From the NCBI GenBank assembly GCA_001314655.1, contig LJSF01000044.1:62001-126000 (forward strand): a stretch of DNA of 64,000 nt, written 5' to 3'. Shown here in pieces: positions 1 through 64,000 of the stretch; positions within the stretch are counted from its first letter, which is position 1; each line of letters begins with the position of its first letter. Below the pieces are notes generated by a model that was not told where the DNA came from, did not search any database, and was given only the letters and a program-made list of their open reading frames with translations. Made by a program: the position numbers and the translations under genes. This DNA comes from Rhodobacteraceae bacterium HLUCCA08 (GTDB taxonomy: Bacteria; Pseudomonadota; Alphaproteobacteria; Rhodobacterales; Rhodobacteraceae).

Positions 1-340
1 CCGGCATGATGGTTCCGGGGAAGGTCATCTTGGCATTGACGATCATGCCCCGCAGGTCGGCCTCGGTCCAGCGGTCGGCGGCGCCGTCCAGGATCGGGCC
101 GACCTCGCCATGGAACGGATGCTCCATCAGCGCGGTAACCTCGTGGCAAGAGATGCAGTTGCCCTTGCCGCGATTGACCATGAGCGCCTCTCCGGCCACC
201 GGGTCGCCCGGCACGCCGGTCAGCGACTGCTCGACAGAGCCATATTCGCCGAACACCACATCGCCCGGCGCGACCTCTTCGGCGAAGGCGGCCCCCGCCC
301 CGATGGCCAGTCCGGCCGCGATTGCAACTGTTCGCTTCAT
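1..340 (-). CDS. soxX: SoxX, c-type cytochrome of the SoxAX complex (C-terminus cut off by window edge)
   Basis: SoxX is the monohaem subunit of the periplasmic SoxAX cytochrome that couples thiosulfate to the SoxY carrier. Reading leftward from ATG at 340, preceded by the ribosome site GGGAGGGACC, the protein begins with a signal peptide (MKRTVAIAAG, then AGAAFAEE near residue 20). A CISCH haem-binding motif follows at about residue 62, inside the NRGKGNCISCH stretch typical of SoxX. About 113 residues are visible; the part holding the distal haem ligand lies outside the window. It is the first gene of the structural sox operon, behind soxW and soxV on the same strand. Confidence 0.9.
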   Translation of the reverse strand, partial: MKRTVAIAAGLAIGAGAAFAEEVAPGDVVFGEYGSVEQSLTGVPGDPVAGEALMVNRGKGNCISCHEVTALMEHPFHGEVGPILDGAADRWTEADLRGMIVNAKMTFPGTIMP

Positions 341-417
341 GGTCCCTCCCTAGAACGTTCTGCGCGACTGTCTATTGCGGCATACCGTAGCGCACCGACG
401 GCCCGACTCGCAACATC

Positions 418-437
418 AAATTCATTCCTGTGAATTT
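418..437. promoter_or_regulatory. Candidate SoxR operator between soxW and soxX
   Basis: A perfect inverted repeat AAATTCA-N6-TGAATTT sits in the AT-rich gap upstream of soxX. It contains ATTC-N8-GAAT, the arrangement I recall being reported for the sulfide-responsive ArsR-type repressor SqrR. The same half-site and spacing recur in the soxV-soxS gap. In Paracoccus and relatives SoxR is known to bind both of these intergenic regions, so the assignment rests on position as well as sequence. Confidence 0.65.
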
Positions 438-486
438 GACTATATGTTGCGGTGCAGCCCGACAATTTCACTCGGGTATCCGGCAT

Positions 487-1053
487 TCACTCGGTTCCGA
501 TCTGGGACTCCAGCATCCGCGCGTGATAACGCTGAAACCCCTCGTCGCCCGCATAGCCCTCTTCAAGGACCCAGTTGAGCATGTTGAACGTGGTCCAGCG
601 GCCGAAGGCGCCGGGCATCACGGCGGCGGCGGCCTGGGGCGCGCGCTGGCCATCCTCGACCGTTTCCGGAAAGAACAGGATCGTGGGGGTGAAGTTCACC
701 GACCAGCTGCGCACCATGTCCTTTTCGGGCAGCACGGTGCCGTCGAAATCCACGACCTCCAGGTCGCCGTACATGTTCAGCCGGACGACGAAGAACCTGT
801 CGGTCAGCAGGGCCTCGATCTCGGGGACCGGGAACACCTCTTCGTGCATCTGGGCGCAATAGATGCAGCCGCTCTGTTCGACGATCAGCATCAGCCGCTT
901 GCCTTCGGCATTGGCCTCGGCCAGGTCCTCGGACAGGTCGAGGAAGGTGTTGCGGATCCAGTCGGCGCGGTGCAGCCCGTCATCGCCCAGTTCGGCCGTT
1001 GCGGCGCCGGCAGAGGCGACAAGGGCCAGGATCGTCATCAGTCTTTTCAGCAT
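487..1053 (-). CDS. soxW: SoxW, periplasmic thioredoxin-like protein
   Basis: SoxW is a secreted thiol-disulfide protein that receives electrons from SoxV in the periplasm. The protein has 188 residues, with a signal peptide (MLKRLMTILALVASAGAATA) and a thioredoxin active site EQSGCIYC at about residues 59-66 (C63, C66), followed by a thioredoxin-type beta segment with FTPTILFF, whose proline is the cis-Pro. I chose the ATG at 1053 because GGAGGAG lies six bases upstream and the signal peptide starts there; an in-frame start 39 bases upstream would add a polar leader. It lies between soxV and soxX, as in the Paracoccus sox cluster. Confidence 0.9.
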   Translation of the reverse strand: MLKRLMTILALVASAGAATAELGDDGLHRADWIRNTFLDLSEDLAEANAEGKRLMLIVEQSGCIYCAQMHEEVFPVPEIEALLTDRFFVVRLNMYGDLEVVDFDGTVLPEKDMVRSWSVNFTPTILFFPETVEDGQRAPQAAAAVMPGAFGRWTTFNMLNWVLEEGYAGDEGFQRYHARMLESQIGTE

Positions 1054-1131
1054 CGGGTCTCCTCCCCGGTTGGCGTTACCTTTGGCGTTCAATTCCCAAC
1101 AATCGGTTAACGGCGCCGCGGGGCGCCGGCG

Positions 1132-1884
1132 TCAGATGCTCTTGCCCTGGGTCATGGTGGTGAAGATCTCGAACCGCAGGATCATCCAGTTGGCGATCGC
1201 ATTGACCGATTCGGTGGCGATCAGCAGCGCAAAGACCAGCAGCAGCAGCCCCATCGCCTTTTCCACCCAGGGCAGGAAGCGGCGGAACCGGCCGACGAAG
1301 AGCAGGAACGGGCCGATGAACAGCGAGGCGACGACGAAGGGCGCGGTCATCGCCGCGCCGAAGATCAGCATCAGCCCCAGCCCCTCCCAGGCGGTGGCCT
1401 CGTTCTGGGCGGTCATGATGACGCCGGTCAGCACCCCGCCGACGCAGGGCGTCCAGCCGGCGGCGAAGGCGAAGCCGACCACATAGGCGCCCAGCACCGA
1501 CATCTGCTGCGTGTCGCCGGCCTGGACCTGGAACGACCGGTTCAGGAACGGGATCCGGATCACGCCGAGGAAATGCAGCCCCATCAGCGCGACCAGCGCC
1601 GCGGCAAGATAGTTGAATTCGGTCTTGTATTGCGAAAACAGCCGGCTCAGGCCGAACACGGTCGCCCCCAGCAGCACGAAGACGGTGATGATGCCCAGCG
1701 AAAAGAACACCGAGGCGAAGAAGGCGCGGCGGCGCACGCCGGGCTGCAGGCCGCCATCGTCGCGGATCTCGGCCATGCTGACCCCGGCCATGTAGGACAG
1801 GTAAAAGGGCACGATGGGCAGGACACAGGGCGAAAAGAACACGATCAGCCCGCCGACCAGCGCGCCCCAGGCGGTGACCTCCAT
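1132..1884 (-). CDS. soxV: SoxV, CcdA/DsbD-type membrane thiol transporter
   Basis: SoxV carries reducing equivalents from cytoplasmic thioredoxin across the inner membrane to SoxW and SoxS. The 250-residue protein has six or so hydrophobic segments and the paired CcdA cysteines in FFSPCVLP (C20) and GWTPCVGG (C147). GGGAGGAAG precedes the ATG. It lies 78 bases upstream of soxW and is transcribed away from soxS, so the shared gap holds a divergent promoter. The family is easily confused with cytochrome-biogenesis CcdA; the flanking sox genes decide the name. Confidence 0.92.
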   Translation of the reverse strand: MEVTAWGALVGGLIVFFSPCVLPIVPFYLSYMAGVSMAEIRDDGGLQPGVRRRAFFASVFFSLGIITVFVLLGATVFGLSRLFSQYKTEFNYLAAALVALMGLHFLGVIRIPFLNRSFQVQAGDTQQMSVLGAYVVGFAFAAGWTPCVGGVLTGVIMTAQNEATAWEGLGLMLIFGAAMTAPFVVASLFIGPFLLFVGRFRRFLPWVEKAMGLLLLVFALLIATESVNAIANWMILRFEIFTTMTQGKSI

Positions 1885-1901
1885 CCCGCTTCCTCCCTTG
1901 A

Positions 1902-1921
1902 AAATTCACATATTCGAATTA
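1902..1921. promoter_or_regulatory. Candidate SoxR operator between soxV and soxS
   Basis: AAATTCA-N6-CGAATTA repeats the spacing and left half-site of the 418-437 repeat, with five of seven right-arm bases kept. It contains ATTC-N8-GAAT. It overlaps the upstream possible start codon of soxS at 1921, which argues for the downstream start at 1957. Location between the divergent soxVWX and soxSR units fits autoregulation by SoxR. Confidence 0.6.
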
Positions 1922-1956
1922 TGCTAAGTGTAATTTCGCGTCAAACGGTCTTTGTC

Positions 1957-2343
1957 ATGACCTTGCTCCGGACCCTTGCCATTCTGTGCGCCAGCTTGCT
2001 TGCGAGCCTGCCGGCGCGCGGCGGCGCCGAAGCGCTGGAACTGGTGATGGTCGAACAGAGCGGCTGCGCCTATTGCGCGATGTGGAACCGCGACATCGCC
2101 CCGATCTATCCCAGGACCGATGTCGGCGCGGCCGCGCCGCTGCGCCGGCTGGACCTGGGCGCGCAGGTTCCCGACGATCTGAGCTTCGATCTGCCGACGG
2201 TCTTCACCCCGACCTTCATCCTGGTCGCCGACGGGGTCGAGATCGGCCGGATCACCGGCTATCCGGGCGAGGATTTCTTCTGGGGTCTGCTGGAGCAGAT
2301 GCTGGTCGATCACGGCACCCTGCCCGGGCAAGGCGCGGGGTGA
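1957..2343 (+). CDS. soxS: SoxS, periplasmic thioredoxin of the sox regulon
   Basis: SoxS is a small secreted thioredoxin-like protein; in Paracoccus it reactivates the SoxYZ carrier. The 128-residue product has a signal peptide (MTLLRTLAILCASLLASLPA) and a CxxC active site EQSGCAYC (C37, C40), very like SoxW in the same neighbourhood. FTPTFILV carries the cis-Pro. An in-frame ATG at 1921 would add 12 residues before the signal peptide and lies inside the putative operator, so I prefer 1957 although no strong ribosome site precedes it. It is followed directly by soxR. Confidence 0.85.
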   Translation: MTLLRTLAILCASLLASLPARGGAEALELVMVEQSGCAYCAMWNRDIAPIYPRTDVGAAAPLRRLDLGAQVPDDLSFDLPTVFTPTFILVADGVEIGRITGYPGEDFFWGLLEQMLVDHGTLPGQGAG

Positions 2344-2480
2344 TGGCACCGCGCGATGCCAGCGACCGCGACGGTCAGACCGGCAACACTTGCCCGCATC
2401 TTGGCCATGAGGCTCTTTCCGAGCGGCCGGCGCCGTGCGAAAAGCTGACCCCAGCGCAGGGACAAAGGCCCCGTATCGTC

Positions 2481-2816
2481 ATGGGTTTGCCGATCATCGA
2501 CAACGAGATTCCGACCGAGGAGATGGACAAGATCGTCGCCGCGGCCACGGATGCGTCGAATTTCCTCAAGGCGATCAGCCATGAGGGGCGGCTGATGATC
2601 CTGTGCCACCTGGCCACCGGCGAGAAATCCGTGACCGAGCTGGAGCAATTGCTGTCCGCCCGCCAGGCGGCGGTGTCGCAGCAATTGTCGCGGCTGCGGC
2701 TGGAAGGGCTGGTGACCCCGCGACGCGAGGGCAAGACGATCTTCTACCGCTTGACCGACGACCGGCCGCGGCAAATAATCGACCTGGTCTACGACATGTT
2801 CTGCGCGTCGCGGTAG
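2481..2816 (+). CDS. soxR: SoxR, ArsR-family sulfur-responsive repressor
   Basis: SoxR represses the sox genes until reduced sulfur is present. The 111-residue protein is a winged helix of the ArsR type: the recognition helix is near residues 62-74 (RQAAVSQQLSRLR) and the wing near 80-90. Two cysteines, C42 (MILCHL) and C108 (DMFC), sit at the positions that form the persulfide or disulfide switch in SqrR and BigR. An in-frame ATG at 2343 overlaps the soxS stop and would add a 46-residue low-complexity leader; the family length favours 2481. It is co-directional with soxS and soxT. Confidence 0.88.
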   Translation: MGLPIIDNEIPTEEMDKIVAAATDASNFLKAISHEGRLMILCHLATGEKSVTELEQLLSARQAAVSQQLSRLRLEGLVTPRREGKTIFYRLTDDRPRQIIDLVYDMFCASR

Positions 2817-2854
2817 GCCCGGACCGGAGGAGGTCCGACCGACAGGAGGACAGG

Positions 2855-3904
2855 ATGATCGACAGCCTGGGCGCTGGAACACTCGCCGCGATCGTCGGGC
2901 TGCTGAGCGGCCTGCTGCTGGGCCTGGCCGCCCGGCTGGGCCGGTTCTGCACGCTGGGCGCGATCGAGGACTGGCTTTACGGCGACAATGCCACGCGGCT
3001 GCGGATGTGGGCAGTGGCGATCGGCGTGGCCGTGATCGGCAGCTTCGGCGCGGGCGCGCTGGGCTGGGCCGATATCGGCCAGAGCTTCTATCTGACATTG
3101 GCGTGGAACCCGCTGGCCTCGATCCTGGGCGGGCTGGTCTTCGGCTATGGCATGGCGATCGCCGGCAATTGCGGCTATGGCGCGCTGGCCCGGCTGGGCG
3201 GTGGCGACCTGCGGTCCTTCGTGATCGTGGTGGTGATGGGGATCGCGGCCTATGTGACGATTTCGGGGCCCCTGGCCTATCCGCGCATCTGGGCCTTTCC
3301 GACGGTCGCGGCCACCGGCACCACGCCGGGCATCGCCCATGGGCTGGAGGCGCTGACGCGGCTGCCGGCCTGGGTCTTCGGCATCGCCATCGGGGCCGCG
3401 ATCCTGGCCGCGACCCTGCCCCGGATGCGTCATGACCGCGCCGCCGCGGCCTGGGGCGCGGTGGTCGGGCTGGCGGTCGCCGCGGCCTGGATCGGCACCA
3501 GCTGGATCGCGCATCACAGCATGGGCGCGACCCCGGTCGTGTCGCATACCTTTGCCCGGCCCCTGGGCGAGACGATCCTTTACGCGATGACCGCCAGCGG
3601 CATGCCGCTGACCTTTGCCGTGGGGTCGGTCGCCGGGGTCTGGATCGGGGCCTTCATCGGGTCGCTGATCAAGGGCCATTTCCGCTGGGAAGCCTGCGAG
3701 GACCCGCGCGAATTGCGTCGGCAGATCTTCGGCGCCGCGCTGATGGGCGTGGGCGGTGTGGTCGCCGTGGGCTGTTCGATCGGCCAGGGCCTGTCGGCCT
3801 TTTCGGTGCTGGCCTGGTCGGCGCCGGTGACATTGGCGGCGATCTTTGCCGGGGCGGCCTTCGGCCTGCGGCAGCTGATCGCCGGGTTCCAGCCGGCGGA
3901 ATGA
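2855..3904 (+). CDS. soxT: SoxT, YeeE/YedE-family sulfur transporter
   Basis: YeeE/YedE proteins move thiosulfate or other sulfur species through the inner membrane. The 349-residue protein is hydrophobic throughout, with roughly nine membrane segments. It has the family's cysteine motifs GNCGYGALAR (about residue 105) and GCSIGQGLSAFS (about residue 310). The ATG at 2855 has AGGAGGA eight bases upstream. Its place 38 bases after soxR matches SoxT in other alphaproteobacterial sox clusters. Whether it imports substrate or feeds the SoxR signal cannot be read from sequence. Confidence 0.88.
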   Translation: MIDSLGAGTLAAIVGLLSGLLLGLAARLGRFCTLGAIEDWLYGDNATRLRMWAVAIGVAVIGSFGAGALGWADIGQSFYLTLAWNPLASILGGLVFGYGMAIAGNCGYGALARLGGGDLRSFVIVVVMGIAAYVTISGPLAYPRIWAFPTVAATGTTPGIAHGLEALTRLPAWVFGIAIGAAILAATLPRMRHDRAAAAWGAVVGLAVAAAWIGTSWIAHHSMGATPVVSHTFARPLGETILYAMTASGMPLTFAVGSVAGVWIGAFIGSLIKGHFRWEACEDPRELRRQIFGAALMGVGGVVAVGCSIGQGLSAFSVLAWSAPVTLAAIFAGAAFGLRQLIAGFQPAE

Positions 3905-4410
3905 GGGCGCGTGTCGCATCGGCGATGCTCTTCGCCTTGCCGGCGGCGGCCGAAGAGGCGTTGACTGACCTGACGACGCTGCCGATCGACCCGGGCAGGT
4001 TCGAGGGCGGTGACCTCCAGGGCAGCGCCGGGCGTATCCTGGGCCTTTGGGACTGCAGGACCTGCGCCGATCCGGTCTTCGTCCTCCTCAACCTGGACCC
4101 CGCGCCCCCCTGGCTGGCCGCCGGGGTCTCGATCAACGACCCGGCCGAGCGGGACCGCGTCCGCACCGGCTATTGCGACCCGGCCTGGCCGGTCTGCGAG
4201 GTGAGCGTCGACAATCTGTCCGACGGCCGCCCGGCGCTGGCACTGCACGTGGTGATGCCGGACCCACAGTTGCAGGTGGAGGAACGTCGCATCCCGGTCG
4301 GCACGTCCGAGCTGCGGATCACGGCCGGGGCCGTCGACCGCGACCTGGCGCTGCGCAATCTGGATGCCGCCTTGGACATGATCCTGCCGCAGTTGCAAGC
4401 GCCGCGATAG
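3901..4410 (+). CDS. Small secreted protein after soxT, function unknown
   Basis: The start codon overlaps the soxT stop (ATGA), so the two are translationally coupled. The 169-residue product begins with a short signal peptide (ASAMLFALPAAAEE). It has two cysteine pairs, DCRTCADP near residue 52-55 and YCDPAWPVCEV near residue 92-99. I recognise no domain. The paired cysteines and periplasmic location beside a thiol-transfer system suggest a disulfide-containing partner, but that is inference from context only. Confidence 0.7.
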   Translation: MRARVASAMLFALPAAAEEALTDLTTLPIDPGRFEGGDLQGSAGRILGLWDCRTCADPVFVLLNLDPAPPWLAAGVSINDPAERDRVRTGYCDPAWPVCEVSVDNLSDGRPALALHVVMPDPQLQVEERRIPVGTSELRITAGAVDRDLALRNLDAALDMILPQLQAPR

Positions 4411-4425
4411 GCGCCTGCCCATCCG

Positions 4426-4444
4426 CGACCGGCTGGCCCGGTCG
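4426..4444. terminator. Hairpin between convergent genes, possible bidirectional terminator
   Basis: CGACCGG-CTGGC-CCGGTCG forms a 7-bp stem with a 5-nt loop in the 51-bp gap between the secreted protein and allA, which converge. No T-run follows on either side, so termination strength is uncertain. Confidence 0.4.
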
Positions 4445-4461
4445 GCGCTGAAGGGTGCCCC

Positions 4462-4941
4462 CTAGCCGCCGATCGTCACCGGGCTTTCAAACCGGTATTC
4501 CTCCAGGTTCGCGCCCGCGCCGATCCGGTCGATGACCGCGAACAGGCCCGGGCCGTCCAGCGGCATCAGCACCCCGTGCCAGGTATTGCGGAGGTAGTTC
4601 ACCCCCTGCCCCGGCGCGGTGACGAAGGCCCGCAGCGGCCCCGGCACGCCGCCCGCATCCGGGGCGACGACCACCAGGAACGGGTGTTCGGACAGCGGCA
4701 GGAAGGCCTGCGATCCCAGCGGGTGACGTTCGACCAGGTCCAGCGCCAGGGGCAGCTTGCGCGACCTGGCGCGGAACAGGCTGATCCCGGCGCGCCCGTC
4801 GCCGAACGCCAGCCGCGCCCGGTCGTGGAACCGTCCGGCAAGCCCCTGGTTGATGATCGCGTCGGGATCGCCCGAGGCCTCGAGCACGTCGCCGAAGGGG
4901 GCAAAGGCCTCGGCGCTCAGGGGCTGCGGCACGATCACCAC
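4462..4941 (-). CDS. allA: Ureidoglycolate lyase
   Basis: AllA splits ureidoglycolate into glyoxylate and urea, the last step of the allantoin pathway. The 159-residue protein matches the family in length and carries its C-terminal signature: NYLRNTWHGVLMPL, then FAVIDRIG, then a segment ending in EEYRF. Translation begins at a GTG codon (GTG GTG ATC) overlapping the end of the puuE-uraD gene by seven bases, so the two are one operon. The urea it releases is the substrate of the urease encoded at 46626-54022. Confidence 0.93.
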   Translation of the reverse strand: MVIVPQPLSAEAFAPFGDVLEASGDPDAIINQGLAGRFHDRARLAFGDGRAGISLFRARSRKLPLALDLVERHPLGSQAFLPLSEHPFLVVVAPDAGGVPGPLRAFVTAPGQGVNYLRNTWHGVLMPLDGPGLFAVIDRIGAGANLEEYRFESPVTIGG

Positions 4942-6353
4942 AGCGCCTCCAGCCGCAATTGCGCGATGCGTTCGACCTGGGCGCAGGCGGTGGCGAATTC
5001 GGTGGCGGTGTCCTGGGCCAGGCGCGCCTCGAAGGCCGCCAGGATGCCGGCCTTGTCATGGTCGCGCACCGCGATGATGAAGGGAAAGCCGTGTTTGGCG
5101 GTATAGGCGTCGTTCAGCTCGGTGAACCGGGCGCGTTCGGCGTCGGTCAGCGCATCAAGCCCGGCGCTGGCCTGTTCGGCGCTGCTGTCGGCGGTCAGCC
5201 GGCGCGCCGCGGCCAGCTTGCCCGCCAGGTCGGGATGGGCGCGCAGCACCGCGAGCCGGTCGTCGTCGCCAGCCCGCCGAAACGCCCGGCACAGCACCGA
5301 ATGCACGCCCGTGGCGCTGTCATGGGCCGGGCCCAGCTCCAGCGCCCAGGCCTGTTCGGCGACCCAGGGGGAATGTTCGAACACGCCGCCATAGGTGTCG
5401 ACGAAGCGGGCCTGCGACATCTGCGAGGGGCGTTCGCGGCGCCGGTGCGGATGGGTGGCCGCCCAATGGGCCGCGATGTCCCCTCGCGTGGGCGTCCAGA
5501 CCCCCTCATGCGCCGCGATGTGATCAAGGAACCGCTTGAGCCCGGCGATCTTGCCCGGCCGGCCCACCAGCCGGCAATGCAGGCCCACGCTCATCATCTT
5601 CGGCGCCTCGGCCCCCTCGGCATGAAGCGTGTCGAAGGCGTCGATCAGGTAATCGCCGAAATCGCGCCCCGTGACCCAGCCCGGCGCGGTGGCGAAACGC
5701 ATGTCGTTGGCTTCGAGCGTATAGGGGATGATCAGCTGGTCGCGGGTGCCGAGCTCGAGCCAATAGGGCAGATCGTCGTCATAGGTATCGGAAATCCAGT
5801 CGACGCCGCCGGTCTCGGCCACCAGCCGCACCGTGTTGGCGCTGCAACGGCCGGTATACCAGCCGCGCGGGGGGGCGCCGGTCACCTCGGCATGCAGGGC
5901 GATGGCCTCGGCGATGGCGGCGCGTTCGCTGGCCTCGTCCATGTCCTTGTGTTCGATCCATTTCAGGCCGTGGGAGGCGATCTCCCAGCCGGCCTCCTGC
6001 ATCGCCCTGACCTGGTCCGGGCCGCGCGCCAGCGCGGTGGCGACGCCGAAGATCGTGACCGGCACCCCGGCCCCGGTGAACAGCCGGTGCAGCCGCCAGA
6101 ACCCGGCCCGGGCGCCGTAATCATAAAGCGATTCCATGTTCCAGTGCCGCTGGCCGGGCCAGGGCTGGGCGCCGGGAATGTCGGACAGGAACGCCTCGGA
6201 GGCCGCATCGCCATGCAGCAGGCAATTCTCGCCCCCTTCCTCGTAATTCAGCACGAATTGCACCGCCACCCGCGCGCCGCCCGGCCAGCGCGGATCGGGC
6301 GCCCGCGCGCCATGGCCGGACAGGTCGCGGGGATATCGGGGGGGATGGGTCAT
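4935..6353 (-). CDS. puuE: Fused allantoinase (PuuE) and OHCU decarboxylase (UraD)
   Basis: Two ureide-pathway enzymes are joined in one 472-residue chain. Residues 1 to about 300 are the metal-independent polysaccharide-deacetylase-type allantoinase PuuE, starting with YPRDLSGHG and containing VQFVLNYEEGGEN and the TYDDDLPYW region. Residues from about 310 are UraD, which decarboxylates 2-oxo-4-hydroxy-4-carboxy-5-ureidoimidazoline to (S)-allantoin; its catalytic His lies in RAHPDLAGK. I chose the ATG at 6353 because ACGGAG lies upstream; an ATG at 6371 adds six residues. The fusion joins consecutive steps: decarboxylation, then hydrolysis of allantoin. Confidence 0.92.
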   Translation of the reverse strand: MTHPPRYPRDLSGHGARAPDPRWPGGARVAVQFVLNYEEGGENCLLHGDAASEAFLSDIPGAQPWPGQRHWNMESLYDYGARAGFWRLHRLFTGAGVPVTIFGVATALARGPDQVRAMQEAGWEIASHGLKWIEHKDMDEASERAAIAEAIALHAEVTGAPPRGWYTGRCSANTVRLVAETGGVDWISDTYDDDLPYWLELGTRDQLIIPYTLEANDMRFATAPGWVTGRDFGDYLIDAFDTLHAEGAEAPKMMSVGLHCRLVGRPGKIAGLKRFLDHIAAHEGVWTPTRGDIAAHWAATHPHRRRERPSQMSQARFVDTYGGVFEHSPWVAEQAWALELGPAHDSATGVHSVLCRAFRRAGDDDRLAVLRAHPDLAGKLAAARRLTADSSAEQASAGLDALTDAERARFTELNDAYTAKHGFPFIIAVRDHDKAGILAAFEARLAQDTATEFATACAQVERIAQLRLEALW

Positions 6354-6463
6354 TGCGGGCTCCGTCGTCATGGCCCGATCAGAGGCGGATTTGCCGCAAG
6401 CCGCAAGGCGCTTTTCATTCCCGCCCGGCCGGTGTTGACTGGGGGCACAGACGGAGGCCCGCA

Positions 6464-6814
6464 ATGTCCGGATACCTGACCACCCATGTGCTCGACACCG
6501 CCCGGGGGCGCCCGGCCGAAGGGGTGCGCATCGCGCTTTATCGCATCACCGAGGACGGCCATGTCGCCATGGCCGAGGCGGTGACAAATGCCGATGGCCG
6601 CACCGATACGCCGATCCTGCCGCCCGAGGCCTTCGCGCCGGGCCGTTACGAACTGGTCTTCGCCGCCGGTGATTACCTGCGCCGCCACGGGGCCACCGCC
6701 GACGGGCTGTTCCTGGACCAGGTGCCGATCCGCTTCGGCATGACCGAACCCGCGCATTACCACGTGCCGCTGCTGCTGTCGCCCTTCGGCTATTCGACCT
6801 ATCGGGGCAGCTGA
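6464..6814 (+). CDS. uraH: 5-hydroxyisourate hydrolase
   Basis: UraH opens 5-hydroxyisourate, the unstable product of urate oxidation, to OHCU. The 116-residue protein is a transthyretin-like enzyme with the family's N-terminal LTTHVLDTARGRPA and the exact C-terminal YRGS tetrapeptide that marks the hydrolase rather than transthyretin. GGAGG precedes the ATG at 6464. It is divergent from puuE-uraD and overlaps puuD by one base, so urate oxidation and the next hydrolysis are made together. Confidence 0.95.
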   Translation: MSGYLTTHVLDTARGRPAEGVRIALYRITEDGHVAMAEAVTNADGRTDTPILPPEAFAPGRYELVFAAGDYLRRHGATADGLFLDQVPIRFGMTEPAHYHVPLLLSPFGYSTYRGS

Positions 6815-8031
6815 TGGATGCCGCGCTGCTGTGGGACTGGGCCGAATTCGCGGTCCGCTGGCTGCATGTCATCACCGCGATCGCCTGGATCGGCTCGTCC
6901 TTCTATTTCATCGCGCTCGACCTGGGGCTGAACCGCGACATCCCCGGCCCCGCGGATGGCGAGGAATGGCAGGTCCATGGCGGCGGCTTCTACCATATCC
7001 GGAAATACCTGGTCGCGCCCGAGGCGATGCCCGAGCACCTGACCTGGTTCAAATGGGAAAGCTACGCCACCTGGCTGTCGGGCGCCGCCCTGCTGATGGT
7101 GGTCTATTGGGTCGGAGGAGAGCTGTTCCTGCTGGACCCGGCCCGGGCCGATCTGGCCCTGTGGCAGGGGATCGCGATTTCCGCCCTGTCCCTGACCCTC
7201 GGCTGGCTGGTCTATGACGCCTTGTGCAAGTCGCCGCTGGGCGAACGGCCGACCCTGCTGATGGTGCTGCTTTTCGCGCTGATCGTGGCGATGTCCTGGG
7301 GCTATACCCAGGTCTTTGCCGGTCGCGCCGCGCTGCTGCATCTGGGCGCCTTCACCGCGACGATCATGACCGCGAACGTGTTCTTCATCATCATCCCGAA
7401 CCAGAAGATCGTGGTCGCCGACCTCAAGGCCGGCCGCGCACCGGACGCGTCCTACGGCAAGATCGCCAAGCTGCGCTCGACCCACAACAACTACCTCACC
7501 CTGCCGGTGATCTTCCTGATGCTGTCGAACCATTATCCGCTGGCCTTCGGCACCGATCACGCCTGGGCGATCGCGGCGCTGGTCTTTCTGATGGGGGTGA
7601 CGATCCGGCATTTCTTCAACACCCTGCATGCGCGCGCAGGCCGGCCCTGGTGGACCTGGGGCGTTACGGCAGCGCTGTTTGTCGCCATCGTCTGGCTGTC
7701 CGCGCTGGGCACGCCCGAAACGATCGAGGAGGCCGAGGCCCGCGCCCTGACCGGGCACGAGGCACGCTTTGCCGAGGCGCCCGGGTTCGACGAGGCCGAG
7801 GCGCTGGTCCAGGGCCATTGCGCGATGTGCCATGCGCGCGCGCCGCTCTGGCCCGGGATCGTGGCGCCGCCCAAGGGCGTGGTGCTGGAGACCCGCGCCG
7901 ATATCGCCCGCCATGCGGAAGAGATCTATCTGCAGGCGGGCCTCAGCCGCGCCATGCCGCCGCCCGCGATCAGCGCGATGTGGGACGAGGACCGCGCGGT
8001 GCTGCGGAACTGGTACACGGCGGCACACTAG
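6814..8031 (+). CDS. puuD: PuuD, membrane urate hydroxylase with C-terminal cytochrome c
   Basis: PuuD oxidises urate to 5-hydroxyisourate and passes electrons to the respiratory chain instead of making H2O2. The 405-residue protein has about eight membrane segments in residues 15-310, starting WLHVITAIAWIGSSFYFIA, then a periplasmic cytochrome c domain with the CAMCH haem motif near residue 336 and a late Met in AMPPPAIS. The length and order match the family. The start overlaps the uraH stop (TGATG). Confidence 0.94.
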   Translation: MDAALLWDWAEFAVRWLHVITAIAWIGSSFYFIALDLGLNRDIPGPADGEEWQVHGGGFYHIRKYLVAPEAMPEHLTWFKWESYATWLSGAALLMVVYWVGGELFLLDPARADLALWQGIAISALSLTLGWLVYDALCKSPLGERPTLLMVLLFALIVAMSWGYTQVFAGRAALLHLGAFTATIMTANVFFIIIPNQKIVVADLKAGRAPDASYGKIAKLRSTHNNYLTLPVIFLMLSNHYPLAFGTDHAWAIAALVFLMGVTIRHFFNTLHARAGRPWWTWGVTAALFVAIVWLSALGTPETIEEAEARALTGHEARFAEAPGFDEAEALVQGHCAMCHARAPLWPGIVAPPKGVVLETRADIARHAEEIYLQAGLSRAMPPPAISAMWDEDRAVLRNWYTAAH

Positions 8032-8042
8032 GACCGGAAGCC

Positions 8043-9638
8043 ATGCACGATCATTCCGACCATCCCCTCGATTGCGGCTGCGGCGCCCATGGCGATGCGG
8101 GCGACACGCCCGTGGCCGAGGCGCCGAACACGCTCTATGACGCGCTGTTCCGGCCGCATATCGACACTGCCCGCCCGTTCCTGCACTGGCAGGGCCGTCC
8201 GATCGGCTATGCTAGGTTCCTGCGCCTGGCCGCGCGCATCGCCAATGCGCTGCGCGCGGCGGGGCTGGGGCCCGGCGACCGGGTGGCGGTCCAGGTCGGC
8301 AAATCGCCCACCGCCCTGGCGCTTTATGCCGGCGCGGTTCAGGCCGGGATCGTCTACCTGCCGCTGAACACCGCCTATACCCCCGCCGAGGTCGGCTATT
8401 TCGTCGCCGATAGCGGTGCCCGCCTGCTGATCTGCGCGCCCCAGGCCGAAGAGGCCCTGCACGGGGCCGATGAGGCGCCGCCGATCCTGACCCTGTCCGA
8501 TGACGGCACCTCCGGCCGTTTCCATGACCTGCTGTCGGGCCAGCCGGATGTGGCCGAGGTGGCCGCGCGGGGGCCGGGTGACCTGGCCGCCCTGCTCTAT
8601 ACCTCGGGCACGACGGGGCGGTCGAAGGGCGCGATGCTGACCCATGACAACCTGTTGTCCAATGCGCGCACCCTGACCGATCTGTGGCGTTTCACCCAGG
8701 ACGACACCCTGCTGCATGCCCTGCCGATCTTTCACACCCACGGGCTGTTCGTGGCCACCAATGTCACGCTTCTGGCCGGCGGCGCGCTGCTGCTGGAGCC
8801 GGCATTCGACGCCGCCCGCGCGATCGGGCTGATGCCGCAGGCCACTGCCATGATGGGCGTGCCGACCTTCTATACCCGGCTGTTGAACGACGATGGCCTG
8901 ACCCGCGAGCTGACCGCGCATATGCGGCTGTTCATCTCGGGCTCTGCCCCGATGCTGGCAGACACCCACGCCGCCTGGACCGCCCGCACCGGGCACCGGA
9001 TCCTGGAACGCTACGGCATGACCGAGGTCAACATGGCCACTTCGAACCCGCATGACGGCGACCGCCGCGCCGGCACCGTCGGCCTGCCCCTGCCGGGGGT
9101 GGAGCTGAAGGTCTGCGACGCGGAGGGGCGCGACGTGCCGCGTGGCGAGGTCGGGGTGATCGAACTGCGCGGGCCCAACGTGTTCAAGGGCTACTGGAAC
9201 ATGCCCGACAAGACCGCCGAAGAGCTGCGCCCGGACGGGTTCTTCATCACCGGCGATCTGGCGGTGCAATCGCCGGACGGCTATGTCACCATCGTCGGCC
9301 GCGCCAAGGACATGATCATCTCGGGCGGGTTCAACATCTACCCCAAGGAGGTCGAGGCGGCGCTGGACGCGGTGCCCGGCGTGCTGGAAAGCGCCGTGGT
9401 CGGCGCCCCGCATCCCGATCTGGGCGAGGCGCCGGTGGCGGTCCTGGTGGCCGAACCGGGTGCGGCGCTCGACCCCGATGCAGTTCTGGCGGCGGTCGCG
9501 CCGCAGTTGGCCCGGTTCAAGCAGCCGCGCCACGTCGCCCTGGTCGACGCCCTGCCGCGCAACACCATGGGCAAGGTGCAGAAAGCCGTGCTGCGAGACC
9601 GGTTCGCGCAGGTGTTCACCCGGCCCCGGGCGCGCTGA
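8043..9638 (+). CDS. matB: Malonyl-CoA synthetase-like acyl-CoA ligase with His/Cys-rich N-terminus
   Basis: MatB activates malonate to malonyl-CoA by way of an acyl-adenylate. The 531-residue protein has the ANL-superfamily motifs in order: LLYTSGTTGRSKG (about residue 182), YGMTEVNM, ITGDLA, GRAKDMIISGGFNIYP and the catalytic Lys near NTMGKVQK at the C-terminus. What is odd is the N-terminus: about 25 residues rich in His, Asp and Cys (HDHSDHPLDCGCGAHGD) precede the usual start TLYDALFRPH. No strong alternative start is seen; a GTG at 8112 lacks a ribosome site. The gene lies 6 bases from the end of convergent znuA. Confidence 0.87.
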   Translation: MHDHSDHPLDCGCGAHGDAGDTPVAEAPNTLYDALFRPHIDTARPFLHWQGRPIGYARFLRLAARIANALRAAGLGPGDRVAVQVGKSPTALALYAGAVQAGIVYLPLNTAYTPAEVGYFVADSGARLLICAPQAEEALHGADEAPPILTLSDDGTSGRFHDLLSGQPDVAEVAARGPGDLAALLYTSGTTGRSKGAMLTHDNLLSNARTLTDLWRFTQDDTLLHALPIFHTHGLFVATNVTLLAGGALLLEPAFDAARAIGLMPQATAMMGVPTFYTRLLNDDGLTRELTAHMRLFISGSAPMLADTHAAWTARTGHRILERYGMTEVNMATSNPHDGDRRAGTVGLPLPGVELKVCDAEGRDVPRGEVGVIELRGPNVFKGYWNMPDKTAEELRPDGFFITGDLAVQSPDGYVTIVGRAKDMIISGGFNIYPKEVEAALDAVPGVLESAVVGAPHPDLGEAPVAVLVAEPGAALDPDAVLAAVAPQLARFKQPRHVALVDALPRNTMGKVQKAVLRDRFAQVFTRPRAR

Positions 9639-9644
9639 ACCGCG

Positions 9645-10814
9645 TCAGGGCCGGGCGCAGGCCTCGATGCCGGACGCGACGGCCTCCAGCAGCGCCGGGT
9701 AGAAATCCGGTCCCGCGGGCACCGGCACAAAGACCGGCGAAACCTCGGACAGGACCGCGCCTTCAGGCACCAGATTGGCGATCGCCCCGGCCGAGGCCGC
9801 ACCGGGATCGGACAAAAAACAGCCCGCCCCGGCCTCGGCGATCGCCGCCTGAAGTTCCACCACCCGGGCGACCCCCGGATCGGCGGCGTCGGAATCGGTG
9901 ACCGATCCCAGCGCGGTCAGGCCGAACCGCGCCTCGAAATACTGGAAGGCGTCATGGGTCACGACCAGCGGCACGCCCCGCATCGGCGCCAGGCGGGCCG
10001 CGATCGCGTCCGACTGGGCGTCCAGCGCCGCCTTCGCCGCGGCCGCATTGGCGGCATAGGCCGCGGCATTGTCCGGGTCGAGCGCGCCAAGCTCGGAGGC
10101 GATCACATCCAGCCAGACTTTCGCGTTCTCGGGATCGAGCCAGAGATGGGGATCGGCGCCGGCATGATCGTCGTGGTCGTCATGGGCATGGTCGTCGTGG
10201 TCGCCGTGGTCGCCGTGGTCGTGGTCGTGGTCGGCATGGTCATCGTGATCATGGTCGTCGTGGTCGTCATGGGCGTGGTCGTCGTGATCATGGTCGGCGT
10301 GGTCGTCGTGATCATGGTCGTCGTGGTCGGCGTGATCATGGTCGTCGTGGTCGGCTTGATCATGGTCGTCGTGGTCGGCGTGATCATGGTCGCCGTGATC
10401 GTCGTGGTCGGCGTGGTCGTCGTGATCATGGTCGTCATGGTCGCCGTGATCATGGTCATGGGCGGCGAAGGTCGCGCCGCTGCGCCGGTCCAGCAGGGTC
10501 AGGCCGGGTGTCTCGATCAACGTCACATGGCGGGCATCGCCGGCCAGCGTTTCCAGCGGATCGGCCAGCCAGGGGCTGAGCCCCTCGCCGATCCAGAACA
10601 CGATCTCGGCCCGCTCCAGCGCCAGGGCCTCGGACGGGCGCATCGCATAGCCATGGGGCGAGGCGCCGGGGGCGACGATCAGCGCCGGTTCGCCCAGATC
10701 GCCCATGACCTGCGCGACCAGCGACTGCACCGGAGCGATATCGGCGGCGACGGCGGGCACCTCGGCCCAGACAGGCGTGGCGGTGCAAAGCAGGACAGGC
10801 AGCAGGCGGCGCAT
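9645..10814 (-). CDS. znuA: ZnuA, zinc-binding periplasmic protein with very long His/Asp loop
   Basis: ZnuA captures Zn2+ in the periplasm and delivers it to ZnuB. The 389-residue protein has a signal peptide (LLPVLLCTATPVWA) and ligand histidines H54 (ASPHGY), H223 (DPHLWLDPEN) and H287 (VVTHDAFQYF). Between the first two sits the family's charged loop, here about 99 residues (119-217) made almost only of His and Asp with some Ala, Gly and one Gln, far longer than the loops usual in ZnuA. It is transcribed away from zur-znuC-znuB, and candidate Zur boxes lie in the shared 76-bp gap. Confidence 0.95.
   Translation of the reverse strand: MRRLLPVLLCTATPVWAEVPAVAADIAPVQSLVAQVMGDLGEPALIVAPGASPHGYAMRPSEALALERAEIVFWIGEGLSPWLADPLETLAGDARHVTLIETPGLTLLDRRSGATFAAHDHDHGDHDDHDHDDHADHDDHGDHDHADHDDHDQADHDDHDHADHDDHDHDDHADHDHDDHAHDDHDDHDHDDHADHDHDHGDHGDHDDHAHDDHDDHAGADPHLWLDPENAKVWLDVIASELGALDPDNAAAYAANAAAAKAALDAQSDAIAARLAPMRGVPLVVTHDAFQYFEARFGLTALGSVTDSDAADPGVARVVELQAAIAEAGAGCFLSDPGAASAGAIANLVPEGAVLSEVSPVFVPVPAGPDFYPALLEAVASGIEACARP
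10164..10460 (-). repeat. Tandem His/Asp codon repeat inside znuA
   Basis: The DNA encoding the ZnuA loop is built of short degenerate units of CAT/CAC and GAT/GAC codons. The most regular part, around 10290-10400, repeats a 24-bp unit encoding variants of ADHDDHDH four times, including one copy where His became Gln. This regularity suggests recent expansion by slippage, so the loop length probably varies between strains. Confidence 0.85.
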
Positions 10815-10827
10815 CGGAAGACCTTTC

Positions 10828-10843
10828 GTGTTATATTATCACA
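10828..10843. promoter_or_regulatory. Candidate Zur box, znuA side
   Basis: GTGTTATATTATCACA is an imperfect palindrome (GTG.TA...TA.CAC) 14 bases upstream of the znuA start. It resembles the AT-rich Zur operators of alphaproteobacteria. With the second site at 10864 it would let Zur repress both divergent units. Confidence 0.6.
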
Positions 10844-10863
10844 TACGCCGATCTTGCTACAGG

Positions 10864-10881
10864 TGATGGGATAACATATCA
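10864..10881. promoter_or_regulatory. Candidate Zur box, zur-znuCB side
   Basis: TGATGGGATAACATATCA is an imperfect palindrome (TGATnnGnTAnCnnATCA) nine bases upstream of the zur start codon. Its ATAACAT core matches typical alphaproteobacterial Zur operators. It sits on the opposite side of the intergenic region from the znuA-proximal site. Confidence 0.6.
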
Positions 10882-10890
10882 AGCCCCGAC

Positions 10891-11367
10891 ATGAGCGATC
10901 TCGACTTTCACGACCACGACCATTCCGCCTGCCGCGCGACGCTGCTGCGTGCGGCCGAACAGCGCTGTCGGGACAAGGGCCTGCAACTGACACCGGTGCG
11001 GCGCCGGGTGCTGGAACTCCTCGCCGAAGGGCATCGGGCGATGGGCGCCTACGAGGTGCTGGACCTGCTGCGCGCCGAAGGCTTCGGGTCGCAACCGCCG
11101 GTCGCCTACCGGGCGCTGGATTTCCTGGTGTCCAACGGGCTGGCGCACAAGATCGAGCGGCTCAATGCCTTCATCGCCTGCGCGCTGCCCGGGTCGCGCC
11201 ATGCCCCGGTCTTTCTGATCTGCACCGGCTGCGGCACCGTCGCCGAAACCCATCTGGACCTGGGCGACGGCCGGCTGGGCGAGATCGCCGATCGCGCCGG
11301 GTTCGAGATCGGCCGCGCCGTGGTCGAGATCGAGGGCCGCTGCCCGACCTGCCGGGAGGCCGCATGA
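10891..11367 (+). CDS. zur: Zur, Fur-family zinc uptake regulator
   Basis: Zur represses zinc uptake genes when loaded with Zn2+. The 158-residue protein has a winged-helix domain (residues 30-90, with LTPVRRRVLELL) and a metal-binding dimer domain. The structural zinc site is CxxC twice: C111/C114 (CTGC) and C151/C154 (CPTC). H104 and the nearby residues would form the sensing site. The N-terminus FHDHDHSAC is unusually His/Asp-rich. The end overlaps znuC by four bases (ATGA). Confidence 0.93.
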   Translation: MSDLDFHDHDHSACRATLLRAAEQRCRDKGLQLTPVRRRVLELLAEGHRAMGAYEVLDLLRAEGFGSQPPVAYRALDFLVSNGLAHKIERLNAFIACALPGSRHAPVFLICTGCGTVAETHLDLGDGRLGEIADRAGFEIGRAVVEIEGRCPTCREAA

Positions 11368-12116
11368 ACCTGTTGACCATTTCCAACCTGAACATGCGGT
11401 TGGGCGGGAATCATGTGCTGCATGATGTGGATTTCGCGATTTCGCGCGGGGAAATCGTCACCATCGTCGGCCCCAACGGATCCGGCAAGACCACCCTGTT
11501 GCGGGCGATCCTGGGCGCGCTGCGGCCGACCGGTGGCCGGGTCGATCGAGCGCCCGGCCTGCGCATCGGCTATGTGCCCCAGCGGCTGCATATCGACCCG
11601 ACCCTGCCGCTGACGGTGCGGCGGTTCCTGTCGCTGCCGGTGCGGGTCGGCGAGGCCCGCGCCGCCGAGGCGCTGGAGCGCGCCGGGGTGGCGGACCTGG
11701 GCGGGCGGCAGATGACGGACCTGTCCGGCGGGCAGTTCCAGCGCGCGCTGCTGGCCCGCGCCCTGCTGGCCGAACCCGACCTGCTGATCCTGGACGAGGC
11801 GACGCAGGGGCTGGACCAGCCCGGTTCCGCCGCCTTCTATCGCCGGATCGAAGAGGTCCGGGCCGAGCTGGGCTGCGCGGTGCTGATGGTCAGCCACGAA
11901 TTACACGTGGTCATGGCCGCCTCGGATCGGGTGGTCTGCCTCAATGGTCATGTCTGCTGTTCCGGCGCACCGGAACATGTCGCCTCGGCCCCGGAATACC
12001 GGGCGCTGTTCGGCACCGGCACCGGGGGCGCGCTGGCGCTCTATCGCCACGATCATGCCGGCCACAGCCACGATCACGATCACGCCGCCCCCGCGGCCCT
12101 GGAAGAGACACCATGA
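11364..12116 (+). CDS. znuC: ZnuC, ATPase of the zinc ABC importer
   Basis: ZnuC powers zinc import through ZnuB. The 250-residue protein has Walker A GPNGSGKTT (36-44), Q-loop GYVPQ, signature LSGGQFQRALLARAL, Walker B LLILDEATQGLD and H-loop VSHELH. The C-terminus carries a His-rich tail (HDHAGHSHDHDH) that is common in ZnuC of this group. Start and stop both overlap their neighbours by four bases, giving a tight zur-znuC-znuB operon. Confidence 0.95.
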   Translation: MNLLTISNLNMRLGGNHVLHDVDFAISRGEIVTIVGPNGSGKTTLLRAILGALRPTGGRVDRAPGLRIGYVPQRLHIDPTLPLTVRRFLSLPVRVGEARAAEALERAGVADLGGRQMTDLSGGQFQRALLARALLAEPDLLILDEATQGLDQPGSAAFYRRIEEVRAELGCAVLMVSHELHVVMAASDRVVCLNGHVCCSGAPEHVASAPEYRALFGTGTGGALALYRHDHAGHSHDHDHAAPAALEETP

Positions 12117-12922
12117 GCCCGCTCGACAGCCTGGTGATGCGCGCCGCCCTGGCCGGGATCGGCGTGGCGGTCGCGGCGGCGCCGCTGGGGGCCTTCGTGG
12201 TCTGGCGCCGGATGGCCTATTTCGGAGAGGCCACCGCCCATGCGGCGATCCTGGGCGTGGCCCTGGCCCTGGCCTTCGATCTGTCGATCACCGCCGGCGC
12301 GCTGGCGGTGGCGCTGGCCATGGCGACGACGGTATCGGCGCTGTCCGGGCGTGGCTACGGCATGGATACGCTGCTGGGCGTGCTGGCCCATTCGGCGCTG
12401 GCCACCGGGCTGGTCGCGGTGTCGTTCCTGACCGAGGTGCGGGTCGACCTGATGGCCTATCTGTTCGGCGACATCCTGAGCGTCGGCAAGACCGACCTGG
12501 CGGTGATCTGGATCGGTGCCGCGGCGGTGCTGGGGCTGGTCTGGCTGCGCTGGTCGGCGCTGCTGACGGCGACGCTGAACCCGGACCTGGCCCATGCCGC
12601 CGGGATCGACCCGCGGCGCGAACAGATGGTGCTGACGATCGCGCTGGCGCTGGTGGTGGCGGTGGCGATCAAGGTGGTCGGCGTGTTGCTGATCGTCGCG
12701 CTGCTGGTGATCCCGCCCGCCGCGGCGCGCCCGTTTTCGGCCACGCCCGAACGGATGGGCATCGTCGCGGCGGCGATCGGCATGGCCTCGGCCCTGGGCG
12801 GCCTGGGCCTGTCGCTGCGCTGGGACACGCCGGCCGGCCCGTCGATCGTGCTGGTGGCGGCGGGCGCCTTTGCGCTGGCCACTCTGGTCGATCTGGTGGC
12901 GCGCGCGGCGGCGCGGCGCTAA
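12113..12922 (+). CDS. znuB: ZnuB, membrane subunit of the zinc ABC importer
   Basis: ZnuB is the ABC-3 family permease that passes Zn2+ from ZnuA into the cytoplasm. The 269-residue protein has about eight hydrophobic segments and the family features GAFVVWRRMAYFGEATAHAAILG near the N-terminus and LLIVALLVIPPAAAR towards the C-terminus. It starts within the znuC stop codon (ATGA) and ends the operon. Confidence 0.95.
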   Translation: MSPLDSLVMRAALAGIGVAVAAAPLGAFVVWRRMAYFGEATAHAAILGVALALAFDLSITAGALAVALAMATTVSALSGRGYGMDTLLGVLAHSALATGLVAVSFLTEVRVDLMAYLFGDILSVGKTDLAVIWIGAAAVLGLVWLRWSALLTATLNPDLAHAAGIDPRREQMVLTIALALVVAVAIKVVGVLLIVALLVIPPAAARPFSATPERMGIVAAAIGMASALGGLGLSLRWDTPAGPSIVLVAAGAFALATLVDLVARAAARR

Positions 12923-13012
12923 GGCTTTGACAAAGGCCCCGCCAGGCCCTGTAACCTGCCTGTCACGAAATCGGGCAAGGATCCGCCGGACGCAGCGAGG
13001 GAACCGCCAGGG

Positions 13013-14407
13013 ATGAAGATCGAGAACCGCACCTTCGACGAACTCGAGGTCGGCGCCACCTCCGAGCTGCGCCGCCTGATCACCGCCGACGACCTGCTGG
13101 TCTTTGCCAATGTCTCGGGCAATCACAACCCGATGCATATCTTCGACGCCGATGGCGATGGCGACGGCCGGCCCGAGGCGGTGGCCCCGGCGATGTTCAT
13201 CGGCGCCTTGATTTCCGCCGTGCTGGGCAATGTGCTGCCCGGCGCCGGCACGCTGTATCGCGCCCAAAGCCTGGTGTTCCATGGCCGCGCCCATGCCGGG
13301 GACGAACTGGTCAGCCGGGTCACGGTGACCGATCTGAACGCCCGCGACCATACCGCGACCCTGGCCTGCGAGGTGCGGCGCATCGGCGATGACGCGCTGA
13401 TCCTGTCGGGCATGGCCGAGGTCGAGGCCCCGGTCCACAAGCTGGAATACGACAGCCATGACCTGCCCGGCCTGATCGTTCAGCGGCATCGGCATTTCGA
13501 GAAATTCCTGCGCGCCGCCGAACCGCTGCCGGCCCTGGTCACCGCCGTGGTCTGCCCCGAGGAGCCGCATTCCCTGGGCGGCGCCCTGCGCGGGCGCAAG
13601 CACACGCTGATCGAGCCGATCCTGATCGGCGATCCGGCCCTGATCGCCGCCGCCGCCGACGCCCTGGGCGAAAGCCTGGAGGGGATCGAGATCATCCCGA
13701 TCCTCAGCCACCGCGATGCCGCCTACAAGGCCGTGGAACTGGTCAATGCCGGCCGCGCCCAGGCGATCATGAAGGGCCATCTGCATACCGACCAGCTGCT
13801 GCGCCCGGCGCTGGAGCGCGAGACCGGCCTGCGCGCCGGGCGCCGCTTCACCCATGCCTTCGTGATGGACGTGCCCGGCCAGCCGCATCCGATCATCATC
13901 ACCGACGCGGCGATCAACATCGCCCCCGACCTCAAGACCAAGGTCGACATCGTCCAGAACGCCATCGACCTGGCGCTGTCGCTGGGGATCGAACTGCCCA
14001 AGGTCGGCATCCTGTCGGCGGTCGAAACCGTCAGTTTCGACATCCCGTCCTCGATGGATGCGGCGCTGTTGTCGAAGATGGCCGAACGCGGCCAGATCAC
14101 CGGCGGGCTGGTCGACGGGCCTCTGGCGATGGACAACGCCATCGACCTGGCCGCGGCACGCACCAAGGGGCTGCATTCCGAGGTCGCCGGCCGGGCCGAG
14201 ATCCTGGTGGCGCCGAACCTGGATGCGGGCAACATGCTGGCCAAGCAGCTGACCTATGTCAGCCATGCCGAGGCGGCGGGGCTGGTGCTGGGCGCCCGGG
14301 TGCCGATCATCCTCAATTCGCGCGCCGATGACGACATGTCGCGGCTGGCCTCCTGCGCGGTCGCGGCGCTGCACCACCACGCGCGCATCACCGGACAGGC
14401 CGCCTGA
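13013..14407 (+). CDS. Fused MaoC-type hydratase and phosphate acetyl/butyryltransferase
   Basis: The 464-residue protein joins an N-terminal MaoC hot-dog domain (residues 1-140, with the hydratase-type signature ANVSGNHNPMHIFD) to a PTA/PTB phosphotransacylase domain (about 165-460, with ILSAVETVSFDIPSS and AMDNAIDLAAA). Chains of this make are annotated as bifunctional enoyl-CoA hydratase/phosphate acetyltransferase. It is followed with a one-base overlap by acetate kinase, so acyl-CoA to acyl-phosphate to acid plus ATP can run as one pathway. The true acyl chain length handled (acetyl, propionyl or butyryl) is not evident. Confidence 0.92.
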   Translation: MKIENRTFDELEVGATSELRRLITADDLLVFANVSGNHNPMHIFDADGDGDGRPEAVAPAMFIGALISAVLGNVLPGAGTLYRAQSLVFHGRAHAGDELVSRVTVTDLNARDHTATLACEVRRIGDDALILSGMAEVEAPVHKLEYDSHDLPGLIVQRHRHFEKFLRAAEPLPALVTAVVCPEEPHSLGGALRGRKHTLIEPILIGDPALIAAAADALGESLEGIEIIPILSHRDAAYKAVELVNAGRAQAIMKGHLHTDQLLRPALERETGLRAGRRFTHAFVMDVPGQPHPIIITDAAINIAPDLKTKVDIVQNAIDLALSLGIELPKVGILSAVETVSFDIPSSMDAALLSKMAERGQITGGLVDGPLAMDNAIDLAAARTKGLHSEVAGRAEILVAPNLDAGNMLAKQLTYVSHAEAAGLVLGARVPIILNSRADDDMSRLASCAVAALHHHARITGQAA

Positions 14408-15564
14408 TGGGGCATGTCCTGACGCTGAACGCGGGCTCGTCCTCGCTCAAGTTCGGGCTGTTCACCGGCGGGGACGACCCGCGCCCGGTGCTGACCGGGC
14501 TGGTCGACCGGATCGGCGGCGCGGGCGCGCTGAAGCTGGAGGATGCCGGCGGCGCGCGGGTGTTCGACGGGCCGGTCGACGTGCCCGATCACGCGGCCGC
14601 GCTGGAGGCCGCGCTGGCCCAGATCGCGGCGCGGGCGCCGCAGGCCCGGATCGACGCCGTCGGCCACCGGGTGGTGCATGGCGGGCCGGATTTCGCCGAC
14701 CCCGAAGTGCTGACCGACGATGTCATCGCCCGGCTGGAGGCGCTGATCCCCTTTGCGCCGCTGCACCAGCCGCACAACCTGGCCGGGGTGCGCGCGGCGC
14801 TGGCGGCCTTTCCGGGCGCCCGCCAGATCGCCTGTTTCGACACCGCCTTTCACCGCGGCCAGGACTTCGTCGCCGACGCCTTCGGCCTGCCGATCGGCTA
14901 TTACGACAAGGGCGTGCGCCGCTACGGCTTTCACGGGCTGAGCTATGCCTATATCGCCGGCGAACTGGCCCGGATCGCGCCCGGCCCGGCCCGGGGCCGG
15001 GTGATCGTCGCCCATCTGGGCAATGGCGCGTCGCTCTGTGCGCTCAAGGCCGGGCGCTCGGTCGCCTCGACCATGGGCTTCACGCCGCTGGATGGCTTGC
15101 CGATGGGCACGCGACCCGGCCAGCTGGACCCGGGCGTGGTGCTGTATCTGATGCAGCACGAGGGGATGGAGGCGGCCGAGGTCGGCGATCTTCTGTATCG
15201 CCGCTCGGGCCTGCTGGGGCTGTCGGGGATCAGCCATGACATGCGCACGCTTCTGGACAGCGACGCGCCCGAGGCGGCCCGGGCGGTGGCCTATTTCACC
15301 CATCGCATCCGGCACGAGATCGGCGCCCTGGCGGCGGGGCTGGAGGGGCTGGACGCCCTGGTCTTTACCGGCGGGATCGGGGAAAACGCGGCGCCGATCC
15401 GGGCCATGGTCTGCGAGCGCCTGGGCTGGCTGGGCGCCGATTTCGATGCCGCGGCGAATGCCGCCGGAGCGCCGGTGATCTCGGCCCCCGGCAGCGCGGT
15501 CGAGCTGCGGGTGATCCCCACCGACGAGGAAGTGGTGATCGCCCGGGCCGCGGCGCGGGCCTGA
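14407..15564 (+). CDS. ackA: Acetate kinase
   Basis: AckA interconverts acetyl phosphate plus ADP with acetate plus ATP. The 385-residue protein has the N-terminal LTLNAGSSSLKFGLF signature, VGHRVVHGG, CFDTAFH, YGFHGLSYAYI, the phosphate-binding HLGNGASLCAL, and FTGGIGENAAPIR near the end. Length and motifs are normal. It overlaps the upstream MaoC-Pta gene by one base and its stop abuts the stop of the convergent glycosyltransferase gene. Confidence 0.95.
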   Translation: MGHVLTLNAGSSSLKFGLFTGGDDPRPVLTGLVDRIGGAGALKLEDAGGARVFDGPVDVPDHAAALEAALAQIAARAPQARIDAVGHRVVHGGPDFADPEVLTDDVIARLEALIPFAPLHQPHNLAGVRAALAAFPGARQIACFDTAFHRGQDFVADAFGLPIGYYDKGVRRYGFHGLSYAYIAGELARIAPGPARGRVIVAHLGNGASLCALKAGRSVASTMGFTPLDGLPMGTRPGQLDPGVVLYLMQHEGMEAAEVGDLLYRRSGLLGLSGISHDMRTLLDSDAPEAARAVAYFTHRIRHEIGALAAGLEGLDALVFTGGIGENAAPIRAMVCERLGWLGADFDAAANAAGAPVISAPGSAVELRVIPTDEEVVIARAAARA

Positions 15565-17544
15565 TCATTCTTCGATCCCGACCTCGCCCACCAGTTCCTC
15601 CATCGGCATGTCGAGCCAGCGCTTGTCCTCGGCATGCCAGCGGAAGGTGGTGCCACCGGTCAGCGGCAGCGGGGTGCGGCGCAACTCCACGTTGCGGCCG
15701 ACGGGGCGCGCGGTCAGGGTCATGCCGCTGCGGCCCTGTTCGTAGAAATACGGCAAGGGCAGCTTGATCTGGAACACCATGCCGTCCTCGTCCGGCGGGC
15801 CGAGGTTGTCGCGCGGAATCGAGGGCCGGGTGGTGCCGACGAAGCGGCCGTCGATATAGATCGCCACCGGCGCGGTCCAGGTCCCGGCATCCAGGTCGCG
15901 GACCCAGCCGGTCAGGATGGTTTCATTGACCCGCTCGACCACCCCGTCCATGCGCACGCGCTGCAACCCTTCGGGCACGGTGCTGGCGCCCACCGCCATC
16001 CGCGGCACCCGCAGCAGCGGTGCGCCCAGCGCATGTTCATGGACCCTGAGCGGCCTGTCCGCATAGCCGTCCTCGGGCATCGCCTCGTCCGCGGCCAGGT
16101 AGAAGGCCAGGTCGCGCAGCACGGTGTCGCCCGGCCCCGCCATGGCCGCGAAGTCGCAGTCGATCCGGTAGGTCGAGCTTTCCAGGGAGCCTTCGGCCAC
16201 CCGCAGCCGCGCGCCGTCATCGGGCAGCCCGGTCTTCCAGGCCAGGCGGCCTTCGCGGAAACACAGCAGCGTCAGGCGCGGATGGGCATTGCGATAGACC
16301 ATCGCCTCGGGGATATGGACCAGCATCCCGGTATCGTCGGTATCCATGATCCGCACCACCTCTCGGGCGCGGTCGACAAAGCGGCGGCGGCTGGTGAACT
16401 TGCGCGCCACGATCCCGTCCGAGAAATATTCGGCCTGGGCATGGTTGTTGACGAAGGGCCAGATCATCGGCATCGCGCGCAGGGTCAGCCGGCCGACCTC
16501 GGCGGCGCCGTGATCGATCTGCTGCGGCTTCAGCAGCCGGCGCATGTCGCGTTCCCGCGCCGGACCCTGTTCGCGCGCCGCCGACAGGCAGAAATCGCGG
16601 AAATCCGAGGGCGCGACGGTGACGCCCTGCTCGACCAGGTCCGCCGAGGACCGGTAGCGGCGGCTGTCGGGGCCGAAAAAACAGACATCCTCGGTCATGG
16701 TGATGGCGTAATGGGCGTAATCCTTGGGCTGGCGCCGGTCGCCGCGCTGCGCCTCGTAGGCGGCAAGATCGGTGAAGAAATCGAAGAACTTGAAATGCAG
16801 CAGCGCGCCGGTCACGGCGGACAGCGGCACATGGCTGTGCGAATGGGTCGAGAAGATGTAGCTGAACCCCTGTTCCCATTTCACCAGCGGGACCTTCTTC
16901 ATCATCGGGCCCATGTTCCCGCCCTTTCCGGCCAGGAACGACTTGCCGCGCGGGCCGCCGAAGACGCTCAGGAACGGCGGGTTGGCGCCGGGTTTCAGCA
17001 GGTAGCTTTCGGTTTCGTAGAACGGGCAGACATCCAGGAACGGCGCGCCGGGTTCATAGATCGTCTCGCTGAGCGGGCGGTCGGAATACATGTCGAGGAA
17101 AACGGTGAAGAGCCCCTTCACCCCCTCGACATCGAGATAAGTCGTCAATTGCGGGATCGTCAGCAATTCGCATCCCGGAAAGACCAGCAATTCGTCCACG
17201 TCGACGGTCAGGCACCAGCGGTTCATGCCGTAATGTTCGCACAATTCCTGCATCCACAGCCGCCCGGCCGACGACCCCTTGTAGCTGAGGTCGGTGTGGA
17301 ACAGGTGGACATCCGGCTGCCGGGCGAGGATTTCGCCCGATCCGTCGGTCGAGGCATTGTCGATGACAAAGAAATGCCGGATGCCCATCGCCCGGTAATG
17401 GTCCAGGAAATAGGGCAGCCGCATCGCCTCGTTCTTGAGGGTGCAGAACAGCAGAACCTCGTCCGCGCCGGTCTCGATCGCCGGCTTTTCGAAATAGGCG
17501 CTTTGCGGGGGCAATTTGCGCGGTTCGGGGGGATCGTCCGGCAT
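15565..17544 (-). CDS. Glycosyltransferase family 2 protein with extra C-terminal domain
   Basis: The 659-residue protein starts with a GT-A fold of the Glyco_tranf_2_4 type: LLFCTLKNEAMRLPYFLDHY, then FVIDNASTDGSGE and the metal-binding DVDE (D115, D117). Residues from about 530 form a separate segment with GVVERVNETILTGWVRDL and a later YIDGRFVGTTRP, which resembles a short repeat found attached to polysaccharide-related transferases. No signal peptide or membrane segment is seen. Its start at 17544 has only a weak ribosome site. It is divergent from the methyltransferase and sulfotransferase genes, suggesting a surface-glycan role; the sugar donor cannot be told. Confidence 0.8.
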   Translation of the reverse strand: MPDDPPEPRKLPPQSAYFEKPAIETGADEVLLFCTLKNEAMRLPYFLDHYRAMGIRHFFVIDNASTDGSGEILARQPDVHLFHTDLSYKGSSAGRLWMQELCEHYGMNRWCLTVDVDELLVFPGCELLTIPQLTTYLDVEGVKGLFTVFLDMYSDRPLSETIYEPGAPFLDVCPFYETESYLLKPGANPPFLSVFGGPRGKSFLAGKGGNMGPMMKKVPLVKWEQGFSYIFSTHSHSHVPLSAVTGALLHFKFFDFFTDLAAYEAQRGDRRQPKDYAHYAITMTEDVCFFGPDSRRYRSSADLVEQGVTVAPSDFRDFCLSAAREQGPARERDMRRLLKPQQIDHGAAEVGRLTLRAMPMIWPFVNNHAQAEYFSDGIVARKFTSRRRFVDRAREVVRIMDTDDTGMLVHIPEAMVYRNAHPRLTLLCFREGRLAWKTGLPDDGARLRVAEGSLESSTYRIDCDFAAMAGPGDTVLRDLAFYLAADEAMPEDGYADRPLRVHEHALGAPLLRVPRMAVGASTVPEGLQRVRMDGVVERVNETILTGWVRDLDAGTWTAPVAIYIDGRFVGTTRPSIPRDNLGPPDEDGMVFQIKLPLPYFYEQGRSGMTLTARPVGRNVELRRTPLPLTGGTTFRWHAEDKRWLDMPMEELVGEVGIEE

Positions 17545-17732
17545 GGTCGCTCGTTCTGGGCTGGGTCCGCCCCCTTGATACTGGGGCCACGCAGGCGGAA
17601 CAACCGCTTTGACGCGGCGCTGCACAAGGCCGGCGATGCGGCCCTGCCTCTTGCCATTCACCCCCGAACCGGCGAGTAACTGCCCGGTACGGCCCGCGCG
17701 GCGATCGAACTGGCACGGCAGGAAGGTGTGCG

Positions 17733-18743
17733 ATGGATTTTTCCGATATCAAGATCAATCTCGACATTCCGCGCACGATGACGCTGGACGGTCTGCGCTA
17801 TCTCGGCGCCCTGGCCCGCACGGTGCCCGAGGGCGGCACCATCGTCGAGATCGGCCCGCTTTACGGCAGTTCGACCTGGGTTCTGTCCAAGAACGCGCAT
17901 CCGTCGGTGCGGATCGTGTCGATCGACACCTGGGAACCGCAGGACTGGATCCCGCGCCGCCTGCCCGAGGCGCCCGCATTCGGCCTTGATGCATTCCGGG
18001 CCTTCGTCGCCGATTGCCCGAACGTGGAACCGATCCAGGGCTTTTCGCCCGCCTGTGTGCAGGGCTGGTCCGACAGGGTCGACCTGATCTTCGACGACGC
18101 CACCCATGGCGATCCGGGGTTTTCGGAGAACATCAACTTCTTCCTGCCGCATCTGCGCGAGGGCGGGATCGTCTGCGGCGACGATTTCGCCTCGGGCTGG
18201 CCCGACATCATCCGCGTGGTCAAGAAACTGGCCACCGATTGGGGCACCTGGCCCGAGGTCGCGGGCCGGGTCTGGGCGATCAACAAGTTCGGCGCGAAAA
18301 GCGGCCATGACACGGTGTATGAACGGCTGCCCGGCCGCACCGGCGGCGACCTGTATCTGGAGGCCGAGATGGCCAGCGGCACCCGCATCGCGACCCCGCC
18401 CAATGTCTGGTGCGGCGCGCTGCATGGCAATGACACGATCCTGGCGCTCGGGGCGCGCCGGGCCGATGGCACCGATCCCGGCGTGCGGGTGCAGGGGCAA
18501 TATGCCGACGGCCGCGAAACCCCGCTGATGGATCTGGCCGCCGGCGCCCGGTTCGACGCGCCGCTGGCCAATATCCGCTTCGAACTGGCCGAAGGCGCGG
18601 CACGCGAACACCCGCTGTCCTATCAGGCGACCGAGGTCGACCCGGTCACCGGCAAGTCGATGAACACGGCCACCGCCCGGGCCGGCGCCTGGATCCAGAC
18701 GGGCCGCGAGGGCACCGTGATCAGCGGCATCCGCCTGAACTGA
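17733..18743 (+). CDS. Class I SAM-dependent methyltransferase
   Basis: The 336-residue protein has a Rossmann-type methyltransferase core: motif I IVEIGPLYGSSTWVLS (about residues 38-53), the acidic loop VSIDTW, and VDLIFDDATHGD followed by LREGGIVCGDDF. This arrangement is that of the Methyltransf_24 group that acts on sugars or cephalosporin-like substrates. The last 120 residues form a separate beta-rich part without a recognised name. GGAAGG precedes the ATG. It is followed 10 bases later by a sulfotransferase gene, so both probably modify the same glycan. Confidence 0.78.
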   Translation: MDFSDIKINLDIPRTMTLDGLRYLGALARTVPEGGTIVEIGPLYGSSTWVLSKNAHPSVRIVSIDTWEPQDWIPRRLPEAPAFGLDAFRAFVADCPNVEPIQGFSPACVQGWSDRVDLIFDDATHGDPGFSENINFFLPHLREGGIVCGDDFASGWPDIIRVVKKLATDWGTWPEVAGRVWAINKFGAKSGHDTVYERLPGRTGGDLYLEAEMASGTRIATPPNVWCGALHGNDTILALGARRADGTDPGVRVQGQYADGRETPLMDLAAGARFDAPLANIRFELAEGAAREHPLSYQATEVDPVTGKSMNTATARAGAWIQTGREGTVISGIRLN

Positions 18744-18753
18744 TCCGCGCGAG

Positions 18754-19737
18754 ATGAGCGCCCAGGCCCACGCGATTCCCCCGGACGCCCCCGGACGGCC
18801 CGACGTGATCGTCCTGGGCCAGGGCAAGGCGGGCACCTCGCTGATCTACCGGGTGCTCGAACGCCACCCCGAGGTCGGCACCAGCCAGCCCAAGGAGCTG
18901 CATTATTTCACCGCCAACCACGACCGGGGCGCGGCCTGGTATCTGCAGCATTTCGCCGAAGCCCGCGGCAAGCCCGTGGTGGTCGAGGTCTCGCCCTCCT
19001 ACCTGCGGCCCGAGGCGATCGACCGGATCGCGCGGGATCTCGGCACCGGGGTGCGGGTCGTGTTTTCGCTTCGGCGGCCGATCGAACAGGCCTATTCGCG
19101 CTATCTGCAGAACCTCTGCGCCCGGCAGGAACCGCTCGGCTTCAGCCCCAAGCCCGGCTGGCTGTGGCGGCGGCTCAAGATCGTGATCGCGGCGCTGGAC
19201 CGGCTGCATGCGCAGTTTCCGCCCGAAAACATCCTGCCGCTGTTCTTCGAAAAGGACATCGCCACCGAAACGCCCGGTTTCGAGGCCCGGCTGATCGACT
19301 TCCTGGGGCTGCCCGGTCCCGAACGGCTGCCCGAGATCGCGGATGACCGGGTCAATCCCGGGATCCTGCCGCGTTACCTGTTCAGTGGCGACCAGGACCT
19401 GCGGATCTGGTCGGGGGCCGACAAATACATCCTCCCGGCCGATACGCTGGTCTTTTGCGGCCAGCCGCGCAATTCGCTGGTCGAACCGGCGCCCGGCGCC
19501 GCCCGGGTCGCCGAGGCGATGGCGGTGCAAAGCCGCTGGACCACCGAGATCTGCCGCGACACCTATGCCGCGTTGCGCGAACGGGTGGTGCTGCCGATGG
19601 CCGAGCGGATCGGGGCCCGGTTCGGCTATGACCTGTCGCATTGGGACGTGCCGCCGCGGCGGATCGCCTACCCGGCCGCGCCGCCGCCGGCGCAATTCCG
19701 GGCCGCGCCGGTTCCGAATCGGGCCGGCTCGCCCTAG
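18754..19737 (+). CDS. Sulfotransferase (PAPS-dependent)
   Basis: The 327-residue protein transfers sulfate from PAPS to a hydroxyl, likely on a carbohydrate. The 5'-phosphosulfate loop is GQGKAGTSLIYRVLE (22-36) with an acidic or serine-rich 3'-phosphate site in VVFSLRRPIEQAYSRYL (about 105-121). The arrangement is that of heparan-type and bacterial glycan sulfotransferases. It follows the methyltransferase gene by 10 bases and precedes the glucosylglycerate genes by 37. The acceptor is unknown. Confidence 0.85.
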   Translation: MSAQAHAIPPDAPGRPDVIVLGQGKAGTSLIYRVLERHPEVGTSQPKELHYFTANHDRGAAWYLQHFAEARGKPVVVEVSPSYLRPEAIDRIARDLGTGVRVVFSLRRPIEQAYSRYLQNLCARQEPLGFSPKPGWLWRRLKIVIAALDRLHAQFPPENILPLFFEKDIATETPGFEARLIDFLGLPGPERLPEIADDRVNPGILPRYLFSGDQDLRIWSGADKYILPADTLVFCGQPRNSLVEPAPGAARVAEAMAVQSRWTTEICRDTYAALRERVVLPMAERIGARFGYDLSHWDVPPRRIAYPAAPPPAQFRAAPVPNRAGSP

Positions 19738-19774
19738 GCTTGGTCCATCCCGGTCCAGGCAAAGGTGGTTTCAG

Positions 19775-20557
19775 GTGCGGTTGCTCGTCTTTACCGATCT
19801 CGACGGCACGCTTCTGGATCATGACAGCTACGATTTCACCCCGGCCCGTCCGGCGCTGGCGGCCCTGGCGGCGCGCGGGGTGCCGGTGATCCTGGCCTCG
19901 TCCAAGACCGCCGCCGAGATCGCGCCGCTGCAGGCCGCGCTGGGGCTGACCGGGCAGCCGGCGATCGTCGAGAACGGCGCCGCCCTGGCCGATGGCGCCA
20001 GCGATGACAGCGGCTGGCGGAGCATCCGCCAGGCGCTGGAAGAGCTGCCCCCGGCCCTGCGCGCGCCGTTTCGCGGTTTCGGCGACATGGACAGGGCCGA
20101 GGTTGCGAAAGTGACGGGATTGCCCCCGGATCAGGCCGCATTGGCCCGCCGCCGGCAGCATTCCGAACCGGGCCTGTGGACCGGCTCCGACGCCGCCCGC
20201 GCCGAATTCGAGGCCGCCCTGGCCGCCCGGGGCATCACCGCCCGCCGCGGCGGCCGGTTCCTGACCCTGTCCCATGGCGCCACCAAGGCCGACCGGATGG
20301 CCGAGCTGACCGCGCGGCTCGGGCCTGCCCACACGGTCGCCCTGGGCGACGCGCCCAATGATGCCGAGATGCTGCAGGCCGCCGATACCGGCATCATCGT
20401 CGCCAATCCGCACGGTCCCGGCCTGCCGCCCCTTCCGGGCGAGGCGACGGGCCGCATCCGCCGCACCGCCGACCCCGGACCTCTGGGCTGGAATACCGCC
20501 CTGCTCGACCTGTTGGCCGAGCTGTCCCCGCCACCAGAAAGGGCCCGCCATGGCTGA
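19775..20557 (+). CDS. gpgP: HAD-IIB phosphatase, probable glucosyl/mannosyl-3-phosphoglycerate phosphatase
   Basis: The enzyme removes phosphate from glucosyl- or mannosyl-3-phosphoglycerate. The 260-residue protein has the HAD motifs FTDLDGTLLDHD (nucleophile D8, acid D10), a conserved Thr/Ser in LASSKTAAEI, a Lys in HGATKADRM and the metal Asp in ALGDAPNDAEML. Translation starts at GTG 19775, where AAGGTGG lies upstream and VRLLVFTDLDG matches the family start. It overlaps the glycosyltransferase gene gpgS by eight bases, which fixes the substrate as the GpgS product by context rather than by motif. Confidence 0.85.
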   Translation: MRLLVFTDLDGTLLDHDSYDFTPARPALAALAARGVPVILASSKTAAEIAPLQAALGLTGQPAIVENGAALADGASDDSGWRSIRQALEELPPALRAPFRGFGDMDRAEVAKVTGLPPDQAALARRRQHSEPGLWTGSDAARAEFEAALAARGITARRGGRFLTLSHGATKADRMAELTARLGPAHTVALGDAPNDAEMLQAADTGIIVANPHGPGLPPLPGEATGRIRRTADPGPLGWNTALLDLLAELSPPPERARHG

Positions 20558-21770
20558 CTTCCACCAGAACGGCAATATCGCCCAGTTCCACAACCTGCGC
20601 ACCCGGTCGCTGGCCGAACTGGATTACGAGCTGGAAACCTTTGCCCAGACCCGCAAGATCAGCCTGGTCCTGCCCTCGCTCTATTCCGAGCTGGAGGGCG
20701 CGGCGCTGCCCGATATCCTGGCCGAACTGGCCCAGGTGAAATACCTGCACCGGATCATCATCGGGCTCGACCGCGCCGATGCGGCGCAATACGCCCATGC
20801 GCGACGGTTCTTTTCGGTCCTGCCGCAGGACCATGTGGTGATCTGGAACGACAGCCCGCGGATGCTGGACCTGGGCGCCCGGCTGGAGGCGCTGGGGCTG
20901 GCCCCGCAAGAGCCGGGCAAGGGCAAGAATGTCTGGTCCTGCATCGGCTACCTGATCGCCTGCGCCGACAGCGCGGTGATGGCGATCCACGATTGCGACA
21001 TCGTCACCTATCACCGCGAGATGCTGAGCCGGCTGGTCTATCCGGTCGCCCATCCGGGGTTTTCCTACCAGCTGTCCAAGGGATTCTATCCGCGCATCGG
21101 CAACAACAGGCTGGGCGGGCGGGTCACCCGCAATCTGGTCAGCCCGCTGCTGATCGCGCTGAAAAAGGTGATCGGGGATCGCGACTATATCGATTACCTG
21201 CGCGCCTTCCGCTATCCGCTGTCGGGCGAATTCGCCCTGCGCACCGGGCAATTGCCGGACCTGCGCATCCCTTCGGACTGGGGGCTGGAAATCGGCGTGC
21301 TGTCCGAGGTCTGGCGCAACCTGGGCCCGCGCGCGGTCTGCCAGGTCGAGATCAGCGATACCTATGACCACAAGCACCAGGACCTGTCCCCCGAGGATGC
21401 GGCGACGGGTCTGAACCGGATGTCGATGGATATCTGCAAGGCGATCTTCCGCAAGCTCGCCGCCGACGGCACGGTCTTTACCCCCAACGTGTTCCGCACC
21501 CTCAAGGCCACCTATTACCGCCGGGCGCTGGACATGCTGGATGTCTATTCCCACGACGCGGCGATGAACGGTCTGGCCTTCGATCGCCACGAAGAGGCCA
21601 AGTCGATCGCGCTTTTCGCCGAAAACATCATGACCGCGGGCCAGGTGTTCCTGGATACCCCGCACGAAACCCCCTTCATCCCGAACTGGAACCTGGTCCA
21701 TGCCGCCGACCCGGCGCTGCTGGCCGATTTCAAGGCCGCGGTGGCCGCGGACCAGGCCGATTACGCCTGA
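20550..21770 (+). CDS. gpgS: Glucosyl-3-phosphoglycerate synthase
   Basis: GpgS transfers glucose from a nucleotide sugar to 3-phosphoglycerate. The 406-residue protein has ISLVLPSLYSELEG near residue 36, GKGKNVWSC, the metal-binding AIHDCDIVTY and the downstream RIPSDWGLEIGVL and YDHKHQDLS segments, which I recognise from bacterial and archaeal GT81-type enzymes. Mannosyl-phosphoglycerate synthases (GT55) look different. It is coupled to the phosphatase gene and faces the GH13 phosphorylase gene at 22866, so a glucosylglycerate cycle is likely. The compound is known as a compatible solute under salt or nitrogen stress. Confidence 0.87.
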   Translation: MADFHQNGNIAQFHNLRTRSLAELDYELETFAQTRKISLVLPSLYSELEGAALPDILAELAQVKYLHRIIIGLDRADAAQYAHARRFFSVLPQDHVVIWNDSPRMLDLGARLEALGLAPQEPGKGKNVWSCIGYLIACADSAVMAIHDCDIVTYHREMLSRLVYPVAHPGFSYQLSKGFYPRIGNNRLGGRVTRNLVSPLLIALKKVIGDRDYIDYLRAFRYPLSGEFALRTGQLPDLRIPSDWGLEIGVLSEVWRNLGPRAVCQVEISDTYDHKHQDLSPEDAATGLNRMSMDICKAIFRKLAADGTVFTPNVFRTLKATYYRRALDMLDVYSHDAAMNGLAFDRHEEAKSIALFAENIMTAGQVFLDTPHETPFIPNWNLVHAADPALLADFKAAVAADQADYA

Positions 21771-21861
21771 GGATCGGACTCAACCCAAGATTGCATTTTC
21801 CTCAAGGGGAAACTCCCCTAAAACAAATCAATGTGGCCAAGGGGTGAGCCGGGGGGAAACA

Positions 21862-22302
21862 GTGCCGTATGAAACCCGTATCGACACGGCCTCAGCATGC
21901 GTTCTGTGCCGGTTCTTCGGGGCCGTGTCCACGACGGAATTCACCCGTGCCTTCACCAATTATACCGAACATCCCGGTTTCCGGCCCGACGCCGCGATCC
22001 TGACCGATGGCCGGCAGGCCGGCGCGCTTCCCATCAGCTACCGCGAAGTGGCGGCACAGGTGGCGCGCACGATGCCGGCCTTGTCGCGCCTGTCCCCCGA
22101 GGCGCGGATCATCCTGCTGGCGGAACGGGACGACCAGTTCGGGATGGCCCGGATGCTGCAACAGGTGCTGCACGCCGTCACCTCTGTCGCCGTCATCGTG
22201 ACCCGAAGCGAGCCCGACGCCCTGACCCGGGCGGGGTGCCCCGATCCGGACATCGCCGCGCTGGCCCGTCGCCTGGGCGACCCGGTGCTGTGTTCCGCTT
22301 GA
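21862..22302 (+). CDS. Small STAS/SpoIIAA-like protein, tandem copy 1
   Basis: The 146-residue protein starts at GTG (reading VPYETRID), preceded by a run of G and A that can serve as ribosome site. Its layout, with a beta-strand start, a central YREVAAQVARTMP helix and the RDDQFGMARMLQQV segment, resembles STAS/SpoIIAA-like small proteins of alphaproteobacteria; this is pattern resemblance, not a firm assignment. A paralogue follows at 22435 with the same PYE start, the same QFGMARML and the same AGCPDxDIAALA near the end. The gap before it (21771-21861) is AT-rich and is the likely promoter. Confidence 0.7.
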   Translation: MPYETRIDTASACVLCRFFGAVSTTEFTRAFTNYTEHPGFRPDAAILTDGRQAGALPISYREVAAQVARTMPALSRLSPEARIILLAERDDQFGMARMLQQVLHAVTSVAVIVTRSEPDALTRAGCPDPDIAALARRLGDPVLCSA

Positions 22303-22319
22303 CCGGGGGCCGACAACGC

Positions 22320-22341
22320 AGGGTCAGGTTCCCGTGACCCT
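22320..22341. terminator. Hairpin between tandem paralogues
   Basis: AGGGTCA-N8-TGACCCT gives a 7-bp stem with an 8-nt loop after the first copy. It has no T-run, so it may be an attenuator, a weak terminator or chance. Confidence 0.3.
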
Positions 22342-22434
22342 GACGGAGCGGATTGCACATTTCGGCAGCTTGGCCCTGCCCGCGCGGCACGACATAGTCG
22401 GAGGCGAAGACCCGGAAAAAAGATCGAGTGCCCT

Positions 22435-22860
22435 TTGCCTTACGAAATCCTGTCGTGCCCCGGAACCCCGGTCGCCCTGTTCCGCATGTGGGACAGGTTC
22501 AGCGCCGATGACGGCCTGGCCGCCTATGTCGATTACGTCTCTCGCGCCGATTACGACCCGTCCCGCACCATGTTGACCGATGCCGGCGCGGTGACCGGGA
22601 TTCCGGCCAATTACCGCCAGGTCGCGGTGCGCGTCGCGCGGCTGGCCCCGGTATTGGCGACGATCCCGGACGGCACCCGCAGCGTGATCCTGGCGCCGCG
22701 CGACCACCAGTTCGGAATGGCGCGGATGCTGGCCCAGGTCGCCGGGCATGTCACGCCGCTCGACATCCACGTCACCCGCGACGAAGTCGAGGCGCTGGTG
22801 CTGGCCGGCTGTCCCGACCGCGACATCGCCGCACTGGCGACCCGGCTGCGGCAGGGCTGA
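22435..22860 (+). CDS. Small STAS/SpoIIAA-like protein, tandem copy 2
   Basis: The 141-residue protein begins at TTG (LPYEILSC), a start supported by its alignment with the VPYE start of copy 1 and a purine run GGAAAAAAGATCGAG upstream. Shared blocks with copy 1 are NYRQVAVRVAR, HQFGMARML and AGCPDRDIAALATRL. The middle is more diverged, which suggests an old duplication. The pair lies between the glucosylglycerate genes and the convergent phosphorylase. Function unknown; a regulatory or scaffolding role would be a guess from fold only. Confidence 0.65.
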   Translation: MPYEILSCPGTPVALFRMWDRFSADDGLAAYVDYVSRADYDPSRTMLTDAGAVTGIPANYRQVAVRVARLAPVLATIPDGTRSVILAPRDHQFGMARMLAQVAGHVTPLDIHVTRDEVEALVLAGCPDRDIAALATRLRQG

Positions 22861-22865
22861 TCGGG

Positions 22866-24608
22866 TCAGCCCGTATTGGCGATCCAGCGGCATTGATAGG
22901 GCGCCAGCGCGATCGTGCCGTCGGCCTCGATCCGGTCGCCGCTCAGCAGGTCGTGCCAATCCTCGTCCTCGATCAGGTTCAGCTGCCAGGCCGGCATCTC
23001 GACCGGTTCGGCGCTGACGTTGTGCAGCGCGAAGATCGACTGGGTCCGGTCCAGCGCCTGGCGCCAGACGCCCAGGATCCGGTCATCAAGCTGCAGCGTG
23101 TGCTGGGTCGCGTTGGGGTGAAAGGCAGGCTGGCGGGCGCGCAGTTTCAGCCGCGTGGTCAGGATGCGCAGCACCACCGCCTGGTCGCTGTCGGGATCCT
23201 CCAGCAGCGCGCGCAGCTCCGGGTAATGCCAGCGGTGCCGGTTGATCGCCCGGTTCATCCCGCGCCGCGTGACCGCGTCGTGGTCATTGGGCGTCGCGGT
23301 CAGGGAATGGATGTAGAAGGCCGGCACGCCCTCCAGCGCCATCACCAGGGTCTGCGAACACAGGAACCGCGCCAGCTTGAGCGCCTCGTCGCCGGCATAA
23401 GTGCGCCCCATCGCGTCGAAATAGGCGCAATTCACCTCGTAGGGGGCCTCGCCGCCGCCGGGCAGGGCCCGCATCGACACCAGCCCGCCCGAGGCGCGCA
23501 CGCAGTCGATCATCCGTTCCAGCTCGTCCGCTGGCAGGATGCCCTCGACCGGCCGCATCCCGATCCCGTCATGCGAGGCGGTGAAGTTGAAATAGGCGCA
23601 GCCCAGCGGCGCCGGCGGCATGCCGCGCAGCCATTTGCGCAGGTAGGACACACCGCCCGACAGCATCGCGTGCAGCACCAGCGGCGGCAGCGGGAAATTG
23701 TAGACCATATGGGCCTCGTCCCGGCTGCCGAAATAGCTCAGGTTCTCGGCCTTGGGGACGTTGGTTTCGGTGATCAGCACCACCTCTTCGGTGGCGAAAT
23801 CCATCAACAGGCGCATCAGCTTGACGATCGCATGGGTCTGCGGCAGGTGGATCGAGGGGGTGCCGGCCTGTTTCCAGACGAAGGCCACCGCATCCAGCCG
23901 GATCACCCGCACGCCCTGGTCGATATGCAGCCGCAGGATCGACAGGATTTCCAGCAGCACCTCGGGGTTGCGGAAATCCAGGTCGACCTGGTCATGGCTG
24001 AAGGTGCACCAGACATGGCGCCGGCCCATCGCCGTGTCGACCTCCTGCAGCAACGGCGTGGTGCGCGGGCGGACCACGGCGGACAGGTCGTCGGCGGGGT
24101 CGGCCTCCATGAAGAACCGGTCATAGGGCGCCTGGCCCTGGCGATAGGCGTTGAACCACGCGCCTTGCGAGCTGACATGGTTCAGCACCATGTCCGACAT
24201 CAGCCGCATCCGGTCGCCGATCCGCCGGATATCGGGCCAGTCGCCCATGGCCGGGTTCACCTTGCGGTAATCGGTCACGGCAAAGCCATCGTCCGAGGTG
24301 AAGGGAAAGAACGGCAGCACATGCACGCCGTTGACCGCCCCGGCCAGGTCGCGGTCGAGGAAATCCAGCAGCAGATCCAGCGGCTTGTGCTGCCCGTCGG
24401 TCAGTGAATTGCCATAGGTGATGACCAGCGCATCGGCCTGCGACCACAGGTTGTTGGAGGGCCGGCGCGGGCGCCGCCGGCGCGGCCGGTCCTCGGGCCA
24501 GAAGGCCGCGACGACCCGCTCGATCAGGTCGACCACGTCCTCCTGCGGATAGAGAAAGGCCAAGAGGTCGGTCAGGCGGGCGGCGAGCGCCGCGGGCAAT
24601 TGGGTCAT
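22866..24608 (-). CDS. GH13 subfamily 18 phosphorylase, probable glucosylglycerate phosphorylase
   Basis: This 580-residue enzyme is a sucrose-phosphorylase-like GH13 protein: NSLTDGQHKPLDLLLDFL, HVLPFFPFTSDDGFAV, the nucleophile Asp in VIRLDAVAFVWK, the acid Glu in VLITETNVP and a late NDHDAVTRRGMNR. GH13_18 includes sucrose, glucosylglycerol and glucosylglycerate phosphorylases. The neighbouring gpgS and gpgP make glucosylglycerate, so phosphorolysis of that solute to glucose-1-phosphate and glycerate is the best guess. Sucrose phosphorylase remains possible. It is convergent with the STAS-like pair, with a 5-bp gap. Confidence 0.82.
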   Translation of the reverse strand: MTQLPAALAARLTDLLAFLYPQEDVVDLIERVVAAFWPEDRPRRRRPRRPSNNLWSQADALVITYGNSLTDGQHKPLDLLLDFLDRDLAGAVNGVHVLPFFPFTSDDGFAVTDYRKVNPAMGDWPDIRRIGDRMRLMSDMVLNHVSSQGAWFNAYRQGQAPYDRFFMEADPADDLSAVVRPRTTPLLQEVDTAMGRRHVWCTFSHDQVDLDFRNPEVLLEILSILRLHIDQGVRVIRLDAVAFVWKQAGTPSIHLPQTHAIVKLMRLLMDFATEEVVLITETNVPKAENLSYFGSRDEAHMVYNFPLPPLVLHAMLSGGVSYLRKWLRGMPPAPLGCAYFNFTASHDGIGMRPVEGILPADELERMIDCVRASGGLVSMRALPGGGEAPYEVNCAYFDAMGRTYAGDEALKLARFLCSQTLVMALEGVPAFYIHSLTATPNDHDAVTRRGMNRAINRHRWHYPELRALLEDPDSDQAVVLRILTTRLKLRARQPAFHPNATQHTLQLDDRILGVWRQALDRTQSIFALHNVSAEPVEMPAWQLNLIEDEDWHDLLSGDRIEADGTIALAPYQCRWIANTG

Positions 24609-24735
24609 CGGGCCGTGTTCGCTCCGGTTAGGGGCGCACGCCCCCTGACGCGACCCCCGGCCGAGTATGGCAAAACCCGCCCCGGCGGCAAGCGGATCGC
24701 GGCCGGGGCCGGATATCGGGCCCGTAATAACCGTT

Positions 24736-24757
24736 TCTTAGGCGACGGTGCCTAAGA
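24736..24757. promoter_or_regulatory. Inverted repeat upstream of the chemotaxis operon
   Basis: TCTTAGGC-N6-GCCTAAGA, with 8-bp perfect arms, lies 79 bases before the STAS gene in the 228-bp gap shared with the divergent phosphorylase gene. The only other hint in that gap is a GC-rich palindrome at the STAS side. It could be an operator for a dimeric regulator or a hairpin in the leader. Confidence 0.45.
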
Positions 24758-24836
24758 CCTGACCTGCCCAGGGTCGTTCGCGGCCCGCCGTCCGGCGGGT
24801 CCGGGCACCCGTCCCTTTTGCAGGAGGACCAGATCC

Positions 24837-25124
24837 GTGTCCGGTGATGTGTGCCATTATTCGATGCCGCCGGTGCGGGCCGGCTCCGGCCCTGCCGAAT
24901 TGACCGATTTCCTCAAGGCGGCCGATGGCGCCGCGGTCGAGATCGACCTGTCCGCGCTGGATTTTCCCGACACCGCCCGGCTGCAGATCCTGCTGGCCGC
25001 GGCCCGGCACTGGCGCGACCAGGGCGACGGGTTCCGGACGATCAACGCATCGCCGGGGTTCCTGGCCGGGCTGGGCCAGGCCGGGCTGGGCCCCGAAGAC
25101 ATAGCGACGGAGGTGACCCAATGA
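24837..25124 (+). CDS. STAS-domain protein heading the che operon (CheS-like)
   Basis: The 95-residue protein is a single STAS domain (VEIDLSALDFPDTARLQILLAAA) of the STAS_2 type. Translation starts at GTG 24837 with AGGAGG nine bases upstream. Many alphaproteobacterial che operons begin with such a small protein; in Sinorhizobium the corresponding protein CheS binds CheA and helps drain phosphate from CheY1. Orthology to CheS is an inference from operon position. The stop overlaps cheY1 by four bases. Confidence 0.82.
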   Translation: MSGDVCHYSMPPVRAGSGPAELTDFLKAADGAAVEIDLSALDFPDTARLQILLAAARHWRDQGDGFRTINASPGFLAGLGQAGLGPEDIATEVTQ

Positions 25125-25495
25125 CCACCAGGGTTCTGGCCATAGATGATTCGCGGACCATCCGTGACCTGCTTCGGCTGTCGCTGGAAAGCGCCGGCTT
25201 CGAATATCACTGCGCCGAGGATGGCCGGATCGGCGTCGACATGTTCGCGCAGGTCGATCCCGATGTGGTGATCACCGACATCAACATGCCCAATCTGGAC
25301 GGCTATGGCGTGATCGACGAATTGCGCCGCGGCCCGGCCCGGACCCGGGTGCCGATCCTGGTGCTGACCACCGAAAGCTCGGACGCGCTCAAGGCCCGCG
25401 CCCGCGACGCCGGGGCGACCGGCTGGATCGTCAAGCCGTTCGACGACGATTCGCTCATCTCGGTGCTGCGGCGCCTGACCGGATATGGGGGCTGA
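25121..25495 (+). CDS. cheY: CheY1-type single-domain response regulator
   Basis: The 124-residue protein is a lone receiver domain with all active-site residues: acidic pair D9/D10, phosphorylation site D53 (ITDINMP), Thr in VLTTES and K105 (VKPFD). It starts within the stop of the STAS gene and precedes cheA by four bases. In related operons this first CheY acts as phosphate sink while the second drives the motor; which does what here cannot be seen. Confidence 0.93.
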   Translation: MTTRVLAIDDSRTIRDLLRLSLESAGFEYHCAEDGRIGVDMFAQVDPDVVITDINMPNLDGYGVIDELRRGPARTRVPILVLTTESSDALKARARDAGATGWIVKPFDDDSLISVLRRLTGYGG

Positions 25496-25499
25496 CCAG

Positions 25500-27659
25500 A
25501 TGTCGATGCAGGATATCCGCGACACGTTCTTCCAGGAATGCGAAGACCTTCTGGAAGCGATGAACGAAGGGCTGGGCGTCATGGATGCCGGCGAGTGGGA
25601 TGCCGACACGGTCAATGCCGTGTTCCGCGCGGTCCATTCGATCAAGGGCGGCGCCGGTGCTTTCGGCCTGGCCGACCTGGTGGCCTTCGCCCATACCTTC
25701 GAAACGGTGTTCGACGAGGTGCGCGCTGACCGGCTGCCGGTCACGCCCGACCTGGTGCAGGTCTTTCTGCGCGCCGGCGACCAGCTGGCCAACCTGGTCG
25801 AGGCCGCCCGTGACGAGGTGCAGGCCGATCCGGGCCCGGTCGACGCCGCGCTGACCGCGCTCGAAGCCTTTCTCGAGGGTGACACCGCGGCGCCCGCCGA
25901 ACCGGATGCGCCCGCCTTCGAACCCGCACCCCTGAGCTTCGAGCCGATGGGTCTGGAGCTGGATCTCGAGGCCGGTCCGCCCGCGCCACTGGACGAAACC
26001 TTCGTCATCCGGTTCCGCCCGATGCGCGCCCTGGTGGACAACGGACACGAACCGCTGCGGCTGCTGTCCGCCCTGGCCGCGCTTGGCGACACGCAGGTCA
26101 CGGTGGATCTGGACGATCTGCCCGCGTTCGAACGGCTCGATCCGGAGGAGGCCTATCTGGCCTGGACGATCGTGCTGACCACCCCACGCGGCCGGCCGGC
26201 GATCGACGAGGTCTTCGAATTCGTCGAAGGGCTCTGCACCCTCGAGATCGAGGCGAATGATGCCGCGCCGGCGCCAGAGGTCACCTCGGACCAGGTCGCC
26301 TTTTCGTCGCAACGCGCCGCCGCCCCCGCCGCCCCCGCGCCAGAGCAATCCGCGCCCCCGCCCGATCCCGAACCCGGTCCTGCCGCCGCCACCGCAGCCG
26401 CAGCACCGGCCCCGGCGGCGCCCAAGGCGCCGGCCCCGGCGCGTCCGACCCTGCGGGTCGAACTGGACCGGGTCGACCGGCTGATCAACACCGTGGGCGA
26501 GCTGATCATCAACCAGGCAATGCTGTCCCAGCGCGTGGCCGAGCTCGACCTGCCCTCGGGCGCCGATATCGAAGTCGAACTGGAGGATTACAAGCACCTC
26601 GCCCGCGAGATCCAGGAAGGCGTGATGGCGATCCGCGCCCAGCCGGTCAAGCCGCTGTTCCAGCGCATGGCCCGGATCGTGCGCGAGGCCTGCGGCGCCA
26701 CCGGCAAGACCGCCCGGCTGGTCACCGTGGGCGAAAACACCGAGGTCGACAAGACCGTCATCGAAAGCCTGTCGGACCCGCTCACCCATATCATCCGCAA
26801 CGCGGTCGATCACGGGCTCGAACCGGCCGACAGGCGCGCGGCCGCCGGCAAACCGGCCGAAGGCGTGATCCGCCTGGCCGCGGCGCAGCGTTCGGGCAGC
26901 ATCTTCATCGAGGTGTCGGACGATGGCGGCGGCCTCAACCGGCCGCGGATCTACGACATTGCCGTCAGCAAGGGCCTGATCCCGGCGGGCGCCGAACTGA
27001 CCGATACCGAAATCGACAACCTGCTGTTCCTGCCCGGTTTTTCGACCGCCGACCAGGTGTCGAACCTGTCCGGGCGCGGCGTCGGGATGGACGTGGTGCG
27101 GACCGCGATCCAGGGCCTGGGCGGGCGCATCCTGATCGCCTCCGAACCCGGCCGCGGGACGACGATGACCATCGTCCTGCCGCTCACCCTGGCGGTGATG
27201 GACGGCATGGTCGTGTCGGTCGCCGAGCAGACCATGGTCGTGCCGATCGCCCCGGTGCAGGAAACCATCCGCCCGACCGATGGCGATATCCACATCCTCG
27301 GCGCCGGCGATTTCGTGCTTCAGGTTCGCGGCCGGTTCATCCCGATCGTCGATGTCGCCGCCTGTCTCGGCGCCGCCGCGGCGACGCATGCGATGAAAGA
27401 CAAGGTGCTGATCCTGGTCGAAACCGAACAGCGCGGCCTGGTCGCCATGGCGCTGGATGCGATCCACGACCAGCGCCAGGTGGTGATCAAGAGCCTCGAA
27501 GGCTCTTACGGAACCATCCCCGGCATCTCGGCCGCCACGATTCTGGGCGACGGCAAGATCGCCCTCATCCTCGACCCCGACGGGATCGCCCAGCTCGGCA
27601 ATGCCGGCTCGGACCCGCTTGTTCCGACCCCCCAGCTGCAGGAGGCCCTTCATGGCTGA
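25500..27659 (+). CDS. cheA: CheA, chemotaxis histidine kinase
   Basis: CheA autophosphorylates on receptor signals and passes phosphate to CheY. The 719-residue protein has an N-terminal HPt domain with H46 (VHSIKGGAGAFG), a P2-like region about 165-245, an Ala/Pro linker about 269-316, a dimerisation part, and an HATPase domain with N-box IIRNAVDHG, G1 DDGGGL and G2 GRGVGMDVV. The C-terminal CheW-like domain runs from about 560. The ATG at 25500 (MSMQDIRDTF) fits HPt starts; an ATG at 25485 would overlap cheY1. Confidence 0.94.
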   Translation: MSMQDIRDTFFQECEDLLEAMNEGLGVMDAGEWDADTVNAVFRAVHSIKGGAGAFGLADLVAFAHTFETVFDEVRADRLPVTPDLVQVFLRAGDQLANLVEAARDEVQADPGPVDAALTALEAFLEGDTAAPAEPDAPAFEPAPLSFEPMGLELDLEAGPPAPLDETFVIRFRPMRALVDNGHEPLRLLSALAALGDTQVTVDLDDLPAFERLDPEEAYLAWTIVLTTPRGRPAIDEVFEFVEGLCTLEIEANDAAPAPEVTSDQVAFSSQRAAAPAAPAPEQSAPPPDPEPGPAAATAAAAPAPAAPKAPAPARPTLRVELDRVDRLINTVGELIINQAMLSQRVAELDLPSGADIEVELEDYKHLAREIQEGVMAIRAQPVKPLFQRMARIVREACGATGKTARLVTVGENTEVDKTVIESLSDPLTHIIRNAVDHGLEPADRRAAAGKPAEGVIRLAAAQRSGSIFIEVSDDGGGLNRPRIYDIAVSKGLIPAGAELTDTEIDNLLFLPGFSTADQVSNLSGRGVGMDVVRTAIQGLGGRILIASEPGRGTTMTIVLPLTLAVMDGMVVSVAEQTMVVPIAPVQETIRPTDGDIHILGAGDFVLQVRGRFIPIVDVAACLGAAAATHAMKDKVLILVETEQRGLVAMALDAIHDQRQVVIKSLEGSYGTIPGISAATILGDGKIALILDPDGIAQLGNAGSDPLVPTPQLQEALHG

Positions 27660-28119
27660 CGAAACCCCCGACCTGCCCGCCCCGACCGAGCGGGAATACA
27701 TCACCTTCACCGTCGCCGACCAGCATTACTGCCTCGACATCCAGCAGATCCGGGAAATCCGCCGCTGGACGCCGGTCACGCCGCTGCCCCATGCCGCCCA
27801 TGGCGTGCTTGGGGTGATGAACCTGCGCGGCGCAGTGATCCCGATCTATGACATGGCCGCGCGGCTGGGCCTGGGCGACACCCAGCCCAGCGAACGCGAC
27901 GTGGTGATCGTCGCCGCGCTGGACAGCACCTCGATCGGGTTGCTGGTCGAATCCGTCTGCGAAATCCTGACGGTCAAGACCGACGAGATCCAGCCGACCC
28001 CGGATGTGCGCTCGGACGCCACGCGCGAGGCGATCCGCGGGGTCATCGCCATGGACGGACAGATGACCCGGATCCTCGAGCTGGGCTTCATCGCCGACAG
28101 ATCGCCGGTCGCCGCATGA
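27652..28119 (+). CDS. cheW: CheW, chemotaxis coupling protein
   Basis: CheW links CheA to receptors. The 155-residue protein is a CheW fold from about residue 15, with YITFTVADQHYCLDIQQIREI and the conserved GVLGVMNLRGAVIPIYD. It overlaps cheA by eight bases and GGAGG precedes the ATG. The C-terminus overlaps the cheR start by four bases. Confidence 0.95.
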   Translation: MADETPDLPAPTEREYITFTVADQHYCLDIQQIREIRRWTPVTPLPHAAHGVLGVMNLRGAVIPIYDMAARLGLGDTQPSERDVVIVAALDSTSIGLLVESVCEILTVKTDEIQPTPDVRSDATREAIRGVIAMDGQMTRILELGFIADRSPVAA

Positions 28120-29015
28120 CAGCGCCCGGCCTTGCCGCCACGTCACCGGCGGGTCGCGACTATCCGCTGACCGATGCGGATTTCGCGGCGATCGCGCGGC
28201 TGGCCCGGGATGCGTTCGGCCTGGCGCTGGCCGATGGCAAGCGCACGCTGGTCTATTCCCGCCTGGCCCGCCGGCTGCGGGCCCTCGGGCTCGAGGATTT
28301 TTCTGCCTATGTCGCACTGTTGAACGGGCCGGACTGGGTCCAGGAACGCACGGCGTTTCTGAGCGCGCTGACCACCAACACGACGCATTTCTTCCGCGAG
28401 GCGCATCACTTCGACCTGTTGCGGACCCGCTTGCTGCCGCCCTTGATCGATCGGGCCCGGACCGGCGGTCGGGTGCGGATCTGGTCGGCGGGCTGTTCGA
28501 CCGGGCAGGAACCCTATTCGATCGCCATGACCCTGCGCGAGCTGTGCCCCGAAATCGGCCGCCACGACTTGCGCATCCTGGCCACCGATATCGACCCCAG
28601 GGTCATCGCCACCGCCCGTGCCGCCAACTTTCCCGTCGACGAGGTCATGCCCCTGCCGGCCGAGCTGCGGGACCGGCATTTCAGGCCCGCCGGGGCCGGG
28701 GGTGGCTACCGGATCGACCCCGATACCGCCGCTCTGGTGACCTTCGGCGTGCTCAACCTGATCGAACCGCTGCCGTTCGGGGGGCCGTTCGACATCATCT
28801 TCTGCCGCAATGTGGTGATCTATTTCGACGCCGAGACGCGCGACCAGGTCTGGGCCGCCTTCGGCACCGTCCTGGCCGCCGAGGGCGCCTTGATCCTGGG
28901 CCATTCGGAACGCCTGACCGGCCCCGCGGCGGCCGGATTCCAGTCCATCGGCGTCACCGCCTATGCCCGCCACCCGGGCTCTGAACCTTCACCGAAACAG
29001 GGAACAATGCCATGA
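28116..29015 (+). CDS. cheR: CheR, chemoreceptor glutamate methyltransferase
   Basis: CheR methylates glutamates on chemoreceptors to adapt signalling. The 299-residue protein has an N-terminal helical domain and a SAM-binding domain with IWSAGCSTGQEPYSIAM, ILATDIDPRVI and FDIIFCRNVVIYFD. Its neighbour receptor ends in a WxxF pentapeptide, which in other systems docks to CheR. It overlaps cheY2 by four bases. Confidence 0.94.
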   Translation: MTAPGLAATSPAGRDYPLTDADFAAIARLARDAFGLALADGKRTLVYSRLARRLRALGLEDFSAYVALLNGPDWVQERTAFLSALTTNTTHFFREAHHFDLLRTRLLPPLIDRARTGGRVRIWSAGCSTGQEPYSIAMTLRELCPEIGRHDLRILATDIDPRVIATARAANFPVDEVMPLPAELRDRHFRPAGAGGGYRIDPDTAALVTFGVLNLIEPLPFGGPFDIIFCRNVVIYFDAETRDQVWAAFGTVLAAEGALILGHSERLTGPAAAGFQSIGVTAYARHPGSEPSPKQGTMP

Positions 29016-29398
29016 GCCTCAAGGACAGCCTGCGCGTCATGGTGGTGGACGACATGTCGACCAGCCGGGCGATCATCACCAACACGCTGGACGAGATCGG
29101 CATCACCAACAACGTCGCCGAAGCCGATCCGAAACAGGCCCTGGCCAAGCTGGTCGGCAACCCGGTTCACCTGGTCCTGTCGGATTTCAACATGCCGGGC
29201 ATGGACGGGCTGGGCCTGCTTCAGGCGCTGCGCCAGAACCGGTCGACCGCGCGGATCGGGTTCATCCTCGTCACCGGCCGGGCCACGCCCGAAATCATCC
29301 AGCAGGGCCAGAAGCTGGGCCTGAACAACCTGATCGAAAAGCCGTTCACCCCGCAAAAGATGAAGGCCTGCATCGAGCGCGTCGTCGGACGGCTGTGA
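29012..29398 (+). CDS. cheY: CheY2-type single-domain response regulator
   Basis: The 128-residue receiver has D13/D14, phosphorylation site D58 (LSDFNMPGMDG) and K110 (IEKPF). The Thr in VTGRAT replaces the more common Thr/Ser spacing but is present. It overlaps cheR and sits 7 bases before the small CheZ/CheT-like gene. Its length and sequence around D58 differ from CheY1, so the two are unlikely to be redundant. Confidence 0.93.
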   Translation: MSLKDSLRVMVVDDMSTSRAIITNTLDEIGITNNVAEADPKQALAKLVGNPVHLVLSDFNMPGMDGLGLLQALRQNRSTARIGFILVTGRATPEIIQQGQKLGLNNLIEKPFTPQKMKACIERVVGRL

Positions 29399-29405
29399 GG
29401 GCACC

Positions 29406-29771
29406 ATGACCGCCGAAATCCACACCGTCGACGAGGTGATCCTGCGGCTGGCCGATGAACTGCGCCGCGCCGGTGGTGATCTCAAGGCGCTCGAAGGCGC
29501 CACGGTCACCGCCCTGCGCGAGGCCGGTCAGCCGTTTTCATCCGACCTGCTGGGCGCGCTGCAGAATTTCGACATGCTGCTGCAGACGATGGACGCGGTC
29601 GCAGGCTTTCTCGACGATATCGCCGCCGCCCTGCCTGACGGGATCGAGATCGAGATCGGCCATGCCTTCCGCCGTATTCCGCTGCTTGATCTGATGCACC
29701 GGTTGCGCCCGGGCGGCGCCCCGCCCGGGACGGCCGGCCCGATCGCGGGTTCCGACCCGGTGCTGTTCTGA
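29406..29771 (+). CDS. Small helical chemotaxis protein with CheZ-like DxxxQ motif (CheT-like)
   Basis: The 121-residue protein is predicted helical. Its middle reads LLGALQNFDMLLQTMDAVAG (49-68), with D56 and Q60 in a DxxxQ spacing, the catalytic pair of CheZ, where the corresponding stretch is QDFxDLTGQ. The context fits as well: it directly follows cheY2 in a che operon that has no cheZ, cheC or cheX. Small proteins in the same operon position in alphaproteobacteria (CheT) have been linked to CheY dephosphorylation; family membership here is an inference. The C-terminus ends in SDPVLF after a flexible Gly/Pro stretch. GAGGG precedes the ATG. Confidence 0.75.
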   Translation: MTAEIHTVDEVILRLADELRRAGGDLKALEGATVTALREAGQPFSSDLLGALQNFDMLLQTMDAVAGFLDDIAAALPDGIEIEIGHAFRRIPLLDLMHRLRPGGAPPGTAGPIAGSDPVLF

Positions 29772-29849
29772 TCCGCCCCGATTAACCCGATCTTGAAAGT
29801 CCGCCTGCTAGATCGACCCCACCTGCCGCGTTCCGATCACGAGGTTCCG

Positions 29850-32261
29850 ATGAAACGTCTGTCCGATATTCGCCTGGCCACCAAGGGCCCCTTGCTCATG
29901 GTCTGCCTGATCCTCGCGGTCGGGCTTGTCGTCTCGGCGATCAGCTTCGTCGGGTTCAAGCGCACGATCATGACCAATTCGATCTCCGAATTCGGCGCGC
30001 TCTCCGAAGCCCGGCACACCGGGCTGAACCGGATCTTCGACGACTTCAACGCCGACCTGCAGGTTCTCGCGCAATTTCCGTCGACGGCCGAGGCGATCGA
30101 GCGGTTCACATCCACCCGCGCCCTGCTCGAGGATCCGGACAGCGAATTGCGGCGTGGCTATGTCGACGACAACCCCCACCCGGCCGGCGAACGGCACCTG
30201 CTGGAGCGCGCGCCCGAGATTTCGCCCTACAACAGCGCCCATGAACGCTTTCACCCGGGGTTCACCCATTTCCTGCAGCAGCGGGGGTTTTACGACATCT
30301 TCCTGTTCGATCTGGATGGAAACCTTGTCTATACCGTCACGAAAGAGGACGATTTCGCGACCAATTTCCGAACCGGGCCACATTCGGAGAGTGGCCTGGG
30401 CCGCGCTTTTCGCGACGCGCTGGACAGCGCACCGGGCGACATCAGCTTCGCGAATTTCGATCCCTACGCGCCCAGCAACGGCGACCAGGCGGCGTTCATC
30501 TCGACACAGGTCCACAACCGGTCCGGCGACCTGGTCGGCGTGATCGCCTTACAGCTTCCGATCGATGCCCTGGATACGCTGACCGGTTACACCGTCGGCA
30601 TGGGCGAAACCGGCCAGTCCTACCTGGTCGACGATACCGGTATCCTGCGCAGCAATTCGCGCTTCGAAGGCGGCTTTCGCATCGGTGATCCCCTGCCCGC
30701 GCACAGTTTCCTTGCCGGTCAGGACATTTCCGAAGGCCAGGTCCATACCGATGCCACCGGCATCGACGGCGCGCCGGTCATCGCCTTCACCCATGTCACG
30801 GAGGTCCATGGCAAGCGCTGGACCTTCGTGGTCGAAAAGCACATCGCGGAAATCCTTGCTCCGGTGGTCGCGCTGCGCAACACGCTGCTGGTGGTGATCC
30901 CGCTGTTCACGGCGCTGGCGGCGGTGCTGGGCTGGGTCGCAGTGCGCGGCGTGACCGGCCAGATCAAGGCGCTGGGCACGCAGATGCGCCGCATCGCCGA
31001 CGGCGATTTCGCGACCGATATCCCGGCTGTGACGCGCGGCGACGAGATCGGCGATATCGGCCGTGAACTGGAACGGTTCCGCGACAGCCTGGCCGAGGCC
31101 GAGGATCAGCGCGCCGAACGCCGCAAGCGCGACGCGGCCCGGGCGATGGTCATGACAGAGCTGGGCGCCGCGCTCGACCGGCTCTCCTCGGGCGACCTGA
31201 CCCGCGGGATCGACACCGATTTCCCGGAGGATTACCAAGACCTGCGCGCCGATTTCAACCGCACGGTCGAAAGCCTGCGCCATGTCATCGAACAGGTCGT
31301 CGAGGCCGCCGAACGGATCCGCAGCGGCGCGGCGGAAATCTCGACCGCGTCGGACGACCTGTCGGGCCGGACCGAAACCCAGGCCGCGACACTGGAACAG
31401 ACCGCCGCGGCGCTGGAGCAGATGACGGCTTCGGTCCGCGCCTCGGCCGACCATGCCCGTTCGGTCAACGACCAGGTCGCCCGCGCCCGGGACGAAGCCG
31501 AACGGTCGGGCGAAATAGTCGAGAACACGGTGACGGCGATGGGCGCGATCGAGGCCAGTTCGACCCGGATCTCGCAGATCATCTCGGTGATCGACGACAT
31601 CGCCTTCCAGACCAACCTGCTGGCGCTCAATGCCGGGGTCGAGGCCGCGCGCGCCGGCGAGGCCGGCAAGGGCTTTGCCGTCGTCGCCTCGGAAGTGCGT
31701 GCCCTTGCCCAGCGCAGTTCCGAAGCCGCGCTCGAGATCAAGGAGCTGATCGGAACTTCGGCAACCCAGGTCGCCGAGGGCGTCGACCTTGTCGGGCGCA
31801 CCGGCGCCACGCTGCGCGACATCGCCGGCAAGGTCCGGGACATTTCGGACCTGGTCAACGCGATCACCAGCGGCGTGGAAGAGCAGAGCACCGGTCTGGG
31901 CGAAATCAACGACGGGGTCAGCCAGCTTGACCAGGTCACCCAGCAGAACGCTGCAATGGTCGAACAATCGACCGCCGCCGGGCACATGCTGAAATCCGAC
32001 GCCGCCGGCCTCGCCGACCTCATGGGGGCCTTCAAACTGGCCGCCGGGGTGCCGCGCGATCTGGCCGGGCCGACCCCGGCGGTTCCGGACGCCGCCGCCC
32101 CGGATGTGGCCGGGGTCGAGGCTGCCGACCCCGGTCCGGTCCAGGACCAGCCCGGATCAGTCGACCTGACCGGCCACCTGGACGACGACGTGATCCCGGT
32201 CGTCGCCCTGACCGGCACCGACGACCTGCCCGACCAGACCGGCATCTGGAAGGATTTCTGA
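29850..32261 (+). CDS. Methyl-accepting chemotaxis protein, membrane-bound, Cache-type sensor
   Basis: The 803-residue receptor has a membrane segment at residues 14-34, a periplasmic Cache-type sensing domain (about 40-320, with [16 protein letters not shown] and [14 protein letters not shown]), a second membrane segment (about 350-372), HAMP-type linkers and a signalling hairpin with the tip sequence [23 protein letters not shown] (I write only part of this conserved tip here). It ends in TGIWKDF, matching the xWxxF pentapeptide that tethers CheR or CheB. I chose the ATG at 29850 where GAGG precedes it. The ligand is unknown. Confidence 0.92.
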
Positions 32262-32294
32262 CCTGCGCTCCGTCGTTTCGCGAAAGTTCATGCC

Positions 32295-33305
32295 ATGCCC
32301 CGCCTGACAGCCCGCCTCCTTGTCGCGATGCCGGACGGCCCGCTGCGCGCCTGGACGCAGGCGGCACTGGCCGCGGCGCCGGGACTGGAGCTGCACCACG
32401 CCCGGACCCTGCGCGAGGCCTATAACCTGACCGAAGAGGTCGAGCCCCGCGCCGCATTGGTGGCCGGCGCGATGGCCGCACTTCCGGAGTTCAACGCGTT
32501 GCGGATGTTGTTCGATGCGATCGGCCTGCGCTGGATGACGGTCTCGGATCCGGTCGGCGCCGGGCAGGGCCCCGGCCTGCGCCCGACGCCGGCCGGCGAC
32601 CCCTTTCTGGACCGGATCTCGGCGCTGTTGCGGTCCGGGTCGACCACCGGCGCGCCAGGCCCGCGGTCCACCGAACGGAGCGTCGCCGGTCGACCGGGCG
32701 CCGCACCGCAGGGCAGCGTCGGACGCACGGTCCTGATCGGGGCCTCCACCGGCGGGATCGAGGCCCTGCTGACCATCCTGCGCAACTTTCCCGCCGCCTG
32801 CCCGCCCACGGTCATCACCCAGCATACCGGCTTGGGCTATGGCGCGTCGCTGGCCGACCTGCTGGATCGCAACTGCGCCGCGCGTGTCGTACCTGCGAGC
32901 GAAAGCCTGCAGATCGGCCCCGGCCAGATCGTGCTGGCCGGCGGAACCGGACGACATTTCGAGCTGGAGCCGGACGGGCGGCGTGGCCGGCTTACCGGAT
33001 CGCAGCCGGTCTGCGGCCATTGCCCCTCGGTCGATGTCATGTTCCGCTCGGCGCTGCCGATCGCGCAACGCGCCGTGGGCGTGCTGCTGACCGGCATGGG
33101 CGACGATGGCGCCGCCGCACTGCTGGAACTGCGCCGCGCCGGCGCCCGCACCCTGGGCCAGGACGAAGCCAGCTCGGTCGTCTACGGGATGCCGCGCGCG
33201 GCCGCCCGGATCGGCGCCCTGACCCGCCAGGCCGCGCTCGAGGCGCTGGGCCCGGCGATCCTGTCCGATGCCGCGGCGCCGGTCGACGGGAGGCAAGCGT
33301 CATGA
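32295..33305 (+). CDS. cheB: CheB methylesterase with degenerate receiver domain
   Basis: CheB removes methyl groups from receptors. The 336-residue protein has an intact catalytic domain: S151 (GASTGG), H177 (TQHTG) and D270 (TGMGDDG). The N-terminal 115 residues occupy the receiver position but lack its pocket: the acidic pair is replaced by LLVAMPDG and the phosphorylated Asp by LVAGAM. So phosphorylation by CheA is not expected. A Gly/Ser/Pro/Arg-rich linker (about 114-142) joins the parts. It overlaps cheD by four bases. Confidence 0.88.
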   Translation: MPRLTARLLVAMPDGPLRAWTQAALAAAPGLELHHARTLREAYNLTEEVEPRAALVAGAMAALPEFNALRMLFDAIGLRWMTVSDPVGAGQGPGLRPTPAGDPFLDRISALLRSGSTTGAPGPRSTERSVAGRPGAAPQGSVGRTVLIGASTGGIEALLTILRNFPAACPPTVITQHTGLGYGASLADLLDRNCAARVVPASESLQIGPGQIVLAGGTGRHFELEPDGRRGRLTGSQPVCGHCPSVDVMFRSALPIAQRAVGVLLTGMGDDGAAALLELRRAGARTLGQDEASSVVYGMPRAAARIGALTRQAALEALGPAILSDAAAPVDGRQAS

Positions 33306-33835
33306 CCGCCCCGATCGCCGCAGCGCGCCAGGTGACCGTCATCCAGGGCGAATTCCACGTCTCGGACGAGCCCGGATTGGTGCAAAGCACCTTGTTGGGC
33401 TCTTGCGTTTCGGTCTGCCTGCATGATCCCGCGGCAGGGGTCGGCGGCCTCAATCATTTCCTGCTGCCCGACCGGGTCGGCACCGATACCGCGACGCTCA
33501 AACACGGCACCAATGCGATGGAGCTGTTGATCAACGGGTTGCTGCGCATGGGGGGACACCGCGACCGGCTGGTGGCCAAGGTGTTCGGCGGCAGCCGCAT
33601 GTCCGACGCCTTCCAGGATATCGGGGCGTCCAACATCGACTTCGCGCGCCGATTCCTCAAGGCCGAGTCGATCCCCTGCCTGTCCGAGGACGTGGGCGGG
33701 ACCCTGGCGCGCCGGATCCGATTCGTGCCGGCCACCGGCCAGGCGCAGGTCATGCGGGTCCCGCGCGCCGAAGCGCCGGCCGAACGGATGCCGCCGCCGG
33801 TCGCCGCCGCCCCCGAGACGATCACCCTGTTCTGA
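33302..33835 (+). CDS. cheD: CheD, chemoreceptor glutamine deamidase
   Basis: CheD deamidates specific receptor glutamines. The 177-residue protein has the catalytic Cys in LLGSCVSVCLHD (C35) and the His in GGLNHFLLP (H52), with KVFGG downstream. A Pro/Ala-rich tail ends in ETITLF. It is the last gene of the che operon; the 188 bases after it hold no gene. Confidence 0.93.
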   Translation: MTAPIAAARQVTVIQGEFHVSDEPGLVQSTLLGSCVSVCLHDPAAGVGGLNHFLLPDRVGTDTATLKHGTNAMELLINGLLRMGGHRDRLVAKVFGGSRMSDAFQDIGASNIDFARRFLKAESIPCLSEDVGGTLARRIRFVPATGQAQVMRVPRAEAPAERMPPPVAAAPETITLF

Positions 33836-34023
33836 CCCCTTGCGGGTCCGGCCCGCCCGTCGCCCCCGCGGACCACACGGTCCCCCGCCCGGTTCGCGGT
33901 GCCGCGGCGCCGTCCAGATGCCATGACCGATCGCCCCGCGGACCAGCATCGTCATGACAGCGTCATGCCTGGCTGCGAGGGTCGCGCGCGATGCTGTTGT
34001 GCAACGACACCCCGGGGGATCCG

Positions 34024-37000
34024 ATGTCAGACCGAATGACCATGCCGCAGTTCGACGGCCTGTCCGCCTATCGCGCCTATCTGCAGGGGTCCACCCTGCT
34101 GTCATCGGGCGGGTTTGCGCCGGGCCGCAACGCCCCGATCCGCGGCGGGCGCGACGATGATGAATTGCAGGGCGGCGACGGCAATGACCGGATGTTCGGC
34201 CTGGGCGGGGATGACGAAATCCTTGCCGGAGGCGGCAATGACAGGGTTTTCGGCGGCCGCGGCGACGACACCGCCGATGGCGGCGCCGGCAACGACAGCC
34301 TGTTCGGCGGCCAGGGCGACGACCTGCTGAAAGGCGGCGCCGGTTTCGACCTGCTCGATGGCGGGCGCGGCACCGACACCGCCGCCTATGACGGCTCGAT
34401 CACCGGCTACCGCTACATTCCCTGGGTCGGCGACCGCGGTTTTGTGGTGAACCTGGCCACGGGCGAGGTCGATTACCTGCGCAGCATCGAGAAACTGCAA
34501 TTCGACGACCAGACGGTCTGGCTTGACGGCCGCAACAACGGCCCGCTGGGCGTGGATGACACCGCCACGACCGACGAAGATACCGCCCTGGCCGTCAATG
34601 CCGCCGATCTGCTGGCCAACGATTACGATTTCGACGGCGACGCGCTGAACATCACGGCGGTCGCGCCGACATCCGCCAACGGCATCGCCGTGGGCTTTGA
34701 CGGCCGCACGATCAGCTATGACCCGGCCGGAGCCTATGACCATCTGGCCGACGGCGAAACCGCGACCGACACGATCACCTACACGGTCGACGACGGGCGC
34801 GGCGGCACCGATACCGCGACCCTGACGGTCACGATCGAGGGCCGCAACGACGCCCCGGTCCTGACCCTTCCGGCCAGCGCGACGACGCCCGAAAACGCGA
34901 CAGGTCCGGTGGCGACGGCCAGCGCGACCGATGCCGAGGGCGATACGCTCAGCTTCACCCTGTCGGGCGCCGATGCCGCGCTGTTCACGATCGGCGCCAC
35001 GGGCGAAATCGCCTTTGCCGCGGCGCCGGATTTCGAGAACCCCGGCGATGCGGATGGCGACAATGCCTACGACCTGACCGTCACGGTCGCGGACGGGAAG
35101 GGCGGCAGCGCCAGCGACGACCTGACCGTCACCGTCACCGATGTGGCCGAAGCCAGCGTCGCGATTTCGGAAATCATGTTCAACCCGGCCTCGGCCGAGG
35201 ACGACTGGGAATGGGTCGAGATCGTCAATACCGGCGCCACCACGCTGGACCTGACCGGCTGGGTCTTCGACGACATCAACGGCCTGGCCCAGGACGGCGC
35301 CAATATCGCCGGCGGCAGCATCTCTGCGGGCGGTTCGGCCATCCTCTACAATGCCGATGACATCAGCGCGGCCGATTTCGAGGCCGCCTGGGGCACCGGC
35401 ATCACCCTGATCGGCGTCACCGGCTGGGGCGCCGCGGCGCTCAACAACGGCGGCGACACGCTGGGCCTGTGGAACAGTTTCGCCGCCTATCAGGGCGATC
35501 ACACCACCCATGCCGAGGCGGTGATCAGCGTCACCTATGACGGCAGCCTCGATGACGGCGCGGGCTCGATCTACCTGACCGATCTGGCCGCCGACCCCGA
35601 TGATTTCGCCAATTGGGCCCTGTCCACGGTCGACGGCGCGACGCCGGTCAATACCGGCGAACGCTCGCGCCCCGAGGGCGGCAATTCGGGCAATGATGTC
35701 GGCTCTCCCGGCGGGGCGATCCCGGCCGGCGACGTGAAGATCAACGAATTCCGCCCCAACCCGCAGGGCTTCGACCCCTTCACCAGCACGATCGAGCTGT
35801 CCGGCAATCCCGGCGGCGTCTTCACCGGCTGGATCCTGTCGATCGAGGGCGACGGGCCGGCAGGCGCCGGTTTCGTCGACCGGGCCGAGCAGGTCTCGGG
35901 CACCTTCGATGCCGATGGCCTGCTGACCGTGCAGATCGCCGATCTGGAAAACCCGACCTTCACCCTGGTTCTGACCGACGCCTTCACCGGCGACACCTCG
36001 ACCCGGATCGACAGCGACGGCGACGGCGTGGCCGACGACCTGTCGACCCTCGGCACCGTGTTCGACGCGATCGGCGTTCCCGACAGCGTCGCGGACGAGG
36101 CCTATCTTTATGGCGCCCAGCTGGGCGGCACCGACTTCGCCTTTACCGGGGACGAGCCGCGCCTGGTGTTCCGCGACGGCACCACCGGCGATCTCTACGC
36201 CGTCAACGACCCCGACAACGGCGACGTCCATGATACCGCCGGCAATGTCATCGACCCGGCCGAGTTCGACATCGACCCGACCGCCGGAAGCGATACCTTC
36301 GGCGCGCAGAACCCCTCGCGCCTGGGCGCCCCCGCCCCGGCCCTGGTGCTGAACGAGATCGCAGCCAGCACCGCCGGCACCGATTGGGAATTCGTCGAGC
36401 TTCTGGGCGACGCCGGCCTGTCGCTGGACGGGGTCGCGCTGCTTCAGCTTGACGGCGATGGCGCGGTGCGCTCGGTGCTTGACTTCACCGGGCTGAGCCT
36501 GGGCGACAACGGCTATGCGCTCGCCACCAGTCCGACCGCCGAACAGGTCTTCGGCCTGACCGGCGACCTGCAATTCGGCGACAACACCTTCACCAACACC
36601 GCCTCGACCTTCCTGCTGGTCGAGGGCTATTCGGGCGTTGCGCAATTCACCGACCTCGATACCGACGATGACGGCGTGCTCGACGTGACCCCCTTCGCCT
36701 CTGTGATCGACGCGGTCGCGCTGACCGATACGGGCAGCCCGCTGATCTATGAGGGCGCGGCCGTGGTCGGCCCCGATGGCAGCTTCCTGCCCGCCGGCGC
36801 GGTGCGGCTGCCCGAGGGCAGCGGCGACTGGCAGATCACCGATTTCGGGGACAGCGACAGCTACACCCCCACCGCCGCCAGCGCCGGTGCGCAACTGGTG
36901 ATCAACGAGATCGACAGCGACACGCCCGGCACCGATGCCGCCGAATTCATCGAGCTGTTCGATGGCGGCGCGGGCGGCACCGCGCTGGACGGTCTGTCGC

Positions 37001-39327
37001 TGGTGCTGTTCAACGGCAATGGCGACACCGCCTATGACGTGATCGACCTGACCGGCTTCAGCACCGACGAGAACGGCTATTTCGTCGCCGGCTCGGCCGA
37101 TGTGGCCAATGTCGACCTGGTCGCCTTCACCACCAACGGGCTGCAGAACGGCGCCGATGCGGTGGCGCTGGTGCAGGGCGATGCCGCCGCGCTGTCGGGC
37201 ATCGCCGCGGCCGATCTGGACCCGGCCAGCGTGCTGGATGCGGTGGTCTATGGCACCGCCGACCCCGACGATGCCGAGCTTCTGGCCGCCTTCGGCGAGA
37301 CCATTCAGGTCGACGAGGATGCCAATGGCGACAAGGACACCCAATCCCTGTCGCGCCTGCCCAATGGCGAGGGCGATTTCACCGCCCAGGCCCCGACCCC
37401 GGGTGCCGCAAATGACGCCGGCGGAACCGAGCCGGGCACGCCCACGCTGATCTCGGCGATCCAGGGCAGCGGCGCGGACAGCCCGCTGGCTGGCCAGACC
37501 GTCACCGTCACCGCCATCGTCACCGGCGATTTCCAGGACGGCGACGCCGACACCCTGCGCGACCTGCGCGGCTTCTTCCTGACCGAGGAAGCCGCCGACC
37601 AGGACGGCGATGCGGCGACGTCGGAAGGGTTGCGGGTGTTCGAAGGCACCGGCACTTTCCTGACCGATGTGAATATCGGCGACCGGGTCACCGTCACCGG
37701 CACGGTCACGGAATATTTCGGCGAAACCCAGCTGAACGCCACCAGCGTGGAGCTGGTCGAGGCCGGCGCGGTGGCGGATGTCATGAGCCTTGCCGTCAGC
37801 CTAAGCCTCGATGCGATCGACGCGGTGACCACCAGCCAGGACGGCGATTACATCCCCGACCTGGAGGCCTACGAGGGGATGCTGGTCACCTTCACCGACA
37901 CGCTGACCGTGGCCGAGATGTTCCAGATGGACCGGTTCAACGAAATCGGCCTGTCGGCCAATGGCCGGCCGCAGCAATATACCCAGTTCGCCGAACCGGA
38001 CGTGGCCGGCTATGAGTCCTATCTGCGGCAGACCGGGTCGGACCGGATCTTTTTCGATGACGGGCTGAACCGGCAGAACGCCGCGATCCTGCCCGAGGCC
38101 GATCTGAACGGCGATGGTGTCTTCGACACCGCCGACGGGTTCAGCATGGGCGACACGATCACCGGTCTGACCGGCGTGCTGACCTATGACTGGGCCGGCA
38201 ATTCCGCCTCGGGCGCGACCTGGCGGGTGCGGTCGGTCGATGACGGCAATGTGTTCGAAGACACCGGCACGCGGCCGGACACGCCCCCCGATGTCGGCGG
38301 CAGCATCACCGTGACCAGCTTCAACGTGCTGAACTTCTTCACCACCCTGGTCGGCGAAGGCACATCGGGCCCCGGCGGCCTCAATCCGCGCGGCGCCAAC
38401 ACGGTCGAGGAATACGAACGCCAGCTTGACAAGCTGGTCACGACCCTGACCGCGATCGACGCCGACCTTTTTGGCCTGGTCGAGCTGGAGAACGAATTCC
38501 AGACCGACCAGAACGGCGACGGAGAGGTGGCGATCCAGTCCCTGGTCGACGCGATGAACGCCGAATACGGCAGCATCGTCTGGGATTACGTCGATCCCGG
38601 CCGGCCCTTCGTCGATACCTCCGACGCGATCTCGGTCGGGATGATCTATCGCACCGACACGCTGGCCTATGACCCGGCCTCGGTCCGGATCCTCGATGAC
38701 AGCCAGCTTGACGGGCTGGGATTCGGGGCGCTGGACGATGACGGGCTGGGCGTGTTCGACGGGCCCAGCACCAACCGTGCGCCAATGGCCGCCACCTTTA
38801 CCGACCCGTTCACCGGCGAGGATTTCACCTTTGCCGTGACGCATATGAAATCCAAGGGCGGCTCGGGCACCGGCGACAATGCCGATGCCGGCGACGGCGC
38901 GGGCAATTTCGACGCGCTGCGGACCGAAGGGGTGACGGTGCTGAACGCCTGGCTTGACAGCTTTGCGGACGAGGACGTGCTGGTCGTGGGCGATTTCAAC
39001 GCCTATGCGCAGGAAAACCCGATCGATGCCATGCTGGCGGCGGGCTATGCCAACCTCGAACAGGTGTTCGATCCCGGATCCGACAGCTTCGTCTTCGACG
39101 GCTATACCGGCACGCTGGATTACGGCTTCGCCAATGACACGCTGATGGACAAGGTCACCGGTGCGGCGATCTGGGAAATCAACTCGCCCGAACCGGATGC
39201 GATCGATTACAACCTCGATTTCGGGCGCGATCCGGCGATCTTCGACGGCGATACCGTCTGGCGCGCCTCGGACCACGATCCGCTGCTGATCGGGTTGGAC
39301 TTCCTGCCCGATCTGGAGCTTGCCTGA
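34024..39327 (+). CDS. ExeM/NucH-type extracellular nuclease with RTX repeats and lamin-tail domains
   Basis: The 1767-residue protein is a secreted DNase-like enzyme. Order of parts: N-terminal RTX calcium-binding repeats (about 42-115, e.g. [16 protein letters not shown]), cadherin/VCBS-type beta domains (about 180-375), four lamin-tail-like units (near 379, 571, 774 and 958), an OB-fold segment (about 1141) and an endonuclease/exonuclease/phosphatase domain (1428-1765) with [22 protein letters not shown] and SDHDPLLIG. There is no cleavable signal peptide, so type I secretion is likely. RTX repeats at the N-terminus instead of the C-terminus are unusual. Start 34024 follows GGGGGAT; an ATG at 33991 would add 11 residues. 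Confidence 0.88.
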
Positions 39328-39333
39328 CCCGGC

Positions 39334-39363
39334 CGGCCCGGGCCCCGCGCGGGGCCCGGGCCG
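39334..39363. terminator. Perfect 30-bp palindrome between two convergent RTX genes
   Basis: All 30 bases form a perfect palindrome centred between 39348 and 39349, built of G/C only (half-site CGGCCCGGGCCCCG plus central CG). It starts 6 bases after the nuclease stop and ends 9 bases before the end of the leftward RTX gene. It can act as a terminator in both directions, though without T-runs. Confidence 0.7.
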
Positions 39364-39372
39364 CGGCGCCGG

Positions 39373-41742
39373 TCACACCAGGATCACGTCGCCGGCGTCG
39401 AAATCGGCCTTCTGGAAACCCTCCAGCACGATCACCTGGTCGGCGGCGATGGTGATCTCCATGTTGGCGCCGACATCGGCGGCCAGCGCCTCGACCGCGG
39501 CGAAATCGGCAAAGCCGAAATCGCTCAGGTCCAGCCGATCCCAGTTGTTGGTCCAGTCCCGCACCCGGTCGCGCCCCATGCCCGCGACATCCTCGAAGAC
39601 AAAGACATCGCTGCCATTGCCGCCGAACAGGTTGTCGTCGCCGGTGCCGCCATTGAGCGTGTCATTGCCGTTGTTGCCATAGAGGAAATCGTTGTCGGCG
39701 CCGCCAAAGATCATGTCGTCGCCGCCACCGCCCTGCAGGTTGTCGAAGCCGTCCAGCCCATAGATCGTGTCATTGCCGCCCAGGCCCAGGATCCGGTTGT
39801 TGTCGTCGGATCCGGTGATCACGTCGGCAAAGGCGCCGCCGCGGGCATTCTCGATTTCCACAAGACCGAATTCGCCGACACCGGTGTCCTGAAGCTGCCC
39901 GTCCAGGTTCAGGGACAGGGTCAGACCGGTGCTGGCGCGGGTGAAATCGACCGTATCCGTGCCGCCGCCGCCATCGATCTGGGCAAAGCCGATATCGGCG
40001 GTGAACCGGAACCAGTCATTGCCCGAGCCGCCAAAGACCTGACCCAGAAAGTCGATCGCCCCGACCTGCATCCGGTCGTCGCCATCGCCGAGGGACGCAA
40101 AGATGATGCTGCCCTCGTAGGCATAGATCCGGTCATTGCCCGCCCCGGTCCGGACCGTGCCGACATTGCCCGAGCCCACGGTCACGTAATCGACCATGTC
40201 GCCGCCATTGATCGCGTCGACGAAGCCGCCCTTGGTGATGAATTCGTTCACCCCGGTCCAGGAATGCACGTAGCCCGCACCGCCGTCGCCGACCACGATC
40301 CGGTCGTCGCCGGCATTGGTCAGGATGCTGCCGACCCAGCCATCCCCGGTGCGGATCACGTCGGCATCGTCATAGCTGGTGATGTTCTGGATCGACGCGG
40401 TGGTATAGAGATAGGCGAAATTCAGCCCGGAACCGAGGTTCAGCGTATCGATCCGCGCATCGCCCGACAGGCTGACCAGGTCGCTGCCCTGCCCCATCTG
40501 CAGGGCACGGATCTCGCCGCCCTGCATCGTGACCTCGTTGTCGCCGTCGGACAGGTCCATCTGCCCGACAAAGCCGGACACGATGGTCACGGTATCGGCG
40601 CCCTGGTTCATCCGGACATTGTCGATGAAACCGTCGATCCCCGCATCGACATGGAGCGTGTTGTTCCCGCCGCCCATGTTCAGGCTGTCGATCCGGGCCC
40701 CGTCGGTGACCGTCACGGTATCGTCCCCGTCATACATCTGGGTGACGCCCAGCTCTCCGGCGACGTCCAGAACGTTGTTGCCGCCGCCCATGTGCAGGCT
40801 GTCGATCCGGCCGGTCGCGGTGATCGTCACCGCGTCGTCATTGCCGCCCAGGGTCGCGCCCTCGACCCGGCCGGCGACGTTCAGCACGTCGACCCCGTCC
40901 GAGAACCCGATCGAGCGCACCTCGGCCGCGGCGCCGACATCCACGGTATTGTCGCCGCTATAGGACAGGACCGAGCCGATGAAGTCGCCGGTGGTGGTCA
41001 GGCTGTTGGTGCCGCCGCCCAGGCTGATCTGATCGGCCCCGGCCGACAGGGTGATCGTATCGTTGCCGCTCCGGGCCGCGATCGACCCGATGAAGCCCGT
41101 CCCGCCGGTCACGGTGTTGCTGCTTCCGCCAAGCTCCAGATAGTCGATCGACCCCGCGCCGCCGACAACCGTGTTCGAGACGCCGCCCAGCTTCGCGTTG
41201 CGGACATCGCCGGCCCCGCCGGTCATGTCCAGGATGTTGGTGCCGCCGAAGGCCTCCAGATAGTCGATCCGGCCATCGCCCAGCGCGACGCTGTTGTCGC
41301 CCTCGCCCAGCATCAGCGCATCGATCCGGCCGGTTCCGCCGGTGATCGTGTCGTTGCCGTCGCCCAGTTCCACTGCCGTGGTGCGCGGATTGCCGAAGGT
41401 GATTGTGTGATCGCCGTCGTCGCCCCGCACAAAGGCGACACGGGTGTCGGACAGGGTGATGTCATGGGTGCCGTCACCCAGCCTCAGCGTTTCGATCGTC
41501 CGGTCGCCGCCATCGGCGACATCGGTGATCGTCACATCCAGGGTCGATCCGCTGTTCAGCCGCAGATGCGGCATGAACCAGGACGCGCCCTCCAGCGTCA
41601 GGTTCAGTTCATATGTATCCGGCCCCTGCCCGGCCCAGATATCGGCATTGCCCAGGTAATTGGTGTTCCAATCCAGGAAATAGCCGAAGACCGTCACATC
41701 GGTGACGCCGTCGAACGTATGTGTTTCGCTGATCAGTGCCAT
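39373..41742 (-). CDS. RTX-secreted beta-solenoid protein of 19-residue repeats
   Basis: The 789-residue protein has a short N-terminal domain (1-78), about 26 imperfect repeats of 17-23 residues (79-600), then canonical RTX nonapeptides (about 640-700, e.g. GLGGNDTIYGLDGFDNLQGG) and a C-terminal part like those of type I secreted proteins (DVFVFEDVAG, then DRLDLSDFGF). The 19-residue unit follows [IV][DGR]x[LVI]x[LM]GxG[DN][ND]xx[TD]xxxGx and is not the RTX nonapeptide. I read it as a parallel beta-roll with Asn/Asp ladders. No enzyme motif is seen; adhesion or a surface layer role is a guess. Start: ATG at 41742 after GGGGAT. Confidence 0.8.
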   Translation of the reverse strand: MALISETHTFDGVTDVTVFGYFLDWNTNYLGNADIWAGQGPDTYELNLTLEGASWFMPHLRLNSGSTLDVTITDVADGGDRTIETLRLGDGTHDITLSDTRVAFVRGDDGDHTITFGNPRTTAVELGDGNDTITGGTGRIDALMLGEGDNSVALGDGRIDYLEAFGGTNILDMTGGAGDVRNAKLGGVSNTVVGGAGSIDYLELGGSSNTVTGGTGFIGSIAARSGNDTITLSAGADQISLGGGTNSLTTTGDFIGSVLSYSGDNTVDVGAAAEVRSIGFSDGVDVLNVAGRVEGATLGGNDDAVTITATGRIDSLHMGGGNNVLDVAGELGVTQMYDGDDTVTVTDGARIDSLNMGGGNNTLHVDAGIDGFIDNVRMNQGADTVTIVSGFVGQMDLSDGDNEVTMQGGEIRALQMGQGSDLVSLSGDARIDTLNLGSGLNFAYLYTTASIQNITSYDDADVIRTGDGWVGSILTNAGDDRIVVGDGGAGYVHSWTGVNEFITKGGFVDAINGGDMVDYVTVGSGNVGTVRTGAGNDRIYAYEGSIIFASLGDGDDRMQVGAIDFLGQVFGGSGNDWFRFTADIGFAQIDGGGGTDTVDFTRASTGLTLSLNLDGQLQDTGVGEFGLVEIENARGGAFADVITGSDDNNRILGLGGNDTIYGLDGFDNLQGGGGDDMIFGGADNDFLYGNNGNDTLNGGTGDDNLFGGNGSDVFVFEDVAGMGRDRVRDWTNNWDRLDLSDFGFADFAAVEALAADVGANMEITIAADQVIVLEGFQKADFDAGDVILV
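39943..41508 (-). repeat. Coding repeat array: about 26 copies of a 19-residue unit
   Basis: Copies such as IDSLNMGGGNNTLHV, IDALMLGEGDNSVALG, IRALQMGQGSDLVSLSG and VGTVRTGAGNDRIYAYEG show the same spacing. Two adjacent copies near residues 313-372 are almost alike (IDSLHMGGGNN and IDSLNMGGGNN), so some repeats arose recently. The DNA copies themselves have diverged at third positions. Confidence 0.75.
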
Positions 41743-41890
41743 GGTATCCCCGTCCGAATGCACTTTGCGCCAAAATCGTCGTGGCCGGAGGTTAACCCGA
41801 TTCCCGGCATCCGCCGAGTCAGCGGACCGGCGGCTCGACACCGGCGCGGCCGCCTGCCACTCTGCCGCCGGATGCAAGAGGGGGGGCCGC

Positions 41891-42550
41891 ATGACCGACC
41901 GGATCACGATCAGCGCGATGGGCGATGCCGGGCTGTTGCTGGACGCCGCGCAAGGCGCGTTCGACGATGCGATCCAGGCCCGGCTGCACGCCATGGCCGC
42001 CACCCTGCGCGGCACCGGCGGCATCACCGAAACCGTGCCCGGCATGAACAACCTGATGATCCGGGTCGCGCCGGACCGGCTGCCCCCCGACCGGGCCGAG
42101 GCGCTGCTGCGCGACCTCTGGGCCAGCGCGACGCCGCAGCCACAGGCCGGCAGGCTGATCGAGATCCCGGTGATCTATGCCGGCCGCCGGGCCGAGGATT
42201 TCGACGCCTGGGCCCAAGAGGCGGGCCTGACCGCCGATGCGGCCATCGCCGCCCATTCCGGCGCCACCTATTCCGTCGCCGCCGTGGGCGCCATGCCCGG
42301 CTTCGGCTATCTTTCGGGCCTCGATCCGCGCCTGGCCCGGCCGCGGCGCAAAAGCCCCCGCGCAAGCGTCCCCGCCGGCGCGGTGATCATCGGCGGCGCC
42401 CAGGCCGGCGTGATGCCGATCACCGCGCCCTCGGGCTGGCACATCATCGGCATGACCGACGTGCCCCTGTTCGATCCGGCCGCCGATCCGCCCTGCCTGT
42501 TCGCCCCCGGCGACCGGGTGCGCTTCACCGTCGCGGGCATCGCACGATGA
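41891..42550 (+). CDS. pxpB: 5-oxoprolinase subunit PxpB (KipI/AHS1 family)
   Basis: PxpB and PxpC form the carboxyltransferase-like part of ATP-dependent 5-oxoprolinase and are homologous to the AHS1 and AHS2 domains of urea carboxylase. The 219-residue protein has GDAGLLLD near the start, then GMNNLMIRV, VIYAGRRAEDFD, FGYLSGLDPRLARPRRKSPR and the conserved ITAPSGWHIIG near the C-terminus. GGGGGGCC precedes the ATG. It overlaps pxpC by four bases. Confidence 0.93.
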   Translation: MTDRITISAMGDAGLLLDAAQGAFDDAIQARLHAMAATLRGTGGITETVPGMNNLMIRVAPDRLPPDRAEALLRDLWASATPQPQAGRLIEIPVIYAGRRAEDFDAWAQEAGLTADAAIAAHSGATYSVAAVGAMPGFGYLSGLDPRLARPRRKSPRASVPAGAVIIGGAQAGVMPITAPSGWHIIGMTDVPLFDPAADPPCLFAPGDRVRFTVAGIAR

Positions 42551-43509
42551 TCGAGATCCTGACCAACGGCCCGGCCAATGCGGTGCAGGATGCCGGCCGT
42601 CCGGGGCTGCTGCATCTGGGCATCTCGGGCGGCGGGGCGATGGATAGGCTCGCCTTCGACATCGGCAATGCGCTTTTGGGCAACGATCCCGGCGCCGCGG
42701 CGATCGAAGTGGCGATGTTCCCGTTCCGGCTGCGGATCGAGGCCGACACCCGGCTCGCCGTCACCGGCGCCGATTGCGCCGCGACGCTCGACGGCCGCCC
42801 GCTGCCGCCCAATTGGGCGATCGAGGCGCCCGCCGGGGCCGAACTGCGGCTGGACACGCCCCGGGCCGGCGCCCGGGCCTATGTCGCGCTTGCCGGCGGG
42901 ATCGACGTCGCCCCGGTGCTGGGCGCGCGGGCGACCGACCTCAAGACCGGCTTCGGAGGGCATGCGGGGCGCGGGTTGCAACGGGGGGACCGCCTGGCGC
43001 TGGGCCCTGCCGCGCCGCCGGCCCTGCCACCGGGCGGCCACGGCGCCTTGCCCGATGCGGACATGGCCGCCTTCTGGTCGCTGGGCGCGACCCGGGCCAC
43101 GCTGCGGGTGCTGCCGGCCGCCGAATGGGAGGGGTTCACCGACGCGGCGCGCGCGACCTTCACCGATGCGGACTGGCAGGTCACGCACGAGGCCAATCGC
43201 CTGGGCTATCGGCTGGAGGGGCCCGGGCTGGACATGACCGACCGGCCGGAACTGCTGTCCCACGGGCTGCTGCCGGGCACGGTCCAGGTTCCGGCCTCGG
43301 GCCAGCCGATCGTGCAACTGGCCGATGCCAATACCTGCGGCGGCTATCCCAAGATCGCGGTGGTGATCGGTGCCGACCTGTGGAAGATCGGCCAGCTCGG
43401 CCCCGGCGGCATACTGCGGTTCCAGGTCGTCACCCGGGACGCCGCGCTGCAGGCCGGGCGCGACCGGGCCGCCTGGCTGGCCCGGCTGGCGGCTCAGTCC
43501 AGCCGGTAG
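42547..43509 (+). CDS. pxpC: 5-oxoprolinase subunit PxpC (KipA/AHS2 family)
   Basis: The 320-residue protein matches the biotin-dependent carboxyltransferase-like AHS2 family: NAVQDAGRPG, HLGISGGGAMDRLAF, YVALAGGIDV, SHGLLPGTVQVPASGQPI and a late CGGYPKIAVVIGADLW. It forms a unit with pxpB (ATGA overlap) and ends 16 bases inside the convergent BCCP-like gene. It presumably works with the BC and BCCP genes next to it. Confidence 0.93.
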   Translation: MIEILTNGPANAVQDAGRPGLLHLGISGGGAMDRLAFDIGNALLGNDPGAAAIEVAMFPFRLRIEADTRLAVTGADCAATLDGRPLPPNWAIEAPAGAELRLDTPRAGARAYVALAGGIDVAPVLGARATDLKTGFGGHAGRGLQRGDRLALGPAAPPALPPGGHGALPDADMAAFWSLGATRATLRVLPAAEWEGFTDAARATFTDADWQVTHEANRLGYRLEGPGLDMTDRPELLSHGLLPGTVQVPASGQPIVQLADANTCGGYPKIAVVIGADLWKIGQLGPGGILRFQVVTRDAALQAGRDRAAWLARLAAQSSR

Positions 43510-43928
43510 AGCGGATCGCCATAGCCGACCAGGGCTGAGTCCCTTGCCAGGACCTCGGCCAGGCGACCGGCATGGTCGGCGATGACCGCGCGCAGATGCG
43601 GCCCGGCCTCGACATATCCCAGGACGTCGCCAGCCTCGATCCGGTCTCCGATCGCGGCCTCGGGGCCGCCGCGCTGCGGATGGGCGCCGTGAAACCGGCC
43701 GAAATCGGGCGCCCGGACAAGCCGGTCAAGGCCTTCGCCGGCCTGCGGCGCGGTGGCGCCCGGGTCGGGTTTCCGCGCCTGCGGCGCGGACCGGGGGGCG
43801 GGCGCGCGGTGCGCGCCCGCCCCCGCCAGGATCAACCGCAACCTCCCGGTTTCGCCGGATATCTCCAGTTCCGACAGGCCCGCCCGCCGCATTTCCCCGG
43901 CCCAATGTTCGATTTCCTCAAGCGTCAT
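43494..43928 (-). CDS. BCCP-like protein without a biotin attachment lysine
   Basis: The 144-residue protein aligns without gaps over its last 51 residues with the AccB encoded at 45282-45701, and the N-termini also match ([18 protein letters not shown] against [18 protein letters not shown]). But where AccB has EAMKM with biotinyl Lys K102, this protein has EAGPH, with Pro110 at the Lys position. It cannot carry biotin at that site. Neighbours in the same operon are accC and accB. It may be a structural subunit of the complex or a decoy. The start overlaps accC by 11 bases. Confidence 0.82.
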
Positions 43929-45285
43929 TGCCCGCCTCCAGCCAGCCTTCGGCGATCAGCCGCTCCAGGTGATGGATGTCGAAGCCGCCCGCCTGGACCC
44001 CCGGTTCCGCCAGCAGCCGCCGCTGCAACGGTGCCGTCGTCTCGATCCCCTCGACCGTCATCTCGGCCAGCGCCGCGCGCATCCGCGCCAGCGCCGTCGC
44101 CCGGTCCGGCCCATGGGCGATCACCTTCGCCACCAGGGAATCGTAATCCGGCGGCACCGCGTAGCCCGGATACAGATGGCTTTCGACCCGCAGCCCCGGC
44201 CCGCCCGGCGGTATCCAGGCCGTGACCTGCCCGGGCGAGGGCAGCATCCGCACCGGGTCCTCGGCATTGATCCGGCATTCGACCGCATGACCGCGCAGCA
44301 CCACCTCCGCCTGGCCGATCGACAAGGGCTCGCCGCGGGCGATGCGCAATTGTTCGACGACGATGTCGACGCCCGTCACCATCTCGGTCACCGGGTGTTC
44401 GACCTGCAGGCGGGTGTTCATCTCGATGAAGAAGAACTGCCCGTCCTCGTAGAGGAATTCGAAGGTGCCCGCCCCGCGATAGCCGATCTCGCGGCAGGCC
44501 CGGGCGCAGCGTTCGCCGATTTCGGCGATCGCGGCGCGGTCGATCCCCGGTGCCGGCGCCTCTTCGATCAGCTTCTGGTGCCGGCGCTGAAGCGAGCAAT
44601 CCCGCTCGCCCAGCCAGACCGCGTTGCCATGGGCATCGGCCAGCACCTGGATTTCCACGTGGCGCGGGGTTTCCAGGAATTTTTCCAGGTAAAGCATCGG
44701 GTTGCCAAAAGCGCGGGCCGCTTCGGCCCGGGTCGTCGCGATGGCTTCGGCCAGATCCCCGGGCCGGCGCACCACCCGCATGCCGCGCCCGCCGCCGCCG
44801 CCCGCGGCCTTGACGATCACCGGATAGCCCGCCTCTTCGGCCAGCGCCGCGGCCGCGTCGGCATCGGAAATCGCCGCTTCGGAGCCCGGCACGCAGGGCA
44901 CCCCCGCCGCGCGCATCGCGCGCTTGGCGGCGACCTTGTCGCCCATGGTGCGGATCGCCTGCGCCGGCGGGCCGACAAAGACCAGCCCGGCCGCCGCGAC
45001 CGCCGCGGCGAAATCGGCGTTTTCGGACAGAAAGCCATAGCCCGGATGCACCGCCTGCGCGCCGGTCAGCGCCGCCGCCCGCAGGATCCGGTCGCTGTCC
45101 AGATAGCTGTCGGCCGCGGCCGCCGGCCCGATGCACAGCGCCTGGTCGGCCAGCGCGACATGGCGCAGGTCCCGGTCGGCCTCGGAATGCAGTGCGACGG
45201 TCCGCAGCCCCAGCGCCCGGCAGGCCCGCAGGATGCGCAGGGCGATTTCGCCGCGATTGGCGATCAGGACCGTGTCGAAACTCAC
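43918..45285 (-). CDS. accC: Biotin carboxylase subunit (AccC-like)
   Basis: The enzyme carboxylates biotin on a BCCP with ATP and bicarbonate. The 455-residue protein has [27 protein letters not shown], the ATP-grasp [14 protein letters not shown] and [17 protein letters not shown]. Translation starts at GTG 45285, overlapping the accB stop (GTGA). This is probably a second AccC dedicated to the pxp cluster rather than the fatty-acid enzyme, because its neighbours are pxpA, pxpB and pxpC. Confidence 0.9.
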
Positions 45286-45701
45286 GGCGCCGCCTTGAGC
45301 GTGAACAACAGATCGCCCCGCGCCACCGGGGCGGCGTTCTCGACATGGATCTCCAGCACCTCGGCGGCGGTCTCGGCCTCGACCGGGGTCAGCATCTTCA
45401 TCGCCTCCAGCAGGGCCAGGGTCTGGCCCGGCGCGACCCGGTCGCCGACCTTCACGTAGGGCGCGGCATCGGGCGCCGGGGCGCGGTAGAAATGGCCGGG
45501 CATCCCGGCGCGAACCTCGGTCCGGCCAGATGCGGGCGCGGCCTGAGGCCCCGGCTCGGGGGCCGGGGCGGGTGGGTCGAGGGCCGTCCCGCCGTCCGCC
45601 AGCACCAGACGCAGCCGGCGGCCCTCGGCCTCGTGCTCCAGCTCGGCCAGCCCGTGCCGCCGCATCAGCGCCACCAGCGCCTCGATCCTCGCTTCGTCCA
45701 T
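45282..45701 (-). CDS. accB: Biotin carboxyl carrier protein (AccB-like)
   Basis: The 139-residue protein has a linker of Pro/Ala (40-60) and a biotinyl domain with EAMKM (K102) in [19 protein letters not shown] precedes the ATG. Its gene is first in the accB-accC-BCCP-like operon and is divergent from pxpA, with a 119-bp promoter gap. It probably serves the neighbouring PxpB-PxpC complex. Confidence 0.9.
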
Positions 45702-45820
45702 TGCGTCCTCCGCCTGTCGCGCCCATCTTCACCGCCCGGCCCGGCGCCCGCAAGTGCCCCCTTTCGCCCGCCGGCCAAGGCGCTAGGCTGGCCGGAGCAC
45801 AGCCCAGCAGGAGAGCCGCC

Positions 45821-46591
45821 ATGACCCAAGTGACCGTCGATCTGAATTCCGACATGGGCGAAGGCTTCGGCCCCTGGACGATGGGCGATGACGACGCGAT
45901 CCTCGACATCGTCAGTTCGGCCAATGTCGCCTGCGGCTTTCATGGCGGCGACCCCGAGATCATGGCCCATACCTTTGCCGAGGCGCGCAAGCGCGGCGTC
46001 GCCATCGGCGCCCATCCGGGCTATCCCGACCTGTGGGGCTTCGGGCGCCGGGTGATCCCCCATTCGGCGGGCGAAATCGAACGGTTCACCGCCTATCAGA
46101 TCGGCGCCGCCCAGGCTTTGGCCGCCTATGCCGGGCACCGCATCACCTATGTCAAGGCGCATGGCGCGCTGGGCAACCTGTCCTCGGCCGATCCGGAGGT
46201 CGCCCGTGCCGTGGCCCGCGCCGTCGCCGCCGTCGATCCGTCGCTGGAGCTTCTGGCCATCGCGCGGTCCGAACAGGTCGCGGCGGGCGAGGCGGCGGGG
46301 CTGACCGTCCGGTCCGAGATCTTCGCCGACCGCGCCTACCTGGAGACCGGCCTGCTGGTGCCCCGCTCGGAGCCCGGCGCGGTGATCCATGACGCCGATC
46401 AGGCCGCCGCGCGCATGGTCCGCATGGTCACGGACGGGGCGCTGGAAACCGTGGCGGGCACCCGCCTGCCCTGCGCGATCGAGTCGATCTGCGTGCATTC
46501 CGACACGCCCGGCGCCGTGGCCCTGGCCGCCCGGGTGCGCGCGGCGCTGGAGGCCGAAGGGATCACCATCGCCCCCTTCGCCCCGGGCTGA
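45821..46591 (+). CDS. pxpA: 5-oxoprolinase subunit PxpA (LamB/YcsF family)
   Basis: The 256-residue protein is a member of the LamB/YcsF family, the third part of 5-oxoprolinase. It has the N-terminal [50 protein letters not shown] and the C-terminal [19 protein letters not shown] precedes the ATG. It is convergent with ureG, from which it is separated by 34 bases. Confidence 0.95.
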
Positions 46592-46625
46592 GGCCCCGCC
46601 CGGCGCAAAGGGCCGCGCCCGGCCG

Positions 46626-47240
46626 CTACAGCCCGCCCAGTTCGGCCAGCAGGGCGGCGACCTCGTCCACCCCTTGCCCGTGGCGCAGCGCGGCAAAGAC
46701 CACCGGCAGATCGCCGCGCATCCGCGCCGCATCGCGGGCCATCACATCCAGCGAGGCGCCGACATGGGGGGCCAGGTCGGTCTTGTTGATCACCAGGATG
46801 TCCGACCGGGTGATCGCCGGGCCGCCCTTGCGGGGGATCTCTTCTCCGGCGGCGACGTCGATGACATAGATCGTCAGGTCGGCCAGTTCCGGGCTGAAGG
46901 TCGCCGACAGGTTGTCGCCGCCCGATTCGATCAGGATCAGCTCAAGCTCCGGGTGCCGGTCACGCATCCGCGCCACCGCGGCCAGGTTGATCGAGGCATC
47001 CTCGCGGATCGCGGTATGGGGACAGCCGCCGGTCTCGACCCCCATGACCCGGTCGGCGGGCAGGATCTGCATCCGCATCAGCGCCTCGGCATCCTCCTGG
47101 GTGTAGATGTCGTTGGTGATCACCGCCAGGCTGTGGCGGTCCTTGAGCGCATTGGCCAGCCGCGCGGTCAGCGTGGTCTTGCCGGCGCCGACCGGGCCGC
47201 CGATACCGACCCTGAGCGGGCCATTGGGGGAGGGGGACAT
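46626..47240 (-). CDS. ureG: UreG, GTPase for urease nickel insertion
   Basis: UreG hydrolyses GTP during transfer of nickel to the UreC active site. The 204-residue protein has P-loop [10 protein letters not shown] (11-20), [13 protein letters not shown] with the metal Cys-Pro-His, [17 protein letters not shown] and NKTDLA. Two starts are possible: ATG at 47246 touches the AAGGA ribosome site, while ATG at 47240 has ideal spacing and gives the family-like start [15 protein letters not shown], so I chose the latter. It is the last gene of the leftward urease operon. Confidence 0.94.
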
Positions 47241-47258
47241 GGGCATTCCTTTCGTCGT

Positions 47259-47678
47259 TCACGCCGCCGCGGTGCCGGCGAAGGCCAGCATCATGTAGCC
47301 GATCCCCAGCGCCCCGCAGAGCGGGCCGTAAAGCCGCTCGTCCAGCCGGCGGAAGGGCTGTTCGGGGGTCGCGGCCTGGAACGGGGGCGCATAGGCCAGC
47401 ACCGCGCGCAGCTGGAACACCAGCGCGATCGCGACCAGCCCGGCCTTGCGCCCCGGCCCGGGCGGGAACCAGGGCCAGGCGGCGGCGAACAGCAGCGCGA
47501 CCACGACCAGCGCGGTGGGCACCGGCCCCGGCATCCTGGTGATCCCGCGGGCGCCGACGACGGCGCGGGCCAGCCGGGCCTCGTCACGGATCGGAAACCA
47601 CCAGCCCAGCGCCCAGAGCAGGTGAATGGCGGCGATCACCACCAGGATCGCCGACATCAGGAAGGCCAGCGGCATCAT
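47259..47678 (-). CDS. DUF3995-type small membrane protein
   Basis: The 139-residue protein has four hydrophobic segments, starting MMPLAFLMSAILVVIAAIHL and including LVVVALLFAAAWPWF. It looks like DUF3995 proteins of unknown function. Its start overlaps the ureF stop (ATGA), so it is translated with ureF, and it ends 18 bases before ureG. A role in nickel or ammonia passage is only suggested by location. Confidence 0.75.
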   Translation of the reverse strand: MMPLAFLMSAILVVIAAIHLLWALGWWFPIRDEARLARAVVGARGITRMPGPVPTALVVVALLFAAAWPWFPPGPGRKAGLVAIALVFQLRAVLAYAPPFQAATPEQPFRRLDERLYGPLCGALGIGYMMLAFAGTAAA

Positions 47679-48322
47679 GACCGGAAGATCCGCGGCTGCA
47701 GCGCCTCCTGGCACATGCCGGCGATATCGGCGGCGAGGGTGGCGCTGCCCAGGTCGTCGAGGCCCAGCCCCGGCGCCTGTTGCGCCAGCCGCGCGATCAG
47801 CGGCGCCAATCCGTGCAGCACCCTTTGCCCGGCGGTCTGGCCCAGGGGCATCAGCCGCAACGCCGCCTGGACCAGGTTCGAGGCCACGGATTGCAGCCAC
47901 AGCGCCAGCACCGGCGCGACCGGCAGGCCGGCCAGCCGCGCCGCCCGGCCGACGGCGACCGGAAAGGCCATGTCGGGCAGGTCCAGCCCCCAGACCGCAC
48001 GGGTGCAGGCGGCGAAGGCCGCGCCCTGTTCGCGCGTCTCGGCCGCCCGGGCGGCGGAGGGGGCGAGCGCCGCGGCCAGTTCGGCAAGGTCTGCCAGGTC
48101 GTCGCCCTCGGCCCGCCAGGCGCAGGCCAGCAGGATCGCGTCATTGCGGCCCGACCCGTGCTCCAGCACACCGGCCAGCCAATCGGCCAACCCCGCCGCA
48201 TCGGTGACCTGACCCTCGGCCACCGCCGCCTCCAGGCCCTGCGACCAGGCGAAGCCGCCCACCGGATAGGCCGGCGACAGCCATTGGCCCAGGGTCAGAA
48301 GCTCAGCCGTGGGCGGGGTCAT
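47675..48322 (-). CDS. ureF: UreF, urease accessory protein
   Basis: UreF bridges UreD and UreG on apo-urease. The 215-residue protein has LGQWLSPAYPVGGFAWSQGLE near the start and SVASNLVQAALRLMPLGQTAGQ in the second half. I set the start at ATG 48322, inside the last codons of ureE, because the 28 residues an ATG at 48406 would add (runs of Thr and Ile) are only the His-rich ureE tail read in another frame. Overlap with ureE is 20 bases. Confidence 0.92.
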   Translation of the reverse strand: MTPPTAELLTLGQWLSPAYPVGGFAWSQGLEAAVAEGQVTDAAGLADWLAGVLEHGSGRNDAILLACAWRAEGDDLADLAELAAALAPSAARAAETREQGAAFAACTRAVWGLDLPDMAFPVAVGRAARLAGLPVAPVLALWLQSVASNLVQAALRLMPLGQTAGQRVLHGLAPLIARLAQQAPGLGLDDLGSATLAADIAGMCQEALQPRIFRS

Positions 48323-48863
48323 GATCGTGATCGTGGGCGTGGGGGTGATCGTGGGCGTGATCGTGGCCATGATCGTGATCGTGGGCGTTGCCGTGATCGT
48401 GGTCATGGCCGTGGGAATGCCCCATCACCCGGCCGGTGCCATAGGCGCCGCCTTCGGGGTCGAAGGGGGCGGTCACGTCGCGCAGGCTGGCCCCCAGCCC
48501 GTCCAGCATCTGCCGCAGCACCTTGTCGCGGCGGATCAGCAGCCGGTCGCCGTCCACCTGGCAGGGCGCATGGCGGTTGCCGATATGCCAGGCAAGACGG
48601 GCCAGGGCCGCCCCGCGCACCTCGATCAGCGGTTCCTCGGCGGCGGCCACCGCCACCCGGCGGCCATCCGCCAGCGCGAAGGCATCGCCGGCGGCCACGC
48701 CCGTGGTCTGGGCCAGGTCGACCAGAAAGGCGGTGCCGTCCCCGGCCACCAGCCGCCGCCGGCGCAGCAGCCTTGCGTCGTGATCCAGCGCGATCACCGG
48801 ATCGTCCGGCCGCGCGCCGCCGGCCAGAACCGCGCGGGCCACGGCGCCGTCAGGGCCCGACAT
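48303..48863 (-). CDS. ureE: UreE, nickel-binding metallochaperone with long His tail
   Basis: UreE stores and donates nickel to the urease assembly complex. The 186-residue protein has LAWHIGNRHAPCQV with the conserved His of the metal site near residue 97, LGASLRDVTAPFDPEGGAY, and a C-terminal tail of about 38 residues (149-186) with about 17 histidines alternating with Asp. Its start overlaps the secreted protein upstream by 14 bases. Confidence 0.94.
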   Translation of the reverse strand: MSGPDGAVARAVLAGGARPDDPVIALDHDARLLRRRRLVAGDGTAFLVDLAQTTGVAAGDAFALADGRRVAVAAAEEPLIEVRGAALARLAWHIGNRHAPCQVDGDRLLIRRDKVLRQMLDGLGASLRDVTAPFDPEGGAYGTGRVMGHSHGHDHDHGNAHDHDHGHDHAHDHPHAHDHDHDPAHG

Positions 48864-49449
48864 GCAGCGCCTCCAGCACGAAGATATCGGGGCGCGCCAT
48901 CGACCCGTCCTGCCAACTGGTCAGGAACGAGACGCCCAGATCGGGGAAATACAGCATCCCCTCGGTATGGCTGCCGTCGATATAGCTGTAGACGATCTCG
49001 CCCGGGATCACCTGGTAGGTGCAGTCGCCGAAGCGGCGCTCCTCGAGCGCGCCCCAGCTTTGAACCTGCCGTTCGGGCGCCGTGTCGGGGCCCGAGGTGA
49101 CCTGATAATCGGCCTCCCAGGACAGGCCCGGTGTCGGCTCCGGCAGATCCGTCGGCGCCATGCCGTAATCGAACAGCCGCAGGCTTTCGAGGTCGGGCGC
49201 CCCGTCCCAGACATCCATCAGCTGCAGCAGATGCACGCCCCGGGCATAGACATTGTTGCCGCCGAAACCATGCGGGAACCGGACGATCGCGCGGACCGTG
49301 CCGGGTTCGCCGGCGATCAGGAAATCCGAGGCCCCGTCGGCATGCGTCATCGTGATCCCGGCGCCGGACAGGTCATCGGCGGTCGGGCATTCGGCCAGGG
49401 CGGGGCCGGTCCACAGCGCCAGGGCCAGGGCGGACAGGCGCGGGGTCAT
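48850..49449 (-). CDS. Secreted protein of unknown function in the urease operon, copy 1
   Basis: The 199-residue protein has a signal peptide (LALALWTGPALAEC) and the same layout as the protein encoded directly upstream (49446-50078): a CPTADDLSGAGI start after cleavage, FGDCTYQVIPGEIVYSY in the middle, and FPDLGVSFLTSWQDG then FVLEAL near the end. No catalytic motif is recognised. It is linked to its paralogue by an ATGA overlap and to ureE by a 14-base overlap, so it is fixed in the operon. Its periplasmic location is at odds with cytoplasmic urease. Confidence 0.82.
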   Translation of the reverse strand: MTPRLSALALALWTGPALAECPTADDLSGAGITMTHADGASDFLIAGEPGTVRAIVRFPHGFGGNNVYARGVHLLQLMDVWDGAPDLESLRLFDYGMAPTDLPEPTPGLSWEADYQVTSGPDTAPERQVQSWGALEERRFGDCTYQVIPGEIVYSYIDGSHTEGMLYFPDLGVSFLTSWQDGSMARPDIFVLEALHVGP

Positions 49450-50078
49450 GGCGCCACCGCCCGGATCGCCAGGATCTCGTAATTGTCCGGATCGGGGAAA
49501 TCAATGTCGCGCCAGCTGGCGACATGGGCAAGGCCGAGGGCCGGGAAATACCACAGCTCTTCCTCGCCCCAGCCGTCGTCGCCGAATTCGTAGCGCGCGG
49601 TGCCGCGCAGAACCTCGAGCGTGCAATCGCCGAAGGTCATCTGTTCGGCGGTCGCGGCCCAGCCCTGTTTCATCGTCTCGGTATCGACGCGGTCATAGCC
49701 GGACCAGTGATCCGACGCGTAGATGCCGTAGCTGGTCTGCCAGATCAGGCCCGGCGCCGGCACCGGCATTTCGGCCGCCGGTTCGCGAAAGGCGTAATTG
49801 GTGCTGTCCTGCAAGGCCGGGAGCCCGCCGTTGATCGGTGCGGCCAGCATCAGGTTCACCCCCTGGCCAAGCATTTGCATCGCCTGGTAGCCACCGGCCT
49901 CTTCGCGCTGCAAATGCACCACATGGGGCCCGGCGGCGCGGAAGGTGGCGGTGACACCGCCGGATTCCTCGATCACGATCCCGCCCGCGGCCAGATCGCC
50001 CGTCTCGGGGCAGCGTGCCATGGCCGGGCCGCCCAGGAGGATCGCGGCGCCCACCGCGGTAAGGGTTGCCTGGTGCAT
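49446..50078 (-). CDS. Secreted protein of unknown function in the urease operon, copy 2
   Basis: The 210-residue protein has a signal peptide (LTAVGAAILLGGPAMARC) and the paralogue pattern CPETGDLAAGGI, FGDCTLEVLRGTARYEF, YFPALGLAHVASWRDID and YEILAIRAV. Its ATG has GAGGTC upstream. It lies 33 bases after ureC. The two conserved cysteines (one after the signal peptide, one in FGDC) probably form a disulfide. Nothing in the sequence tells the function. Confidence 0.82.
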   Translation of the reverse strand: MHQATLTAVGAAILLGGPAMARCPETGDLAAGGIVIEESGGVTATFRAAGPHVVHLQREEAGGYQAMQMLGQGVNLMLAAPINGGLPALQDSTNYAFREPAAEMPVPAPGLIWQTSYGIYASDHWSGYDRVDTETMKQGWAATAEQMTFGDCTLEVLRGTARYEFGDDGWGEEELWYFPALGLAHVASWRDIDFPDPDNYEILAIRAVAP

Positions 50079-50111
50079 GATGACCTCGCTGTCATGTCTT
50101 TCGGGGCGATC

Positions 50112-51824
<1,713 letters not shown>

Positions 51825-51837
51825 CGCGGGTCCCCTG

Positions 51838-52053
51838 TCAGGATGATCGGGCGCCGGGCCGCAGGGCGCAGGGCGCGGTCAGGTGCAGGCCGCGCGCCAG
51901 GCAATCGGCGCAGAAATAGCCGCAGCCGGCCTTGGCCCAGAGGGTTTCGGGCCGGGGCGCGAGGGCCGCGCCGCATCCGTCGCAGCGCAGGTCGGCATAG
52001 AGTTCGGCCAGCCGCACGGACGAGATTTCGAACAGTTCGGGCGTTGCGGCCAT
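51838..52053 (-). CDS. Small zinc-ribbon protein in the urease operon
   Basis: The 71-residue protein has two Cys pairs, CDGC (about 24-27) and CGYFCADC (44-51), that would bind one zinc. It sits 13 bases upstream of ureC and one base downstream of the 104-residue gene. I do not recognise its family. Translation starts at 52053, where GAGGGGG lies upstream. A metal-handling or scaffold role in urease assembly is only inferred from position. Confidence 0.75.
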
Positions 52054-52054
52054 G

Positions 52055-52369
52055 TCAGAGCCCCCTCGGACCGGCCTTGGCCAGGCGCCTTGCATTGCTG
52101 CGCGTCTTGCGCCGGACCGGGGCGATGGCGGCGGCCAGCACGGCCGGGGCGGCGGCGCCGCGCAGCAGCGCCTTGTGCGTATCGGTCAGGCTGCGCGTCG
52201 CGGCCCAGACCTTTTCGGCCACCATGCGCTGCCGTTCGGCCGGCGGCAGGGTCCAGACCCCGGCCATCCCCATCATCCGCAGCGCGATCACCGCCTGCGC
52301 CTCGGCCAGGGTCAGGCTCCATTGCATCATCGCGCCCCAGTAGTGATGCGGCATCGGTATCCCGCGCAT
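52055..52369 (-). CDS. Small Met-rich helical protein in the urease operon, function unknown
   Basis: The 104-residue protein is rich in Met, Ala and Arg and probably helical: WSLTLAEAQAVIALRMMGM, then a basic tail (RRKTRSNARRLAKAG). Proteins of this kind are scattered through Rhodobacteraceae genomes, with no function known to me. Its start overlaps the ureB stop (ATGA). Amphipathic helices and the basic end would suit binding to a surface such as a membrane or nucleic acid, but nothing proves it. Confidence 0.72.
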   Translation of the reverse strand: MRGIPMPHHYWGAMMQWSLTLAEAQAVIALRMMGMAGVWTLPPAERQRMVAEKVWAATRSLTDTHKALLRGAAAPAVLAAAIAPVRRKTRSNARRLAKAGPRGL

Positions 52370-52677
52370 CAGCCCAGCCCCCCCATGACCTGCCCGTTGA
52401 AGCCGAAGACCCTGCGCGCCCCGCGCAAGGGGATGAGGCTCACCTCGCGGCGCTGGCCCGGTTCGAACCGCACCGCGGTGCCTGCGGCGATGTCCAGCCG
52501 CATGCCCCGCGCGGCGGCGCGGTCGAATTCCAGCGCCGGGTTGGCCTCGGCGAAATGGTAATGGCTGCCGACCTGCACCGGGCGGTCGCCGGTATTGGCG
52601 ACCATGAGCGTGATCGCCTCGGCGCCGGCGTTCAGCTCCAGCGCGCCGGGCGCCGGGATCACCTCTCCGGGGATCAT
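52369..52677 (-). CDS. ureB: Urease beta subunit
   Basis: UreB is one of the two small structural subunits of urease. The 102-residue protein has [55 protein letters not shown] and [11 protein letters not shown], all typical. The ATG at 52677 overlaps the stop of the small membrane protein upstream (ATGA). Confidence 0.96.
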
Positions 52678-52850
52678 TTCAGCCACCGGTAAAGGGCGAT
52701 CAGCCCCGCCGACACGGCGACCAGCGCCGCGGCGACCCAGGTCGCGCTGCCGGCGGCCTCCTCGACATGCATATGCGGCAGGCCGGCCTCGTGGGCCGCC
52801 GCGCGGCCGGCGATCAGGACGGCGGGAACGGTCAGGGCGATACGTTGCAT
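52674..52850 (-). CDS. 58-residue membrane protein between ureA and ureB
   Basis: This small gene is easily missed. Strong AAGGAGA lies before the ATG at 52850 and the stop overlaps the ureB start (ATGA). The product has an N-terminal hydrophobic segment ([12 protein letters not shown]), then [12 protein letters not shown] with four metal-capable histidines in nine residues, and a C-terminal membrane segment [20 protein letters not shown]. If it goes through the membrane, the His segment would face the periplasm. Nickel binding or permease contact is a reasonable guess, not shown. Confidence 0.78.
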
Positions 52851-52892
52851 GTTGCGTCTCCTTCGGACAGGGGCGCCGGGCCGGGGCCCGGA

Positions 52893-53195
52893 CTACCGGA
52901 TCGGGTTGTGGACGGTGACCAGCTTGGTGCCGTCGGGAAAGGTCGCCTCGACCTGGATGTCGTGGATCATCTCGGGCACGCCCTCCATGCACTGGTCGCG
53001 GCGCAGGACATGGGCACCGGCCTCCATCATGTCGGCCACGCTGCGCCCGTCGCGGGCGCCCTCGACCACCGCATCGGTGATCAGCGCCACCGCCTCGGGA
53101 TGGTTCAGCTTCACCCCCCGCGCCAGCCGCTTGCGCGCCACTTCGGCGGCCATGGCGACCAGCAGCTTGTCTTTCTCGCGCGGCGTCAATTGCAT
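52893..53195 (-). CDS. ureA: Urease gamma subunit
   Basis: UreA is the smallest urease subunit. The 100-residue protein shows [45 protein letters not shown] and a C-terminal [12 protein letters not shown]. It follows ureD by five bases. Length and sequence are normal. Confidence 0.96.
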
Positions 53196-53200
53196 GTGGT

Positions 53201-54022
53201 TCAGAGCCTCCAGACCTTGGGCAAGGGCGCCGTGCCCAGCGCTTCGATCATCGGGATCAGCCGGGCGCGCAGGGCATGGCCATCCGCGGCCAGCACCCGG
53301 GCGAACAGCACATCCTCGCGCGGCAGGCTGACGCCGGCGCCGGGGCCGCCGATCTCGCCCAGCCGGGCACGCGCCGCCGCCGCCCCGGGCCCGGCAAACA
53401 GGACCGAGGCCATCGCCCCTGCCCCGCCGCCCAGCACCGGGCGCGCCATCTGCGCCTCAAGGTCGCCGGCCAGGCGCAAGGCATCGGCAAAGACCAGCCG
53501 GCCATCGCGGCGCAGTTCCCAGCGTTCGGCCAGGGCGGCGTCGCGGCAGCGTTCGCCCATGGCGCGACGGCCCAGCACCAGCGGCTCGACGATCAGCGCC
53601 GTGGCCGCGCCATCCAGCGCCACCGTCATCCGCCGGCGCAGGGCGGCGCCATCGTAAAGGATCGTCTCCTGCGGCAGCCAGTGCAGCGCGGCGCCGCGCA
53701 CCTCCAGCGTGACCGCGACCTCGGCCCGGCCGCCGGCGGCGCGATAGGCGCGCTCGGCCGCCTGGGTGGTGACCGTCACCGGGCCGCCGCCTGTCACCGT
53801 GATCTCCTGGCCGATCCGGTCGCCGCCGGTCAGCCCGCCGGCGGTGTTCAGCGTCACCATTTCCGGCGCCGGGCGCCCGCCGGGAAACAGCGCCCTCAGG
53901 CATCCCTCCTGGCGCAGCCGCTCCAGCCCGGCCGGGCCGAACCGCGCCAGCACCCGGCCCCGGGCGCGGGGCGGCGTCACGGGCGCCGGGGCATCGGGCG
54001 CGGGGATCGGGGACAGCATCAT
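53201..54022 (-). CDS. ureD: UreD, urease accessory protein
   Basis: UreD binds the apo-urease and docks UreF-UreG. The 273-residue protein has [32 protein letters not shown] and a [18 protein letters not shown] stretch, and ends KVWRL. I set the start at ATG 54022 ([10 protein letters not shown]); the preceding frame is low-complexity and has no coupling to another gene. It is the first gene of the urease operon, so the promoter must lie in the gap 54023-54310 or beyond. Confidence 0.92.
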
Positions 54023-54310
54023 GGGCCGGACGTTCCCAAGCTGTCGTGGCGCGGACCAGCCCAAGCCGGCGCCTGCGCCGGCGCGAACCGCGACAGACGC
54101 CCCCGAAATCCCACCGATTGGGCGGATCGCCCAAAAAAGCGGCGCGCGACGAACGGGCGCCAGTACCGTCGCGCCCCGGGCCCGACCCGGGGCCTCCACC
54201 AGCCGTTCCCCGGGGGACCGGACCGGCGGGAGGTCCCGGGTCAAGCCCGGGACGGGCTGTGCGAGGCCGACCGGACCACGCATCGCCCGCCGGCGGCCCG
54301 GACCGATGCG
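54023..54310. other. Non-coding gap upstream of ureD with several palindromic repeats
   Basis: No gene is seen in 54023-54358. The stretch holds three perfect inverted repeats: 54065-54082 (GCCGGCGC-CT-GCGCCGGC), 54173-54193 (GCCCCGGG-N5-CCCGGGGC) and 54233-54253 (GTCCCGGG-TCAAG-CCCGGGAC). The last one looks like a short dispersed intergenic element common in alphaproteobacteria. The urease promoter should be in here, but I cannot point to convincing -35 and -10 boxes. Confidence 0.6.
54233..54253. repeat. Palindromic intergenic element
   Basis: GTCCCGGG-TCAAG-CCCGGGAC, an 8-bp stem with a 5-nt loop. The sequence, with the TCAAG loop, matches my memory of REP-like elements spread through alphaproteobacterial intergenic regions. 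Only one copy was seen in this window. Confidence 0.5.
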
Positions 54311-54336
54311 AAAACCCCCGCAGCAGGCTGCGGGGG
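54311..54336 (-). terminator. Rho-independent terminator after the beta-helix gene
   Basis: Read leftward, CCCCCGCAG-CCTG-CTGCGGGGG followed by TTTT gives a 9-bp GC stem and a T-run, 23 bases after the stop of the beta-helix protein. This is the most convincing intrinsic terminator in the window. Confidence 0.85.
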
Positions 54337-54358
54337 TCGCTCGTGGCCGACAGACGCC

Positions 54359-56650
54359 TCAGATCGAGGGGTTGTCCATCCGGATCTTCACCCGGACCTC
54401 GCCCTTCACCGGCTCGGGCCAGATCAGCCGAACCTGGGTGTTGTCCGGCCCGAAGGCCGGGTCGACCGCCGGCATCGCATGGACCGGCTGGCCGGCGGCG
54501 TTGGTGACGGTCTGGATCGGCACCAACGCCTCGACCACCCGCGCCCAGCCGCCGAAGGGCAGCGCGGTGCCGGTTTCGACCACCCAGATGTCATCCTCGG
54601 TCGACTGGGCATGGACCACCGACAGCGGGTTGCGCACCTCTTCGTCGATCCCGTTGAAGATATTGCCCTCGAAGGTGATGTTGCGCATCCGGGTATAGTC
54701 CAGATCGGCGAAGGTGGTATCGACCCGCTCGATCCGGTCGATCCGGGTGTTGAGCGTGCGGAAGACGTTGTGCGACACCGTCAGCCCGGCGATGAACTGG
54801 CCCTCGCCATAGGGTTTCACGACGATCCAGTTGAACCAGTCCTCGCTGTCGATCACGACGCAGATATTGCCCGTCACCGTCAGGCCGCCGAACCCGAATT
54901 CATTGCCGAAATCCGGCGACGCATCGTGTTCGTTGGTCCATTCGATGAAATTGTTGTCGATGTAATTGCCGCAGATCGTGGTCATGCAATTGCTCAGCGT
55001 CAGGATCAGCCCGCCGCGCCGGATGCCCAGCAATTCGTCGTCGCCGCCATACCAGTGGTTGCCGGTGATGACGCTGCCCGATCCGCCGAGCACGGCAAAG
55101 GCCTTCCAGCGGGCGACGACATTGTCGCGCAGCTTGACGTCGTTGGCATTGGCGTTGAGCGCGATCGAGGTGCGGTTCTGGACCGGCTCGGCCTGTTCCT
55201 TGGAATTGAACATGCAGCGGTCGATCATCATCCCCTGGCAGCCCCGGCCATGGCTGGTGACCCCCCGGTCGGCGCAGCGCTGGAAGGTGCAGTCGCGGAT
55301 CCGGTTGATGATCCCGTCGGGCGGCAGCAGGATGCCGCTGGCCAGGCCATTGCACTGGAACTCGATATCGGCCAGTTCGAACTGGCTGAGCTTGGAAAAG
55401 CCCGACAGGTCCAGCAGGTACTTGAACCGGGTGAAGGTATAGACCTGGGTGCCCTGGGCGTCGTAAAGCGGGGCCGACAGGGCGATGGTCTGGGCCGCGG
55501 CATTGACCGAGGTGACATAGACCTCGCGGCCGACGCCGTTGCCCTCGACCAGGCTGCCGGGGGCGATCGCGCCGGCATTGACCACCCCGGTCAGCCGCAG
55601 CGGATCGCCGATGCTGTAGGCGGCCTGGCTGGTGACCACGTCCGGCGCCCAGGCCGGGCTTTCCATCGCTTCGAGCTGGCCGTTGCGGATCACCCGGCGG
55701 ACCTCGAACTGGGCCTTGTTGGCGACCGCGGCCTGCACGTCGACCGGCCCGGTCAGCGCGATCCGGCGGCCGTTCAGGTCCAGGCTTTCATGGTCCGAGA
55801 AATTCAGCAGCGCCTGCACCGCCTTGCGCAACGCCAGCTCTTCGTCGCCGAAGGCATCGACATAGGTGGCATAGTCGAAATTCTTCTGAAAGATCAGCAT
55901 GTGCTGATCGTCCATCGTGACCCGGCCCTCGAACCGGACCTGGTTTTCGAAGGTCACGTTCTGGCCCAGGAAATAGGTCCCGGCCGAGACCAGCACCTCG
56001 CGCCCGCCGGCGGCGTCATCGGCGGCTTCGAAAGCGGCGCTGTCATCGGTGACGCCATCGCCCCGGGCGCCGTAATCGCGCACGTCGACGACGCCGAACA
56101 TGTCGCGCAGAAAATAGCCGGTGACATCCTCGATGCGCAGGTCGTCGATGCGCACCACCCCGCCATTGGCGCCGGTCAGATCGAGCCCGATATGGCCATA
56201 GGCCGCCCCGGTCCAGACCATGTCGACCCCGGCGCGCGGGCCGGTGCCGATGATCGCGCGGATCTCGACCACGTCACCATAGGAGGTCAGCTGCGTCTCG
56301 GGCCCGGTCTGCACCGCGCCGGCCAGGTTGGCGCCGCCGGGCCGGGCGGCATAGCCCGCGATCCGCACCGCCGGCAGCGCGCCGCCCACCGCCTTCACCC
56401 GCGCCGTGACCTGAAGGTAGACGCCGGGCAGGATCGGGGTCTGGGCCATGTAGCGCAGCTTTTGCGTGGCTTGCGTCTTGAGGATTTCCAGGCAGCCGGC
56501 GAAATCCTGGTCGGCGGGCAGGTAAGAGCCGCTGCCCGAGCCCGCATAGGTATCCGATCCGGGCGTGCCGTCGCCGCTCGACCAGACGTCCAGCCCATCG
56601 GCAAAGGGGGCGGGCATCAGCTCCAGCCCCTGGGTAATCACTACGTTCAT
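54359..56650 (-). CDS. Right-handed beta-helix protein, GH28/pectate-lyase-3-like
   Basis: The 763-residue protein has an N-terminal beta domain (1-180) starting MNVVITQGLELMPAPFADG, then VVDVRDYGARGDGVTDDSAAF (about 190-210), the pectate_lyase_3 signature, and a beta-helix with Asn-rich turns such as ALNANANDVKLRDN and VSHNVFRTLN. It lacks a signal peptide. I recall alike proteins annotated as glycosyl hydrolase family 28-related in Rhodobacteraceae. Whether it cuts or only binds a polysaccharide is open. AGGGGA precedes the ATG at 56650. It stands alone, flanked by the terminator and a 183-bp gap. Confidence 0.8.
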   Translation of the reverse strand: MNVVITQGLELMPAPFADGLDVWSSGDGTPGSDTYAGSGSGSYLPADQDFAGCLEILKTQATQKLRYMAQTPILPGVYLQVTARVKAVGGALPAVRIAGYAARPGGANLAGAVQTGPETQLTSYGDVVEIRAIIGTGPRAGVDMVWTGAAYGHIGLDLTGANGGVVRIDDLRIEDVTGYFLRDMFGVVDVRDYGARGDGVTDDSAAFEAADDAAGGREVLVSAGTYFLGQNVTFENQVRFEGRVTMDDQHMLIFQKNFDYATYVDAFGDEELALRKAVQALLNFSDHESLDLNGRRIALTGPVDVQAAVANKAQFEVRRVIRNGQLEAMESPAWAPDVVTSQAAYSIGDPLRLTGVVNAGAIAPGSLVEGNGVGREVYVTSVNAAAQTIALSAPLYDAQGTQVYTFTRFKYLLDLSGFSKLSQFELADIEFQCNGLASGILLPPDGIINRIRDCTFQRCADRGVTSHGRGCQGMMIDRCMFNSKEQAEPVQNRTSIALNANANDVKLRDNVVARWKAFAVLGGSGSVITGNHWYGGDDELLGIRRGGLILTLSNCMTTICGNYIDNNFIEWTNEHDASPDFGNEFGFGGLTVTGNICVVIDSEDWFNWIVVKPYGEGQFIAGLTVSHNVFRTLNTRIDRIERVDTTFADLDYTRMRNITFEGNIFNGIDEEVRNPLSVVHAQSTEDDIWVVETGTALPFGGWARVVEALVPIQTVTNAAGQPVHAMPAVDPAFGPDNTQVRLIWPEPVKGEVRVKIRMDNPSI

Positions 56651-56833
56651 CAGGTCCCCTTTCCGGGCGACGGCCTGCGCGCCGCACCCATGTCCACCAC
56701 CGCGCCGGACGCGGCGCGAATGCGGGCACAGGGGTATGGGACGGGGGTAAAGGCGCCCTTGGAGCACCGTTCGGTGGGGGCCTGCGGGGCGCAACGCGGC
56801 GGGGGCGCCGGGGCGGCGGCGCCTCAGCCCGGC

Positions 56834-57235
56834 TCAGACGCCGGCATCGGGGGCGGGCAGGATCTGGACACCGTCGATGCGCCAGCCCTCGGCGGTCTCG
56901 ATCATCGCGTAATCCAGCACCCAGATCCGCCCGGCCGCATCCTCGATCAGCACCTTCTGCCACAGCCGGCCGGCGATCTCGCGCCGCTCCAGCATCTGCG
57001 CATCGGCATTGTCCCAGACCATCGGATACCCGCCGCGCACCATGCGGCCGAACACTTCGGGCGTGCCGAAATAGACCTGCAGGGCGGGGCTGGCATAGGC
57101 GAAGGCGCCGGCCTCGTCGCGGTCGGTGAATGCGCCCAGCTGGGCGCGGATCACCGCCTCGATCCCGTCGGACTGGGCCCGGGCGGCGGGCGCGGCCAGA
57201 ACCAGCGCGGCGATCAGGGTCAGGACACGGAACAT
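56834..57235 (-). CDS. DUF4864 secreted protein
   Basis: The 133-residue protein has a signal peptide (LTLIAALVLAAPAARAQ) and a single small alpha+beta domain with IEAVIRAQLGAFTDRDEAGAFAYASP and FGRMVRGGYPMVW, the DUF4864 pattern, which is related in fold to NTF2/SnoaL. AAGGAGGA precedes the ATG. It is 66 bases downstream of lysS on the same strand. No function is known. Confidence 0.85.
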   Translation of the reverse strand: MFRVLTLIAALVLAAPAARAQSDGIEAVIRAQLGAFTDRDEAGAFAYASPALQVYFGTPEVFGRMVRGGYPMVWDNADAQMLERREIAGRLWQKVLIEDAAGRIWVLDYAMIETAEGWRIDGVQILPAPDAGV

Positions 57236-57301
57236 GGGCGATCCTCCTTCGGCTGCCTGCCCATGATACGGTGCAGACAGCCCGGGGGGTTCACTTTCGC
57301 G

Positions 57302-58873
57302 TCAGCCCGCCAGCTCCCCGGCCAGGGCCGTGTCGATCAGGGCGACGGTTTCCGCGACGCCGTAAAGCGCGATGAAGCCGCCGAAACGCGGCCCCTGATC
57401 GGCGCCCAGCAGCACCTGGTAAAGCGCCTTGAACCAGTCGCGCAGCGGGTCGAACCGGTCGCGGCCCACGGCGTAGACCAGCGTTTGCAGCGCCTCGTCG
57501 TCCTGTCCGCCCTGCCAGGCGGCCAATTCCTCGCGCAGCGCCTGCAACGCCTCGCGCTCGGCCTCGGTCGGGGCGCGGTAGACCTTGGTGGGCTTCACGA
57601 AATCGTTGTAATAGCGCACCGCATAGCCCGCCGCCTGATCCAGGTTCGGATGGGTCTCGGGCGAGGCATCGGGCGCGTATTTGCGGATGAACCCCCACAG
57701 CGTCCCGCGATCCTCGGCCGAACTGACCGAGGCCAGGTTCAGCAGCATCGAATAGCTGACCACCATGTCGCTGGCCGGCACGTCACCGGAATGGATATGC
57801 CAGACCGGGTTCGCCGCCCGCTGTTCGGGCGTCTGGTCGGGATAGGCGCGCAATTGCTGGTGATATTCGTCCATCGCCCGCGGGATCACGTCGAAATAGA
57901 GCCGCTTGGCCGTTTTCGGCTTGAGATACATGAAATAGCTCAGGCTCTCGGTGCTGGCATAGGTCAGCCATTCGTCGATGCCGATGCCGTTGCCGCTCGA
58001 CTTGGAGATCTTCTGGCCCTGGTCGTCCAGGAACAGCTCGTAGGTGAAATGGTTCGGCGCCTGGCCGCCCAGGATCTCGCAGATCCGGTCATAGATCGGC
58101 GTGTTGGTGCTGTGATCCTTGCCGTACATCTCGAAATCGACGCCCAAGGCGGCCCAGCGGGCGCCGAAATCGGGCTTCCATTGCAATTTGCAATGGCCAC
58201 CCGTCACCGGCAGCGTCCATTCCCGGCCGTCCTCGTCGTCGAAGGTGATCGTGTGGTTCACCGCATCCACATGCTTCATCGGCACATAAAGCACCCGGCC
58301 GGTTTCGGGATGGATCGGCAGAAAGATCGAATAGGTCTGCCGGCGTTCCTCGCGCAGGGACTTCAGCATCACCGTCATGATGTCGTCATAGCGTTCCGCG
58401 GCGCGTTTCAGCACCGTGTCGAACTGGCCCGACCTGTAGTAATCCGTGGCCGAGTAGAATTCGTACTCGAACCCGAACGTGTCCAGGAACCGGCGCAGCA
58501 TGGCGTTGTTGTGATGCCCGAAACTTTCGAATTCCTCGAACGGATCGGGCACGGATGTCAGCGGCAATTGCAGGTAATCGTGCAGCTTTTCGCGGTTCGG
58601 CACATTGCCCGGCACCTTGCGCATGCCGTCCAGATCGTCGGAAAAGCAGATCAGCCGGGTCGGGATGTCGCTGATCACCTCGAAGGCGCGGCGGATCATC
58701 GTGGTGCGCAGAACCTCGCCGAAGGTGCCGATATGCGGCAGGCCGGAGGGGCCATAGCCGGTCTCGAACAGGACCTCGGACTTGCCCGCGGCCTGCACCC
58801 GTTTCAGCAGCGCCCGCGCCTCTTCGAAGGGCCAGGCCTTGGAGCTCATCGCGGCGTCGCGCAGATCGGACAT
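57302..58873 (-). CDS. lysS: Class I lysyl-tRNA synthetase
   Basis: The enzyme charges tRNA-Lys. The 523-residue protein is the archaeal-type class I form, not class II: it has the HIGH-like PHIGT in [16 protein letters not shown] and the KMSKS-like KISKS in [13 protein letters not shown]. Class I LysRS is usual in Rhodobacteraceae and other alphaproteobacteria and rare elsewhere in bacteria. It is divergent from the TerB-like gene. Confidence 0.96.
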
Positions 58874-58991
58874 GTCGGTATCCCGTGAAATCGGCGCCCG
58901 GCCCCCCTGGCCGGGCAGGCCTGCCTCCTATTGCAGCGGCCCTCCGCCGTCAATAAATGGAGCAGGACATCCCGGCGAAAGGACCCGACAG

Positions 58992-59411
58992 ATGAACACC
59001 CCCCAGGCGCTTTCGCCCCAGGATGCCCTGGCCGCGCTGATGGTCGCGGTTTCGGTCAGCGACGAGAACATCCGCACCGCCGAGCTGGTCAAGATCACCA
59101 ACATCCTCGGCAACCTGCCGATCTTCGCCGATTACGACGAAGCGAACCTGACCCGCATCTCCTCGACCGTGTTCGACCTGCTGGAACAGGAAGACGGGCT
59201 CGATGCGCTGTTCGGCCTGGTGCGCGACGCCCTGCCCGAGCGGCTTTTCGAAACCGCCTATGCGCTGGCCTGCGACGTCGCCGCCTCGGACGGGCTGATC
59301 GCCCAGCCCGAGCTGCGGTTTCTCGAGGAAATCCGTTACGAGCTGGACATCGACCGGCTGCATGCCGCGGCGATCGAACGCGGCGCCCGGGCGCGGCACA
59401 TGACGCTTTGA
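58992..59411 (+). CDS. TerB-family protein
   Basis: The 139-residue helical protein resembles TerB/tellurite-resistance-type proteins, with ALMVAVSVSDENIRTAELVKI and ACDVAASDGLIAQPELRFL, where acidic residues of the two helical hairpins can hold a metal. AAGGA lies before the ATG at 58992. Despite the family name, most members are not linked to tellurite; nothing around supports a resistance function. Confidence 0.85.
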   Translation: MNTPQALSPQDALAALMVAVSVSDENIRTAELVKITNILGNLPIFADYDEANLTRISSTVFDLLEQEDGLDALFGLVRDALPERLFETAYALACDVAASDGLIAQPELRFLEEIRYELDIDRLHAAAIERGARARHMTL

Positions 59412-59569
59412 GACACGGCCGGGCGGCGCTTTTGCGCCGGTCCGGCGCGATGGCGTTTGACCGGCGCCGCCCGCGGGGGCATTCTGGCGCCGGGGGACAG
59501 GGGTATCGGTTCCGTTTCAAAGTCGTGCGGCACCGCTGGCAGGCGGCGCCCGAGGTCGCGAGGAACCCG

Positions 59570-60160
59570 ATGACGCGAACCCTGCCCTTCTGCATGCTCC
59601 TCCTGTGCGCCGCCGCTGCCGCCCAGGCGGCCACCATCGGCACCTTCGATTTCGGCCGCTTCGTCCAGAGCGGGACGGTGACCAACCTGTCCGGCCAGGT
59701 CATGACCGGGTTCGAGATCAACCTGACGATGGATCACGGCGACGACACGCCGATCTGGGAACGGCCCGCCCCGGGGCCCGGCAAGCCCGGCGCACCCGCG
59801 GCCGGCTTTTCGCTGTTCGGCGATGCCGACGGCGCCTTCGTCGCCGCCTGGACCGGGCTGGCCGTGGGGGATGGCGACAGGTTCAGCTATTCCGGCATGG
59901 ATATCGGCACCTGGAACGGCTTTGCGACCGACGAAAGCCGGGTCCCGATCTTCGATGGCAGCGAATGGGCGACGGTGACCTTCGCCGACGGCTCGGTCGC
60001 GGTGGCGCAGTTCACCGCCGGCACGGCGGACCGGACCGGCACGCTGGTCTTCGACGCCGACAGGATCGCCCCGATGCCGCTGCCCGCGGGGATCTGGCTG
60101 CTGGCCGGCGCGCTGGGCCTTCTGGCGGTGATCCGCCGCAAGCGTGGTGGCGCCGCCTGA
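59570..60160 (+). CDS. VPLPA-CTERM sorting-signal protein
   Basis: The 196-residue protein has a signal peptide (CMLLLCAAAAAQA), a beta-rich middle, and the C-terminal APMPLPAGIWLLAGALG followed by a membrane stretch and RRKRG. This is the VPLPA-CTERM signal, handled by an exosortase-like system of Rhodobacteraceae. GAGGA precedes the ATG at 59570. The exosortase gene is not in the window. The protein is probably exported to the surface. Confidence 0.87.
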   Translation: MTRTLPFCMLLLCAAAAAQAATIGTFDFGRFVQSGTVTNLSGQVMTGFEINLTMDHGDDTPIWERPAPGPGKPGAPAAGFSLFGDADGAFVAAWTGLAVGDGDRFSYSGMDIGTWNGFATDESRVPIFDGSEWATVTFADGSVAVAQFTAGTADRTGTLVFDADRIAPMPLPAGIWLLAGALGLLAVIRRKRGGAA

Positions 60161-60163
60161 TCC

Positions 60164-60180
60164 GGCCCGGAAGCCGGGCC
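60164..60180. terminator. Hairpin between convergent genes
   Basis: GGCCCGG-AAG-CCGGGCC, a 7-bp stem with a 3-nt loop, sits four bases after the VPLPA-CTERM gene and 11 before the end of dacB; TT follows on the plus strand. A bidirectional terminator is likely. Confidence 0.55.
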
Positions 60181-60190
60181 TTGGTCCGGC

Positions 60191-61696
60191 CTACCCCATG
60201 GCGCCCCAGCGTTGCAGCAGCCTTTGCTGCAACGCCTTCGCGCGGGAATTGTAGCTGATCGCGCCCGCCGGCGCCTCGTCGCCCGCGGCATTGGCGGCGA
60301 TCCGGCGCGGCATGTCCGAGGCCAGAAAGGCAAAGGCCAGGTCGCGCCCCGACACCGTGCGCACGTAACCCGCCAGGGTCGCGACATAGTTCAGCGTGCC
60401 GGTCTTGGCGCGGATCTCGATCCCGGTGTCGATCGGGGCGCCCGCGTCGTCGCGCAGGGCGATCTGCCGCATCAGGGGCCGCAACGGGCCGTCGTCGCCC
60501 ACCTCGATCATCAGCCGCACCAGACTGCCGGCACCGATCCTGTTGGCATCCGACAGGCCGGAATGATCGTGGAAATCGGCGATGATGCCGTGCCGCGCCA
60601 GCAGCCAGTCCTGCATCGCCCGGGCCGAGCCGGCGATATCGGCGGCCGCGATGCCGCGCGCCTCGGTCGCGGCCAGGCCGCAGATCTCGGCCGTCAGGTT
60701 GGTCGAATAGAGCATCATCCCCTGCAGGATCGCCCGCAGCGTGTCACTGTCATGATGGGCCAGCTCGGTGCCCTCGGGCCGCACCGCAAGCTCTGTCGCG
60801 GCCGGCAGGCGCAGCCCTTCGGCCGCGGCCAGGGTGCGGAACACGTCCCCCGCATAAAGCGCCGGCCGCCGCACCGGCAGCCAGCGCGACCCGGCCTCGC
60901 CCAGCGCCGACCGGGCCACGGTCCAGCTGTCGATGTCGCCGCCGCCCTCGTAGGTGAAAACCGGCACGTCGCGCGTCACCACCCGCACCCGGGCCATGCC
61001 CACCGCCGGGCGGTAGGTTTCGGTCCGGGCATCCATGGTCAGCGCGTAATCGCCGCCGGCCCGGCGCCATTCGAAATGCACCCGGTTGAAGTTCAGGTTC
61101 AGCCCGCTGACCGACGGGTTGTAGCCAAGGTGGTCCTGCTGGCCCGGCTCGATCTCTTCGGCATAGGGCAGCGCGCCGCCCCAGACCCTGAACGCCCCGG
61201 TGATCCCGGTGATCCCGGCGGCGCGCAGATCGGCGGCCAGGCCGGCCAGGTCATCGGTGCTCAGCACCGGATCGCCGCCGCCGGCCAGCACCAGGTCGCC
61301 CTGCACCATGCCGCCCAGGACCGGCCCGGTGGCCAGCACCCGCGTGCGGAACCGGTAGGCCCCGCCCAGCGCCTCGAGCGCGTAAAGCGCGGTGACCGCC
61401 TTGGTCACACTGGCCGGGGGCAGTTTCACCCCGCCCTCGACCGCATCCAGCACCACGCCGCTCCGGGCATCGGCGATGACGAAGGCCACCGTGCCGCCCA
61501 GCGCGGCCTCGGCGATCATCGCGGCGCTGTCGGGGCGCAGCGGCGGTGCATCGGGGCGCTGCAGGGCCGGCGCGGCGGCGGCCGTGGTCCGGGCCTGGGG
61601 CCGGGGCGACAGCAGCGGCGCCTCGGCCAACGCCACGCCCCCGGCCGAGCCCAGAAGCCCCGCCAGAACCGCCCGCCGTGTCAACCTGTCACCCAT
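60191..61696 (-). CDS. dacB: D-alanyl-D-alanine carboxypeptidase/endopeptidase (PBP4 type)
   Basis: DacB trims or cuts cross-links in peptidoglycan. The 501-residue protein has a twin-arginine-like start (LTRRAVLAGLLG) and the penicillin-binding motifs SxxK (S96-K99, PPASVTKA), SxN (YSTNLTAE) and KTG (RAKTGTLNY). The twin-Arg start suggests Tat export, which is worth testing. It follows nadD by nine bases in the same direction. Confidence 0.94.
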   Translation of the reverse strand: MGDRLTRRAVLAGLLGSAGGVALAEAPLLSPRPQARTTAAAAPALQRPDAPPLRPDSAAMIAEAALGGTVAFVIADARSGVVLDAVEGGVKLPPASVTKAVTALYALEALGGAYRFRTRVLATGPVLGGMVQGDLVLAGGGDPVLSTDDLAGLAADLRAAGITGITGAFRVWGGALPYAEEIEPGQQDHLGYNPSVSGLNLNFNRVHFEWRRAGGDYALTMDARTETYRPAVGMARVRVVTRDVPVFTYEGGGDIDSWTVARSALGEAGSRWLPVRRPALYAGDVFRTLAAAEGLRLPAATELAVRPEGTELAHHDSDTLRAILQGMMLYSTNLTAEICGLAATEARGIAAADIAGSARAMQDWLLARHGIIADFHDHSGLSDANRIGAGSLVRLMIEVGDDGPLRPLMRQIALRDDAGAPIDTGIEIRAKTGTLNYVATLAGYVRTVSGRDLAFAFLASDMPRRIAANAAGDEAPAGAISYNSRAKALQQRLLQRWGAMG

Positions 61697-61705
61697 GCGC
61701 GGACC

Positions 61706-62347
61706 CTAGTCCGGGTTCGCGGCGGCGGCAACGCCCGCGCCGCGAATCCAACCCCCTCCGGCGCGGATCGCGCTGGATGACGCATCGCTCATCGGCATGT
61801 TGGCGAAGGCCCAGGCCGGGGTCCTGGCCAGACCGAGCCGCCGCAGGTCGGGCCGCAACAGCCGTGCGGCGCGATAGCTCCGCGCCGCCACCGACATCCG
61901 GGCCGAAATCCGCAGCCCCGGCCGCGCCAGCACGCCGACCGGCACATGGTCCAGGATCTGGCGCCAATCCTGCCACAGATGCAGCTGCGCCAGGTTGTCG
62001 GCGCCCATCAGCCAGACAAAACGCACCCGCGGATACAGCCGGTGCAGATGCGCCAGCGTCTGGGCGGTGTAGCGCGTGCCCAGCCGGGCCTCGATCCCGG
62101 TCACCGTCACCCGCGGATCGCCCCCCAGCACCGCCCTGGCGGCCGCGATCCGGGTCGTCATCGGGGCCGGGCCGCGGGTCTTGAGCGGGTTGCCCGGGCT
62201 GACCAGCCACCACACCCGGTCGAGCCCGAATTGCGCCAATGCGGCCCGGCTGATGGCGACGTGGCCGCCATGGGCGGGGTCGAAAGACCCGCCCAGCAAC
62301 CCGACCACCCGGCCCGGTGGCGCGTATGGCATCTCGTGACGCAGCAT
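61706..62347 (-). CDS. nadD: Nicotinate-nucleotide adenylyltransferase
   Basis: NadD makes NaAD in NAD synthesis. The 213-residue protein has [45 protein letters not shown] and the C-terminal [11 protein letters not shown]. Start: ATG at 62347; an ATG at 62332 is possible. It is divergent from the GGDEF-EAL gene. Confidence 0.94.
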
Positions 62348-62501
62348 TGCGCCACCGGTAGCCGGGCGCCGCGGTTTTGTCCAACCGTCCGGGACCGTTA
62401 AAATTCGCGACAAAGAACCTGCGGGATTTACCGGCCCGAAAGACGACCCGGCCCAATCTGTGCCCAGTGGAGTGGGTTTGCGAGGGAGCCCTGAGGCTGC
62501 C

Positions 62502-64000
62502 GTGTCTGTCTTCGTCATCACCATCGTGGCGCTGTTGGCAGCCACCCTCGCGCTTTCCATCGGGCTGATGGTGGTCGCGCTGAAACTGCGCAACGCGGCC
62601 AGCCGGCTGGCCGAGCTCAAGAAATCCCTGCGCGACACCCGCCGCGCCTCGGCCAATTTCCGCACCGCCACCGAACACGCCAATGACGGGCTGGTGATCC
62701 AGAACATGGACGCCACCATCGTCTGGGCCAATCCCGCCTATTGCCGGATCATGGGCCGCGACCTGGACGACATGATCGGCCGCAACCCGCTGGAATTCGC
62801 CCTGCCGTCGCGCGAACGCCCCCCGAAATCGGCGATTCGCAGCTTTCGCTACAATCCCGACGATCCGGAATTCCGGCGGCTGGAACTGGTCCGCAACCAG
62901 CGCAAGGACGGCACCCTGTTCTGGAACCAGATCAGTTTCGCCTTTCACACCAATGCCGCGGGCGACCAGATCTGCGTCGTGGTCTGCCGCGATGTCTCCG
63001 AACAGATCGAACAGGAGGAACGCCTGGCCGAGGCCCGCGACAAGCTCGAACACGAGGCGACCCATGATGCGCTGACCGGTCTGGCCAACCGCACCGCCCT
63101 GATCCGCTTCGCCGACCAGGCCCTGGCCGATGCGGCGAAGACCGGCCGCCAGGTCGGCATGCTCCATGTCGATCTCGACCGGTTCAAGGAAATCAACGAC
63201 ACCCACGGCCATGCCGCCGGCGACGAGGTGCTGCGCCATGCGGCCCGGCAATTGTCCGGCCATGTCCGGCGCGGCGACATGGTCGCCCGGGTGGGGGGCG
63301 ACGAATTCGTCGTGGTCTGCCCCGATCTGGTCGCGCTCGAGGATCTGCGCGCGGTCGCGACCAAGCTGTCGCGGGCGCTGCAGGTGTCGATCGACTGGAA
63401 CGACCGGGTGCTGGTCGGGCGCGGCTCGATCGGCGGCGCCCTGTCGGGGCCCGGCGCAACCGCCACCGACGATCTGCTCAGCTTTTCCGATTTCGCCCTC
63501 TACGAGGCCAAGCGCGGCGGCCGCGGCCGGGTCGAAATCTATGACGACGCCCTGGCCCGACGCCATTCCAACCAGACCCGCCGCGCCGCCGACCTGACGC
63601 TGGCGGTCAATTCCAACAGCCTGACCCATTTCTTCCAGCCCAAGATGAACCTGGAAACCGGCCGGATCAGCGGGTTCGAAACCCTGGTGCGCTGGCAGCA
63701 TCCCGAAGACGGAATGATCTCTCCGGCCGAATTCCTGCCGCTTGCCGAAGACCTCGGCCTGATGGGCGAACTCGACCTGTGTTCCATGGGCGGCGCGCTC
63801 GAATTCAAGCGGTTCCTGGCCCGGATCGGCCGCACCGACATGTCCGTCTCCTTCAATGCCTCGACCGAGCTTCTGACCCATCCCGATTTCATCAACCGGC
63901 TGGTCTGGGGCGTCGAATCCGGCGGGCTGCGCCGCGACCAGGTGGTGATCGAGGTGCTGGAAACCACGGTCTTCGGCGACCCGGGCGAGGAATGTTCGGG
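62502..64000 (+). CDS. PAS-GGDEF-EAL c-di-GMP protein (cut by window edge)
   Basis: The visible 499 residues hold an N-terminal membrane segment ([20 protein letters not shown]), a PAS domain (about 58-165, [22 protein letters not shown]), a GGDEF domain with intact VGGDEFVV (about residue 266) and I-site RRGD five residues before it, and the start of an EAL domain in which the motif reads ETL ([13 protein letters not shown]). Translation starts at GTG 62502 with GAGG upstream. The GGDEF part looks active and feedback-inhibited; whether the EAL part hydrolyses c-di-GMP depends on residues outside the window. Confidence 0.9.

Follow-up and report, generated by a model that had tools for sequence, protein, structure and literature searches.

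Results

Within the window, as we call the whole 64,000-nucleotide stretch analysed here (positions 62,001 to 126,000 of contig LJSF01000044.1 from Rhodobacteraceae bacterium HLUCCA08), lies a chemotaxis cluster in the order cheS-cheY1-cheA-cheW-cheR-cheY2-ORF-mcp-cheB-cheD, with every gene on the forward strand. The CheY1, CheY2 and CheS assignments rest on the che locus of S. meliloti, with which the cluster was compared. The first gene (24837 to 25124) encodes a CheS-like STAS-domain protein (Pfam STAS_2) with 32% identity over 69 residues to the product of the S. meliloti cheS position, and the second (25121 to 25495) a CheY1-type response regulator, CheYa, that is 55% identical to S. meliloti CheY1 and 34% to CheY2. 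Pfam identified cheA (25485 to 27659), the only CheA gene that an H-kinase_dim search recovers from the genome, cheW (27601 to 28119, the true start being probably further downstream) and cheR (28116 to 29015). The CheY2-type regulator that follows, CheYb (29012 to 29398), is 46% identical to S. meliloti CheY2 and 33% to CheY1, and its best match in the PDB is S. meliloti CheY2 (1p6q, E 4e-33). Seven nucleotides separate its stop codon from an open reading frame at 29406 to 29771 (ATG at 29406, TGA ending at 29771), whose translation has 121 residues and which is the subject of this report. Downstream come an mcp gene (29793 to 32261, likely start ATG 29850), the translation of which ends in the pentapeptide IWKDF, then cheB (32295 to 33305, an ORF with 38% identity to S. 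meliloti CheB) and cheD (33290 to 33835, recognised by the NCBIfam CheD models), whose product ends in TITLF.

The surroundings of the che operon were named by eye. At 19343 to 24608 one gene encodes a phosphatase of the HAD type that resembles mannosyl/glucosyl-3-phosphoglycerate phosphatase, another a glycosyltransferase-like protein and a third an enzyme like the GH13 sucrose phosphorylases, which suggests a compatible-solute cluster. The adjacent small proteins at 21700 to 22302 and 22435 to 22860 resemble tandem paralogues, sharing MPYE/VPYE...YREVA/YRQVA...DQFGMARML...AGCPD.DIAALA. On the other side, a large protein at 33991 to 39327 combines glycine-rich repeats of RTX-like type and lamin-tail-like repeats with an endonuclease/exonuclease-like domain at its C-terminus and is probably a secreted nuclease.

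The small protein had been singled out in a sequence-only reading for a CheZ-type DxxxQ motif, and the residue count indeed places D56 and Q60 in LQNFDMLLQ, at exactly the spacing of the CheZ catalytic pair. The same reading had described it as helical and much smaller than CheZ, and both points held: it has 121 residues against 214, and its AlphaFold2 model, made with 66 homologues (pLDDT 89.5), is a hairpin of helices 8-40 and 46-75 with the DxxxQ in the second helix, followed by a short helix and a disordered tail. The operon was also correctly said to lack cheZ, cheC and cheX. This extends to the genome, in which Pfam CheZ (PF04344) has no match and CheC and CheX have only weak matches below cut-off; the ORF protein itself matches none of the three.

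A DxxxQ by itself is weak evidence, because shuffling this protein yields one in 25% of cases. We therefore considered its conservation. A scan of the genome contigs with the single sequence returned no homologues, since the family diverges fast, and the NCBIfam CheT model, run against 240 genomes of the class, recovered no genome but the source genome itself; a family profile was therefore built from 19 sequences that the ORF had retrieved. Of 395 genomes of the family, 141 have homologues that match this profile. Across 108 homologues, S. meliloti and other rhizobia included, Q53, D56 and Q60 are the sole invariant residues of the core (108 of 108); the next best core positions vary, and mean column identity is about 28%. 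The extended motif QxxDxxxQ (29562 to 29585) arises in 0.4% of shuffles, and its spacing of i, i+3 and i+7 lines the three residues up along the same side of the second helix. When up to about 17 kb were retrieved around 100 profile matches, nearly all of the loci had the gene directly 3' of a CheY2-type cheY or, in the rhizobial arrangement, of cheY2-cheD. Three of these (L142, L145 and L150) have the order mcp-cheD-cheY-cheA-cheW-cheR-cheY-cheT, which matches that of R. sphaeroides cheOp1, where a hidden CheT may be present. A search of the PLSDB plasmids gave no match with CheT as query; with CheY2 as query, it succeeded.

The homologues had been chosen by a profile that contains the motif, and 30 profile-negative genomes were therefore searched for a CheY2-type cheY. 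It was missing altogether from 28. The remaining two each carry, directly 3' of this gene, a small ORF with QxxDxxxQ, in one case as FQALDRMQQ in a protein ending in NLTLF and in the other as GQKYDFAIQ in a protein ending in TVQLF; the motif appears in 2-3% of shuffles of these two proteins. Since both cheY-bearing genomes have the ORF, the slot after the CheY2-type cheY is filled wherever that gene exists in the sample of 30. A genome of the same genus as ours has neither the CheY2-type cheY nor CheT, so that chemotaxis was apparently gained or lost within the genus. Invariance of the three residues together with the two profile-independent cases raises the motif above chance. The frequency of DxxxQ in shuffles and the low identities between single sequences could have been read as the mark of an unrelated small che-operon protein with a coincidental motif; the conservation of the motif already refutes that idea, the homology to CheT described below speaks against it as well, and we give it next to no credence.

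The only curated family that matches the ORF protein is NCBIfam NF047973 (CheT, CtxProtCheTAlpha), with an E value of 9.6e-7 and 28.9 bits. The equivalog cut-off of this model, 200 bits, is not reached, whereas S. meliloti CheT scores 227.3 bits. Tested one by one, 46 of the 66 family members reach E <= 0.01 against this model. BLASTP aligns the ORF protein with S. meliloti CheT at E 5e-8 (24% identity over 107 residues) and superposes D56 and Q60 on the only DxxxQ of that protein, and hhalign of the family profile against S. meliloti CheT returns a probability of 96.6%. The kinship with CheT that the sequence-only reading had raised is thus that of a true but divergent homologue with the DxxxQ at the homologous position and, given 28.9 against 200 bits, it falls outside the curated equivalog. 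The two proteins are alike in being helical and about 120 residues long, with homology spanning residues 7-103, in having LQxxDxxxQ and a tail ending in Phe, and in belonging to che clusters with CheS, CheY1, CheY2 and CheD and without CheZ. They differ in that the gene in the window directly follows cheY2, with cheD elsewhere in the cluster, and in their tails, for which the Rhodobacterales consensus is [DE][VI][ED]LF as against DFEAF or DFDFF. S. meliloti CheT, described only recently, carries a DXXXQ motif and is reported to enhance the dephosphorylation of only one of its two CheYs and to form a complex with CheR as well (PMC12654446). In Ruegeria sp. TM1040 (WP_011536822.1) and Phaeobacter inhibens (WP_014881834.1) the homologues have LQDFDLxxQ and are annotated as hypothetical.

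We also considered whether the protein is a true CheZ that has been minimised. Common to both are a DxxxQ with the same spacing on a hairpin helix, this pair being either convergent or too diverged to tell, and a linker leading to a C-terminal Phe (E. coli CheZ ends in DSLGF). However, beside the empty Pfam search of the genome, CheZ is not among the matches listed for any of 66 family members (the best 25 of 32 weak families), and hhalign against E. coli CheZ gives a probability of 1.1% with the DxxxQ unaligned. In CheZ, AxxF(Y)Q directly precedes the catalytic D (PMC7750401). This element is absent from the ORF protein, which has ALQNF before D56, and the Q at -1 of CheZ contrasts with the invariant Q at -3 of the present family. 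Foldseek with the monomer model retrieved neither CheZ nor any significant match from the PDB (best E > 0.6), which carries little weight for so short a hairpin. CheZ folds as a long dimeric four-helix bundle, and the model here is the hairpin of a monomer. Altogether no sequence relation is detectable and no fold relation emerged from the PDB search with the monomer model, a CheZ identity was rejected, and we regard descent from CheZ by reduction as very improbable. Other candidates were discarded as well: WXG100 proteins and further generic hairpins appear as Foldseek matches only, at E > 0.6, and the designed and coiled-coil proteins returned by a profile search of PDB sequences were not accepted as relatives. 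An artificial read-through fusion of CheY2 and CheT, made to look for docking, folded with no confident interface and an unordered tail (pTM 0.56, tail pLDDT 36), and Foldseek recovered only CheY with this model.

The C-terminus shows a second conserved feature. The tail of the ORF protein, DPVLF (29754 to 29768), disordered in the model, follows the family consensus G-[DE]-[VI]-[ED]-L-F only weakly. In the retrieved loci 72 of 100 CheT homologues end in Phe, preceded in 71 by Leu or some other hydrophobic residue. CheD ends in hydrophobic-Phe in 62 of 69 cases in related loci, where xWxx[FY] closes 42 of 47 receptors and a terminal Phe occurs in only 0 to 3% of CheS, CheY1, CheA, CheW, CheR, CheY2 and CheB. 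The CheD tail (33818 to 33832 in the window; loci L139-L238) is strongly conserved as [DE][IV]x[LF]F, with the consensus [DE]-[IV]-[TE]-L-F, and is near-identical to that of CheT. Among 80 rhizobial loci, CheT mostly ends in DFEAF or DFDFF (consensus D-F-[ED]-x-F) and CheD in SIEFF or TIEFF (consensus [ST]-[IV]-E-F-F). The pentapeptide by which receptors bind CheR needs aromatic residues as its second and fifth members, the remainder being mostly acidic (PMC7390727), a pattern that the rhizobial CheT tails match. Some lineages lack the tail and keep the motif (among them L151, L152 and Phaeobacter inhibens), which makes the tail accessory.

Discussion

Altogether, our analysis makes it probable that the ORF at 29406 to 29771 encodes a divergent CheT, a small auxiliary phosphatase built as a helical hairpin that would end the chemotaxis signal, with an activity predicted from the motif and from the work on S. 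meliloti CheT. The mechanism may be pictured by analogy with CheZ, in which a glutamine orients the water. The second helix would hold D56 and Q60 against the active site of phosphorylated CheY; Q60 would position the attacking water while D56 would contact the conserved CheY lysine, and the loss of the phosphoryl group would thereby be speeded. The Phe tail on its disordered linker would probably dock the protein to a partner. As to which regulator is the substrate, we lean slightly towards the CheY1-type protein, on account of the S. meliloti precedent, in which the primary CheT study is said to have identified CheY1~P as the substrate; the CheY2-type protein remains a close second, since its gene adjoins that of CheT.

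One must consider, however, that CheT may have a main role other than phosphatase activity, because its effect on CheY1~P decay in that study was reportedly modest, about two-fold, and because the S. meliloti protein is reported to bind CheR. The invariant motif might just as well denote a surface for binding. On such a scheme the CheT homologue would be mainly a scaffold that binds CheR, and perhaps activated CheY, and so couples adaptation with the signal state, its QxxDxxxQ face serving as a binding surface with little catalysis. The CheR complex formed by S. meliloti CheT (PMC12654446) fits this idea, as do the likeness of the conserved Phe tail to the receptor pentapeptide, strictest in rhizobia, and the presence of three invariant residues on one helix face where CheZ has only a pair. 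Against it stand the exact CheZ spacing of D and Q, the lineages that lost the tail and yet keep the motif, and the accelerated decay of CheY~P that is reported for S. meliloti CheT (PMC12654446). We therefore hold a mainly scaffolding role to be unlikely and favour the auxiliary phosphatase.

The acidic-aliphatic-x-Leu-Phe ending common to CheT and CheD, with the joint consensus [DE]-[IV]-[EDT]-L-F in Rhodobacterales, is a candidate docking peptide. Like the x-W-x-x-F of receptors, it is acidic in character, has a hydrophobic residue in second place and ends in Phe. We speculate, and only tentatively, that this shared peptide may tether both proteins to the adaptation machinery, through CheR or CheB, or to CheY and so couple signal termination physically to adaptation across Alphaproteobacteria. 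Docking to CheY is an alternative to consider because E. coli CheZ also ends in Phe.

CheZ is missing from many bacteria. CheC, CheX and FliY are likewise CheY phosphatases, with an ExxN motif and a different fold. To our knowledge, the way in which the chemotaxis signal ends in Rhodobacterales is mostly unexplained outside R. sphaeroides. In that species the CheA3 phosphatase is another alphaproteobacterial answer to the lack of CheZ (PMC6829392); it is part of a split CheA, unlike the one ordinary CheA of the present genome. CheT as a kind of protein is already known, and an NCBI model exists. What is added here is its extension to Rhodobacterales, the recognition of Q53 as a further invariant residue beside D56 and Q60, and the tail common to CheT and CheD; literature searches, with most subscription journals outside their scope, returned no account of CheT in Rhodobacterales or of a CheT/CheD tail.

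Our results suggest that a CheZ-like "off switch", to this day labelled hypothetical, is common among chemotactic Rhodobacterales. Indeed, the slot was filled wherever a CheY2-type cheY was examined, yet its product bears that label in Ruegeria sp. TM1040 and Phaeobacter inhibens. The tail common to CheT and CheD offers a concrete way into the CheT-CheR complex that has been reported, and the name CheT would carry a protein studied by experiment in rhizobia over to a marine order that is abundant.

Follow-up and report, generated by a model that had tools for sequence, protein, structure and literature searches.

The window, a stretch of 64,000 nucleotides from contig LJSF01000044.1 of Rhodobacteraceae bacterium HLUCCA08, harbors a urease operon on the minus strand in which ORF calls place two genes for exported-looking proteins, S1 (49446..50078, 210 amino acids) and S2 (48850..49449, 199 amino acids), wedged between ureC and ureE. 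Pfam matches give the gene order ureD-ureA-ureB-[104 aa]-[85 aa]-ureC-S1-S2-ureE-ureF-DUF3995-ureG. At the upstream end, an ORF with an internal true start contains ureD (53201..54283; PF01774, residues 144-335) and is followed by ureA for the urease γ subunit (52893..53195; PF00547), an ORF in which the UreB subunit occupies about residues 105-207 (52369..52992; PF00699), an ORF of 104 amino acids with a weak, sub-cutoff phasin match (52055..52369), an ORF of 85 amino acids with two CxxC pairs to which no family matched (51838..52095), and ureC for the urease α subunit (50112..51824; PF00449 and PF01979), immediately upstream of S1. On the other side of the pair lie ureE, encoding the nickel metallochaperone with a His-rich tail (48303..48863; PF05194 and PF02814), ureF (47675..48406; PF01730), an ORF with a DUF3995 membrane protein (47259..47900; PF13160, residues 86-201) whose true start is probably the ATG near ORF residue 75, and ureG (46626..47246; PF02492, cobW/HypB/UreG). 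An exported-looking β-helix gene (54359-56794; PF12708) is found beside ureD on the same strand. Relatives of the 104-residue ORF recur in other ure operons, and a DUF3995 gene between ureF and ureG recurs in other genomes.

The genes are tightly packed, as the earlier note on this DNA had described: the ureC ORF ends at 50112, which leaves 33 nt between its stop and the start of S1, S1 shares 4 nt with S2 (49446-49449), and S2 shares 14 nt with ureE. Consensus scans of the region found no promoter-like sites and only a chance-level number of terminator-like sites, including one where ureC ends.

A search of the genome with S1 retrieved S2 as the sole other match (E = 1.1e-23, about 31-32% identity). 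The two proteins are also sisters (SH-aLRT 90) in a tree of 101 S proteins built with a 'quick' method, one of the 102 distinct full-length members having been dropped by an E-value cut. Their description as paralogues thus holds, and the pair looks as if it arose by duplication in place, with strong divergence afterwards. The N-terminus of both proteins is hydrophobic, and an AxA-like site directly precedes the first of two invariant cysteines. The putative signal peptides comprise residues 1-21 in S1, where the invariant residues are Cys23 and Cys152, and residues 1-19 in S2, where they are Cys21 and Cys143. According to a crude script (not SignalP), 99 of the 102 relatives possess the hydrophobic N-terminal stretch and 89 of the 102 an AxA-like site at this position, which agrees with the signal peptides proposed earlier. 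A lipoprotein identity was rejected for S1 and S2, in which Arg and Glu, respectively, directly precede the conserved cysteine; a lipobox-like motif occurs in 7 of the 102 relatives, not always at that cysteine.

Cys21 and Cys143 (S2 numbering) are kept in all 102 proteins, and 91 of these have exactly two cysteines beyond residue 12. Since both cysteines are invariant, they may well form a disulfide. Other strongly conserved positions in the 102 proteins are occupied by Gly, Pro, Asp26, Tyr and Leu. In the same set neither His nor Met nor any acidic cluster is conserved, and the two cysteines are the only invariant residues that could bind a metal. Mature S1 and S2 are acidic, with a calculated pI of 4.2-4.3. 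The open frames recur in many genomes and the S genes have a GC3 of 0.83-0.86, so they look coding.

No match to S1 or S2 was found in Pfam, NCBIfam, PADLOC or PHROGs. A profile search against PDB sequences returned only chance-level matches (for example HypA, E 1.3), which were discarded. A single-sequence search with S1 found relatives in 27 of 295 genomes of Rhodobacteraceae, its own genome counted, and a profile of 19 S sequences gave 107 matches in 81 of 394 genomes of this family. In a class-wide sample the profile matched only its own genome (1 of 240), and in a phylum-wide sample it matched two of 150, namely its own genome and, weakly, a genome of the same family. Plasmid records searched with one S relative as query gave no match. 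As far as sampled, S thus appears to be confined to Rhodobacteraceae, and the sequences indicate a fast-evolving family of putatively exported proteins that is absent from the family libraries searched. The 14 S loci in named genomes include those of Albibacillus kandeliae, Seohaeicola zhoushanensis, Rhodosalinus halophilus, Salipiger pentaromativorans, Antarctobacter heliothermus and Maliponia aquimaris, all of which we take to be Rhodobacteraceae (Roseobacteraceae in some schemes). The earlier remark that no urease accessory of this kind has been described is in line with the literature on urease operons that was searched, in which the family is not described, although a description in subscription journals is possible; the passages on urease gene clusters in PMC10608839, PMC6209633 and PMC3141670 do not mention it.

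The position of S next to urease genes recurs. Of the 107 profile matches, 49, in 43 genomes, lie on the same strand as ureC and 3-1689 nt downstream of it, 28 of them within 150 nt, as compared to about 0.02 matches expected that near ureC by random placement. Gene maps showed that the ureC-linked copies always occupy the slot between ureC and ureE, as is also seen in 11 of the 14 loci in named genomes, and among the 102 distinct proteins mapped no urease-linked S was found elsewhere in the operon. The label UreB>S>UreE at one locus (L139) is an artefact of an over-long start; ureC adjoins S there as well. Fifty-four of the 102 proteins are urease-linked, one of them by DUF3995 only, and 48 are without a detected urease neighbor. 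Some copies that are not among the 49 stay with downstream urease genes away from ureC, in the order S-ureE-ureF-(DUF3995)-ureG in genomes G331 (L066) and G149 (L095) or as S-ureE in G221 and G040, and in G324 S is found behind a partial UreC. The possibility that homologues occur mostly outside urease operons, which the earlier note had named as fatal to its proposal, thus turned out to be about half true: 58 of the 107 matches lie out of reach of any ureC and nearly half of the mapped proteins have no urease neighbor, yet 28 of the 39 closest matches (E <= 1e-30) are next to ureC.

Co-occurrence was also compared at the level of whole genomes. The ureC gene is present in 308 of the 394 genomes of Rhodobacteraceae and in 70 of the 80 other genomes that carry S. 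All 36 genomes with an S match at E <= 1e-30 contain ureC, as compared to 272 of the 358 others (p 1.7e-4). This adds little, because 25 of the 36 are already linked by position, and the chance of finding ureC in all 11 strong-match genomes that are not so linked is about 0.07.

Most urease operons of the family do not contain S. The order ureC-S-ureE was expected to be conserved in Rhodobacteraceae and it does recur, but the profile finds S near ureC in only 43 of the 308 ureC-bearing genomes, so the word 'fixed' used earlier for the place of the two genes in the operon does not apply. A congener of the source organism (G295) has ureABCEFG without S; its ureC is 79-80% identical and its ureE nearly abuts it. 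Two further genomes of the genus have no ureC match, and one of them (G080) has a weakly matching S relative at another locus (E 3e-8). Among 40 sampled ureC-bearing genomes that were negative with the profile, two carry an S between ureC and ureE that is more divergent (L171 and L160; in L160 the first-listed match looks antisense and the second ORF of the slot was judged by eye to be the divergent S), two have no ureE within 3.5 kb, and many have only 48-150 nt from ureC to the ureE match. Many other S-less slots are taken up by a single short ORF or a pair of them (about 68-107 amino acids) with a C-terminal motif in common (L141, L142, L147, L149-L151, L153, L159, L161, L165, L167, L169, L172, L174, L176); two of the four that were scanned match DUF1127 below the cutoff (E 0.027 and 0.1). 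A lipoprotein-like ORF (L155) and a 274-residue ORF (L175) are found in further slots. In view of the profile counts, the sampled slots and the congener, the operon without S is the usual state. Since close relatives keep urease with intact-looking operons that lack S, it looks like an optional companion of urease and not a part required to build the enzyme. The same distribution, including the situation in G295, argues against a place for S in the urease maturation machine: like a maturation accessory it is encoded in the operon, yet it is not present in essentially all such operons. The other known proteins of urease operons are cytoplasmic or located in the inner membrane. S shares the operon with them but is optional and, judging from its N-terminus, exported.

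Urease-linked and unlinked S proteins are not scattered at random over the tree. The label 'urease-linked' changes 17 times, as compared to 33.7 changes after shuffling, and none of 500 shuffles gave a number as low, a statistic to which near-copies and shared descent contribute. Deep relations in the tree are unsure, since 43 of the 98 inner branches are open. Tandem pairs of S occur in six genomes, and in L125 (3655-5491, minus strand) the ureC/ureE slot holds three tandem S genes, successive ones abutting or overlapping. Some of these tandem copies are recent (the L127 pair, support 99) and others deep (L121, L122, L125). The S genes are thus one to three extra genes per urease operon in some marine-type bacteria.

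Homologues of the β-helix gene are found upstream of ureC in six genomes (G132, G018, G314, G032, G050, G284). Such a homologue immediately precedes S in G257 and G159 and is separated from it by one gene in G165, with no urease genes at these sites (L064, L067, L068). The S proteins of these three genomes cluster in the tree with S of genomes that do have urease at that site, and all three genomes keep ureC elsewhere or have a ureC piece at a contig end. Most simply read, S was left behind when the urease genes departed, which would make these likely relict sites; the arrangement in G257 and G159 in particular suggests that S can outlive its urease operon. A separate tree group of nine S proteins is located beside other, non-urease genes.

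AlphaFold2 models built from 16-row alignments are all-β for both S1 (pLDDT 90.5, pTM 0.83) and S2 (pLDDT 92.3, pTM 0.84), the regions of low confidence being chiefly the putative signal peptides. The predicted fold is an unclosed β-barrel or 'β-spiral' of about 13 strands. The best solved folds for both models are 4fvs (Z 9.4 for S2 and 9.8 for S1), YmcC (2in5; 9.0 and 9.9), 3fzx (8.7 and 9.0) and EipB (6ntr; 8.5 and 7.6), followed by LolA and RseB, on a scale where a best Z of 7-8 is typical even without a clear match. Foldseek also ranked 2in5 first (E 4e-4, TM about 0.43). The YmcC/GfcB-like lipoproteins (2in5, 3fzx, 4fvs) are exported, as S is predicted to be, and align over whole domains of 151-163 residues, but identity is only 6-11%, two of the three PDB titles say lipoprotein whereas S has no consistent lipobox, and the corresponding Pfam family matches neither S1 and S2 (E <= 10) nor 16 family members (E <= 1). 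Brucella EipB (DUF1849) is a periplasmic unclosed β-barrel or spiral, the shape predicted for S, but it is larger, shares 4-8% identity with S, and the DUF1849 profile likewise gave no match to S1 and S2 (E <= 10) or to the 16 members (E <= 1). According to PMC10787603, EipB is a 14-strand spiral whose loss causes sensitivity to envelope-disrupting compounds, and its gene lies near bamA, whereas the loci of S are urease operons or other sites. LolA and RseB/MucB fall into the general class of half-open β-barrels that the models suggest for S (Z 5-6.5, LolA about 6), but these values are within the range of unrelated β-proteins and sequence similarity was not found; LolA, RseB and avidin-like folds were set aside as too weak matches, and a missing fold match was given no weight as evidence. 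Because even the best Z scores are at the upper edge of those for unrelated β-proteins, we do not claim membership of S in the YmcC or EipB families. A common fold with either says nothing about the function of S.

The reading that we put first, tentatively and with well short of even confidence, is that S is an optional, disulfide-bonded periplasmic β-spiral protein that is co-expressed with urease and probably serves the envelope while urease runs. S1 and S2, a pair that would go back to local duplication, would be read from the ureDABC-EFG transcript and be coupled to ureC and ureE by the short gaps and overlaps, so the proteins would be exported when urease is made. In the periplasm S would be soluble, with one disulfide holding the β-spiral, and would most likely bind an amphipathic ligand or a client in the envelope, outside urease maturation. 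The setting may be the ammonia and alkali with which urea hydrolysis loads the cell. Almost as likely, ranking just below, S is a hitchhiker to which a permissive ureC/ureE slot gives expression and which has a general envelope role unrelated to urease. Slots without S that are variously short or filled with other ORFs fit such a passenger, as do the 48 proteins without a urease neighbor, the 17 label changes on the tree and the S genes left beside the β-helix gene in G257 and G159. A mere passenger would be harder to reconcile with a urease link that is far above chance across deep branches, with the copies that remain with ureE where ureC is elsewhere, and with the lack of urease-linked S in any other slot. 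We regard it as doubtful that S is functionally tied to the cytoplasmic urease, having been recruited repeatedly to the ureC/ureE slot, duplicated and diversified, and now guarding or tuning the envelope against ammonia and alkali.

The earlier note had considered likely a periplasmic task linked to urea, ammonia or nickel. An accessory that feeds urease by binding nickel or urea or by aiding an importer is suggested by the location of S next to ureE, the nickel chaperone gene, and by genome G145, where S and then DUF3995 are found behind genes for a ZnuA/ABC-3 type metal importer, with no urease there. Transport genes were compared between 40 of the 43 genomes with ureC-linked S and 40 S-less ureC-bearing genomes taken by handle order, with G056 left out of the latter because it holds a divergent S. 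UrtA was found in 33 of 40 genomes with S and 31 of 40 without (p = 0.78). HupE/UreJ was nominally commoner with S (18 of 40 as compared to 11 of 40), a difference that is not significant (p = 0.16). The lack of these associations and of conserved metal ligands disfavors a supply role, and most urease operons, including the one of the same genus, have no S; we therefore consider such an accessory unlikely. Still less probable is a periplasmic stress sensor or regulator of the RseB/MucB type, which would sense envelope lipids or misfolded proteins and adjust an anti-sigma factor: RseB and MucB domains do appear among the fold matches over some 130 aligned residues, but at a Z of 5-6 that unrelated β-proteins also reach, and a casual look at the neighbors of S noticed no sigma or anti-sigma gene. 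The second domain of RseB is presumably missing from S.

Few bacterial enzymes have been studied as thoroughly as urease, whose operons are generally understood to provide the structural subunits, maturation factors that act in the cytoplasm, and transporters. An optional family of putatively exported proteins that recurs in this operon would connect urea use with the envelope, in a concrete way open to testing, across a large bacterial family. Should S prove to be a hitchhiker, the ureC/ureE junction would be a slot for gene trading, which is useful for reading these operons.

Several genomes carry both urease-linked and non-urease S. Non-urease S genes were found beside a 311-residue gene without a Pfam family at seven loci (L070, L071, L073, L074, L075, L076, L080). 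At these loci acyl-CoA dehydrogenase-like genes are often near, as presumably are dnaB- and pyrC-like genes. In Maliponia aquimaris (L188, 4474-5810 and downstream) ureC is present in two overlapping pieces (85%, then 63%), UreE is weak, UreF and UreG were not found, and the S ORF is intact; genome G322 has a similarly split ureC.
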